A stretch of 64,000 nt of DNA, from NCBI GenBank assembly GCA_963855995.1, contig OY979727.1, positions 7,162,446 to 7,226,445 of the forward strand. The letters are read 5' to 3'. The notes under the pieces were generated by a model. The model did not search any database. It saw only the letters and a list, made by a program, of their open reading frames with translations, and was not told where the DNA came from. The position numbers and the translations under genes were made by a program. This document shows, piece by piece, positions 1 through 64,000 of this stretch (positions are counted from its first letter, which is position 1; the number at the start of each line of letters is the position of its first letter). This stretch comes from Muricea muricata. Taxonomy: Eukaryota; Cnidaria; Anthozoa; Malacalcyonacea; Plexauridae.

Positions 1-491
1 TACTTGACAGAACTACATTATGATTTGTTTCGAGATCACAAAGCGACAGAATCCAGAAGGTAAAACACCAACTTTACTTCAATAAGGAAGCAATCACACA
101 AAATTTTCTACGCAAAGAGATTTTTGACAGAAGATCCAGATATGCCTTTAGGCGAAAGCAATTTTTACAACCCAGTTGGATATCAACCAGAATGTATCAT
201 GCACTCCACGCATTGTTCGTTTAGCAAATCACAACAGTCTCAATAGGAAATTGATATTGACGTGGAGTTTACATTGAATGCACTTTTGGTCATAATTAAG
301 TAGCACGCTAATTCCCTTTCAAACTCGTTCCGCTTCTTAAATTGCGGAATTTCGCTGATCTGGTCAGATTTTTCCCAATGTCGTTGCTGCAGAGTTTTTG
401 TAGAATTTTGACGCCGGATTTTGACGTACATTTTTTAGGAGGGGGGGGGGGAAGAGGGAGAAGGGGCGAAGGAGAGCACTTGAAAAAGTAG

Positions 492-690
492 AATACACCT
501 TTCCGGAAAGCACACGTCAACAAACACGAAGACGAGGCTCTATAGCCAAAGTTCTAATTCATGCGAAATTACATGTAAAATTCAAAGTATAATCTTTTTG
601 AATTTTACATGTAATTTCGCATAAATTAGGACTTTGCCTATAGAGCCTCGTCTTCGTGTTTGTTCACGTATGCTTCCGGAAAGGTGTATT
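492..690. repeat. ~95-bp-arm fold-back (hairpin) repeat
   Basis: The stretch is a near-perfect inverted repeat around position ~591. It begins AATACACCTTTCCGGAA and ends TTCCGGAAAGGTGTATT, with only about 10 bases of loop. The arms carry a few mismatches. No coding content is seen. It may be a fold-back MITE; no target duplication was recognised. Confidence 0.8.
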
Positions 691-1009
691 AAATCATGCA
701 TGCCAAACGAGGAAGAGAAATGATGGTCTTCCTTATTTTAAACCGCCCACTCTTGCGTCGTCTATTAACCTGCCTCACTTTCAACAACTTCGACCTAGTT
801 TAGTTGCGATCTATTGCCTCGCTCGCTCGCTGGGGAAACACTAAATTATTAAATACAAAACAACGGTAACTCCGAACGTTGCTTTGTATTTTGTGAAAAT
901 ACTCGGTGTTCCCTCAATTAAATTATTGCCTACAGGTGGCACCATTTGTATGCAAATCAAACACAACTTCTGCATGTACACAAACATAAGCGTCGTTTAA
1001 AACCTCGGC

Positions 1010-2594
1010 AATCTCAAACACATTCACTTTCAATTCTTGAAAATATAAAAAATGGAAAACATTATGGGAAACATACTGGAAAACATCATGGGAAAGTGGG
1101 AAACCATCCAGAAACATCGTCCGACGTTGCAAAAAACCCTGTCTATATTAGTGACGCAGAACTCATGTGGCCAGTGTAGACCCAGTATACGTAGCAGCGA
1201 ATTTTTACAAGAACAATCATGTGCTTGTCAACGATGGTTACGGACTGCCACAGAGAAATGAATTGAACAGGAAATATCATAAAGCATATGGGAAACCTTA
1301 GGAATTATCATAAAGCATGTGTGAAAGTGATTGCTAAAAACGCCAATGGAGAAGGTATTCAAGGAAGTGGCGTACTTTTCAGAACACCTAAAGAACAGAT
1401 CGTGCTTGTAACAGCGGCCCATGTGTACTACAAGGAAACTCAAATGTTAAAATCGTTCTTGAAATAGGTTATGAACGCACATCAAACACTAGAGTAAAAG
1501 CCTCGAAAATTACAATCAAGTTACGGAATCACCTAACACAATTTGGAAAAGAAATGGATATCGCATATGTAATTTTGAGCAAAGATGACGGTAAATATAT
1601 CTTAAGCGAAGTAAACGAATTCCCATATCCAAGTCTCGATCTAGACGACTGCAGCAGCGATAGATTCACGATTATTCATTACAGCGGTGGCGAGCGTAAA
1701 AAGTATACTGGTGAAAGAGAAGGTATACCAGGAAATCATCGACCCTTGGAGACCCGAATCCATATGGCAGGCGGCCAACGAGCGAGTGGCACCGATATTC
1801 AATTATCGAGGTGATGTTGCGGCTATCCACAGAAGTTGTGCAATAGACTACCTTGAAATACGAAATGTTATAGCTTTCCAATCCTCAATTTTTTCTCCAG
1901 ATATTGCTATAATGGTTAGAGATTCTTTTTGAGTTAACTGAAGGTAGAAAATTCGAAATAGGACGGGAACAAAACGGGAAAGATATCAAACTTACCGAGT
2001 CCATATGCCTAGGCGTGGGCGGCAAACATGAAGACACGAGACAGTATTCTAAAAAAAAGATATAAGAATCGATAGCAATAATTTCCCTCCTTATGATGCT
2101 TACAAAAAGCCCTGTAACATAGAAAATTGTTTTGAGACGGTGAAAGCCTTTTTTCGATCAAGGGGAGAAAACCAACGATCTTCACGACGTCCTGGGGAGA
2201 ACTACTTATCAGCAATAAATCCCTAAAGTTTTTCATAAAGAACTAGCTACGACCGGAGGAGGTAACGAGAATAAAGAATTTAGGCTGCGTCAGGCGAGCT
2301 TTATAGCATCGGGACAAGTATTTCACAGATTATCACGAAAAAGGTCTATTCAAACGATCGAACTATCAGTGCACCAATGAGCAATTTACTACACACATGG
2401 AAAATTACAACAAAGGCTTCGATAAAGCTTTAAAAGTGCATGTAGAGCTCAATTTCATTTCTGAGACAGAAAGAAACCACCTGAATCGCTACATGTCACA
2501 GTTAACAAGAAGCAACGATGCAGGCGAGGAGTGTGACTCAGGAGATAAGATGACATTTAATGCTTCCAACCTATTAACACGGAATTTACATTAA
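1010..2594 (+). pseudogene. trypsin-like serine protease relic, frameshifted
   Basis: Protein-like reading runs through several frames. Around 1176-1300 an open stretch reads VAANFYKNNHVLVNDGYG. Around 1321-1470 a second reads GSGVLFRT then VTAAHV, the usual catalytic-His context of chymotrypsin-fold peptidases. At 1551-1590 MDIAYVIL fits the catalytic-Asp strand. Near 1790-1830 SGT is followed, one frame away, by IFNYRGDVAAIH, which resembles the catalytic-Ser region. Each block is separated by a frameshift or stop (for example the stop ending the block at ~1468), so no single product is possible. The downstream part (1930-2594) keeps charged, protein-like reading but no domain I recognise. 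It may be a host pseudogene or cargo of an old element. The protease call rests on three motif blocks in the right order. Confidence 0.55.
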
Positions 2595-3086
2595 CGCTAC
2601 TAAGTAAGATATATTAGGCTCTGTGCAGGCAAACGCTACAATCATTTTTAAAACTTTTATATATTGGGACAGACACTCATGAAAACCCTATTTTAACTGT
2701 TTAAAGTAAATTCCTTTACTAGAAATACATGCATGCAGCAACCCCTCGCCACTAAGAGCATGCAACTATATTTTTGGAATTACATGAAGTACGGGTATAG
2801 GTTGTTGTCATAGCAACACGGCAATTGTTATTCTTTCTGTATTATTATTATTATTATTAACTTCATATTTACCCAGGATACCCACATCACAGAAGTGTTT
2901 TTGGTAATCATGTTGTCAATATCAGTTTTTAATCATTGTTTTATTGACAATTTTTTTAAATGGCACAACATTTGTCATCAGTATGTTATTACGCCTAATG
3001 TAAGCTTAAATTTGGTATAAAATACGACCTATTAATTTACGTCTTATTTCTCACCTTTTCGTCTCATTTCTCACCTTTTGGATGCT
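2595..3086. other. unassigned AT-rich spacer
   Basis: No gene is seen. The stretch contains a short (ATT)n run near 2840-2860 and a duplicated 'tttctcaccttttcgtctca' phrase near 3045-3080. Confidence 0.6.
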
Positions 3087-3529
3087 TTAAGGTGGCTCCC
3101 TACGGTTTTAGTTATAAAGTGCATTGTAGCCGTTAAGACCGTCTCATTTCCACATCTTTCATTATAAAACTATGAAATTCAGTACAAGTGTTATTGAAGT
3201 CTTGCTGAAGATTTTAAAGTGGTGATTTTGCGCTAGAAGATTGTTGCCATGGCAACAAATGGATAAGAACACGGCTTGCGTTTCGTCTTCTTTCCGCAAT
3301 TTTCGAGATTTCCTTCGGTGAATTATTTTTTTATTGAACATGTTGTATGGTACTGACGTAAGGGTTTCACTTACACACTTTAAAAAATTTCCATGGATAG
3401 GTTTTTTTATTATCCTACAAAATGTCAAAAATCAATATAAAAAAAAATCCCTTCCATAAAATTTTTCGAAAAAATGACATTTCAAGCACTTGGGTACGGC
3501 GGCCCAGACGCGACAGCACAAAAACAGTT

Positions 3530-3970
3530 TTTATATTTTTGTATTTTTTGATTTTTGTATTTTTTGATTTTTGTATTTTTTGATTTTTGTATTTTTTGAT
3601 TTTTGTGTTTTTTGATTTGGTGTTTCTTGATTTTTGTATTTTTTGATTTTTGTATTTTTTGATTTTTGTGTTTTTTGATTTTTGTGTTTTTTGATTTTTG
3701 TATTTTTTGATTTTTGTATTTTTTGATTTTTGTGTTTTTTGATTTTTGTGTTTTTTGATTTTTGTATTTTTTATTTTTGTATTTTTTGATTTTTGTGTTT
3801 TTTGATTTTTGTATTTTTTGATTTTTGTATTTTTTGATTTTTGTGTTTTTTGATTTTTGTATTTTTTGATTTTTGTATTTTTTGATTTTTATATTTTTTG
3901 ATTTTTGTGTTTTTTGATTTTTGTGTTTTTCTATTTTTGAATTTTTAGATTTTTGTATTTTTTTATTTTT
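3530..3970. repeat. minisatellite, left arm (TTTTTTGATTTTTGTA-type unit)
   Basis: About 25 tandem copies of a 16-17-base unit with small variants (TGTATT or TGTGTT). The inverse array lies at 8490-8850 in the other arm. Confidence 0.95.
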
Positions 3971-4379
3971 GTATTAAATTAATCAAAGCTGGCTCAAAGT
4001 GGTCTCAGAATGTAAACGAGACGCTCGACTCTCTGGCTTCGGCCTCAAACTTTACGTCACACCAAGGAAAGCATTTCCAATTAAGTACAAACAACGCACA
4101 ACAATTTGCAACATTTTGAAACGATTCAACATGTAAAATGTTTCCAGATATTATATTTCATTTATTTTTATTTTCTCTTTCACGAAAATCTTTGAAAGTT
4201 TCCTGGAAAAATGTCATTTCTCGAATTTTCGAGAGGCTGTAGTCCCCTAGCCACCCCCGGCTGATACTATGATACGACACGTACGCCTATGATACTTCTA
4301 TATACAATAAATTTTTCAAAACTAGTTGTCAAACAGACATGTATGATGTAACTGCATCAGTACTAATTCTAGGGGCCAA

Positions 4380-4890
4380 TCGACCCTTTTTTCTGCTGGT
4401 GCAGGGTGGTGCAAGTGAGGTGGTGGCAGGGTGGTGCACGCAAGTGCGTGCTGATTGGTTGAGCGGCGATACTAACGCTCACTGAAATACCGTGCTCTGA
4501 TTGGTCGAACAGCATTACTAACGCTCATTAAGAATTGGTCAGGCAGTGTTACTAACGCGCGCTCATTAAAGTACCGTACTCGGATTGGTCGAGCAGCGTT
4601 ACTAACCCTTTACCAACGCTTATCGAAATACCGTGCTCTGATTTAGGGTGATGCAAGGTAGAGTACGGTGGAGTAGCGCACTAATTAGTAGGGCGCAGTG
4701 TCCTGATTGATCGAGCAGCGTTGCTAACGTTGTAGCCGAAACGTTACTAGCGTGCGCTAATAACGCTCATTAAAACGCAGCGCTCTGATTGGTTGAGAAG
4801 AATTAGACTATATAAGTTCGCTGTCGAGTCGTATCTGATTGGTCGAACAGTGTTACTAACGCTGTAACCCAAGCGTTACTAACGCGAATT
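4380..4890. promoter_or_regulatory. subterminal CCAAT-box repeat array with TATA-like site (left arm)
   Basis: Imperfect ~45-65-base units each contain CTGATTGGT (inverse CCAAT, an NF-Y-type box) followed by a phrase like AGCGTTACTAACGCTCA. Six or more copies are seen. A TATA-like ACTATATAAG lies at about 4807-4816, about 20 bases after one of the boxes. The array looks like a promoter or enhancer of the element; function is inferred from motif content only. Confidence 0.5.
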
Positions 4891-5004
4891 ACTCATTTTC
4901 TGACTTATAATAATTGTGTTTCTACAAATACGGGTTTCTATATTTCACATGTCGTGTGTGTGTGTCGTGTAATATAGTGTAGTCATTTGTGGCATGAATA
5001 ATAA

Positions 5005-5085
5005 TAACTTTGATAGTTTAGTAGTCAATACGTTGCGTTGGGACCGCATTAACCCATGTTTGAATCCTGGTCATGGCATTTCTCT
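5005..5085 (+). other. tRNA-like (SINE-type) stretch, degenerate
   Basis: TAGTTTAGTAGTC resembles a tRNA D-arm/A box, and GTTTGAATCCTGGTC about 35 bases on resembles a T-arm/B box. The acceptor stem does not pair, so this is not a functional tRNA gene. It may be a SINE head or chance. Confidence 0.3.
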
Positions 5086-6295
5086 CGTGTTTTAAATTGT
5101 ATCATTTCGTCACAAACTCAGAAATTATAATTTAATGAACGTACAGGTACGAAATCCTACGTCCCTAAGCATGAAAATCCTTTCTATCGTGTTTTGGGAT
5201 CAACAGTTAATGCTGAAACATGCAAATTCTAAAACGATCTGATTTCAAAGGGTTGCGGGTTTTTTGAAACAGCCTGTATTAGGATATCATTTTAGGATAT
5301 CGCGTGCATTATAGTAGGATATTATTCAGGACATCATACAGTATCTTAGGGTATCATTTCGGATATCATACAGTACCTTAGAATATCATTTTAGGAGAGA
5401 GAAACAGGCACCTAATATCTGCTTGTAAGAATATTTAATTTAATTTCATCATGAATGTACGCACAAGGTTAGTAAGGTTTATATCTAACTTTGTAAGGTA
5501 ATATCGGCCCAATGTTTTTGCCCATGTGCTGGTGGCATTTCTATACCGTCCTGTTTGCCATGTTGCTTCGATTGCCCATCGTCATAATCATTATCTTATG
5601 CGACGACATCATCTGATTCAACACCTCTATGATCTGAACCACTATCCTCGGCATCGGTGTCATTAGTGTACGAGTGTTTTATCGACGTTCAATTGTGCGT
5701 GATGGCGTAAAAATAAGACGTAGGTGAATGCCTTCCACTTTCTTCTTTGCTCATATCTATATCTGAATCTTCTGCTTCACTTTTACTACTCTACTATGAC
5801 AGCTGCACTACTACTGTCTTTTTCATCAGTGCCAGTGTACCAGAGCTGTTTACTTTTTGAAATATATTTTCCTTTCCTTGATTAAGTATATTTCGGACAA
5901 TATAGATAACCAATAGGTATCTGCGATCGCTTTCCTTGGCAAATCAGTCAACTATGCGTTTATCTCCATCTGACTGCGACATACGATCACCGGGAACGAT
6001 CAGGTTACGTTGAGAAACATCACGAAAATGATGAGAGTAAATTGCAGAGGGTATGCCTTAGTAAAAGTAAAACTCGATACCTGGTACAGTCTTGATCATT
6101 TCTAAATACGTTGGTTGGTATTGTCTATAACACTAAATGTTGCGTTGAGGAGGAGACGTTTTTTGGGCATTCTCCAAGAGAGTTTTCACCCACACACACT
6201 CTTGCAACTTTGCGTACAACCCGCGACGATGCAAGTAAAAGGGTGGTACATGATAGCGGCATCATTAACTGTTACAGTTTAATTTCTTGCCTAAG

Positions 6296-6382
6296 ATTAG
6301 AGTTTTGGACAGCTTTCTTGTGGCCAAGGCGATTACTTGCATTTGCAAAATGTTTACCGCAAACATCGCACTCATAAGCCAT
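6296..6382 (-). pseudogene. C2H2-zinc-finger-like fragment
   Basis: The minus-strand reading from an ATG at 6382 gives YECDVCGKHFANASNRLGHK, the first three quarters of a classical C2H2 finger (CxxC, the hydrophobic F and L, first His). The second His is lost and a stop follows after about 20 residues. A further FTCIVAGC-like phrase lies downstream near 6235. It is the only protein-like signal in the centre of the 5.4-kb element and may be a remnant of its coding capacity. Confidence 0.4.
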
Positions 6383-6484
6383 GCTTGCTCCTTAAAGTCA
6401 TAGTAAAATGATTTTAAACATAGGCGATCGCGATGCCACAAATTTATACTGAGTGACAAAACACGCAGTCTACGATTATGTAAT

Positions 6485-6845
6485 GACTACAGTCTGTATC
6501 TAGGAGGACCATAGTCTTTAATTAGGAGGACTATAGTCTTAATTGACTAAGAGGGCATGGTCTTTGACCGGAAAAACTATAGTCTTTGACTAGGAGGACT
6601 ATATAGTCTTTGACTAAGAGGACTATAGTCTTTGACTGGGAAGACTATAGTCTTTGACTAGGATGACTATAGTCTTTGTCTTTGACTAGGAGAACTATTG
6701 CCTTTAACTAGGACTAGGACGTACTAGTCTTTGATTAAGAGAACCATAGTCTTTGATTAGAAGGACTATAGTTTTTGACTAGGAGGACTATTGTCTTTAA
6801 CTAGGAGGACAATAGTCTTTGATTAAGAGAACCAAAGTCTTTTAG
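6485..6845. repeat. ~21-base tandem repeat (GACTATAGTCTTTGACTAGGAG)
   Basis: About 15 imperfect copies. Each contains the short palindrome ACTATAGT, so the array can form many small hairpins. The unit is variable (GACTAAGAG, GACTGGGAA). Confidence 0.9.
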
Positions 6846-7289
6846 GAGGCTATTATTTTATTAGATTTTTTAGATTCTTAAACGTTCGATAATGTCATTG
6901 TGATAGGTAAGTTTTAAAACTCTTGCGCTACTAAAAACATGCCCCAAATCGTTTCTCGTTTGCTAATGCAACAGCGTCCTTGCAATAGAAGTCCCATTTC
7001 TCCTTATCGGTCAACATAAGACAATCTTGTTGGGATGATCAATCCTGCAATCACAACATTTTTCCTCACAGAGCCTTCTAGTTTCTGAGACCACGGCCTG
7101 CGTACAAATCGTCTCGTTCAGTAGTAATAACTTTTTGTACTCAGCAACGAAAATGTCCTTTAAATAGTCTTGGTTTCATGTAAATGTCGTTTACATGAAA
7201 CGCGAATGAAACGTAAATAAACGTGCTTATACATACATCGATCTACTTCTAACGCCAAGTTGTAACTCCTTGTGCAACTTGTTTACATG

Positions 7290-7850
7290 TTTCAAACTTT
7301 TATTTTCAAACTTTTATTTCCAAACTTTTATTTCCAAACTTTTATTTTCAAACTTTTATTTCCAAACTTTTATTTCCAAACTTTTATTTTCAAACTTTTA
7401 TTTCCAAACTTTTATTTTTAAACTTTTACTTTCAAACTTTTATTTTCAAACTTTTATTTTCAAACTTTTATTTCCAAACTTTTATTTCCAAACTTTTATT
7501 TTCAACTTTTATTTTCAAACTTTTATTTTCAAACTTTTATTTTTAAACTTTTATTTTTAAACTTTATTTTCAAACTTTTATTTTCAAACTTTTATTTCCA
7601 AACTTTTATTTTCAAACTTTTATTTTCAAACTTTTATTTCCAAACTTTTATTTTCAAACTTTTATTTTCCAACTTTTATTTTCAAACTTTTATTTCCAAA
7701 CTTTTATTTTCAAACTTTTATTTTTAAACTTTTATTTTCAAACTTTTATTTTCCAAACTTTTATTTTCAAACTTTTATTTCCAAACTTTTATTTCCAAAC
7801 TTTTATTTCCAAACTTTTATTTTCAAACTTTTATCTCCAAACTTTTTTTA
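7290..7850. repeat. 14-base tandem repeat (CAAACTTTTATTTC/TT)
   Basis: About 40 copies, period 14 with occasional one-base slips. It is open in one frame only because the unit lacks stops there; that reading is not a gene. Confidence 0.95.
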
Positions 7851-7989
7851 AAATATTCGCACATCCCATGGTTAATATAGTTTATAGGTCGTATACAAAA
7901 CTCTCGAATTTGCTGGCGATATTATATAAATTATATGGATTACTTTTTAGGGAAAAAACATCATCATGCAATGTCGACATGCACCCTAA

Positions 7990-8225
7990 ATCAGAGCACG
8001 GATTTCAATAAGCGTTAGTAAAGGGTTAGTAACGCTGCTCGACTAATCCGAGCAGGGTATTTTAATGAGCGCGCGTTAGTAACACTGCCTGACCAATTCT
8101 TAATGAGCGTTAGTAATGCTGTTCGACCAATCAGAGCACGGTATTTCAGTGAGCGTTAGTAACGCCGCTCAACCAATCAGCAAGCAGCACCTCACTTGCA
8201 CCACCCTGCACCAGCAGAAAAAGGG
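7990..8225. promoter_or_regulatory. CCAAT-box repeat array (right arm)
   Basis: Inverse counterpart of the 4380-4640 array: GACCAATCAGAGCACGGTAT alternates with GAGCGTTAGTAACGC phrases. It is shorter than the left array, which shows that repeat number diverged after the arms formed. Confidence 0.5.
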
Positions 8226-8489
8226 TCGATTGACCCCTATATTGCTACTGATGCAGTTACATCATACACGTCTGTTTGACAACTAGTTTTGAAAAATTTA
8301 TTATATATAGAAGTATCATAGGCGTACGTATCGTATCATAGTATCAGCCGGGGGTGGCTAGGGGAGCTGCAGCCTCTTAAAAAAGTTTCAGGAAACTTTC
8401 AAAGATTTTCGGGGAAGAGAGAATAAAAATAAATGAAATATGATATCTGGAAACATTTTACATGAGGCCATTCTGAGACCCCTTTGATC

Positions 8490-8850
8490 AATTTAATATA
8501 AAAATACAAAAATAAAAAAACACAAAAATCAAAAAATACAAAAATCAAAAAATACAAAAAATACAAAAATCAAAAAATACAAAAATCAAAAAATACAAAA
8601 ATCAAAAAATACAAAAATCAAAAAATCAAAAAATACAAAAATCAGAAAACACAAAAATCAAAAAATACAAAAATCAAAAAACACAAAAATCAAAAAACAC
8701 AAAAATACAAAAATCAGAAAACACAAAAATCAAAAAATACAAAAATCAAAAAACACAAAAATCAAAAAATACAAAAATCAAAAAATACAAAAATCAAAAA
8801 ACACAAAAATCAAAAAACACAAAAATAAAAAAATACAAAAATATAAAAAC
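8490..8850. repeat. minisatellite, right arm (TACAAAAATCAAAAAA-type unit)
   Basis: Inverse of the 3530-3970 array, with about 20 copies, some of them the GTG variant. Confidence 0.95.
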
Positions 8851-9727
8851 TGTTTTCGTGCTGTCGCGTCTGGGCCACCGTACTTGGGCGATGGTAATTG
8901 GTGAGCAAAATTTTAAAAAAATTCACCGAAGGAAACGGGCAAAATTTACAGTTTAATTTCATTATATTTTTTTGCTTTGACGTCATAAAATTTTTGAAAC
9001 CAGTTTTTCACGCGTGGAGTCCAGCACATTTCGTGGACATCAACCAGAACAGCGAGAAATGCGTGTTTTTGATAATAGCCGTAGTATTTTTTCGTTTGAA
9101 ATTTTTGGTTTAGCCTTATTTAAGAAGAGATTAAAAGACATTCACATTGCCAAGAAGTAAAAACAAGACATAATAAGGCATAAAATCAAACCACTGCTTC
9201 TTAAATTTATTCTTGTCATTAAAAACCGATGTACGAAAATATTTTCAAAACTCATGACTGTATGCACGATAGTTATAAGACTATGTTATTAAAACACGAC
9301 AGACATCCGACCTTAACTAAACAAGAAAACTTACATAAGCTTCGGTAACATTTCAGAAGAGCCATGAAGTCGATAAAGACAATACAAAATGGTTCAGTCG
9401 GAGTCCATACACTTTCGTAAAATTTCGAGCAACAAAAATTACATTACCGGACATAAAAAAGCGCCTAAAAATTGTTTTAAAACTGATTTAAAGCACCTAA
9501 TACTTGAACTTGGAAACACAAGCGATTGTAAGGAAGAACTGTCGTCTTGTGACATGCCGTTTGTGTGTAGAAACACAAAAATATCGGCAAAAACAATGTT
9601 TTCAACTTTAAATGTGAAAAATTTTACTATAGCTGGCCACGAACATTCCACGCGTGATTCGTGCGGACAGCGTCTGATCTCTATAAATCGGGTTATAACT
9701 GAACAAAACCATAGGGAGCCACCTTAA

Positions 9728-10261
9728 GTGTTTGCTACTCCTGATAGTCCGCCATATTCCTGAGATCAGAAATGACCATCTTTCGTTGGTTGTGAAAGTT
9801 GCCAAATCTTTTTGCAAATATACGAAATATAGTAGTGCAATATAGTCCGCCATATTTTTGAGATCAGTGATGACCACCCACTCCCACTCACCGCCACCCT
9901 TGAGCCACGCGCCCGCGATATTTGATGAACTTCAGACTTCGCTGTGCTTTCCTTTTCCCGGGTGTAAATAGCCGTGCGGAATTAGTACCCTCGCCCCGGG
10001 CTAACGCCCGGAACGGCGCTTCGCGCCGTTGGCTCGGGAATTAAAGGATTTTGGGATAGAAAATGTTTAACTTAGCGTTGACTGATAACACTGCCAGCAA
10101 ATTCCGTACATCACTTTCCCTTAAAGTCAAGGCCATGCTTAGGCAGCTTAATGCGGAACTAGGGCATATATGTCAGGCAATGTGTGACTTGTTTAAAGCA
10201 AAATTGTTCAATTATTAAAAACCACTATTCTCATGTATTTACATTAATTTATTCCTTTGCG
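9728..10261. other. spacer with direct repeats and two GC-rich hairpins
   Basis: No gene is seen. The phrase 'agtccgccatatt..tgagatcag..tgacca' occurs twice, near 9747-9779 and 9846-9878. At 9995-10035 two adjacent GC-rich hairpins (CCGGGCtaacGCCCGG and AACGGCGCttcGCGCCGTT) stand out in this AT-rich DNA. The end of the stretch, TTTGCGCAG just before the integrase reading at ~10264, looks like a splice acceptor. Confidence 0.5.
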
Positions 10262-11176
10262 CAGACGATACGGAGGTCTTTGGTTGCTACAGATTTATTT
10301 TACTGGAATGGAACAGATTATGTTGTTGTAACAGATTCATTTTCTGGATGGTTTGAATTTGCTGTGTTGGGTAATACATCTTCTAGAATGGTAATTGGCA
10401 AGTTAAAGGAGATTTTTGCAAGATATGGAATTCCCGATGTGTTGTATTCGGACAATGGTCCACAATATTCGAGTGAAGAATTTCAAAAGTTTGCTCGTGA
10501 ATGGGGATTTAATCACGTGACAAGTAGTCCATACCATCCACAGAGTAATGGTTTGGCGGAGAGGGCAGTTCGTAGTGCTAAAGATTTGCTCGAGAAATGC
10601 AAGAGAGATGGAACAGATATAAACTTGGCAATGCTAAATCAGAGAAACACTCCACGTGATGAAGTTCTTGGATCGCCTGCGCAAAGATTGATGTCAAGAA
10701 GATTGAAATCCACAATCCCTTGTACTGATGATTTGTTGAAAAGTCAACAACTTGATGGCTCGTTGATTAAAGATCGTTTGAATCAAAAGCGAGAACAACA
10801 AAAGAAATTTTATGACAAGCAGACGAAATCTCTACCAGCGTTGGAAAATGGTGATGTGGTTCGAATGCAAACACCCAAAGGTTATAATCAACTTGGTTTC
10901 GTTATGCGTGCCGCAGAACAGCCTAGATCGTTCGTGGTAAAGTCGCAAGGTCAGGAATACCGGAGAAATAGAAGACATCTTTTAAAAGTTCCTGAACAAA
11001 ATCGGGATGTTATCAAAGAAAGGACGAATCCTGATATCAATAAAAATCCTATTGCCATTGAAGAAAAGTTAAATTCTGAAGGAACAGTGACGGATAAGTA
11101 TTCTAATGTATTAATAACTAGGAGTGGACGTGTATCCAAACCTAATCCTAAATATAAGGATTATCAAAGATATTGA
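10262..11176 (+). pseudogene. retrotransposon integrase, truncated at the 5' end
   Basis: DDE integrase core of a Ty3/gypsy polyprotein. The reading shows ATDLF (first Asp), SDNGPQ (second Asp) and NGLAERAV (Glu), with spacing consistent with DDX35E, plus SPYHPQSNG, which is typical of the family. The C-terminal part is basic and ends at a stop at 11174-11176, about 220 bases before the LTR. The zinc-binding HHCC domain and all upstream pol domains are missing, and the open frame before ~10262 is not protein-like. With no upstream part it cannot work as a polyprotein. The TTTGCGCAG directly upstream could let it be spliced to another exon, but nothing else supports that. Confidence 0.85.
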
Positions 11177-11398
11177 ACATTTGAATAAAGACATTTAGTT
11201 AAGACATTAATCATAGGCATTAAACATTTAAAAAAGTAGAAAGAACCATTTATTAAATATTTGATGACAATTAGTTAAGTTGAATTATTGAACTTTTTTT
11301 TTAATGAGAAAATGTAAAAAAAAAAAATGTATTTGAGTAATTTCTAGATATGTTAATCTTATTAGGAATTTATAGCTATTTATTTGCCAAAGGAAGGA

Positions 11399-11544
11399 TG
11401 TAGAATATTATTTATGCATGTTTTATGCATGTTGCTAAGTAATTAGATGCATGACTGCAAACTGTAACTAGGTGAGGCTTATATAACATGTTGATGTATT
11501 TTATCCGTAGTCAAATATAACTTATATAACTTGAAAGAACTACA
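11399..11544 (+). repeat. LTR copy 1 (146 bp)
   Basis: Begins TGTAGAATATT, ends GAAAGAACTACA (TG..CA), directly after a polypurine tract. It contains a TATA-like CTTATATAAC. Confidence 0.85.
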
Positions 11545-11918
11545 TGGTCCTATTGCCAACAACAACAAAATCCTATTGCCATTGAAGAAAAGTTAAATTC
11601 TGAAGGAACAGTGACGGATAAGTATTCTAATGTATTAATAACTAGGAGTGGACGTGTATCCAAACCTAATCCTAAATATAAGGATTATCAAAGATATTGA
11701 ACATTTGAATAAAGACATTTAGTTAAGACATTAATCATAGGCATTAAACATTTAAAAAAGTAGAAAAAACCATTTATTAAATATTTGATGACAATTAGTT
11801 AAGTTGAATTATTGAACTTTTTTTTAATGAGAAAATGTAAAAAAAAATGTATTTGAGTAATTTCTAGATATGTTAATCTTATTAGGAATTTATAGCTATT
11901 TATTTGCCAAAGGAAGGA

Positions 11919-12064
11919 TGTAGAATATTATTTATGCATGTTTTATGCATGTTGCTAAGTAATTAGATGCATGACTGCAAACTGTAACTAGGTGAGGCTT
12001 ATATAACATGTTGATGTATTTTATCCGTAGTCAAATATAACTTATATAACTTGAAAGAACTACA
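11919..12064 (+). repeat. LTR copy 2 (146 bp)
   Basis: Same length and essentially the same sequence as copy 1, preceded by the same polypurine tract. No target duplication can be shown because the 5' end of the element is missing. Confidence 0.85.
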
Positions 12065-12138
12065 CAATGAAGTTGTCGCAGGAGTTAAAACAAAAACGGT
12101 TCGGGCCATATACTTTACCAGTTATGTGTTGACTGTTA

Positions 12139-12236
12139 ATGAGCTTTGGGTCCGTTACTCGGCTTGTCTACAGAGAAGCACAAACGTTTGCACTTATCTG
12201 AAGATGACCGGAGTAAGGGCCCAAAGCTCAGAAATG
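12139..12236. repeat. hairpin with ~28-bp arms
   Basis: TGAGCTTTGGGTCCGTTACT at the left is matched by the inverse phrase ending GGGCCCAAAGCTCA at the right, with a loop of ~40 bases. It may be a small MITE or a structured RNA; nothing decides. Confidence 0.65.
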
Positions 12237-12239
12237 TTT

Positions 12240-13684
12240 TAATAAATGCATACGGAGAAAACCACAGGATTATATTATTCGTTTTCTTATTGATTAAAGT
12301 ATCGCCATGCAAAGCGTTAAAAGAAATATAAGATCCCTTTAATAAAACAGGCGCACGGTCGACACTTCGGTTCACACACAAATTATAAAGCTTAAATAGT
12401 GAGAACTGTAGAAGAAACTTCCTTTAGAAATTATTGGCTATCCTTGAGCAAAAAATGTCGAAAACTTTCGCGACGTTAGACTAATATGACATGTCATGTT
12501 TTATGGTATAAAAAATGTACATGTTGACCGTTGTTAACAATAAATGACTATAAACACTAAAACATACTTAATATATAAATCTTAAAAATACTTGTTTTTG
12601 TTCTTAAATTTGTATTAAAATGCTTAATATACCTCTTTGTTTGATATTTTATTTTGTATTAGTGCGAAACGTAATCTAAGATAATTCTAAATAATTTTTA
12701 GGAGGGCTGACGAACAATATGATGTGTGCCAAAAATACAAGAGACGCAATACCGAAAATGAACACACACCAGTACAGCAGTTTTCCCACATCCCTACATA
12801 ACGCCACCATCAAGTGCTGATTGAACTTCCTGGAAAGATCAGAATGCATGCCTTGATTTTAGGGAGTAGAAAATGTCTAGATATATCTGGTACAAAAAAC
12901 AGCTCAATATGCACAACATATGTGCACATGCGCGCACAAACAGCATTTCGTCAAATTTCAAACCATTCTTTATTGGGATTTAACATAACGTCAACGCGTT
13001 CAAGTCTGTATTGTGAGACTACTACAACACTGCATTGAAGAACTCTTATAATTGTGAGGACGCACGAACGTTTAAAACTATTTGTCCGAGATGCAATAGA
13101 GCAAGGACTTTAAACATCTCAGTAAACTGTTGTTCTTAGACATAGCTTATATGTTAAATGATGGTATTGATATTTTGTCTTGCCGTTTTGGGCCCGCAGT
13201 TATTGGTTTAAAGCTGTAGCGGTTACCCAACCATCAAGTTTATGTCTTTGTCATGTATGTGTGTGTATGTACGTGTGTATTTTTGTCTGTGTGTATTTTT
13301 GTGTATACAGTAGTGTACCTGATGGAAAAGCAATTAAATTATACGAATTAGAACATAGCAAAAAAGCGCACGCTGGCGTTTTTTAATTATTGCAAGAAAG
13401 TTCAACGCAACTTCATATACCTGGCACGGTAACATGACGATTTCAGACATTATTGGGCTTCCATTTCTTTCCCGTCGTTCATAAACACACATATAATAGA
13501 CAAATGTTGCTTTATTTACGATCATATGACTGGAGAATAAAAAGCAACAAGGTTTCCTCAACATTGACTGTGTTTTAAATTTGAATTTCCAACATTTTGG
13601 AAGTGTCGCTTCTGGTAGTGTAACATCCTCATTGCAATGTCTCTCGCAACGTTATTTAGCAAAGCGAATATAAACTCGCCTTTT
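12240..13684. other. unassigned spacer
   Basis: No gene or clear repeat is seen except a short TGTGTATG-rich run near 13255-13310. Confidence 0.6.
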
Positions 13685-14440
13685 GACAGCGAGTTTGACA
13701 ATCATGTCTGCAACAAAATTTCCAAGTCTATTGGAATTATTTCTAGAACACGTTTTATTTTGCCTATATACTTAAGACAAAACTGTCATTATATTATAGC
13801 TTAATTTATCCTTACATTAGTTACTGCAATTTAGTTTGGTCTTCAACTTATGTTTCCAGTCTCAATCGCATTTGGTTACTTCAAAAACGAGCAGTACGAG
13901 TTATAACTAATTCTCCGCATCGAACTAACTCTGCTCCTTTATTTCTAGAGTTAAAAGTGTTAGACATACTTAAAGTCAATAATTTTCACATTGCGAAGTT
14001 TATGTTTCTTTATCATCATCGGTTGCCACCAGGATCTTTATTAAATTTTTTCCTAACTAATAGTCAAATACATAGCGACGATACCAGAAATGCAAACTCG
14101 TATCGCCCTCATACTCGTCGTACAAACATAAAGAAATTAAAGATTCTTTATCAAGGCTCAAAAATTTGGAACTCATTACCTTCCAGAATAAAAGGTACTG
14201 ATAATCTAAATTTATTTAAAATATTTCTACATTGTTTCTTACTTAACGAATAAGCGATCCTAAATCTATTATGCTTCTAATTTCATTTTGCTACATGAAT
14301 ATCTTTTCTGTATGATTTAATTACGAGGTGATCTCGTTTACAAGCTTTTGCTTCTAGAGGTCTCTCGCCACATTTCTTTTTGAATATTGACTTTTTGTAT
14401 ATTCCTAAATTTATTTTAATGGTAAATAAAGCTTCAATTC
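13685..14440 (+). pseudogene. non-LTR retrotransposon (CR1/L2/jockey-like) ORF2 C-terminus
   Basis: Two frames give the typical tail of a LINE ORF2. HVCNKISKSIGIISRTR (about 13700-13750) leads, after a frameshift near 13800, into YCNLVWSSTYVSSLNRI, then KRAVRVI and, at 14160, GSKIWNSLPSRIK, a hallmark of these proteins. The reading stops at 14253 and a short 3' UTR with GTAAATAAAG (~14422) follows. Endonuclease and RT core are absent, so it is a 5'-truncated copy, as usual for LINEs. It is convergent with SLC37A4, whose last exon begins only about 35 bases further on. Confidence 0.8.
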
Positions 14441-14475
14441 ATAATGCGTAAGTATATAGCCATATGAACGTACTT

Positions 14476-17400
14476 CTATTCTGTTTTATCTATATCCACC
14501 ATATTTTTATCCAAATTTCTTGTACAAACATGAAGTACCAAGTTAAAAACAGCCATAATTTGAAAGAGCAAGAAAGTATCATCCCATCCGTAAACTTTAC
14601 CAAATGTAGCAAACGGATACCCAGCTATTACAGCCCCAGCTGAAAAATAAAAGAAAATCATGTTGAACTAATTTATTTGCGATAGTATTCACACACACAC
14701 GCCCACTCCTCGTCACATTGCATGTGCAACTGTTGTACGTTTTCGGATTTTTTCCTATCTAACGAATGTCAAGATTTTGGAGTGGGATTAAGTTTATAAA
14801 GTAGTAAAGGTTTGGAAAACGTATTCGAGCATTTACTAGAGGGCATAAATTACTTGGTCCCAAGGCAGCTCTCTATTTTTTTTGCGCAAACATCACCCAG
14901 TGACCTGCATGATATTACATTCTTATACTAACGAGTTTCAATGCAAATCAAATTCTTCTGCTAACTGGAACTTACAGCTTGAACCCACAGCAACGATAGC
15001 ATGAGTTGTCCCGGAGAAACCAGTTGGCCCGTTTTCCATTGCCAAAAGGCCGTAAAGAGAAGTGGCGCCGTAAAGTGCCATACCGCAGCCAAACAATAAA
15101 ATTCCTACGAATAACTGTTAAGAAAAATCGGTATTAGTGTAATTAATAACTTCTTTAGTAAATACCGGTTTTTAACGATGCTGATTGGCGCCCTCCGCAG
15201 TAACTCTGAGACAACGATTTAGTACTGCTTAGATTATATGTAACTAATGTATTGATTTTCCAAAATAGCAGCCATTGTGATTGAACAATCTAACTGATTT
15301 GCAAGTTTGGTAACGTTTTTGTCGAAATATAGACCCGTAGTACCTCAGAGCTTTTCATTGTTTTTAGATGAGTGTATGTAGGTTAAACTTCCTGTATAAT
15401 TTTGACTTTTGTATTATTTGATTTTAACGTATGCATATGCGAGTTGAATAAATTTAATTCAGTTCTTAGGTAAAATTTTTTACATCAATAAACAATATTT
15501 TTATACATTGTTTGGTCAAAAGTTAATCAGTTTCTGTTTAGATTATAGAAATGATGAGTAGAATTAGATTGGATTTCTGTCTAATTGCTTATGCTGAGAG
15601 CATAAAAAACAAAACTATATAGCAAAATTACTTCTTTTGGATAACCTTTAGAATGTATTTGTCAATGTTATCCAATATGGTTAGAAAGTTGTTTTTCCTT
15701 AAAGAATGATTTTAAGACAAAATAAATTCACACAACACCTAATTTTTTCGAACGCCATGTTGATTTATTTAACTCGCCCTAGAGATTCTGCGGTGAAACT
15801 GGCGCATGCTCACACAAATTGCCCACCTATTCTGGGAACTAGGTTCCCAGGATCCGGTACTTTTAAACCTCTGTACATCTTGCTATATGCAAACAGACTC
15901 GCTCATGGTCTAGGGATAGTTTATTAAAACCAATAACGACAGTATAAGAATAAGAAGTAACCAGACAAAACTTTTGTGTTAAAAAGAAACAACGGTTCAT
16001 GGTTTAAACAATAAACAGGTTTCAGGTTCGAGTTAAACTTATTCCTTTTTTATCATTTATTGCACAAAGAGCCAAGATGTCATATTTTTACTGTAAGTCA
16101 GTCGTAGCTAGCCAACATTTCATTTGCTATGCCAGCTTCAACTGCATTATCATCATTCATTTCTTTCGAAATTTAATTGCCGATTGTTTTCACAGTCAAT
16201 CTGCATTTTCATAGCAGGACCACGCTACTGGTTGTACATTTGTGTTCCGATTTCTAGTTTGCTGACGTAATATAATTAATATAATAATAGGCCGTTTGCT
16301 GAGGCACAATATCGTTCATTTTCATTTAGCATGCGTTAGAACTGAAATATTTTCACCTTACCTCTTACATTCAAAGACACTGAACACGATTCCGAAGAGT
16401 TCCCGCTCCGTAGACCCGCAGTATTTTTTTAACGGCCATTTATATTTTCACTCTTTCGCCAAACAACATTCCATCGCCCGCCATTTTGAATTTTGTATAA
16501 CATCGGCCTAAGTCCTCTTATCTTGTCCCCAGCTTTTCCAATTCGTGACCGCGCTACGATTTACATCGATGTTTTTTGTTGAAATAAATATGGCGAAATG
16601 GATAAAGGCAGTGATTGTTGTAACGGCATTTGTGTAATTCATTTTGAGGGAAAAGAAGGCCAAATTAAATATTTAACGCAACAAACACTAGAGAAAATAG
16701 TAGAAAGAAGGGAACAGTGGCTGTGTCTATCATCGGAATATAAAGATTTCACGAAAGTAGCAAAAAGGTCATTTGAATTTATCCCAGAAAGTTTGAACGT
16801 TAATGACATTGCAAAAAACTATTTCTACCAATCCGCATGTTATCGCAATTTCACTGATATCAGTAAGCTTGAGAAGGCAAAAAGAACTTTGAGTAATGCA
16901 GGCACAAAGCGTCAAGGTGACAGCCCCAGCGGGGAGGAAGAAGTCAAGCCAACACCAGAAAAAGTATCCCGAACTACGAGACAATCTTTTGCAACTGCTC
17001 GTGCTACTTCGGCTTCTGGATCATCAAGTATTTTACCCAAGTCTTGCTTGATTTGTAAACGACCGGGACCAATCTTTTTTACAGATACGGTATTTTTTTA
17101 TGTTACATTGTATTCAGAAACTTACGCATTATGCACAATGATATAGTTGATCATCTGATTCATGAAATATGTTTTTTATAGGCGACAAAAAAAGTGTAAA
17201 ACAAGAACTATCAGTTGCACAAACGTTAACAGCTGGAATTTTGGAAAAGGCGGCTACGTTAAAAAATGATGAAAGTATACTATTGCATATTCGTGGAAAG
17301 GACTGTGTAGCTATAGAAGCACGGTATCACAAAAATTGTTACCAGAGGTATACGAAATGCGTTTCAAATAAATCAAGAGACCCTGGTCCGACCTTGTATG

Positions 17401-20400
17401 ATAGAGCCTTTGAAGAATTCTGCACCAGAATAATTGAGCCACGCATCATTAAAAATAAGGAGATTTTATTTCTCAGTTATCTATTAAAAACGTTCATCAG
17501 CTGTGTGCAGGAAATAGAACATATTGACGTACCCTGTCAGGCTTCCAGACTTAAAACCAGGATTGGAATGCGATATCCGCAAATCATTTTTCTCAATCTA
17601 TGAATAAAGGAACTTTTGTTTATGCAGATAGTGTGGTTCCAGGTGAAGTGGCTGATGATTTGATGGAAAAAAACAACAGTTCCCAAGATGACGATGACGA
17701 ATTCAATAGAGACGATCCATTAGGTGAAAGCATCCAAACTTCATCGCAGGTTAATGGCTGTGCTTTTCACGATTTTTTTTCAGTTGCAATGGAAATAAAA
17801 ACGCTTTTGCAAGAAAGTAAAGGCATAGATGCTGACTGGCCTCCTGATTCTCATGACCTAACTTTACGATCTGCCAGGGAATCGATTCCGGTGAAGTTAT
17901 ACAACTTCTTAGCATGGGCTATGGGGTTCTCTGACGAACCACTTTGTGAGGAAAGGGTGCAAATCAGTGTAAACGAGCAAACTAAACTAGTGTCGATAGC
18001 GCAGGACCTGATCTATGCAGAATCGAAAGGCAGGAAATTTACCCACGAGTCATTGGCTCTTGGAATGACCGTTCGCCAAATCACTGGATCAGTTCGATTG
18101 CTCCGTATATTGCATGTGTTGGGACATACAGCATCAGTGGATACTGTTTACAAGCATGACACTGCTTTAGCCATTGCCAGCAGCAAAGAACAAGATATTA
18201 TTATTCCACGTAATATTAACCCGGGCACGTTTTCCACAATTGTTTGGGACAACAACGACTTCGACGAAGAAACTGTTTCTGGGAAAGGGACTACCCATGT
18301 GGCGAATGGAATTATGTTGCAAAACGGGAACACAATCTTGAGTGATCGTGTCACTGTGAGTAAGTCGTGCCGTACTGTACAAGCACCAGAAACGTATATC
18401 GCACCTTACAACAACCGAGAAAAAGGAACCATATCTTTACGAAGCGAGAGTTCTGACATTTCCATTGAAGACAAAAGTCATCAAGATGAGCAGCAATTTG
18501 CAAGGAATGCTGATTTTGTGTACACATTATCGCGTAAGTACGCATCTGAGAGTGGGCTCTCTATTCCAGGATGGACCGGGCTCAACACGCAAGTGCACAA
18601 AGAAATTCCAACTGTCACAAACATTGGTTACTTGCCAGTGATCGATGCGCCAGTCACAGACTTGGCTACAGTTAATGCCTTACTCAAGCACAGTGTTTCT
18701 ATATGTCAACGCCTTCAACTTCCAGAGATTGTGCTGGTATTTGACGAAGCACTCTATGTCAAAGCGCAGATGCTAAGGTGGAAGAATGAAGAATATAAGA
18801 ATCGATTGGTGATTAGGCTGGGAGACTTCCACACCATTATGTCATTCTGCGGTGCCATAGCTAAAATTTTCAAAGATGCAGGACTGGAAGTAGGTTTTTA
18901 ATACCTCATAGTCCTTTCGTCCATCATGTTGTTTATTAGTTTGTGTGTTTGCTTGTATGTTCGCCTCCTATGAAATCATCCACTGAGCTAATCAAATAAT
19001 TATTCTTCTATTTTATGACAAATGCAAAGTGATCGACATAAAATTAACAATGTGCACTTTTCCAAATTGATATTTTAGGATATCATGATCGAATCAGAGA
19101 TAGTTGCCCCTGGATCTGTAAAAGGCGTGTTATCCGGGAAGCACTATAATCGCTTTGTAAGAGTTCACAAGTTGATTTATGAGGCAATGCAAAGGATGCG
19201 ATTTGAGGCATTCAAAAAGTCATTAGAAAGTTCTGCGTCCAGCCAGTTCGACTCAGTTGGTATTAGTGTTCTAGAGGATTCTGAGAGAGAATTGTTTATC
19301 GAAATCTGCACGAGCAAGCAACTCAATGATGTAAAAAGGGCTTACGACATGTTCGTGGAAAAACGAAGCGAAGAGAATCCTACGTTTGCCTTCTGGTCCA
19401 AATATATCGACATGGTTCAATTACTCTTACTTTACATCAGAGCAACGAGAACGTCAAATTGGAAACTACACCTAAGTTCACTGCGGTCAATGATTCCTTG
19501 GTTTTTTGCTACGGATCGAGTGAATTACTCCAGATACGCGCCGTGTTACTGGCTTGAAATGTTGTGTTTAGCGAAAACTCACCCCTGTAAGTGACGATCA
19601 CTATTTATTTTTTGTTGCTCGTGTACATTAAATTCTATTAGTAGATTTTCTTTTGAATCTTGAAACTAATTTTTCGTACAATAATCAAACGAGTCCTCTT
19701 TTTATGTTTTCTATGATTCTTGTAAAGATGTGGCAGCTAACATTGAAGATAATTGGACGGTACAACGTCAGAAGGAGTATGCTTTTTCAAGTGTGGCGTG
19801 TGATCAAACGATCGAACAGACCCTGAATAGGCTAGTAGTACCTTACTGTTGCCTTGAAAAAACCATCCAATCATAGCGATTTCGGGTTAATATAGTTTAC
19901 ACCAATACCATTATTGGAGTAACATCCATTTCTTTCTTGTTTTAAACAGGGATTCGAAAATGAAAGGTGGACTTGTGGGGATAACATTAAACAAGGGAGC
20001 AATGCATCGTTGGATATTGGGTCAAGCAGAAAGGAGTGCAATCACTAGACAATGTGAAGCCATGGCAAATGTCACTGATATCAAACGGTCAGTAACGAAG
20101 ATACCATTTAAAAACTTTCCATACAACAAGCAAGTGTAAAATGTCATTGTGCGTAATCTATCATACAAGTGCGTCATATGTTTTTGTATTTTGTATTGTT
20201 TTTCTTATGCATTTATTACAGAAATAAAATGATAAAAATTTCTTACCAAGGGTGAGGAAAGATTTAGACAAGAAAAGGATAACAGCAGACCAAAAAGCAG
20301 CTACAAATGTGATTCAGATTGTAGAGATGATGATAAATCCTTTTGACAATGAATACCAAGGATTGGTGCACTTAGCAAGTGGATCTGTGGCTACTGAGTC

Positions 20401-23400
20401 AGTAACCAGTGATATGAAAACCATGCACGAGAAAGGCGAATGTGCTGCAGTTGAGTTTATGGAGTCCAATATTGTAGGAGAAGAACCTGATATTTACACC
20501 AAGATAAAGAAGACGCAGTTACAGACATTCTCTCTTATTGGTAAGGAGGTCAATAGCAAAAGTAAGAAAGGTGAGATCGTGGCCCTGAAAAACTCAAAAG
20601 CACTTTTTGCAAAAATGCTTCTGATAGCCAAGAGTCGCAATTTGGAGATGAAGGAAGTGCTGACGTATTCTCTTCGGCCGTATCCACACCCATTGGCTAC
20701 GAATGAAGGTGGTCTCGTAAAGACTGTGAAAGCTAAATTACTCAACATGATTGAAAATGAAACAGAAGATGGTTCAGTTGACCTTCCGGTTGGAGACAAA
20801 GCATACATTTTTGACGCCATGGCGACATTACAAACATTGACAGTCCTCCCAGCAACATTTGGTGAACTTGCTACGAATTTGCTGGATAAGATCGTCAACA
20901 CTGGTGTTTCTTTAAATTTCAGTCGAATTGATTTCGTCTGCGACAGATATCCAGAAAAAAGCATCAAGAATTTGGAGAGGGATAAGCGTGCTGTGGATGG
21001 AGCTAATGTCATTCGTATATACAGTGAGCAACAGCGAGTTCCTCGGCAGTGGAAGAAATTTTTGGCTTCTGGAGAAAACAAAGAAGAAATTATGAAATTT
21101 ATTTTCAACTGCTGGAGAAATGCGGATCCACGTGCTCTGAAAGGCGTCGAAGTTTTTCTCGCACACGAAGACAAATGTCATAAGTTAACTGTGACAGTTA
21201 TTGGGCGATATGAGCTGCACTGAAATTGAAGAACTTTCTAGCGATCATGAGGAAGCGGACACACGCATGATTGCTCACGCAAGACATGCATCCCTGTCTT
21301 ATTCCAATGTCATCGTTAAGAGTCCTGACACCGACGTGTTCTTTATTGCACTGAACGCCACAAACGACATTTTTGCTAATTTGTTTTTTGAAACTGGGAA
21401 AGGAAATTCAAGGTGTATCATCTCGCTCAACAAGATAAAACAGCATATTGGAGAACAATGGTGTTCCTCGCTAATTGGCTTCCATGCATTTACAGGTAAT
21501 TAAACAGATTTACGTATACACATATGTGAATAAATAATCATTGAATAATATTTAGCATGATATTGGGAATTATCAAGGACAAGGTTGGAGTTATCCACCG
21601 CAGATCACGCCAGCGGGTAAAATAACGCGTCAGCTTCTGGATACAGTAATTTGACCAATCACGAACGAGAACAAAGTTCAAATGCATAATAATAATCATT
21701 ATGCGGTTATAACATGATTTCTCTTCACAGATGAACAGACTGTTGTTTTTTTTTTGCGAAAAAGAAGTCTTTGGATCCTGTCCGAGTGTTTCCCGCACAC
21801 GAAGGTCGCGACCTTTGTATTAGTACCCCAATGCTGTACCATATGAGCTACACGGTCAAGCTACATAGTCAATTCCAATTATATATCTTATATCAAATGT
21901 GAGATTTAAGTATTCAAGGCTTATCCTTTCTTGATAGGTTGTGACACAACAAGTGCTTTCCATGGAAAAGGCAAAGTTAAAGCGTTGAAAATCGCTTGGA
22001 CCAACGACGACTATGCAATTCTTTTTGGAAACTTGGGTAAAGCCGTCACAGTATCGACACAACTAAAAAATGGGTTATACGGTTTCGTGTGTCACCTTTA
22101 TGGTCAGGAAGGTTGGTCTGATGTAAATTCTGTCCGGTATGAAATGTTTAAAGGCGGCAAATACGAGGAAGAATTACTGCCTCCGAATCAAGATTCACTT
22201 GACAACCATATACGTCGAGCTAACTATCAATGCTACATCTGGCGACATGCCGTGCAGCCAATATTACGCCTGCCAGACTTTTGCAACCATGGTTGGAAGT
22301 TGGATGAAGAAGGAAATGTCACAATAAACTGGATGTCTTTTGCCCCAGCTCCTGACTCAGTTCTTGAGTTTGTCAATTGTCAATGCAAGAAAGGTTGCGA
22401 AAACAATCGATGCTCGTGTGCGAAGGCAGCAATGAAGTGCTCCGATCTCTGCAAATGCATTGGCTGCAAAAACAGTTCTACGAACATTACGGACAGTTTA
22501 GAGAGTGATTCTGACACATTTTCACCTGACCAAAGCAGTTCCAGTGACAATAGCAATGATGAAAATTAGACCTTTTTTATGTAGCCCGTGGGTGTCGCAA
22601 ATTATTATGCTGGGTCCTATATGTTCGAGCTGAAACTATACAGATTATTGTAAGGTGTTCATGGCTTCACGTTGATAGCTATAGATTGTATTTCCTTACA
22701 TCATATTTTGTAAATAAATGGCTAATCACCAGGTCCAATATTAGTCATGGCAGGTTGTTAATTGTAGGTATGTATGCTCCTGGTTGCCCTGATAACCAGT
22801 CAAAATTATTTATTTTAGTTCCGTTAGTTACTTTATTTTAAAGACGCAAAAGTTAATTTTGAGCTAATCTGTAGAGTTGTAAAATATGGAAATGTTTTGT
22901 ATTAAGGTATGATAAAGCATAATTCTAAGAGATAATAAATCATTATCAAATTCAGTCAAATAAGGAGCCTATAAACTCGTGACGGAAAACACTAATATTA
23001 GCCAAAAAAGCTAAAAAAGGAAAGCCACTAAAAACATCGACCTAAATCGTAGCGCGGTCACGAATTGGAAAGGCTGGGGACAAGATAAGAGGACTTAGGC
23101 CGATGTTATACAGGGTTGGTAGTTTGGCCTATTAGAGGCCAAATAACTCGATTTTGGCTTCTTTTTTTCTTGCTTGGCCTCAAAAAAAAAGTTTGGCTTT
23201 TTGGCTACTTTTTGGCCTCTTTCTATCTCAAAGTAATGCTTGGAAAATGTTTCGATCTTAGTTTGATTATATATGTTTAATCGTCATAATAATGTAGGCA
23301 TACTAATTGTGATATTAAAGGCATTTAGTATTCATGAGGACTTTTAGTATATGAGGATTATTTAGTATTCATGGAATAAATTAGTTGTGCTACGCAGTAC

Positions 23401-26400
23401 ACCAGACATCGCACTGGTTGTAAAAGAAAAGCTGAACAGTGTCAATACCCAAAATTATTAGGAATGAGTCAGGAATGAATGCGATAAATTTGGGCTTTTT
23501 AGCATTTATTTGGCTGCGTTAGAAAAACCGTAGTTTGGCCTCTTTTTGTAGATTTTGGCCTCTTTTTGCATAACTATTTGGCTCCAAGCATGCGCAGGAC
23601 CTACCAACCCTGATGTTATACAAAATTCAAAATGGCGGGCGATGGAATGTTGTTTGGCGAAATAGTGAAAATATAAATGGCCGTTAAAAAAATACTGCGG
23701 GTCTATGGAGCGGGAACTCTTCGGAATCGTGTTCAGTGTCCTTGAAAGTAAGAAGTAATGTGAAAATATCTCAGTTCTAACACATGCTAAATGAAAATCG
23801 CTTTCTAGACACTTTTTGGTGCCTCAGCAAACGGCCTATAAGAAATGTATAGGTATTATAATAGCAATTTCTTTTAAAAAAACCAAGAAATAAAGACAAA
23901 CACAAATTAAAAGAAACAAAATACAAATCACACAAACTGATTACATACTGTTGATGATGATGAATCGACGATTGTTCTCAGGATATGAACACAAGCCACT
24001 AACACCGAGAATAACCATACGAAAGCTGGTGCACGAGGACTAGAGCGCTTAGATGGGTCATGCTAAAAAAGTAATTGTATAGGGATACATAGTAAAATAT
24101 TAAATTGAGGCCACAGAACATGTTGTGAACTTGTTTCTAAGAAACTGAATCGTAATAGAAGTAATGGTTTTCTGGGGATTCTGTTGTTTGGTGGTCAGGC
24201 CACTCGCCTTTCACCTCTAAGATTCCGAGTTCGATTCCCAGTAAGGTGGATTTGAATCCAGTCTTTGCGTGAAAAGAGTATAATTAACCTTAAACTAATT
24301 AACCGGGTACTCGGTACGTAATACGGGCCCACAGTAATTGGCTCACGCTGTTGTTCGTTACGAACTGCAGAATGTCTCAAAATGGAAGCATGAAACTGAA
24401 CAAAAACAAGGAATTTATAAATGACACTTACTTAAAAGTACCCACAGACATATTTACCTTTTGCATCCATTTATCAGTTATAATTCCTGTCAAAAAGCTT
24501 CCAGCGATACCACCAATCTCAAAGAATGTCACAGCCAATCCAGCTGAAAAAGAAAGCAAATAATATACGGGTAAAATTTCGTTACACCATGGGAAACCAG
24601 GCAGGAAATACTGCTTGACTAAGGCACGAGCTGTATTATCGAAAAGCTTTGTCGTAATTTTGTCAAGAAATTGTTTAAGGCAGGGAACACAACTGAAACA
24701 TAGATATATCATCTATATATCAAAAAGTGAAGCCAGAAATCTCAGCGGTATCCCCTCATAACAATAGGCGACGGCCATATTGGTCTTTCCCACTCATCAA
24801 AAAATGCTAACAAGAACACTACACTTTTCTGCATTTGTGTCTTAAATACTTTTTAGCTGCTTAAAAGAGGACTTATTGTCAACTTTGTGAATTTCCGCAA
24901 TACAAAATACACAAATTATCATGCTCCGTGTCAACGACCAACGCCTACGATCTGGCTTAAATTTTCGCCTGCCCATACTGTCGGAAGCGCCATCTAGTGT
25001 ATATGAGTATCTATGTACTGAACCAAGAGTGGTAGTTGGGGGGGGGGTTATGCGGGGATGGAGAGGGGAAAAAGTGCAATAATAATTTACAGGTGATTTT
25101 CATATCACACGTTTAGATCACACACTGTCAGGATTGTCCCAATGAATTACTCCATAACTGTAGTTTGTTTAATGGGTCCATAAGTGTACCTGTTGACCGT
25201 GGTTGCCTCTTGTCTTGTATAAGATATAGCTGAGTCCAGTCACTAATTGCATTCTTCAATATGGCGGTTAAAAAATCTCCAACCAAAAGGACCCATAAAA
25301 AAGGACTTTGTAAAATTTGAAAAAGCACTTTACTCCAAGTGGACTGCGTGGCCTTACTCTTGGGAGTTAGGTTTTCTTTTGTGCTATCAATATCTAACCC
25401 AGCTTCTTTTGGGGAGTTACAAATCATCATGTAAATCAAGGGAGACGAGGTTATTGCTAGAAGACCAGGTAATCTCATTGAATACTGCCAGCAGTAATTT
25501 GACGTAACGTATATTGTTATTAGAGGACATAATCCAGCCATTATGTTTGCACCAATTGTCAAGAGGCTCCAGTATGTACCAAACTTAATAAAAAGTCAAT
25601 ACTGTGGTAAGGTGAGGTATTTTTAAATTAGCCTATTTATCAATAGCGACGGCATATTGAATCGCGATGCATTGTGGTCTATCCAGGGTAACCCCCCCCA
25701 CAATTTAAAAGCCGTTAGGATCACACCATACAGAAAAATATTGTGAGGAAAGTTTCTCTTTCTTGAAATGGAGACATGTTAATCAATTCTCAAGCATTTT
25801 GTACCATCAGTGTGCCTGTATAGCGTAGTGAATTTTTGAATTGACAGATTCCTTTGTTTTGTTAGTTATCAGAAGCTTTCTGTGTTATTTACAATAATAA
25901 AATCCCTTTTCCTTTCCATATATTTTTACAGCGGTTCAAAACTGTTGAATTACACTGGATAGGCCTTTATAATAATAATAATAATAATGCATTGCAATGT
26001 GCTCCAAATTCAAGAGGGTGTTGCTATTGTTAAAAACCTCAAATGTAACCGGAGGGTTGGGGTTTTAATACCTCATGCCACGCTGATGCTGCATGGGGTG
26101 ATCCGCAGAACATAGTGCACAATAGATAGCGTTTTATGGACTAGTCACCTATTAACAGATATTTGGGACATTTGGCGTGAACGTCCTTGACCAGCGGTGA
26201 TCCGAACATAATATATAAACCGGTTTCCGAATCAATATTCTATTTAATCAGGTTATTATGATCAGTATTCCTGAATAATTTTTCTTTGTATTTGGCCTTC
26301 TGTTTTATTGATCATACTAACGAGGGTTTGGTTTATTTATACTGCATAGTTTATTTATATGTGTCGCACGAACTTTGAGATGCTTTAGGAACTGGTTTCC

Positions 26401-29109
26401 CGTGAACGTATCTCAGCTTTCCACTGGAAATCTTACAGAAAACTGAGAAAACCGCACCTAGTTCTGCGAAAACTTCAATAATTGCTAAGCGGAGGATTTT
26501 AGAACAATCGAGGTGGGGTGTTGTCATAAATAATATGAAGACTAAGCTACCAAGTGAAATACACGTACGCACTTATAGTCTTAAGGCCCGTTTTCTACTT
26601 CAAACGTATCGTATTGTGTCCATATCATTAGTTCTACCTGACTGTTTACGTAACAATTAAATACGCTACGTTTCGCTGCAGTACGGTCGAAGTGGAAAAC
26701 GAGCTAAGAAATACAATAATCTCGGGGGATTCGAGAACCGTGTACAAGTTAGTACAATTGGAGTTAAGAGTATTTTTTTGGTTTGAAAGATGCACAATTT
26801 ATTGTTTTATTTTTAGGGTCTCAAACGCTATTTTTGGCATTTTCAAGCAGGTTTATGGATTATCCAAAGGCCACACATTGGTGATTTTTCTGCCCATTAG
26901 AAATTTAAACAAGAATCATACCCCACACTTTTTGCTTCAGATTTAGAAAAATCTCAAAAGCAATATGCAGTCCCCTCCCAAACAACTTCACTGCATCTAG
27001 TATGCATATTACTTAAATTGGATAATTATATTTCTTATTTGCTGAAATTAATTTATTCCCTGATATTGATATTGACTTTTACTCAACACCAACAATTACA
27101 AAAATATATACAAGACTAATATTTTAAACAGTGTATATGTGTGTCATATGCAAATATGGTGTATATAAATGCCAGAGGACCATTGATACCACTGCAGTTA
27201 GTCAAGTTTAATATATTCATGCCTAAATTTCAGGCTTTGTTATCATTCTCTTCTATTATTTTGGCAGAGGGCTGAACCATGCGTGGCACAAACTTAAGGA
27301 AACTTTTTAAGAGGGAAAGATGAGTGGTGAAACTACAGGTCTGGTGTAAGTGTATTATTACTTTATTCTTAAGGGTGTAGATCGATTACCAATCCACAAC
27401 AGCGGTGTGGAATCATATACTTACCATTATTTCTATGATCGAATTCACTGACCAAAATAAAAAATAAGTTGCAGGCTCAGCTCAAAAGTATCAAAACAAT
27501 TGCAGGCATAATTGCATACTTAGATATATATGCCACAATTATATACATATTGCATTCTTATGTGTACAACCCTAGTGTCATTGATTCCATCATATGTTTG
27601 ATATCAGCCCATCCCCAGTGCCTGGTGACTACCTTATGCTATGTAACTGCCCTGTGAATTCAGAAGTCAACATTAAATGTTCCAAATGAATTAACCTCAC
27701 ATCTGATAACCACTTAGTGCTTGAAACATGAAAGCACATGCATGCTGGCATCCACTGCCGTTAGGGCTTTAATTCTTTGCAAATATTTGATATGGGTGTG
27801 CTCCGAATAATAAATTTAAATTTTAAAAAATTTCAAAATTTTTCCAAAATAAATTCAAGGCTTAATCTCCCATGTGTGAATTAATCTAGACCAACATATT
27901 TTTTGGTCCCTTACAAAACACAAGCTGCCAAAAGCATTTCTGAGCCAGTTCCCAGCCTTCCTAAACAATCCTGAGCATTTTAACTTTTCAGAGTTTAGAA
28001 AACAAAAATGGGCAATTACAGTTAAGATAAAAATCTAACATGTGCTAAACACATGCATTGAAAGCACATGGCACATTGGAATTAAAAAGCTGTGGGGCTT
28101 TAATTCTGCTTAAATATTTCAGCTTGATAATAACAAAAATGTTATTTTTTAAATTGAAGGCTGCGTTGAAGACATATTTATATAATCCCATTCAGCCAGG
28201 ACCTAATGGCCGATATTGCCTGTATATATGTAATATATACAAGCTTATGTTCAGTACATGTTTATATGAGTTCCAAGCATTTGGTGCAGCTGGGATTTTG
28301 TTTCTCTGGGATCAAAACTCTCATATGAACACTCAATCATGGATCAATGGGTGCGCTTTGACATCAAAGCATGGCCAGTAATTGCATGCAGTAGTATGAT
28401 GTTTTTTTGTATGACATCTATCCTAAGCATGTTTTTTTTGTCTAAGTGAGGTAGAAAATACCCTGTGTTTTCATTATATAAACAGCTGCAAGCTAGCTAG
28501 ACCAGAGCTTTTGCAACATATTTGCTTGCATAGGCCTGCTCTGACCATGGGGGGGGGGGGGGGGCAAGAACTTTTTTAATAATATATATTACCAGTTACT
28601 ATTGATCTCTGCTGCTGAGCCCCACCCTTGTATTCCACCCCATTCTGGACAGGTGTCTGTTGTAGCCAAGTACCCACCTCATCAGGTTCAAACCAGACTT
28701 TCAATAACTTTGCACATTGTGGCCAAGCCAAGCCTTGAACCAAGCCGTTCACAAACCAGATACAGGACAAAAACCTCACGCCATCAACAAAAGTAAACAG
28801 TATGTTGCAAATTCCAGTAGCAATTAAACCAAATACGAATAGCTGCCGCGGTTGAAGTTTGTCTGATAAGACACCGCTTCCGAACTTACTCAAACCATAA
28901 CTGAGGGCAAACGCACTCGATATAAAACCAAGTTCACTCTCTTCTACAGACTGCGACTGCTTTAAGGCTGGAATTAAAGAGCTGTACGACTTTCTGTTGT
29001 AGTAAAATAGTGCATATCCGATAAATATACTCGCATATAACGTGTTCTTCAAGGCTTTCAATCGCTTGTTAACTCCAAATTTACTCTTTTTTGATTCGTC
29101 CATCACCAA
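14476..29109 (-). CDS. SLC37A4: SLC37A4-like glucose-6-phosphate translocator, 6 exons
   Basis: Major-facilitator antiporter of the SLC37/GlpT group, which in animals moves glucose-6-phosphate into the ER against phosphate. Exons on the minus strand: 29109-28678, 25583-25190, 24543-24458, 24062-23949, 15114-14976 and 14639-14476. All introns are GT-AG, and the joined length is 1329 nt (442 aa plus stop) without a stop or frameshift, close to the ~430 aa of vertebrate SLC37A4. Family-like stretches are GYALFYYNRKSYS in TM1, SYGLSKFGSGVLSDKLQPRQ in the TM2-3 loop, NGLAQG-like NGLVQGLAW, KVWFEPDE, and GFSGTTHAIVA near the C-terminus. The start could be Met1 or Met3. Intron 4 (15115-23948) holds a 7.5-kb antisense transposon. 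An AATAAA lies on the minus strand at 14415-14410. A MITE sits ~175 bases upstream of the start codon. SLC37A1-3 are less likely given the length. Confidence 0.9.
15115..16287. other. intron 4 sequence of SLC37A4 downstream of the nested transposon
   Basis: AT-rich intron with no recognisable gene or repeat. Confidence 0.6.
16290..16577 (+). repeat. left terminal inverted repeat of the 7.5-kb transposon
   Basis: Matches the inverse of 23031-23836 once the MITE is removed. It lacks ~20 bases just inside the outer 18 that the right copy keeps. It ends ~20 bases before the start codon, so it probably contains the promoter. Confidence 0.9.
16598..22569 (+). CDS. seven-exon transposon protein: C2HC zinc motif, FEN1/PIN-like nuclease region, C-terminal CXC domain
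   Basis: Exons: 16598-17054, 17182-18889, 19079-19586, 19728-19830, 19950-20087, 20251-21495 and 21938-22569. The phases agree. Intron 4 starts GC (AG|GCTAGT), the rest GT. Near the exon 1/2 joint CLIC, then YHKNC, forms a C2HC-type zinc motif. In exons 6-7 acidic motifs follow in the order of FEN1/XPG-like PIN nucleases: YIFDAMATLQ, DFVCDRYPEKSIK, DHEEADTRM, SPDTDVF, and GCDTTSAFHGKGK across the last splice. The end is Cys-rich (CQCKKGCENNRCSCAKAAMK then CSDLCKCIGC), like Tesmin/TSO1 CXC DNA-binding domains. Two frameshifts, in a T run near 17586-17591 and near 21197-21200, break this copy unless they are sequence errors. I know such proteins as multicopy genes in cnidarians and fishes. Mobility is inferred from the inverted termini. 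Confidence 0.75.
21560..21865 (-). repeat. tRNA-derived SINE-like insertion in the last intron of the transposon gene
   Basis: On the minus strand GTGTAGCTCATATGGTACAG resembles a tRNA A box with D-loop, and AAGGTCGCGACCTTCG about 30 bases on resembles a B-box region. The tail (to ~21560) has no poly(A). The whole lies within the 442-base intron. Confidence 0.45.
23031..23836 (-). repeat. right terminal inverted repeat of the 7.5-kb transposon, split by a MITE
   Basis: Inverse of the left repeat from AAAACATCGA at 23031 to CGGCC at 23836. It is interrupted at 23111-23612 by a hAT-type MITE. Confidence 0.9.
23111..23612. mobile_element. hAT-type MITE (502 bp) with 8-bp target duplication
   Basis: Ends CAGGGTTGGTAG and CTACCAACCCTG are perfect inverses, flanked by ATGTTATA on both sides (23103-23110 and 23613-23620). 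The uninterrupted sequence survives in the left terminal repeat of the host transposon (inverse of ATGTTATACAAAATTC near 16490-16510), which proves the insertion. Eight-bp duplications and CAGGG ends are typical of hAT. The interior is full of TTGGCC/TTGGCT phrases and has no ORF. Confidence 0.93.
24170..24400 (+). repeat. tRNA-derived SINE-like element
   Basis: GTGGTCAGGCCACTCGCC, then CGAGTTCGATTCCCAG about 15-20 bases on, resemble tRNA A- and B-box regions. The rest (ACCGGGTACTCGGTACGT) is a non-tRNA tail. It is in SLC37A4 intron 3; the boundaries are uncertain. Confidence 0.5.
25584..28677. other. intron 1 of SLC37A4
   Basis: AT-rich intron with a short (AAT)n run near 25970-25987, a MITE-like inverted repeat at 26580-26705 and a G16-type homopolymer at ~28549-28564. 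No gene is seen. Confidence 0.7.
26580..26705. mobile_element. small MITE-like inverted repeat
   Basis: TTAAGGCCCGTTTTCTACTT at the left is matched by the inverse AAGTGGAAAACGAGCTAA at the right, with several mismatches. Total ~126 bp. No target duplication was established beyond the TTAA/CTAA-like ends. Confidence 0.5.
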
Positions 29110-29282
29110 TTGCTCTGAGATTTACGAAATGGAAAAAGGAAAACCATCAGTGTTCGAAAAAAGTAAAATCTAAATCAGGCAATATTTTACGCTGACACTT
29201 CGCAGGAATTGTCAAACAACTACAACCGGGAAAATTCACAAGGGAAATTCGTGCGTTAAAGTGGAAAGACTGGCATTGTATT

Positions 29283-29948
29283 CAGTGTGACCAGATTTAG
29301 CATAATTATGCTAGTTTAGCACAATTTGACAATTTTGTGACAAGAGTTAGCATAATAAAAAATTTGGCATAATCTTAGCATAAAATACCCCTTTGAGCAT
29401 AATATTAGCATAGTTTTAAAACACTCATGTTTTGCAAATTTCAAACAAGCTTTTTGGTGGAAATTGTGAAAAAAATCTTACCAAAAGTGGACAGCGGTCT
29501 AAAATGTATTTTCACAACCAACCCCCCCCCCCCCCTCACTGAGCTGTTTATTATATAGAGCTCAGTGTGATTCCCTACATCACGTGATTGTTACAGTGCT
29601 AGTCCTACCGCTCAAATGTTGGAGAAGTTTAATAGTCTCCAGCTATATGACAATTCAAGTAATTCTGACACAGACTGACAACCTATGAGTAAATGTGTCA
29701 GCTAGTTATTTGACATTATTTACTAGACAAAACTATTTGTTGTGTTCACTTATATATGTGACTATGTAATATGTATGATCGAAAATGTTCAAGTTTCTTC
29801 TTAAAAAAAGTTCAAATTAAAATTTGCATTTTGTAAGGAAGTTTTCAGTGATATTTAGCCAAGTCGATATTTAGCATAATTTTATTGTGATTTAGCATAA
29901 TTTATTCGACTGTTTAGCATAATTCAATTTTATAATCTGGTCACACTG
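29283..29948. mobile_element. MITE (666 bp) with TTAGCATAAT-rich interior
   Basis: Ends CAGTGTGACCAGATT and AATCTGGTCACACTG are perfect inverses, flanked by TGTATT on both sides (29277-29282 and 29949-29954), a 6-bp duplication. The interior carries about ten TTAGCATAAT-like phrases clustered near the two ends, and a C13-type run at ~29521-29534. It lies ~175 bases upstream of the SLC37A4 start codon. Confidence 0.9.
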
Positions 29949-30236
29949 TGTATTTGTGTGATTGTGTCTCAAATTTGTATAAATATGAATTGAGTTGGGC
30001 ATGAATGTGCTGCAAAGAATCCCATTGTCACGAATCTGCCGTGTAAACTGCCATGTAAATGTAAGTTTTAAAGACAATCTGAAGGCGTAAATGCACAGGT
30101 TGCTACAAATTCACAAACAAGTTCTTGCAAATTTGTTCTCTATACAGCTGTGAACTGTCCAGAGTCACTCCAGACCACGTGTACCTACTAGTCTGCTGTA
30201 TCAAGTTTGAAATGTGATGCACTAGACAATCTGAAT

Positions 30237-30371
30237 GGTTATCAATTTATGTTTCGGTAACTAAGGCAACGGTTAGGGGTAGAAAAGGTTAGGGTTAGGC
30301 GTTTGATTAAGGTGAAGGGTTAGGGTTAGGGGATAGAATCATTTTAGTGACCGAAACATAAATCGATTACC
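30237..30371. mobile_element. 135-bp MITE with telomere-like interior
   Basis: Ends GGTTATCAATTTATGTTTCG and the inverse CGAAACATAAATCGATTACC, flanked by ATCTGAAT on both sides (30229-30236 and 30372-30379), an 8-bp duplication. The interior is GGTTAGGG-rich (several TTAGGG units). Confidence 0.85.
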
Positions 30372-30379
30372 ATCTGAAT

Positions 30380-33300
30380 GTTTAGGATATCATGTGTGCA
30401 TGGAGCGGGGGGGTACCATTTCTTTAGCATGTTCTCCACTGAAGAATTTCTGATCCTCCCTTTGTGCACCCTGTTATGTTTAGAATAAGGTTGTGACTGT
30501 TGTCCACTTGTAAATATCTCAACCTGCATGATGCTTCCTGGTTAAAAGTAAATTCATGATTGATGAATTTATGGTTTTATTTTGCAAAACGCTGTACCAA
30601 TGAAATAGAAGCCACTCAGGACAATGCTGTTTGTAGATCTTCAATGCTGTTTGTAGATCTTCAATGCTGTTGAGTCTGGTTTTCACTAGCGACATGAGCA
30701 TAAGCAAATATAACAAAGGTTAACTTCCTCAGAGATGTGCAAAGACAAAGCAGAAAGAATTTGTTTTTGAATTTGCTTTTGTTCCACTATTGCTTAATGC
30801 TTGTGCTTATGTCAATGCTTATGTTGTGGACTTCACTGGATTTCTTTGTTTTGAATGAGAGGGCTGGGATTCCCCACAGAGATCAAGCCCCACTATGGGG
30901 TACTCACCTATATATTATGTATATATGTACCTCTTGAGACACATTGTGAGCATAATATGAATGGCAATTATATACATTTAATATTGTGTTCTAATATTCA
31001 CTATGTGCCAGCCTTTATCATCAAATAACCTGCTATATACTAGAAATCTATGTGGTGGGGGGAAAGTCAAGGCAATTTAAGACATTTTAGATCAATAGTC
31101 TAATATCAAAGCTGATCACATTGCATTAAGGTTATTGCCAGCTTGCAGCTTGTAAAGATGTTTAGCTCATATAACAGCTTAATAAAAGTTTATGATTGAT
31201 GCTTTGCTCCTTCACTTCTGGCTCATTCACTGCGGCAGCAAGTATTATAATTATACAAGCCTGGACTTTAATTGCAAAATTATTAGTCAGATGCAAAACA
31301 AGTTCATATTTGTCGTAATATGGATGGCCTCTATGACCGACACATACCGAGTCATAAATGATCAAACATTGTCCATGATTTGCATGTCAGGTTGCTGATT
31401 CAGACAATTTCTCCTGAATTAGATCTTTCTCAGCATCTGACAGGCAGAGTATGGTGTCATGAGCATTCATAACTAGCAACCTGAAGAACCCATTACCGAA
31501 ATATTTATGACAGAAATATTAGAAACCAGTTCTTCAAAGATCAAATAAAGCGTTACAATTTACCCACTTACTGATGAACATTCTTTTGTTTTATTATTGT
31601 CAGTTATAGGCATTCTCGTTCACTTGATTTTGGTGAAAATTGTCCTAAGCCTATTCAAGTCCAATTCATTGCTTTTCACTTAACCTGCATCCTGCCTTTA
31701 TTTCGTTTTTAGATGCCAGTTTATACAGTTGTATCACACTCGGACATTTTATATAGAACAAAAATAAATTTGTTGGATTTTGCTACCATTATCTACATAT
31801 TGATTATTACCAAAGAAAAACACGTGTCTTTACAACATTTATTGCGTTTTTACAACACATATATTTTTTTAAAATTATTCTTCACTTCACATTCAAACGA
31901 AATGCTATACATACTTTTGCTCTGTTGACGCACAGAATTCCTACAACTATATATTATTAACAATAGGAATCAAATTCGTGTTTCAAATACTATTCTGTAA
32001 TAACGCTGAAATGTTGCATCAACCGTAGTAATACCAACCTTGCTTGTCAGTGCTTTGATCAGGAGTAAATCAAAATGACACCGTCATAGAAGAATCCTTC
32101 ATCTATATTTTAGATGAAACTCACTGTCAGTTTCTCGATATGTTAAGATATCTATCTTTTAAAACATGCGAATTAAAGCTAATATTTGATGCCATCTACT
32201 GACGCTTTTGTAATAAGATTTATTAAACAAAGAACACCTCTCAAGCTGGTAGAATTATCAAATTTTTCCATAAATATGCTCCTATACATTGATATATACT
32301 CGCGTGTGAAGTGCGTGGATAAATAGATTATTTTGAAGCATGACGTCCCACCTGAACAACACGTGGAAATGTCTACAATATACCTTCTTCTGATTGTCCG
32401 TTCTCATTGAAACAGGAGGATGTTTCCAGACTCAAGGCTCAAATATAGCTAAACATGCACAGTAAGTAAATTACAGTGCATAATAACGGACAAAAACCCC
32501 CACAGAATCTTGGCATACTGCTACTATAACAAATTCTGACCGTAATTCTAAGCCGCTTCCTGAACAATATACAATGCTTTTTCGCAAAATTTAATAATTG
32601 CTAATTCCCGCTGCATTTGGTTTCGCATTTCAACACATGGCTTGTAGATAATTTACTCTGCTTTGACTCTTTGAAGACTACAGTTAGGTAGCCGAAAGCT
32701 CGTTTGATGAAATACTAGCGTGGTCAGAGAACGTGCATTTTATTAATTTCTCGTGCTGGAGGATGTAACTGCAGGGGTTTAGTATGCATGATTTGGTGAC
32801 ATATCAAGCTGTTTCCACATTTAACAGCCCCTTTTACACGTGGAATTTTCTTCCACGAATTTTGTATGCCGAATGTTTTTTGAATGCATAAATTAGAAAT
32901 TTTTGGCAAAGTTATTTTAGTCTAAGTCCTGTCAACAAGGTAAAATGACCATGGCTTTAACATCGCATATGTACCGAAGCCCGAATCCGAGACGAAAGTG
33001 CTCAAAATGACCCCACCTTAAAACGGTAGTGTCGATATGGCTGTAACTTCTTAAAAATAAAAGCGAAGCCTCTCTGAAGTGCCTATAGTGTTTAGAAGGG
33101 TTGCGTATAGGGGTGGTTATTAGACGCAAAACAATGTCTAACTATAATAATTTGCAAGAAAATCACCATGCCATATGCCAGGTCAAAAGCTAATTATGCA
33201 TAAAATCACTAAAATCACTGGCAGAATTTAAATTTTATCATTTCCCAAAAAATATAATATAATTATTATAATATGAAAAACTATGTTCAATTGAATTCAA

Positions 33301-35401
33301 TAATTGCAGATTTCACAAGATTGACATTGTTTTATAGAAACATAAGGCATTGAGCTTGTACTTTTCCATAATCATAGATGGCTAAAGAATAATTGAGCCA
33401 AGTTTGGTGTTCTAAATATGTGCCGTGTATTTTATCGATCTCCGATTTTGTATGCCTCGAGAATTAGTCAAAATTGTCGCCATTACGAAGTCTCGCCGCT
33501 TTTGTGCCCGATAAATTCCGTTTTTTGTCTTCAATGACTTCATGTGTATTTAAATTACAGAACCCAATTGCAGTTTATACTACCAGAGTTCTGAATCTAA
33601 TTTTTAAAATTTTAATCAAATTTTCATCTAAAAAACCACTTGCACAAAAGAGGGTCTGAGTTGAAAGTTCAAGCTTCGAAATAATTTAAAAGTCACGCGC
33701 AATCGTGTCGAAAATTCCTCGTGGACCACCATACCGGTGGGGGGGGGGGCAATATTTTCATGAACACCTTTGTTTGTTACCACAGCGGTTTTGCGAAAAG
33801 AACATCTAGCTATAGTAGAACTATTAAAAAAACAAAATATTTTAAACAACAATGGCTTCTAACACAACACTGGCTTTAGAAGTAGCATATTAGCCATCAA
33901 ATTTAAAAACAACAATCTGAGCTACAACAGGAAAGGAAGTAAATCCACAAACCTTGGACTAGAAGCCATTTGTAAAAACATTAAAAAAGGCGGAAATTTT
34001 TATGACACTCCTAAATGTGACGTACAGAAACTACGCCACTCGAGTCCCGGATGTGGTTAACGAATACGAGTGCTACGAGTGTTTTAGTTCCCAATAAAAT
34101 ACCCTATCCATATAATAAATCATCTTAAAAATTATCAAACATTTAGTGATGTTATAACTTGTAAGCAGTATTCAGTGACTTTATTCTAGTATATGCTATC
34201 ATGTTGATCTTTAACACAAATAAAATAAACGCCACGTCTAATGCCGCAAATTTTATAGCGACAGTTCAATAATGTATAAATTATCAAGTGTATTGAAAAG
34301 CAACGGTTCTTATGCGAAGTAATGCAATGCGACCCACGATGTTAGTTTTGTACAAGATTCTTGCGTTGCGCATTCTAAGTGAACAATTCCAAGTCTCCTG
34401 AAGTATTTATTGAGGATATTACACGGCGGTGTGAAGATATAAATTTTATCTTCGAATTTTGGCGGTGAATGAGTAAAATATTGTTTTTATATAAATAATT
34501 ATCTTGAAACCGTCGTGTATATATGTTCTTTTTATCATGTAGTCGTATTAATATTGACAATTTAAGACCCAAGTCAGTAATATTGCTTTTGGATCGATAA
34601 TGCTACGGAATTAGTAAGCTTTATTTCAAGCTTTATTTCTTATTATTTAAACTCAAAGAATACCGGTTTGAGCGTTTTATTGTAGCATTTCCATTTTTTC
34701 CCCGCACAAACATGTAGTTTTTTCGTTGAGCAAAGATGAAAATTGGTTCGATCCTCTTACAAACAACGCCATTTTGAAAACACAAAATTATTGGCAGGAA
34801 ATAACCACGTGATCATTATCTTTACTAGTGTGGAAAATATCAATCTGTATTTTTAGCATCTTATTGTCCACTATATAATAAATATATAATTATGATAATT
34901 GTTGTCTTCATGTTGTTATTCAGTTCATTGTATTCTGCATGTTATTTTGAAACAATCATTTTAGGCACGCGCATTTCAGAAGCATTATACTCGCTACCGC
35001 GCGTATAGTGATGACGCGATCGTCATCGCGTCATCACGTTTGTGCGTGCACACGCACGCACGACGCTCCGTAAAATTGCTTCAAATTTTACATTAAAACG
35101 AAACATTAAAGTTCAGTCTTCAACGAATAATTGTGGCTAAGAACATTGTCTTGGGGAATATCAAGTTTGTGTACGGTACTGAGTATTCTATCAAGAAAAA
35201 GTTTGTATATTGTGTTGATTAGACGTTCATTGTAATTTCTGAAAAGGATATTTCCGTTATTTTTCAACGCACACGCGAGTGAACGACGGTTAATTACGAG
35301 TGCAAACGAACACGCTACTGCTTGCGCTTGAATTAATCAAGTGATTTATTAAAAACCTCTATTTAAAGCGTCGCAACATTTTACTATTATCCTATTACAA
35401 G
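30380..35401. other. intergenic AT-rich DNA
   Basis: No gene is recognised on either strand. A direct repeat of 'caatgctgtttgtagatctt' occurs near 30620-30665. A GC-richer block near 34980-35070 (atgacgcgatcgtcatcgcg and GTGCACACGCACG) may belong to the 5' UTR of the LINE that starts at 35402. Confidence 0.55.
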
Positions 35402-36125
35402 ATGATTGCACCTAAAATTTGTTACACAGCTGTCCTCTTGTGGTTGGTTTTACGTGGCGTAATGACGAAAGAACGAAGTCAGCTGAAATTATTCTACGCA
35501 ACCACAAAACTCCTTGCTCCACCGTGCTTTTATAAAGCATGTCGAGAGAAGAAATATGTTACTCTGCTTGTTATCCATCGAGTTGTACATGGTCTAAAAC
35601 TTTTGCAACGGTCATCTCTACCTTTAATGCTTATCCTTCTGGCTAATGATGTGGAAATCAATCCAGGTCCTGTAAAGTCTACCAGGACTGATAATAACGA
35701 TATGAAAGTCCTTTATTTAAATACCAGAAGCGTAAAGTCATTTATCACAATTGAGAACAATCCACCAAACAAAATTTGCAAAATCACCTTACTTCAAGAG
35801 TTAGTCCACTCGGGTGATTATGAAGTTATCTGTGTTTGCGAGACATGGTTAAATGAAACTGTCCTTGATTCTGAACTTCTTCCCGGCTTTAACATCTTTC
35901 GGAAAGATAGAAAAGGAAAAGTTGGAGGTGGCGTGCTAATCGCAGTTAAAGAAGGATTATAAGCCACTCGGCGTTGTGACTTAGAAAGAGATGGTGCTGA
36001 ATTTGTTACCTTACAATTGAATAAAGTAAACAATTCATCTGTAATTCTTTACACATATTATCGTCCACCTCAGTGTTGCTTGGACAGTGTTAAACTCTTA
36101 AACAACTCATTGCCTCATTGCTAAG
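35402..36125 (+). pseudogene. LINE N-terminus: signal-like peptide, 2A motif, endonuclease start
   Basis: Residues 1-22 are hydrophobic after a Met-Ile-Ala start (VLLWLVLRGV), like a signal peptide. Residues 75-90 form LMLILLANDVEINPGP, the DVExNPGP consensus of 2A ribosome-skipping peptides. From residue ~96 the apurinic-endonuclease fold starts: MKVLYLNTRSVK (Asn of the first motif) and VICVCETWLNE (catalytic Glu). The frame stops at 35960-35962 after GGGVLIAVKEGL, and protein-like reading goes on (YTYYRPPQ) to ~36120. 2A-like sequences are known in several sea-urchin, mollusc and cnidarian APE-type LINEs. Confidence 0.85.
35648..35671 (+). other. 2A-like ribosome-skipping motif
   Basis: Codons for DVEINPGP, preceded by a hydrophobic Leu-rich stretch as in active 2A peptides. 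If active, the chain would break between the final Gly and Pro, releasing an 89-residue leader from the endonuclease-RT protein. Confidence 0.8.
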
Positions 36126-36255
36126 TAATCCAGAATATAGCTGCATTGTGTTAGTTGGTGATTTCAACCTCCCTTACATATCGTAGCCTGACAGTCAGTC
36201 AACAACCCCTGTCAACAATGGTGGATGTGCAAATGCTGAAGATCTCTGCGAACTT

Positions 36256-38643
36256 GTGGGTGATAATTTTCTTCACCAGTTTATAGAAGGCTCAACCCAT
36301 CGCGCTGGTAATAAGCTTGACTTATTATTTTGTAATAATGCAGAGAATATATGCGATGTATTAACTTTTTCCTCTGATGAACACAACTTCCCTACTGATC
36401 ACCACATTATAAAATTCAGCATCCGTACAAAATTTACAAAAGCAAAACCTGTGCGACGTGTTGTCTTTGACTACAACAAAACCGACTTTTCCGCATTACG
36501 TAGAGCCTTGTCAGAAGCAAAGTTGGACGTACCCTTTGCGAATAACATGGATGAATGCTGGGAGCAGTGGAAACGCACATTTTTATCTATCGTGACCACT
36601 TTTGTCCCGACCAAACTTGTGCCGGATACCAACTCCCCTCCTTGGATTGATGGTGAAGTTCGTCACCTAATTTGCAAGAAATATACCGCTCTGCGACATT
36701 ACAGGAAAAATAAAACATCTGCACGAAAGATTAAACTGCGAAACCTGTGTCAAAAAGTCAAGTATGCAATCAGGAATAAACATAAAATGTACATTGCTAA
36801 GATCGAAGCATCGTTTAAAGACAACCCCAAGATGTTCTGGAGCTATCATAAAGCTATACTTCATCACCGATCCACGACAAACCCCGTAATAACCTTCAAA
36901 AACCATACAGCAACATCTCCTAAACAAAAAGCAGAACTTTTCAATACCTATTTCTGTTCTGTCTTTCGTCCTGCACAATCTACGGAGATTAACGAAGCAC
37001 CCTCTTCTTTGCTGACCTCGGCTTTGTTGTCTGATATCTCCATCTCAGAGGAAAAAGTTGTTCACCATCTTTGGAACCTGGATCCATCTAAATCTCCTGG
37101 ACCAGACAATATTCCTGGTCTCATTCTAAAGCAATGTAGCATTGCCATCGCTCCTAGTCTTTGTTCACTGTTTAATCACTCTCTTAAAACTGGAACTCTA
37201 CCTACTGAATGGAAATCTGCAAATGTTACACCAGTTCACAAGAAAAATAAGAAGGAACCTGCTTCTAACTACCGCCCAATATCCCTACTTCCCCTCATCA
37301 GTAAAGTCTTGGAGCGCTGCGTTTGCTATCGTTTCTATGATCATCTCCATGAGATAATAAACAAAGCACAATACGGATTTCTTCACGGTCGTTCATGTGT
37401 TACGCAACTTCTTACCACCTTACATCACGTTGGACAACTACTAGATAATAACGTTCAGACAGATATTATCTTTCTTGACTTTGCTAAAGCCTTTGATTCC
37501 GTCGATCACATCATCTTATTAAAGAAACTTAAGTCTTACGGTATCTCAGGCAACATGTACAATTGGTTCACTGATTATCTGTACGGACGTAAGCAGCGTG
37601 TCGTTGTAGATGGCGTAGCTTCGCGATAGTCTCAAGTCACCTCTGGTGTCCCTCAAGGCAGTATCTTAGGTCCTGTGTTCTTCCTTCTCTTCATCAATGA
37701 CCTCCCTGACACCATTCCACCACCAACGTCGACCGGATTGTATGCGGACGATACAAAACTGTATAATGCAATAAAATCAAGCCACGATTGCGATCACTTA
37801 CAGCAAGCATTATCTTGCGCTGACGATTGGAGTAAGCAATCCAATATTGACTTCAACGTCTCAAAATGTAAAGTCCTGACCATTTCCCGCCGAAAAAGCC
37901 CAATTGAGTCTAAGTACCGTCTTGACTCAACAGAACTGATGCGTGTGGATAGCGAGGTTGACCTCGGAGTGACTGTAACCAGTAAGTTATCTTGGAATCA
38001 ACATATCATCCTAACGGTATCCAAAGCAAATAAAATGTTGGGACTATTACGAAGAACCTGCCCCTTGTTAACGAATCGTGACGCTCGAAGAACATTATAC
38101 CTATCCTTAGTGAAATCTCAGATGTGTTATGCCACAGAAATCTGGTCACCGTCCCAGTCTACCTTTAAAATCAACCTTGAGAGAATTCAAAGACGGGCTA
38201 CTCGATGGATTCTTCAAGTAAAGATAGGAGACGCCCCCTACAAAGATCGTTTGTTGGCTGTTAGTCTTCTGCCCCTATGTTACGACAGAGAAATAAAGGA
38301 CTTAGCATTCTTTTTTAAAGCTATGTACGGGTACTTTGACTTAAATGTCTTTGACTATGTATCAGTCGTAGGCCATAGTCGGACGCGAAATTGTGTAAAC
38401 CCTAGCTTAATGCTCAAAGTACCATCGTGTAAAACAAGTACATTCCAGTCTTCATTTTTTAATCGCATCGTACACCTTTGGAACATTGTGTGTAGAACTG
38501 CTCGGCCATCAGACTTACGTAGTCTAACTAGGTTCAGATCATTTTTATCAAGAACATATTTACAGTTACTACTTTCTTGTTATGATGTAAACATGACCTG
38601 TACGTGGTCGTTATATCGTACTTGTTCATGTCATAGAGTTTAA
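36256..38643 (+). pseudogene. LINE endonuclease end plus reverse transcriptase, one internal stop
   Basis: The reading starts in the endonuclease (last His in PTDHHIIKF). It then shows the RT core: SPGPDNIPG, NYRPISLLP, the palm-Asp motif FLDFAKAFDSVDH, SGVPQGSILGP and YADDTKL (catalytic DD). A TAG at 37627 falls just before SQVTSGVPQG, splitting the RT; the frame then runs on to 38643. The C-terminal part has IWSPSQSTF, RIQRRATRWI and FNRIVHLWNIV, the usual LINE tail. No RNase H is seen. With the stops it cannot give a full protein. Confidence 0.9.
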
Positions 38644-39021
38644 ATGTAAGGTAAACCTATACTATTGCTCGATCTTAATGAAGTATTTCAAATTCAAATT
38701 TGATTATAAGTTCCTTAAGTTATTTCAAGGTATTATTCCTCTAACAAAATACATGCATTTCGCTTTTACCTTTTAAACGTTTTCAAATTTTAATCAAATC
38801 ATTCGAGCTGTTGGTATATTTTTACTTAATCACCTTAATTTATGCATATTCGTTTGTATGTTCTGTATGTTAAAAGTTTAATTGGAGGTGTGCCTCGCAT
38901 GGGATCTCGAGTCCCGTTTGCACTCCTTCCTTTTGGTATACATATTTATTTATCCAATAAAGTTTTAATAATACCAATCCAAGTTGGCTCGATAGCTCAA
39001 TTTGTAAATATCCCCATTGTT

Positions 39022-39092
39022 TTTTATCTACTTTTATCTACTTTTATCTACTTTATCTACTTTTATCTTTTTTTATCTACTTTTATCTACTT
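39022..39092. repeat. TTTTATCTAC minisatellite
   Basis: About seven copies of TTTTATCTAC with small slips. Confidence 0.85.
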
Positions 39093-39358
39093 TACCCAAG
39101 TACAATCAGCATTTGTTACAGTTATACATACAAGACTTTATAACTAGCGGCAATATGCAACATCACATAAACCTTTTGGAAGTTCGGCAAAACGAGGTGC
39201 CATTGTTTGCAACATTAAAAGCATCGCGCATGCTCAAAGTATTCTTTGTAACACAGCAAAGCTCAAACTATTACTTACACACACCTATTAGTTATTCAGT
39301 TAGAATTGAGAATGTATATTACAAAGAATGGTAATTAACATTCTTGATTCGTTTTCAG

Positions 39359-41484
39359 AAACTATTCGATGCTTCACCACCGCTAACGACCTTAAACCTA
39401 AGACGTCTATCGAGTGAACCAAACTCGGATTATCTTCCCATATCTTTGGCACAGAGTTTTCTCGAGTTCGTGCACACGTATTCCCATCTGCCATGGTGGG
39501 GCACAATAGTCGTAACTTGTATTGGCTTGCGATGTGTGATTACGTTACCGTTGGCTGTATACCAAAATAAACTGATCACCAGGATAGAATTACTTCAACC
39601 TACATTGAAGGAATTAACTGAGGCGTTAAAGCATCGTGTCACGGTCGAAAGCAGAAAGCAAGGATTGTCATCGGAAGCGGCCAACAAAGTGTTTAAGAAA
39701 AAGGTAGGGTTTTTTTAATCCTCATGTTTCGCGCACGAATGCACTGCGCTCTTTGATGTGGTCATGCATTCGTGGTTGGGGCTGGGATCAAAAACGACCC
39801 ATCCACGTGCGAAGCATGAGGATATAAAACCTCTTTTTGTTTTTCTACTCAGAAAAAAACTCACAACCCGTTCAGGGTTGCTGAAAACAGCAGTGAAGTA
39901 TGCTTTGCTGCTAACATTTTCATTATCATTCTCTTTATACGTATTAATTCTGATTGGTCAATTTACCTCCAAATAACTGCGTACAAACAACACTCTGAGC
40001 ATGCGCATTTGTTAGAAAACATGGCTGTGCTACAAATAACACTCTGCGCATGCGCAATGCTTCCGGTTTGTGTGAAAAGCTTGTTGTTTCTAGTTATAAA
40101 GTATTATAAGAAATTATGTAAGAGAATGATAAAATAATTATTGAACTCGGTTCTTACCAGATACTGTGATTTGTCGGTGGCTTGCAAATCACGATATTTT
40201 TCTCAACCTCGTCCAATAATTGTTAAAGATTGTCAACAATATTTTTCAGCGTTTTTGAACCTGAATAAGCCCGCAATCAGGTGTGACAAAATTGTCGAAT
40301 ATTGTTGAAAACATTGAACAATGTGAGCAGCAAGACATTTTTCAGTCTTGTTTTCATCATCCGTGAAGAGGCTGTGCGTTTTTACACCTGAAAGTTAGAT
40401 GAACGCAGCGGTCAACCGTCGAACACACGTCATCACGATACGTGAACCAAAGAAAGGCAGTAGCAAGCACGATATCATATATTCGTGTTCTGCACAATTA
40501 ACTTGTTTTGAGTTGATTTTATGGTCTGTGGACACCAATATGTGAATATGAGCCCCTCCCACAAAATGAAAAGTTTAAACAAACGACACCTGTGACGATA
40601 TTTGTTAGCACGAAAAAAGGAAAACATTCAGCATTCAGCGAAAAAAGCAAAACATTCATTCGGGGGTTTTTGTACACCAAAGGAAGCTTTAAAACTTGTC
40701 AGTTCCATAGGTAAAAAATATGCGATGCATACTCGGGTGGAATGTATGTAAAGTTAAGTTATAGGGTTTCAAAGTAAAGCATATATCAGGTCATATCACG
40801 GATGTCATTGGCGTTTTCGCTCGCGTTTCCAGACCATTCCGCTGATTATCTATGGCGTGAAGAGGCAGTTGCCCTATAGACTTGTTTGAATTTGTAGACG
40901 ATCTTAAATATTCTAAATTGAATTAAATTTTAAGCCAGAATAACTTAATTGGTATCAGATGTTAAGGTCTGTGAAAAACTTAATTGGAAAACCTTCGTCG
41001 TTAAACTTCTAATCTTGTGATACCACAGATATGTTGGCATGATAGATTAAGAATCTAGGAACCTGATTTTTAGTACATTCGAAGTGACTATTGTTGGTAC
41101 CAATTAAAAATGGTTTTGTTAAGTTTTTATTAATATTGGTTCTATAATACTTATTGCGGAACACACACAATCAACCATTTGCGTGCGAGTGTCTTAATTG
41201 TTCAATTCTAACTTTAAACCACTTCGTCCGGAACTCGAAAGAAAATAAACTTGCGGTTATTGTTGCATGTATTAAGCTAAGCAGTATTTACACAAGAAGA
41301 ATTTCGAGAAAGATTTTACTAAATGATGCAAAAGAAATTTCTTTTGATTTGCAGCTGCGAAAGTACACGTATGATTTATACAGCACAAATGGTTGTAATC
41401 CTATCAAGCTGTACACATTACCGTGGGCGCAAATACCACTTTGGATTATTTTATCATTGGCGTTGAGAAACCTAAGTGGAACAT
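39359..41484 (+). CDS. COX18: COX18-like mitochondrial inner-membrane insertase, two internal exons
   Basis: Oxa1/YidC/COX18 family, which inserts the C-terminal part of Cox2 into the mitochondrial inner membrane. Exon a (39359-39703, after TTTTCAG, donor AAG|GTAGGG) encodes 115 residues with LPWWGTIVVTCIGLR and VITLPLAVYQNKL, the first conserved transmembrane segment. Exon b (41355-41484, after TTTGCAG, donor ACAT|GTAGGT) joins in phase and reads LRKYTYDLY, then PWAQIPLWIILSLALRNLSG, the second conserved block. COX18 fits better than OXA1L because of the RxxVTLPLAVYQ and LALRNLSG wording. The first exon with the targeting peptide and the exons after block 2 are not recognised here; the region downstream is rebuilt by transposons, so the gene may be broken or continue past 64 kb. 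Confidence 0.75.
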
Positions 41485-41669
41485 GTAGGTGGAATTCAAA
41501 CGGTAGGGACTGAAACATGGTTCTTTCAATTGTTTGCCTTTATTCTAGGTTTGAGCCGTTCACCATGAGTTTCTTCATGCACTATATATACAAACGGTGT
41601 TTATAAATTGCTGGCGGCGGAAAGCGAGGTCGGCACATGCAATTGTAGCGCGTTGATTAATTCATACCC

Positions 41670-41778
41670 AGAAACTATTCGATGCTTCACTAGTCACTAC
41701 TACTACTTACGATCTTAAACCTAAGACATCTATTGACCGAAGCAACCTCGGATTATCTTCCAATACCTTTGGCACAGA
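41670..41778 (+). pseudogene. duplicated fragment of the COX18 exon
   Basis: CAGAAACTATTCGATGCTTC and about 90 further bases repeat the acceptor and first third of the exon at 39359, with several changes (GTCACTACTACTACTTAC insertion-like block, lost frame). Splice acceptor CAG is retained but no matching donor or open frame follows. Confidence 0.75.
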
Positions 41779-41789
41779 CGGGTGTTTCG

Positions 41790-43337
41790 ACATTGCTAAC
41801 GGCGGAAAGCAAAGCTGCATGGTACATGCGATAAGCGCGTTGCCTCTTTGACACTCCGGTTTTCTTCACTCTCGAGAGAGATGATATAAATTTATGAGAA
41901 TTACCATCGAGGAAGGGAAGGGCCTTTGCCCAAATTGCGACCTTTTGTTTGAACCCCTTTTGCAGCATTTAATTATTTATTTATTAAAACTTTGCCAAGA
42001 ACAACAACTAGAACATGATTAAAGAGATAACTAGACGAAACATCAACAACTAAACATTCAATAAACATAGAAAAAAATGGTACGGACACCACAACAGTGA
42101 AAACCAGCTACTGTGGCCCCTAATTATACAAAAGTGCACAATGTGATGACGTATAATATATAGATGGATAAAAAAAATAAAGAAAAAACAACTCAACAAG
42201 ATAGATCATAGATGGCCGGGAATCCGCGACATAATTATTATAAAATATATAATAATAAAAGCAACGAGGTATTTCCTTGTCGTCAGAGTGACTCGTAAGG
42301 TATTTTTAAAACTAAACCAATTTATAATAACTAGAGAAACAATTCTGCTCGAGGAGAACAAATGCGATTATGCGAATTTGTGCTTTCGATCAGCTGTATT
42401 ACTCTCATTGGCAACGTTAGTTCCCTCTTAATGTATTTAGCATACATGTGCGCGATACACATATTGACATGGGTTAATGTGTACGCGTTACAGTTTTCCT
42501 AAAATACAGCGACACTTTACAAAAAAAATATTGTAGATCAGAATATATATGCGTCATAATTTCCACTTAGCCTGCACATCAATTTTATGAAGTCAAGTTC
42601 TTCTAAATTCCATACAAATGCAAAATAGTTTCTTATTTTCATGTTGTTACTCATGTGATCCATCATTCCATTCATTCTACTAAACATGAACAGACGGTTT
42701 ATCATATTTTGTCCTACCCTCACGAAATTGGCCTATCAAGAATTTCCCGTCAACCAGGGTCTTTGTCAGTCTTTACCGCGTTATGCGTAGGTGAAAGACC
42801 CTGGCTTGTAAGGTTATTTTTTGGCCTGTGCAGAGCGTGTAATGTTGAAATTAATAAATGGCATTAGAAAAAATGCTTCGTATGAAAATGGAGCTAAGAA
42901 AACGTTGCAGATTGTGCCAGTTTATGTACTTGAACAAATAGTCTTTCATTTCTTTCTGCAAAGGGACAGTGTCTTGTTTAATAAGTGTCTTTCATCGTCA
43001 TCAAATAGTGGGTACTGCACACATTCAATGGAGATGTGCGTCTTCACCTGTAATCACGTTTTGAAAAACACGCAACCGCTCGAAAATTTAATATAGGTCG
43101 AACGACGTTTTCAAGACAATTGTTTTATGGGCGCTCATTGTCATGTATGATGAGTACCCTTAGGATAATTAAAAAAATTAATTTGATTCTGCATCTCGAA
43201 CTTTAGAACAAATAATAACTTACGAAAGTTTGTGTATACCTCCTTGACTTAAATGAATTTTGAATATTGGATAATAAATTTTAAAACCGCATATAAATTT
43301 AAGGTAGCTACTCCATGTATATCGTTTGAATGCATAT
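41790..43337. other. unassigned AT-rich spacer
   Basis: No gene is recognised. The inverse phrases GACCCTGG...CCAGGGTC occur near 42755 and 42795. Confidence 0.55.
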
Positions 43338-45497
<2,160 letters not shown>

Positions 45498-45537
45498 TAT
45501 ATATATATATATATAATATCTATATATATATATAATA

Positions 45538-45626
<89 letters not shown>
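45498..45626. repeat. (TA)n microsatellite
   Basis: TA tract between the Tc1/mariner element and the left arm of the 15-kb palindrome. Confidence 0.97.
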
Positions 45627-45703
45627 GTAAATCACCAACCCTCCACCCCAATTCCATAACATCATGTAAATAAATCACCAGTAGAATCGTTTTTCAATTT
45701 TTA

Positions 45704-45742
45704 TTATTTTCAACGTTTCGGGGCAAGCCCCTTTCTCAAGAA
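45704..45742 (-). other. degenerate hammerhead-like motif, left arm
   Basis: The minus strand reads TTGAGAA, a GGGGC/GCCCC stem, then CGAAACGTTG. It keeps the stem II-GAAACGTT layout of Penelope-associated hammerheads but the CUGANGA box is altered. Confidence 0.45.
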
Positions 45743-45792
45743 TACATACAATGGCAATCTAAGGTACTTTTATAGCTAATATTATGAATTAA

Positions 45793-46035
45793 TTAGTCAA
45801 AGTCTCGTACATTTAATCCTTTAGGCACAAACGTATCCAATTTATAAGCCCAAAATGCCTCCCTCTGAGTTGGATTTTCTTTGTTTGTTTTGTCAATAAT
45901 AATCACACGAATATCACTTAAACCATTATGCCCAGGGCCAAAGAAATGTGCATACAAATGCTCTCCAGCCATCTTTCTGCCCCCTTGCTCATACTTTCTC
46001 AACGAACTTTTATGATTATTAAAACGCTTTCTAAA
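45793..46035 (-). pseudogene. Penelope-like element GIY-YIG C-terminus, left arm
   Basis: The reading ITSFRKRFNNHKSSLRKYEQ leads to AGEHLYAHFF, then QREAFWAYKL and FVPKGLNVRDFD before the stop, the end of a GIY-YIG endonuclease as found after the RT of Penelope-like elements (REaFW and P.GLN are family hallmarks). The GIY and YIG strands themselves are missing because the fragment begins at the junction with the PolB element. It belongs to a family different from the element at 61-63 kb. Confidence 0.75.
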
Positions 46036-46139
46036 TGATGTTATGAGTAGTAATATAGGTACCGATCAACCCCCTTTTTTGAGGGGGCGCGAGGGTGTAC
46101 GAGGGGGCGCACACATATTGAGGGGGCGCACCCTCATTA

Positions 46140-46625
46140 GAATATCGTGCCCTGATTGGTCAAACAGCGTACGTACACCCTGTGACGTACACACCGTGGC
46201 TGCGCGAGGTTGCGTGAGGCTGCGCGAGGTTGCGCAAGCCTCCACAGGGTGCCGCACTAATTAGTATGCGAGAATGTCGCGCGCTGATTGGTCGAAAAAC
46301 GTACGTACACCCCGTGACGTACACACCGTGACGTACACTATAGCCGTGCTCTGATTGGTTAAAACAGCGTACGTATACCCCGTGACGTACGCCATAACCG
46401 TGCTCTGATTTGTTAAAACAGCGTACGTATGCCCCGTGACGTACGCTATAGCCGCGCTCTGGTTGGTTAAAACAGCGTACGTACACCTCGTGACGTACGC
46501 TATAGTCGCGCTCTGATTGGTTAAAACAGCGTACGTATACCCCGTGACGTACGCTATAGTCGCGCTCTGGTTGGTTAAAACAGTGTACGTATACCCCGTG
46601 ACGTACGCCATAGGCGCGCTCTTTT
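46140..46625. promoter_or_regulatory. subterminal array of ~57-bp repeats with CCAAT and TGACGT boxes (left)
   Basis: About seven units of the type CTGATTGGTTAAAACAGCG, then TACGTA, CCCCGTGACGTACGC. Each carries an inverse CCAAT box and a TGACGT (ATF/CREB-like) half site. Outside it lie three GAGGGGGCGC phrases at the element's edge (46077-46130). It looks like a repeated promoter or enhancer; ORFs across it arise from the repeat period (57, divisible by 3). Confidence 0.55.
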
Positions 46626-46861
46626 GCCGACATGATCTGATATGTCGCACCAAGAAAGTGAAGAAAGAGGGTCCTAATCAGGATCGTTTATTCTATTGTT
46701 GTCCTCATCCAAGAGAAAGTGCTTGTGACTTCTTTGAGTGGAAACCTGACGAAGACCCCCTTGAGCCAGGTTGTGTTTGTCTGTTTAGTATGCCACCATC
46801 TTACCGATATACAGTGAGAAAGACAGGGAAGACATTTACTAGTAAGGAAACGGATTCGTAA
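46616..46861 (+). pseudogene. GRF-type zinc-finger fragment, left arm
   Basis: The reading CRHDLICRTKKVKKEGPNQD, then RLFYCC..P...ACDFFEW, follows the GRF zinc-finger pattern (Cys pair, T.k..GpN.dR.Fy.C, then C.fF.W), a nucleic-acid-binding module of some topoisomerases and nucleases. It ends 46859 with a stop. There is no start codon of its own; the ATG upstream is inside the 57-bp repeats. It is probably the end of a gene cut by tandem duplication. Confidence 0.65.
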
Positions 46862-48525
46862 GAAAGCGTATGACGAATTCCTTCGACAAAAGGAACTCGG
46901 TGAACTGATTCAGGACTTACAGATCTACTAATAACTATAACAAAAGTGTGACTGTACATATAATTAAATGAACTTAAACATATAACTAAATATTGTTAAA
47001 CACAAAACCAAATAAAATAGTTTTTGTAAAAGTCCCGTGGAGGGACAAATTGTGTCCCACAAGTCCCGCAAAGTGATATTAGGTTTTGCAAAAGTCCCGT
47101 GGAGGGACACAAAGTCCCGTGTAGGGACAAATTAAGTCCCGCGAGTCCCGTTTCAGCAAAACAAACCAATGCCCGCTCACGAACTCGATTCTATTATTGT
47201 CCAAAACCACATATATCGTGTTATATGATCCCCCGTGTTGTCAAGGTTTTATTCGCCTCGGGCAAAGTAAATAAGACACAGATGGTAATAACACGCACAC
47301 ATGTTAGTTGTTGAAAAGATATATTCACAAAATAGCTATTTACAGATCAAATATCTAATGGAATGGTTGCAACACCGTCTTCCAAAACTTTACGTTTTGG
47401 ATAAAAATAACTAAAAGCGTTTTTAACTTGAACATATGTGCACATTGTATTGTTCATAACTCTGAGTCCCCTATTTACACCCGACCCACTACGTTTACTT
47501 AAAATTACATCTAAATATTTATCTTTATTAATAACATTATTCTTTTTGTTAACCCCTTTGCAACTAAATTTGTCTTTCCCATCCCCAAAACAATAATACG
47601 TTTTACTACATAGACTAATTATCCCATTCCCGTGGAAACCTGACGAAGACCCCCTTGAGCCAGGTTGTGTTTGTCTGTTTATTATGCCACCATCTTACCG
47701 ATATACAGTGAGAAAGACAGAGGAGACATTTACTTGTAAGGAAACGGATTCGTAAGAAAGCGTATGACGAATTCCTTCGGCAAAAGGAAATCGGTGAACT
47801 GATTCAGGACTTACAGATCTACTAATAACTATAACAAAAGTGTGACTGTACATATAATTAAATGAACTTAAACATATAACTAAATATTGTTAAACACAAA
47901 ACCAAATAAAATAGTTTTTGTAAAAGTCCCGTGGAGGGACAAATTGTGTCCCGCAAGTCCCGCAAAGTGATATTAGGTTTTGCAAAAGTCCCGTGGAGGG
48001 ACACAAAGTCCCGTGGAGGGACAAATTAAGTTCCGCGAGTCCCGTTTCAGCAAAACAAACCAATGCCCGCTCACGAACTCGATTCTATTATTGTCCAAAA
48101 CCACATATATCGTGTTATATGATCCCCCGTGTTGTCAAGGTTTTATTCGCCTCGGGCAAAGTGAATAAGACACAGATGGTAATAACACGCACACATGTTA
48201 GTTGTTGAAAAGATATATTCACAAAATAGCTATTTACAGATCAAATATCTAATGGAATGGTTGCAACACCGTCTTCCAAAACTTTACGTTTTGGATAAAA
48301 ATAACTAAAAGCGTTTTTAACTTGAACATATGTGCACATTGTATTGTTCATAACTCTGAGTCCCCTATTTACACCCGACCCACTACGTTTACTTAAAATT
48401 ACATCTAAATATTTATCTTTATTAATAACATTATTCTTTTTGTTAACCCCTTTGCAACTAAATTTGTCTTTCCCATCTTTCAAAACAATAATACGTTTTA
48501 CTACATAGACTAATTATCCCATCCC
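46737..48525. repeat. two tandem ~0.89-kb units, left arm
   Basis: GTGGAAACCTGACGAAG starts each unit (46737 and ~47630). Each holds the end of the GRF reading, a cluster of GTCCCGTGGAGGGAC short hairpins, and an inverted fragment of a conserved ORF (see 48241). The right arm has three such units. Confidence 0.9.
48241..48483 (-). pseudogene. conserved C-terminal fragment of the PolB element (copies also at 47341-47583, 51474-51716, 58330-58575, 59225-59467)
   Basis: The reading KDKFSCKGVNKKNNVINK, then NRGLRVMNNTMCTY and AFSYFYPKRKVLEDGVATIP, ends with a stop. I recall this wording as the tail of large cnidarian polymerase-type ORFs, so it is probably the polymerase gene's end lying inside the element's long terminal repeat; that is memory, not proof. 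Copies occur in both arms, pointing outwards, and some have a degraded start (GGGATGGGAAAGAC instead of AAAGATGGGAAAGAC). Confidence 0.5.
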
Positions 48526-48566
48526 CTTCCCACTCTACTTTAAATAATCCCGGCGTTCTCTTATCC

Positions 48567-49921
48567 ATCGACTATTTGGTGGAAATTAGCCAGGAAAGCT
48601 ATTCGCTATTGTTGGACCGTTTCTCTCATGTATTCGACCAAATCAGTCAACGAATAGTGAACGGTGAGGTATGTTGTGCGTTTGACCACCTAGGTATTTT
48701 CGAGACTTGTACTTATTACTATTATGACTATTTAGGTGTGTGCTGAAAGTGGCGATGACGTTGAAGAAATGGTGCAGTGTCTTCTCACATTGAATCAGGT
48801 ATAGACCATATTGTTGGTCAACTTGATCTGTGTAGTTCTTGCTCTTATTACTCTTTCTTATTTTTTTTTTTGCAGGAGACCCAAGATGAAGCGGACGCTA
48901 GTCAAGCAAGCGAGGACGAAGTGCATGAGGTAAATAATTTTAGAGGTTTAAAATTCTAGTCATGGTTTACTTATCTTTCCCGGCTTGTGATATATATGTG
49001 TAGCATTTTTTTTTCCTCCGTTTTTTTCAGGCGAGTGAGAATGAGGAAAGTGGGGAAGAAAATACAATTAAAGGTTCACCCATTAGAAAAATTGCAAGAA
49101 AAACTGGAACTTCATCTCATGGAACTACCTGTTCTGGGCTTCAATTCCGGAAAGTATGATATCAACGCCGCTAAAAACCCTTTCTTTGCCCACCTCGTGA
49201 AACATGAGCAAGTTAAGTTTGTGATAAAAAGAAACAACAGCCACATGTGTCTCAAGACAATACACTTGAAGTTTCTCGATATTACAAACTACTTGGCTCC
49301 TGGATTCTCCTACGAACAATTTTTAAAAGCTTACGAGTGCACACAGACCAAAGGGTACTTTCGTCTGACAAAGTTAAACTTATCCACCTTACCGCCCCCT
49401 GAAGCCTTGAATTCAATGCTTTCCAACACCGCCATTTCCGAGGAACAATACGAGTACTGCCAGCGCGTGTGGAACGATAACAATATGGAAACGTTTCGTG
49501 ACTTTTTGGTTTGATATAATAATCTTGATGTCGTTCCCTTCCTCGAGGCTATTGACAAGATGAACAAGTTTTGGAAGGAGCGAGATATAGACATGTTTAA
49601 AGACGGTGTGAGTGTGCCAGGTTTGACGATGAAATATTTATTTTCGAATGTTCCAAACGTGCATTTCTCACTGTTTAACGAAAAAGACAAAGACTTATAC
49701 TATACCATGAAAGACAATAACGTCGGTGGCCCAAGTATAATATTTAACCGATACCACGAAACAGACAAAACTTTTATACGCAACGCAGAAATGACACGAA
49801 AGAAATCTAGAGCCTAAACCATGCAAGAAAGTGGTCGGTTACGACGCCAATGCGCTATACCTCTGGGCGATCATGCAATATATGTCAACCGGACAGTTTA
49901 CGCGACGACTGGAAGGCGACG
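48567..49921 (+). pseudogene. protein-primed family B DNA polymerase, N-terminal half, left arm
   Basis: Exons with good splice sites: ~48567-48668, 48736-48798, 48876-48929 and 49031 onward. The first three encode an acidic leader (ESGDDVEEMV, ASQASEDEVHE). From ~49100 the exonuclease domain reads LPVLGFNSGKYDIN (Exo II), TNYLAPGFSYEQFLKAYE, and YNNLDVVPFLEAI (Exo III, YxxxD). Near 49840 GYDANALYLW matches polymerase motif A. Shared defects: a TGA just before YNNLD (49512) and a frameshift at ~49805 before motif A. The gene ends abruptly at the palindrome centre, so motifs B and C are missing. Polintons and related viruses or virus-like elements encode such enzymes; which lineage is unclear. 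Confidence 0.8.
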
Positions 49922-51393
49922 AGCTCCAACTCTTTTCTCGGTATTTTTGTACCCATGTCTGATTTTTATCTGTTGTTGGTGGGCTTGCCATTCCAACCAC
50001 TCGATCGCCTTTTTACCGCTCCATTGCTTTTTAGAGCCGTCGCTTTCCAGTCGTCGCGTATACTGTCCGGTTGGCATATCTTGCATGATCGCCCAGAGGT
50101 ATAGCGCATTGGCGTCGTAACCGACCACTTTCTTGCATGGTTTAGGCTCTAGATTTCTTTCGTGTCATTTCTGCGTTGCGTATAAAAGTTTTGTCTGTTT
50201 CGTGGTATCGGTTAAATATTATACTTGGGCCACCGACGTTATTGTCTTTCATGGTATAGTATAAGTCTTTGTCTTTTTCGTTAAACAGTGAGAAATGCAC
50301 GTTTGGAACATTCGAAAATAAATATTTCATCGTCAAACCTGGCACACTCACACCGTCTTTAAACATGTCTATATCTCGCTCCTTCCAAAACTTGTTCATC
50401 TTGTCAATAGCCTCGAGGAAGGGAACGACATCAAGATTATTATATCAAACCAAAAAGTCACGAAACGTTTCCATATTGTTATCGTTCCACACGCGCTGGC
50501 AGTACTCGTATTGTTCCTCGGAAATGGCGGTGTTGGAAAGCATTGAATTCAAGGCTTCAGGGGGCGGTAAGGTGGATAAGTTTAACTTTGTCAGACGAAA
50601 GTACCCTTTGGTCTGTGTGCACTCGTAAGCTTTTAAAAATTGTTCGTAGGAGAATCCAGGAGCCAAGTAGTTGTAATATCGAGAAACTTCAAGTGTATTG
50701 TCTTGAGACACATGTGGCTGTTGTTTCTTTTTATCACAAACTTAACTTGCTCATGTTTCACGAGGTGGGCAAAGAAAGGGTTTTTAGCGGCGTTGATATC
50801 ATACTTTCCGGAATTGAAGCCCAGAACAGGTAGTTCCATGAGATGAAGTTCCAGTTTTTCTTGCAATTTTTCTAATGGGTGAACCTTTAATTGTATTTTC
50901 TTCCCCACTTTCCTCATTCTCACTCGCCTGAAAAAAACGGAGGAAAAAAAATGCTACACATATATATCACAAGCCGGGAAAGATAAGTAAACCATGACTA
51001 GAATTTTAAACCTCTAAAATTATTTACCTCATGCACTTCGTCCTCGCTTGCTTGACTAGCGTCCGCTTCATCTTGGGTCTCCTGCAAAAAAAAAAATAAG
51101 AAAGAGTAATAAGAGCAAGAACTACACAGATCAAGTTGACCAACAATATGGTCTATACCTGATTCAATGTGAGAAGACACTGCACCATTTCTTCAACGTC
51201 ATCGCCACTTTCAGCACACACCTAAATAGTCATAATAGTAATAAGTACAAGTCTCGAAAATACCTAGGTGGTCAAACGCACAACATACCTCACCGTTCAC
51301 TATTCGTTGACTGATTTGGTCGAATACATGAGAGAAACGGTCCAACAATAGCGAATAGCTTTCCTGGCTAATTTCCACCAAATAGTCGATGGA
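49898..51393 (-). pseudogene. family B DNA polymerase, N-terminal half, right arm
   Basis: Mirror copy of the left-arm polymerase: same exons, same TGA and frameshift, plus a private one-base deletion near 50684 that breaks the LAPGFSYEQ reading. It runs ~110 bases further than the left copy, past motif A (GYDANALYLWAIMQDMPTG), through the unpaired spacer (WSGKKAIEWLEWQAHQQQ), and then reads back into the other arm. Confidence 0.8.
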
Positions 51394-51473
51394 TAAGAGA
51401 ACGCCGGGATTATTTAAAGTAGAGTGGGAAGGGGATGGGATAATTAGTCTATGTAGTAAAACGTATTATTGTT

Positions 51474-51716
51474 TTGAAAGATGGGAAAGACAAATTTAGT
51501 TGCAAAGGGGTTAACAAAAAGAATAATGTTATTAATAAAGATAAATATTTAGATGTAATTTTAAGTAAACGTAGTGGGTCGGGTGTAAATAGGGGACTCA
51601 GAGTTATGAACAATACAATGTGCACATATGTTCAAGTTAAAAACGCTTTTAGTTATTTTTATCCAAAACGTAAAGTTTTGGAAGACGGTGTTGCAACCAT
51701 TCCATTAGATATTTGA
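51474..51716 (+). pseudogene. conserved C-terminal fragment, right arm
   Basis: Mirror of 48241-48483, identical in protein reading. It is followed by the GTCCC/GGGAC hairpin cluster (51900-52035). Confidence 0.55.
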
Positions 51717-52370
51717 TCTGTAAATAGCTATTTTGTGAATATATCTTTTCAACAACTAACATGTGTGCGTGTTATTACCATCTGTGTCTTATTCACTTTG
51801 CCCGAGGCGAATAAAACCTTGACAACACGGGGGATCATATAACACGATATATGTGGTTTTGGACAATAATAGAATCGAGTTCGTGAGCGGGCATTGGTTT
51901 GTTTTGCTGAAACGGGACTCGCGGAACTTAATTTGTCCCTCCACGGGACTTTGTGTCCCTCCACGGGACTTTTGCAAAACCTAATATCACTTTGCGGGAC
52001 TTGCGGGACACAATTTGTCCCTCCACGGGACTTTTACAAAAACTATTTTATTTGGTTTTGTGTTTAACAATATTTAGTTATATGTTTAAGTTCATTTAAT
52101 TATATGTATAGTTACACTTTTGTTACAGTTATTAGTAGATCTGTAAGTCCTGAATCAGTTCACCGATTTCCTTTTGCCGAAGGAATCCACGCTTCACGCG
52201 ATCTGTCTGTGGGGGGTAACACGTGTCCACGCAAAGCAACTTTTCGGACAAACAAATCAGCATATTACATAAAATACTATTAGGAAATATGTAATCACGT
52301 CCGTTTGTCATTGTATCTCTCTGCTTTGAAATATGTAAAATCCAAACAACTGCGAGAAAAAGGTTCAATC

Positions 52371-55300
52371 ATGAGTACTCAAAATAAAAAAATTAAAGAT
52401 ATGACGATGTTGGAACTGAAAGAGTATCTTCAAGCTCGCGGCGTTACTGTAACTGGCTATTTGAAGCCTGCTTTGGTAGAAATAGCGAATGCTGTACAAA
52501 AGATGATGCTTCCCCTCGATCCGAACTTTGAATGCCGTGACGATTCGGAAAGAAAATTAATTATTCATGAAAACGAAATCGAAGACCCCTTTGTGAACTC
52601 TCACGATGGGCTTGACTATTTTAATGACTCCCCACCGTTCGGACTTTATGATATATTCAATCATCTAATTTACCACACCACAGATTACGACAAACAAGGT
52701 CTCGCCGCGTACAAATCTTTCGACGATTATCGCCTTTTTGAGGAAGGTTATGTAGAATCCTTACGGACTAAGAAATTAGCTGCAGAAGGAGTCCATTTGT
52801 ATATTGGTAGGGTCAGACCCACTATGAAAGAAAAAACTAACCAAGGCAAAAAATTCTATGACCTTTGGTTTATTTTAGAAGGGACGGGTCCAAATAGAGG
52901 GAGCGTGTTGAAAGCGAAATGTCGTTGTAAAGGTGGGCAAGATGGAGGGTGCAAGCATATTGCGGCTACAATGTATTCTCTCGAAGAGACGCTTAATACT
53001 CGTGACAAGGACAGCGTAACAAGTGAACCATGTAAGTGGGTAAAAAGACCAACGGCAAGTAGTAAACCATGCGAGATAAAAGACCTTGTCATTGGTCACC
53101 AAAATTCGCCTACAAAGAGAAAGAATGTTAAAGAATCAATTAGTAACTCAAAGGTTCAAAATAAAAAAAGGAAATCTGGCTTTCATGTTTATTGTGAAAA
53201 CATGGAAGTGGACGTAAGAAATGAAGAAGATAGAAATCCCCCAAGTCCAGAGTCTTGTACAAAGTTTATTCAGTCATTATCTGCAGATGGTTTCAAAAAA
53301 CCAGTTTTGCTTCCTTTGTTGCAAAAGATATACCTGCCTAGTGCTGGAACACAAAGTAATGTGGAAATAGACAGCATTAAAGAGAGCATTGGAGGGTCAG
53401 ATGTTAATAGCATTAAAGAAGAAGTTGGTTGTGAACACAAAGAAAATTGCCCAACAAAAGCCAGAATTAAAGATGATGAGAGCACTACAGTGAAAGTAAA
53501 TTGTGAAGTCCCTATAATGAAAAAGAAGCTGGAAGACTTGCTCAATGAAAATGATAATGATGTCGAAAGAGTTTCAAGTAATATCAAAAATGGCAATTTA
53601 TTTTTTACCACAGAAGAAATAGAGTCCACCAGCAGTAGTACATTAAAGCAATGGAGATGCAAAGAATGGTTTATTCAAAAGTCTGGTTTTATCTCTGCAT
53701 CAAAAGCCAAGAGAATACATTCAATTCAAACCAGTTTGGAACAAGGCAAAAATAGAGATGTCAGCAAAGTTGTTTCAGAAATTGTTCACCCAACCATCCC
53801 ACCCTATTCATCCTCTCTCCCAGAACAACCAAAGAATGCCTGTGATTGGGGGCTAAAGCATGAACAAAGTACCAGACATGCATACCAAACAGTTGAAAAG
53901 AAGCAGCATCATAACTTAAAACTTCATTCAAAGGGCTTTCTCATTTCAAATAGAAAACCTTTTCTAGGGGCAAGTGTTGATGACATCAAGACATGTTCAT
54001 GTAGAGATTGCCACCCAGTTGTGATTGAATACAAATGTCCTTGGAAGCATAAGGAAAAATCAGCAAAAGAAGCCTTCCTGACACCAGAAGTTGGTGGAAA
54101 ACAGGTTGGAGACAGCTTCCTTTTGAAACCAACATCAAGATATTATCACCAAATGCAACTACAAATGTTTGTGTGTAACTTAATGTTGTGCCATTTGGTG
54201 GTTTGGACAAAGCTTGGTGTGTTTGTTGTCAAAGTGCCATTCAATGAAAATTTTATGAATTCAGTTATTGCTAAATTAGAGGTGTTCTGGATATCCCATA
54301 TATTACCCAAGATGATGCTTGAGATTCAAGTGGCTGCAGGCTTGGACACTACAACACTGACAGGTAAAAATTCATTTATTTATAACATTTATGCTTCACT
54401 CTGCTATTTATTAAAATCCTTTTTCTTTGAATTAATAAGATGTTCCATCTCAAAATGAAAACCCTGATGATTCTCAAATACTGCCAAAGGATATGAATTT
54501 GGATCATGATAAATCTGCTCAGCTTACAACACCAGCAACAAGAAGTATTAATATTTGGGAGTAGATATCTACCAGGAATGCATTGATGGCCTTCTTCCTC
54601 GCTCAATGGTCAATGATAATATTGTTTCATATCTACTCGAGTAAGTAAAACTGAATTCGCATGCACATATAGCTACAAAGATTTGAAAATGTTTATTTTC
54701 TGTGCATATGTTACATGTTGATTTTGACAATTTTAGACAAGAAAGATGCATTTTTCCTGTGATAAGTACATTCTTTTTCACTGCATTATCTGGTGAACAG
54801 GAAAAAAAGAAACTTTCTAGGTATAAAAATTCCTTAGCTCTTTTTGCAATGTTTCACAGAAACAAACAAATTGTTACTGACATTCTGTTCATTTATCATA
54901 CACTAAACAGATATGAAAGAAACAGTACTGCTGAGATGTTCTTTAAGCCCCATTTATTGTTGGATGAATACATATTTATTCCTATAAATAGAAGGTGATT
55001 AATGCTGGTTGATCAATAATAAATGTTGTCAGTAATGTGCATGTACCATTATGTTGAGTATTATGATAAACTTATATGTATAATATCTGGGGTTTTTCTG
55101 TCACCTGTTATGTAGGCATCATTGGTTATTGGTTACATTGACCCCATGGTAAATAGATAATTACAATTATTGCTTTGTTTTGTCTGATGCTTACATGATC
55201 TTTCTCAGTGAAATGCAAAGCTGGTTAAATATGTTGTTTGTTACTCTAAAACCCTACCATCTTACAGGCATATAATTCTAATGGATTCTCTCACATGGGA

Positions 55301-55920
55301 TGTTGCAAGCCGAAGAATTGAAATTAGTCTGATTTTTAAGTAAGTGGACAAATTAGGTTTTTGATTGTTATTAATGTTTAGTCCAATACCTTGCTTACTA
55401 TTTTTATTTTGTAGTTACCTGATTCACTTAACTGAAAAATATGCACTTCCAAATAAACACCAAAACATGGAAGTCAAGGTTTTGAAGGTGTGGTATTTAA
55501 TTTTAAATGAAGGTTTTATTTTGTCTAAGCATATTTGGTAATTGTTAGAAATTACCAATAATCATAATTGTGTGTTTAGGTCCCGCAGCAAGAACCTAAT
55601 AGCAACAACTGTGGAATTTATGTTGTAAAGTTTGTGAAATATTTTATTCAGGTACTGTACATAAAGTGCATATTTTGCAGTAATGTTGTACAGGCTGTTT
55701 ACAAGCACAAAAGTTTTAAAATGTCATTTACCTAATATAACATTTTCAACTCATCATTAAACACCATTCCATACTAATTTGATTTCAGGAGTTGGATATG
55801 TATGAGTCAGCACCAGAAGAATATTGTACCAAAGAACACAAATGGTTCAAACACGCAGATGCAGCAGAAAAACGCAAGACAACAAGATCCTTTTTGCTGA
55901 TTAGAATGTTGCACAAATAA
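52371..55920 (+). CDS. SAP-SWIM-YqaJ nuclease with downstream Ulp1-type protease exons
   Basis: Exon 1 (52371-54363) encodes ~664 residues. It begins with a SAP-like segment (MTMLELKEYLQARGVTVTG), then a SWIM zinc finger (CRCKGGQDGGCKHIAATMY) and a YqaJ/PD-(D/E)XK exonuclease (WGLKHEQSTRHAY, GASVDDI, VIEYKCPW, YYHQMQLQMFV). Exon 2 (54440-) ends at a TAG, 54562. From there a second frame reads YQECIDGLLPRSMVNDNIV, the start of a Ulp1/C48 protease. It continues in phase through 54737-54994 (DEYIFIPIN), 55116-55148 (RHHWLLVTL, catalytic His), 55268-55339 (ILMDSL, Asp), 55415-55487, 55580-55651 (PQQEPNSNNCGIYV, Gln and Cys) and 55789-55920. All four protease residues are present. Either one base is lost near 54550-54562 in a fused gene, or two products exist. 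The ATG at 52371 is chosen over 52305 because the SAP-like domain follows it. Confidence 0.8.
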
Positions 55921-55997
55921 TAATGTACATAATTTATTCAATTATTCAATATTTACACTGCATCTAAAATTCAAGAGCAACATGTATTAAAATGTTT

Positions 55998-58025
55998 TTA
56001 CTCATCTCCAAATTCATCACTGCTATTGTCATCAATAAAACCATCATCACCACCATATGTCTCTTGGTCAAATATACTTGGCTGTAAATTTACCACAGCT
56101 GCACACACTTTGAGAACCGAACTCAGGTATGGTTTGCACGATAATGGGATCACACCTCTTAGAAAGCAGAAGCATTTCAGTTTTCTTATTATGCGTTCCA
56201 CATGAATCCTTACCTTCGCTATTCGTCTTGTGGCTGTAGCTGCTTTAGCATTAATGCAGCCTTTTTTCATAATCGGTGGTGCAAGAAGTCTTGTTTGATG
56301 TATTGCTAATAAGTCTTGCATGTTAAACCCTTTATCAGCCATGATCAAATCACCTGGGTTTAATAGCTGAAGAAAACCACTCTGTCTTACTATTTCTTTG
56401 TCACTAATACTTCCTGTGTATAGCTTGGAGATGAAATTAATATGCAGGAGTGGAGATATTGAAATAAGTGCTTTAAATGTATTTCTGGACTTATATGAAC
56501 TATAGGTAGACCTTTGCGAAGCTACTCTGAACGGCGTTTCAATGTAGAATTCAGTGCAGTCAATAATTCCACGAAGATTGCTGAAACTTTGAAAAGGCTT
56601 GGGAACTCGTAAGTCTGACATTTCTTCAACAGCTGAAAAGGGAAGCAAAAACGTGAGCTCTTCTTTCAAGAACATAATCCACGAAATGAAAATGCTACTG
56701 GCAGATCCTCTTGATATGCCAAAAATGTCTGCCAGCATAATTATGCTAGGTGCACGCTTTAACCTCACAAGGACCATGATCATTTGCTCCATCACTGTCA
56801 ACTTATTGAATGCATATTTATGCTAGAATTGAAAAAAAAATCATCGAGATGATAAGTGACTCAACATTATAAAGAAAATCAAATGATCATATTTGTGCAT
56901 GTAATTTTATCACCTTTAAATAGTGATTTTTCACACTGTTATTTCTTGTCATTTTTGTTCCTTTCCATGTGTATAGCCTGAATGCCTTTTCTTTGATTAA
57001 TTCAAAAAGAGAAAGAAACACCTGCCTCTCAAGACCTACAAAAAATATGTAAATGAAAATTACAATCATGTTACAGTACCAGAAAATATCTTTTACTGTG
57101 ATTTTTAAATAGTGGTATATAAAAATATAAATGAACACCGAGTGAACAGGATGCTACAATTTCAGAAACATTGGATATGAACAATACCTGTATAATGACA
57201 AGTTTTTTTGGGATCCATAATCACTTCCACAAACAATGTCTTTCTCATGTTATTCTTGTTAGTCAGTGACATATCTGTGTAAGGACTCAGGTGACTTGTC
57301 TCAATGGTAGTCTATTGAAGACAAGAAATGCATAAACTATAAAGTAAGTCACTAATGTCTGAGCGCAGAGAAGAAATATATTTACCTGAGTTTCATTGTT
57401 GACTGTTGTATGAATATCATCGGTTGTAGAACTGAGAGCTTCCTTCTCGTGCTGGCTTGAATCTGAGCATATGGCTTTGGCTGAACCATTCTCATTGCTT
57501 GACTCGACAACACAACCATCATGAGTTTTCACTGTTCTGGTATTCGACAACAATAACAACGCATCTGCAGCCGAATTTTCGTCTGTTCTGCGGATTCGTT
57601 TTGGTATTTGTGCCCGCTTCGTTGGTGATTTTCGCTTTCGACCCAATCTCACAATCTGTAATAGTTTATATTTGAACAAATATTTGATAATGGAATAAGT
57701 ACTCTACTTTTCGTTCAGAATATTAAAAATATTTTAATCTATAAATAGCTACCTTTTCTTCACTGGCATTTGGTGGAAAAGGATTTGGGTTCTCTTTTGT
57801 TGGTCCTTGTTGGCCAATGAAATGTAGACTGCATATATAGCTGTCCTTTTTACATTTGAAAGTATCACCTCGACGGCATGCCCTAATCCATGTTTCTCTC
57901 CTTTCCTTGAACTTTTTTACCGATGGGAAACTGTGAAAGCTTATAATTTTGCCATCTTCCGTTTGCAGCCTTTCCGGATAACGACTATCGGTTTTACAAG
58001 TGCCCCAAGAGCACCGTTTGACCAT
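55998..58025 (-). CDS. THAP-domain DDE_4 transposase (ISL2EU type), 5 exons, intact
   Basis: Exons on the minus strand: 58025-57753, 57655-57386, 57311-57188, 57035-56914 and 56822-55998. All are GT-AG and in phase, 1614 nt in total, 537 aa without a stop. Exon 1 is a THAP zinc finger (CSWGTCKTDSR, FHSFPS, WIRACRRGD, YICSLHF), which would bind the terminal repeats. Exon 2 is basic, then Ser-rich. Exons 4-5 hold a helix-turn-helix (ADIFGISRGSASSIFISW) and the DDE_4 core: GIIDCTEFYIE (first Asp), YKSRNTFKALI, IMADKGFNM (second Asp) and RRIAKVRIHVERIIRKLK (Glu). Its intact frame, the near-matching termini and the visible empty site point to recent activity. Confidence 0.9.
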
Positions 58026-58288
58026 TATAAAGTCGCATACAAACTATACAAAACCTATTAAACGTTCTACTTTGCTGATTTGTTTGTCCGAAAAGTTGCT
58101 TTGCGTGGACACGTGTTACCCCTCGCAGACAGATCGCGTGAAGCGTGGATTCGTCATACGCTTTCTTACGAATCCGTTTCCTTACAAGTAAATGTCTCCT
58201 CTGTCTTTCTCACTGTATATCGGTAAGATGGTGGCATACTAAACAGACAAACACAACCTGGCTCAAGGGGGTCTTCGTCAGGTTTCCA

Positions 58289-60075
58289 CGGGGATGGGAT
58301 AATTAGTCTATGTAGTAAAACGTATTATTGTTTTGAAGATGGGAAAGACAAATTTAGTTGCAAAGGGGTTAACAAAAAGAATAATGTTATTAATAAAGAT
58401 AAATATTTAGATGTAATTTTAAGTAAACGTAGTGGGTCGGGTGTAAATAGGGGATTCAGAGTTATGAACAATACAATGTGCACATATGTTCAAGTTAAAA
58501 ACGCTTTTAGTTATTTTTATCCAAAACGTAAAGTTTTGGAAGACGGTGTTGCAACCATTCCATTAGATATTTGATCTGTAAATAGCTATTTTGTGAATAT
58601 ATCTTTTCAACAACTAACATGTGTGCGTGTTATTACCATCTGTGTCTTATTTACTTTGCCCGAGGCGAATAAAACCTTGACAACACGGGGGATCATATAA
58701 CACGATATATGTGGTTTTGGACAATAATAGAATCGAGTTCGTGAGCGGGCATTGGTTTGTTTTGCTGAAACGGGACTCGCGGAACTTAATTTGTCCCTCC
58801 ACGGGACTTTGTGTCCCTCCACGGGACTTTTGCAAAACCTAATATCACTTTGCGGGACTTGCGGGACACAATTTGTCCCTCCACGGGACTTTTACAAAAA
58901 CTATTTTATTTGGTTTTGTGTTTAACAATATTTAGTTATATGTTTAAGTTCATTTAATTATATGTACAGTCACACTTTTGTTATAGTTATTAGTAGATCT
59001 GTAAGTCCTGAATCAGTTCACCGATTTCCTTTTGCCGAAGGAATTCGTCATACGCTTTCTTACGAATCCGTTTCCTTACAAGTAAATGTCTCCTCTGTCT
59101 TTCTCACTGTATATCGGTAAGATGGTGGCATACTAAACAGACAAACACAACCTGGCTCAAGGGGGTCTTCGTCAGGTTTCCACGGGGATGGGATAATTAG
59201 TCTATGTAGTAAAACGTATTATTGTTTTGGGGATGGGAAAGACAAATTTAGTTGCAAAGGGGTTAACAAAAAGAATAATGTTATTAATAAAGATAAATAT
59301 TTAGATGTAATTTTAAGTAAACGTAGTGGGTCGGGTGTAAATAGGGGACTCAGAGTTATGAACAATACAATGTGCACATATGTTCAAGTTAAAAACGCTT
59401 TTAGTTATTTTTATCCAAAACGTAAAGTTTTGGAAGACGGTGTTGCAACCATTCCATTAGATATTTGATCTGTAAATAGCTATTTTGTGAATATATCTTT
59501 TCAACAACTAACATGTGTGCGTGTTATTACCATCTGTGTCTTATTTACTTTGCCCGAGGCGAATAAAACCTTGACAACACGGGGGATCATATAACACGAT
59601 ATATGTGGTTTTGGACAATAATAGAATCGAGTTCGTGAGCGGGCATTGGTTTGTTTTGCTGAAACGGGACTCGCGGGACTTAATTTGTCCCTCCACGGGA
59701 CTTTGTGTCCCTCCACGGGACTTTTGCAAAACCTAATATCACTTTGCGGGACTTGTGGGACACAATTTGTCCCTCCACGGGACTTTTACAAAAACTATTT
59801 TATTTGGTTTTGTGTTTAACAATATTTAGTTATATGTTTAAGTTCATTTAATTATATGTACAGTCACACTTTTGTTATAGTTATTAGTAGATCTGTAAGT
59901 CCTGAATCAGTTCACCGATTTCCTTTTGTCGAAGGAATTCGTCATACGCTTTCTTACGAATCCGTTTCCTTACTAGTAAATGTCTTCCCTGTCTTTCTCA
60001 CTGTATATCGGTAAGATGGTGGCATACTAAACAGACAAACACAACCTGGCTCAAGGGGGTCTTCGTCAGGTTTCC
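58289..60075. repeat. tandem ~0.89-kb units, right arm
   Basis: Two complete units (starting ~58289 and ~59181) plus the one split by the ISL2EU insertion (51420-52186 with 58149-58289). All have the order C-terminal fragment, GTCCC/GGGAC hairpins, end of the GRF reading. Confidence 0.9.
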
Positions 60076-60199
60076 ACTCAAAGAAGTCACAAGCACTTTC
60101 TCTTGGATGAGGACAACAATAGAATAAACGATCCTGATTAGGACCCTCTTTCTTCACTTTCTTGGTGCGACATATCAGATCATGTCGGCAAAAGAGCGC
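59954..60199 (-). pseudogene. GRF-type zinc-finger fragment, right arm
   Basis: Mirror of 46616-46861, identical reading. Confidence 0.65.
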
Positions 60200-60550
60200 G
60201 CCTATGGCGTACGTCACGGGGTATACGTACGCTGTTTTAACAAATCAGAGCACGGCTATGGCGTACGTCACGGGGTATACGTACGCTGTTTTAACAAATC
60301 AGAGCACGGCTATAGTGTACGTCACGGTGTGTACGTCACGGGGTGTACGTACGTTTTTCGACCAATCAGCGCGCGACATTCTCGCATACTAATTAGTGCG
60401 GCACCCTGTGGAGGCTTGCGCAACCTCGCGCAGCCTCACGCAACCTCGCGCAGCCGCGGTGTGTACGTCACAGGGTGTACGTACGCTGTTTGACCAATCA
60501 GGGCACGATATTCTAATGAGGGTGCGCCCCCTCAATATGTGTGCGCCCCC
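60185..60550. promoter_or_regulatory. subterminal CCAAT/TGACGT array, right arm
   Basis: Mirror of 46100-46625 but with about three fewer 57-bp units. The outer GCGCCCCCTC phrases (60522-60572) are kept. Confidence 0.55.
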
Positions 60551-60617
60551 TCGTACACCCTCGCGCCCCCTCAAAAAAGGGGGTTGATCGGTACCTATAT
60601 TACTACTCATAACATCA

Positions 60618-60860
60618 TTTAGAAAGCGTTTTAATAATCATAAAAGTTCGTTGAGAAAGTATGAGCAAGGGGGCAGAAAGATGGCTGGAGAGCATTTGTA
60701 TGCACATTTCTTTGGCCCTGGGCATAATGGTTTAAGTGATATTCGTGTGATTATTATTGACAAAACAAACAAAGAAAATCCAACTCAGAGGGAGGCATTT
60801 TGGGCTTATAAATTGGATACGTTTGTGCCTAAAGGATTAAATGTACGAGACTTTGACTAA
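60618..60860 (+). pseudogene. Penelope-like GIY-YIG C-terminus, right arm
   Basis: Mirror of 45793-46035. After the stop, 60910-60946 reads TTCTTGAGAA, a GGGGC/GCCCC stem, CGAAACGTTG, again a degenerate hammerhead-like layout, then a short tail into (TA)n. Confidence 0.75.
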
Positions 60861-60980
60861 TTAATTCATAATATTAGCTATAAAAGGACCTTAGATTTCC
60901 ATTGTATGTATTCTTGAGAAAGGGGCTTGCCCCGAAACGTTGAAAATAATAAAAATTGAAAAACGATTCTACTGGTGATT

Positions 60981-61130
<150 letters not shown>

Positions 61131-61242
61131 TTCAACGTAATTTAATGAGACACAAGTGTATATATATAAGAATAGTTTGATTAGTCAACAAAAAATAAAC
61201 ATAACTCACTCGTTTCAAAATCTTTTTATTTACAATATTATT

Positions 61243-61276
61243 GCACAAACGTTTTCGCTAAAAGCTCTTCAGGTGC
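61243..61276 (-). ncRNA. hammerhead ribozyme of Penelope type (minimal)
   Basis: On the minus strand: GCAC (stem I), CTGAAGA (conserved CUGANGA), GCT-TTT-AGC (stem II), GAA then the palindrome AACGTT (very short stem III), T (cleavage position, not G), GTGC (stem I, pairs with GCAC). All core bases of a hammerhead are present, in the layout known from Penelope-like elements, where such minimal forms may work as dimers. It lies about 80 bases after the stop of the RT gene. Confidence 0.8.
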
Positions 61277-61353
61277 TATATGAGGTGTACGAGTGTGATT
61301 GTATCTTTTATATTCATAACGATGTTGTTTACGGAAATATTTCATGTATTACG

Positions 61354-63309
61354 TCATTGTTGGAATGTTATGAATGGTGTTTGATTACATGCATTAAGCT
61401 TTGGTTCGAGGATTGATATAATGTTACTTTCTTTAGATTCCCTTTCAATTCTATTATTGTTCGAACATTGGTAAATTGGCATTATTCTGAACATTCCGTT
61501 GTTGCATCTGTGGAGGTGTTTGCTTACCGGTAGATGTCTATACTGTTCGTGTTTTATCTGTTCCTTGTGAAGAGTTACGCGATTTCGTAGATTTTGAGTT
61601 TGACCAATGTAGTAGTCTTGACATTTTGAACAAATGATAATATAAATCACGTCCCTGCTCAAACATGACATTGGGGAGTGTATAGTCCACGTTTTATTGC
61701 CTTTCAGGATTAGGGAATCGCCTGTTACGATGATGTTACATGTCCCGCATCTAGGTTCATTGCACTTTGTTACTTTTCCCTTGATCGCGCTGTTTGAAAA
61801 TTCTGCTTTCGTTAAAATTTGTTTTAAGTTTTTTGGTTGTCTTCTGCTTACAATGAGATCAGTATTTTTGAGTGTTGACTCCATTTTCTTTGAGTGTCGC
61901 AAGAAGTTCATGCTCTGTCTAACCATATTTTCGATTTGTGGGTTATTGGGGTTGTGAGTAATGACCAATGGGAGAGTTTTGTTGTTGTCTGATTTTTTCT
62001 TTGGATTACATAGCTCCTCAATTGTTAGTTTTTTTGCTTTCTCGATTCCATTATTAATAAGTTTCTTTGGGTAGTTTTGGTTGGTTAGAAAGGTTTCTAG
62101 TTCTCCCAGTCGAATGTTTCTGATGTCGTCTTTTGTTACAATGGTGCATATTCTTCTTGCTAATGCATACGGTATATTCTGTTTAACATGTCTTGGATGG
62201 CATGAAAAAAAGTCTAGATATTGGTGACTGTCTGTTCCTTTGTAATAAATATCCGTATGTATTTCTGTGTTCTCTTTACAGATCAGTATGTCTAAAAATG
62301 GGAGTTTTTCGAAGCTGAATTCCATTGTGAATTGAATATTTGGGTTAATGTTGTTGAGCATGTTGAACAATATTTCCACTTCTGCTCGTGATTTTTGCCA
62401 GAATATAAAACAGTCGTCCAAGAATCGTTTGAAGTTCTTAATAAATTCCGTTTTGGTCGCTTCTCCGTATTTCTCCTCGAGTCTTTGGTACAACTGTTTT
62501 TCTAGGAAGCCCATTATGAGAGTGGCGTATGTTGGTGCCATTTTTGTTCCCATAGCCGTTCCCTGTACTTGTTTATAATTCTTTCCATCAAATTTAAATG
62601 TGTTTTCTTTGAGTACAATAGAAATAGCTTTCAATATGAATTCTTTCGAGAAGGGTCGCTGTAGAGTTGTGGGGAAATTATCCAAAAAGTGTTCTATTGC
62701 TTTTAATCCCAGTTCGTGAGGAATGCTGGTGTACAGACTTATCACGTCGAAGGAAACCAATATGGTATCCTCGGTTACTTTGTTTGGTATAAGGTTCAGG
62801 AAATCAAAGTCGTCCCTTATATAACTTGGTACGTGCTTGCACAAAGGTTTCAATATTATATCAACGAAATTGCTGAGTCGATGTGTGGGTGATGCAGGTC
62901 CGGCGACTATGGGTCTGAATTTAAGATCTGGAGGTGGTGGTAGTTTTATGTAGTCCGCGTTTTGTTCTTTGATGGCTGTTGTAATACTGGTTGATTTGTG
63001 AATCTTGGGTAGGCCATAAAAATTTGATGTTCTGTACGTAAAATTTTGAATGTAATCCGATTCTTTTTTTGTCAGTTCGTTCTGGTACTTCTTTATCAAA
63101 CAGTTGATATTTTTCATTATCGTGCGATCTTGGTTACTTTCTAATTCGACATAATTTTCGTGATCTGTCAATAGTTCCATTATTTTGTCCTTATAAAAAG
63201 TTTTGTCCATAATCACAGTCGCTCCCGCTTTGTCTGCTGCTTTTATGATGATTTTGTCATCGTCCTTTAGATCACGAAGTGCAATGGTTTCGCCTCGAGA
63301 TATATTATT
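61354..63309 (-). CDS. Penelope-like reverse transcriptase with C-terminal GIY-YIG endonuclease (partial N-terminus)
   Basis: Open for ~650 residues. In order: IIIKAADKAGATVIMDK (the usual KGG box, with the first Gly changed to Ala), FYGLPKIHKS (family hallmark), LKFRPIVAGPASPTHRLS, VSFDVISLYTSIPH (palm Asp), QGTAMGTKMAPTYA, RFLDDCFIFW (catalytic DD), LPFLDILI, FFSCHPRHVKQNIPYA. Near the end CNEPRCGTCNI is a Cys-rich linker, and VIYIIICSKCQDYYIGQTQN plus LRNRVTLHKEQI is the GIY-YIG domain. The start codon nearest upstream (63363) lies in the 34-bp repeats, so the native N-terminus is lost. The KAG change, absent from the second copy, may impair it. Confidence 0.92.
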   Translation of the reverse strand, partial: NNISRGETIALRDLKDDDKIIIKAADKAGATVIMDKTFYKDKIMELLTDHENYVELESNQDRTIMKNINCLIKKYQNELTKKESDYIQNFTYRTSNFYGLPKIHKSTSITTAIKEQNADYIKLPPPPDLKFRPIVAGPASPTHRLSNFVDIILKPLCKHVPSYIRDDFDFLNLIPNKVTEDTILVSFDVISLYTSIPHELGLKAIEHFLDNFPTTLQRPFSKEFILKAISIVLKENTFKFDGKNYKQVQGTAMGTKMAPTYATLIMGFLEKQLYQRLEEKYGEATKTEFIKNFKRFLDDCFIFWQKSRAEVEILFNMLNNINPNIQFTMEFSFEKLPFLDILICKENTEIHTDIYYKGTDSHQYLDFFSCHPRHVKQNIPYALARRICTIVTKDDIRNIRLGELETFLTNQNYPKKLINNGIEKAKKLTIEELCNPKKKSDNNKTLPLVITHNPNNPQIENMVRQSMNFLRHSKKMESTLKNTDLIVSRRQPKNLKQILTKAEFSNSAIKGKVTKCNEPRCGTCNIIVTGDSLILKGNKTWTIHSPMSCLSRDVIYIIICSKCQDYYIGQTQNLRNRVTLHKEQIKHEQYRHLPVSKHLHRCNNGMFRIMPIYQCSNNNRIERESKESNIISILEPKLNACNQTPFITFQQ

Positions 63310-63325
63310 TCTTGCTTTGGTTGTC

Positions 63326-63440
63326 GGGGCTGACAACCAAAGCAGCCCCGACAACCAAAGCAAGATATAATATATTCAGCCCCGACAACCAAAGCAAGAA
63401 ATAATATATTCAGCCCCGACAACCAAAGCAAGAAATAATA
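63326..63440. repeat. 34-bp tandem repeats at the head-to-head Penelope junction
   Basis: About three copies of CCCCGACAACCAAAGCAAG followed by AAATAATATATTCAG, plus an inverted partial copy at the left edge. They separate the two inverted element copies. Confidence 0.85.
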
Positions 63441-64000
63441 TATCTCGAGGCGAAACCACTGCACTTCGTGATCTAAAGGACGATGACAAAATCATCATAA
63501 AAGCAGCAGACAAAGGGGGAGCGACTGTGATTATGGACAAAACTTTTTATAAGGACAAAATAATGGAACTATTGACAGATCACGAAAATTATGTCGAATT
63601 AGAAAGCAACCAAGATCGCACGATAATGAAAAATATCAACTGTTTGATAAAGAAGTACCAGAACGAACTGACAAAAAAAGAATCGGATTACATTCAAAAT
63701 TTTACGTACAGAACATCAAATTTTTATGGCCTACCCAAGATTCACAAATCAACCAGTATTACAACAGCCATCAAAGAACAAAACGCGGACTACATAAAAC
63801 TACCACCACCTCCAGATCTTAAATTCAGACCCATAGTCGCCGGACCTGCATCACCCACACATCGACTCAGCAATTTCGTTGATATAATATTGAAACCTTT
63901 GTGCAAGCACGTACCAAGTTATATAAGGGACGACTTTGATTTCCTGAACCATATACCAAACAAAGTAACCGAGGATACCATATTGGTTTCCTTCGACGTG
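63436..64000 (+). pseudogene. second Penelope-like RT copy, truncated by the window edge
   Basis: Plus-strand inverse of 61354-63309, nearly identical over all 560 bases seen. It reads SRGETTALRDLKDDDK, KAADKGGATVIMDK (KGG box intact), FYGLPKIHKS and VSFDV at the edge. The frame is open throughout, so 'pseudogene' only reflects the missing N-terminus and the unseen remainder. Confidence 0.85.

Follow-up and report, generated by a model that had tools for sequence, protein, structure and literature searches.

A 64,000-nucleotide stretch of the Muricea muricata genome (contig OY979727.1, positions 7,162,446 to 7,226,445 of the forward strand; hereafter the window) contains a DNA transposon whose only gene encodes a 1597-residue protein that, as judged by structure prediction, combines a DDE transposase domain and a FEN1/XPG-type nuclease in a single chain. 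The element most probably belongs to the Academ superfamily, as a new family within its AcademX lineage. It is real and has moved, and its length is 7551 bp including a nested insertion or about 7.04 kb without it. Its protein appears to consist of a zinc-finger-like region, the DDE domain, the nuclease and a CXC domain, consistent with a cut-and-paste transposon.

The termini of the element, at 16290 and 23836, are identical in inverted orientation over their outer 18 bases (21 counting the flanking ATA/TAT), and the inverted arms pair over about 290 bp with an identity of 95–96% in two long blocks. The alignment of the arms thereby confirms the long inverted termini of the original prediction. 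Allowing up to three mismatches, the terminal 18-mer matches only two sites in the window (0.02 expected), which are the two ends of the element. The termini contain few CHR-like boxes, the expected target motif of the CXC domain.

In the 453-Mb genome there are four exact matches to the 18-mer, at the ends of two elements. From one GGCC end to the other the second copy spans 10,017 bp; it is 97% identical to the window element in the main blocks and contains a ~3 kb insertion in the middle and an in-frame stop. Both copies of the window element's family are broken. With the left end as query, a search at the DNA level yielded 321 candidates, of which 40 matches were scored, so that copy counts from this search are lower bounds. 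Five of the 40 are ends of the two copies of the window family and six are ends of three 6.46-kb copies; of the remainder, 25 were fetched and four (three at C5:9.73 Mb and one at C1:26137875) were left out. The three 6.46-kb sister elements among these scored matches are 98–99.5% identical to each other, and their protein is ~60–65% identical to the window protein in the larger blocks. The gene travels with these termini in the second copy and in the 6.46-kb copies, which bears out the claim of a DNA transposon family. Of the 25 fetched places, 18 are two-ended relatives of 2.3–2.4 kb with ends like TAGGCCGTTTGC, and seven (L031, L036, L046, L050, L051, L059 and L061) are one-ended and were left out of the count. 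The gene was not found in any of five 2.3–2.4 kb elements tested, and L030 is without any ORF of 100 amino acids.

The flanks were compared at 23 two-ended copies (20 pairs, the window element, its second copy and L028), with spurious inner pairings in L027, L028, L029 and L066 left out of the count. An identical 3-mer lies directly outside TAGGCC/GGCCTA in 20 of the 23, the chance of a 3-bp match being ~0.02, and the duplicated 3-mers are varied (AAT, CAA, CAT, ATG, TGA, GGA and others). The misses are L029, L055 and L060, the last two with a worn TA on one side. Within the 20 pairs, 18 have TA adjoining GGCC at both ends, and the three bases beyond the TA are varied in sequence and duplicated in 17. 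These varied but identical 3-mers show that the duplication is 3 bp long and that TA is part of the ends. The TA reported on both sides of the window element is thus present, but it belongs to the transposon ends and the duplication consists of the three bases beyond it, TAA (TAT, within an AT run, in the second copy); the TA duplications anticipated at further copies gave way to 3 bp of varied sequence. A Tc1/mariner-type TA target duplication was rejected, with TA part of the ends and the outer 3 bp duplicated.

The single seven-exon gene that had been proposed between the termini is present (16598 to 22569, delimited by splice sites and homology; Table 1) but broken in the window copy, where the reading frame changes twice and one intron has a GC donor. 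Exon boundaries were set by picking splice sites according to reading frame and homology, and the 1597-residue protein is a reading through both frame changes, with the GC splice donor assumed at 19831. The acidic motifs listed in the original prediction are all found in this protein, as are the CXC cysteines.

Table 1. Features of the transposon (window coordinates).
Feature	Coordinates	Strand	Length	Description
Target-site duplication TAA, left copy	16285..16287			Flanks the element; 3-bp rule from other genomic copies
Whole element	16288..23838	+		Left end TAGGCCGTTTGC, right end GCAAACGGCCTA
Left terminal inverted repeat	16288..16579	+		
Exon 1	16598..17054	+		N-terminal region; first half of C..C..H..C zinc-finger-like motif
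Exon 2	17182..18889	+		Second half of zinc-finger-like motif; predicted RNase H strands; frame change near 17591
Exon 2 residues				Candidate catalytic D510/D513 and D675; invariant H704
Exon 3	19079..19586	+		Segment of the predicted DDE domain's helical insertion
Exon 4	19728..19830	+		Predicted DDE helix with D918/E922 (E922, candidate third catalytic acid), then GC donor
Exon 5	19950..20087	+		End of DDE region
Exon 6	20251..21495	+		Linker and FEN1/XPG-like nuclease; frame change near 21190
Exon 6 nuclease residues				D1161, D1204, K1212, R1219, E1307, D1309, D1332, D1334
Exon 7	21938..22569	+		Nuclease D1390 (GCDTTS), helical part, nine-cysteine CXC domain, acidic tail
Right terminal inverted repeat, inner part	23027..23110	-		Nested insertion lies between inner and outer parts
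Nested hAT-like non-autonomous insertion	23111..23612		502 bp	Splits the right inverted arm
Right terminal inverted repeat, outer part	23613..23838	-		
Target-site duplication TAA, right copy	23839..23841			Flanks the element; 3-bp rule from other genomic copies

A homologue search found 57 proteins that are 23–46% identical to the window protein, the better ones covering 80–100% of its length. The named hits come from fishes, echinoderms, a hemichordate, a tunicate and cnidarians and are mostly labelled uncharacterised or hypothetical. A second search with a divergent member as the query gave 346 hits, of which the 120 listed were used; these include a sponge protein. Pattern matching combined with tblastn confirmed as relatives none of 96 stretches from viral contigs and none of 33 from prokaryote genome contigs. 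The fused prediction P0057 was left out of every alignment, and P0043 was left out of alignments A1 and A2 (55 of the 57 used) and retained among the 173 homologues of the large alignment. The latter has 990 columns with at least 140 letters, of which 34 have a majority of D or E. Fifty columns reach 97% identity for any residue and 11 of these are D or E, corresponding to D510, D513, D675, D918, E922, D1161, D1204, D1309, D1332, D1334 and D1390; all 11 acids are kept in the window protein when it is read through the frame changes. Nine chosen sites are spanned by 143 of the 173 proteins, and in 139 of these 143 every one of the nine is occupied by D or E. Divergence in the DDE half is correlated with divergence in the nuclease half (r = 0.95 for 152 of the 173 proteins), with an equally high value in none of 500 permutations. 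In a tree that kept 172 of 174 rows, the window protein groups with soft coral P0015 and Hydra P0038 with a support of 0.98, a placement that points to a cnidarian host.

The N-terminal half of the protein is predicted to adopt a DDE-type RNase H domain, coded by exons 2–4 and interrupted by an all-helical insertion. The best fold match of this half is the P-element transposase, and the half contains a co-conserved D..D..E set. This predicted RNase H topology argues against the view that a nuclease takes the place of DDE chemistry. A Foldseek search gave no significant transposase match, the Pfam DDE and XPG models matched neither the window exons nor any of six homologues and 32 aligned ones, and a PDB search with the single sequence found nothing. 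Pfam DUF6589 matched four of the 32 aligned homologues (best E value 8.5e-9, P0051 at residues 690–908), which links this family to the DDE half. Other Pfam signals are TCR/CXC and stray weak matches, such as Mut7-C RNAse in one member (E = 0.0026).

The C-terminal half was confidently modelled as a PIN-like, FEN1/XPG-type 5'-nuclease fold with its metal-binding acids intact, and its fold matches include FEN1, Exo1 and GEN1. As modelled, it shares with FEN1, Exo1, XPG and GEN1 the fold, the metal-binding acids and a Lys/Arg helix motif; it differs from them in being an internal domain of a transposon protein, with no free N-terminus, that is followed by a CXC domain. The nine-cysteine CXC pattern of the tesmin/TSO1 and MSL2 type is complete in the window protein. 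Pfam TCR and MSL2-CXC matches are below the cut-offs in the window protein, TCR is above the cut-off in two of six homologues and a profile search led to LIN54 at an E value of 8e-4. Structure prediction and profiles thus support the originally proposed FEN1/PIN-like nuclease and CXC domain in this half of the protein.

AcademX, a lineage within the Academ superfamily, was reportedly defined by Kojima in 2020. The AcademX nuclease is of the XPG type. The window element shows a predicted DDD/E transposase, an extra nuclease, a 3 bp duplication and inverted repeats of ~290 bp, and the DDE–nuclease combination is probably already catalogued as AcademX, judging by the published description of that lineage. 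According to PMC10045372, AcademX has duplications of 3 or 4 bp and AcademH of 9 or 10 bp, and this length is related to the encoded nuclease (AcademX) or helicase (AcademH); PMC5199201 gives 3 bp for Academ, and PMC10294476 counts Academ among the DDE/D superfamilies and puts its mean curated length at 5.6 kb. PMC5718144 and PMC7805219 make no mention of Academ or XPG. The agreement in predicted DDE domain and nuclease, terminal inverted repeats and short duplication points to a new AcademX family. AcademH, placed in print in the same superfamily and likewise combining its DDE transposase with another enzyme that acts on DNA, differs in its helicase and longer duplications; it was rejected on account of the 3-bp duplications and because no helicase domain was found in Pfam scans of the window exons and six homologues.

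Several other identities for the element were weighed against this assignment. A P-element-like lineage outside Academ that gained a nuclease independently would explain why the P-element transposase is the top fold match for the DDE half. Interrupted RNase H folds, however, occur in several superfamilies. The Drosophila P-element transposase is not known to have a flap nuclease. P elements make duplications of 7–8 bp according to PMC5199201, compared with the 3 bp found here, so that membership among P elements was rejected and such a lineage is unlikely. A superfamily in which the FEN1/PIN-type nuclease alone moves the element is very improbable: the nuclease half is well modelled with intact acids and the Pfam and Foldseek searches yielded no significant DDE or transposase match, but the other half has a predicted RNase H topology with a D..D..E set as invariant as the nuclease half, and duplications that are short and of fixed length are of the kind made by DDE enzymes. 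The predicted fold and the co-conserved acids led us to discard a DDE-less transposon. A host gene family lying by chance between inverted repeats might be suspected from the mostly uncharacterised or hypothetical predicted proteins among the named homologues. This is scarcely credible, as the same gene recurs between these ends in repeated, unrelated insertions with 3-bp target duplications, and the difference between the window family's two copies is neutral: their 63 coding changes (14 synonymous and 49 nonsynonymous; ratio 0.94) are like those of neutral drift. Between the window family and the 6.46-kb family pN is 0.20 and pS is 0.74–0.75 (saturated), so the protein remained under constraint during the divergence of the two families.

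For the AcademX-like element, the predicted fold and the duplications make it most likely that the DDE domain exposes the 3' ends and joins these to target phosphates with a stagger of 3 bp. The nuclease would then cut the 5' (non-transferred) strand or a flap at the transposon end, a cut that would free the element from the donor DNA or trim the joint so that the host fills the 3-nt gaps, and the zinc-finger-like and CXC regions may hold the long inverted ends. We put forward this role of the fused nuclease as second-strand or flap cutter tentatively, at somewhat short of an even chance. The same element could instead use its nuclease elsewhere, in trimming donor breaks, in resolving branched intermediates after the move or in replication of the element, with the DDE domain making all end cuts. 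FEN1, Exo1 and GEN1, which are among the fold matches, act on flaps, ends and junctions, and PMC10045372 suggests a link between duplication length and the kind of enzyme added, helicase or nuclease. Against such a role, the one-chain fusion and the co-conservation of both sites in the 139 proteins suggest that the nuclease takes part in a core step; we consider it conceivable, with a little less than half the weight of belief behind it.

In Tn7 the DDE enzyme cuts one strand and a different nuclease cuts the other, and by analogy the two predicted active sites described here may divide the labour in the same way; TnsA is a separate protein and is not a FEN1-type nuclease. If the nuclease is indeed the second-strand or flap cutter, the protein would be a eukaryotic one-chain analogue of Tn7 TnsA/TnsB in which both active sites are needed for simple insertion. 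The analysis identifies a widespread group of mostly uncharacterised predicted proteins as transposases, each with a predicted DDE site and a predicted nuclease site. The reason for a transposase to bear its own flap nuclease becomes a testable question.

The insertion nested in the right inverted arm is missing from the corresponding end of the second genomic copy. It has CAGGGTTGGTAG ends that are inverted over 12 bp and is flanked by the 8-bp duplication ATGTTATA (23103–23110 and 23613–23620).

The same genome also carries 18 shorter elements of 2.3–2.4 kb (L030, L032, L047–L049, L052–L058, L060 and L062–L066 among the fetched places matching the left end of the AcademX-like element), whose ends are ~71% similar to those of the window element over 203 bp. 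Duplications of 3 bp accompany 16 of them. The transposase-nuclease gene was found in none of the five members tested for it and, with open reading frames checked in one of the 18, the family is apparently non-autonomous. Three further left-end matches lie on one strand of C5 (G000:C5:9728681–9735862) at intervals of ~3.5 kb, an arrangement that resembles a tandem array of the element or of its end.

Within the window, the right terminal repeat of the element is interrupted by a nested insertion with 12-bp inverted ends (CAGGGTTGGTAG), which is flanked by an 8-bp duplication (ATGTTATA). The ORFs with transporter matches to the right of the element are perhaps exons of a host gene.

The remaining features of the window are summarized with these in the table. 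The long inverted arms surrounding the YqaJ-recombinase and Harbinger-like ORFs are 99% identical, with segments of 2006, 1256, 1035 nt and more. The two Penelope-like ORFs encode proteins that are nearly identical near their starts; the first contains reverse transcriptase and GIY-YIG domains and the second extends past the window end. Two long repeat tracts translate into KNTKIKKYKNQK-like or FIFKLLFSNFYFQT-like repeats.

Features in the window outside the transposase-nuclease gene
Feature	Position	Strand	Remark
Repeat tracts	3418–3973, 7210–8953		
Integrase (rve) ORF	10163–11173		
hAT-like non-autonomous insertion	23111–23612		Nested in right terminal repeat
MFS transporter family matches	25131–29121	-	Two ORFs
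LINE-like reverse transcriptase	36187–38640		Split over two adjacent ORFs; domain scan of first ORF
Inverted-arm region	45535–61125		Roughly 15 kb
YqaJ-recombinase ORF	52284–54455		Inside inverted-arm region
Harbinger-like DDE_Tnp_4 ORF	56001–56822		Inside inverted-arm region
Penelope-like ORFs	61357–64000		Two, head-to-head
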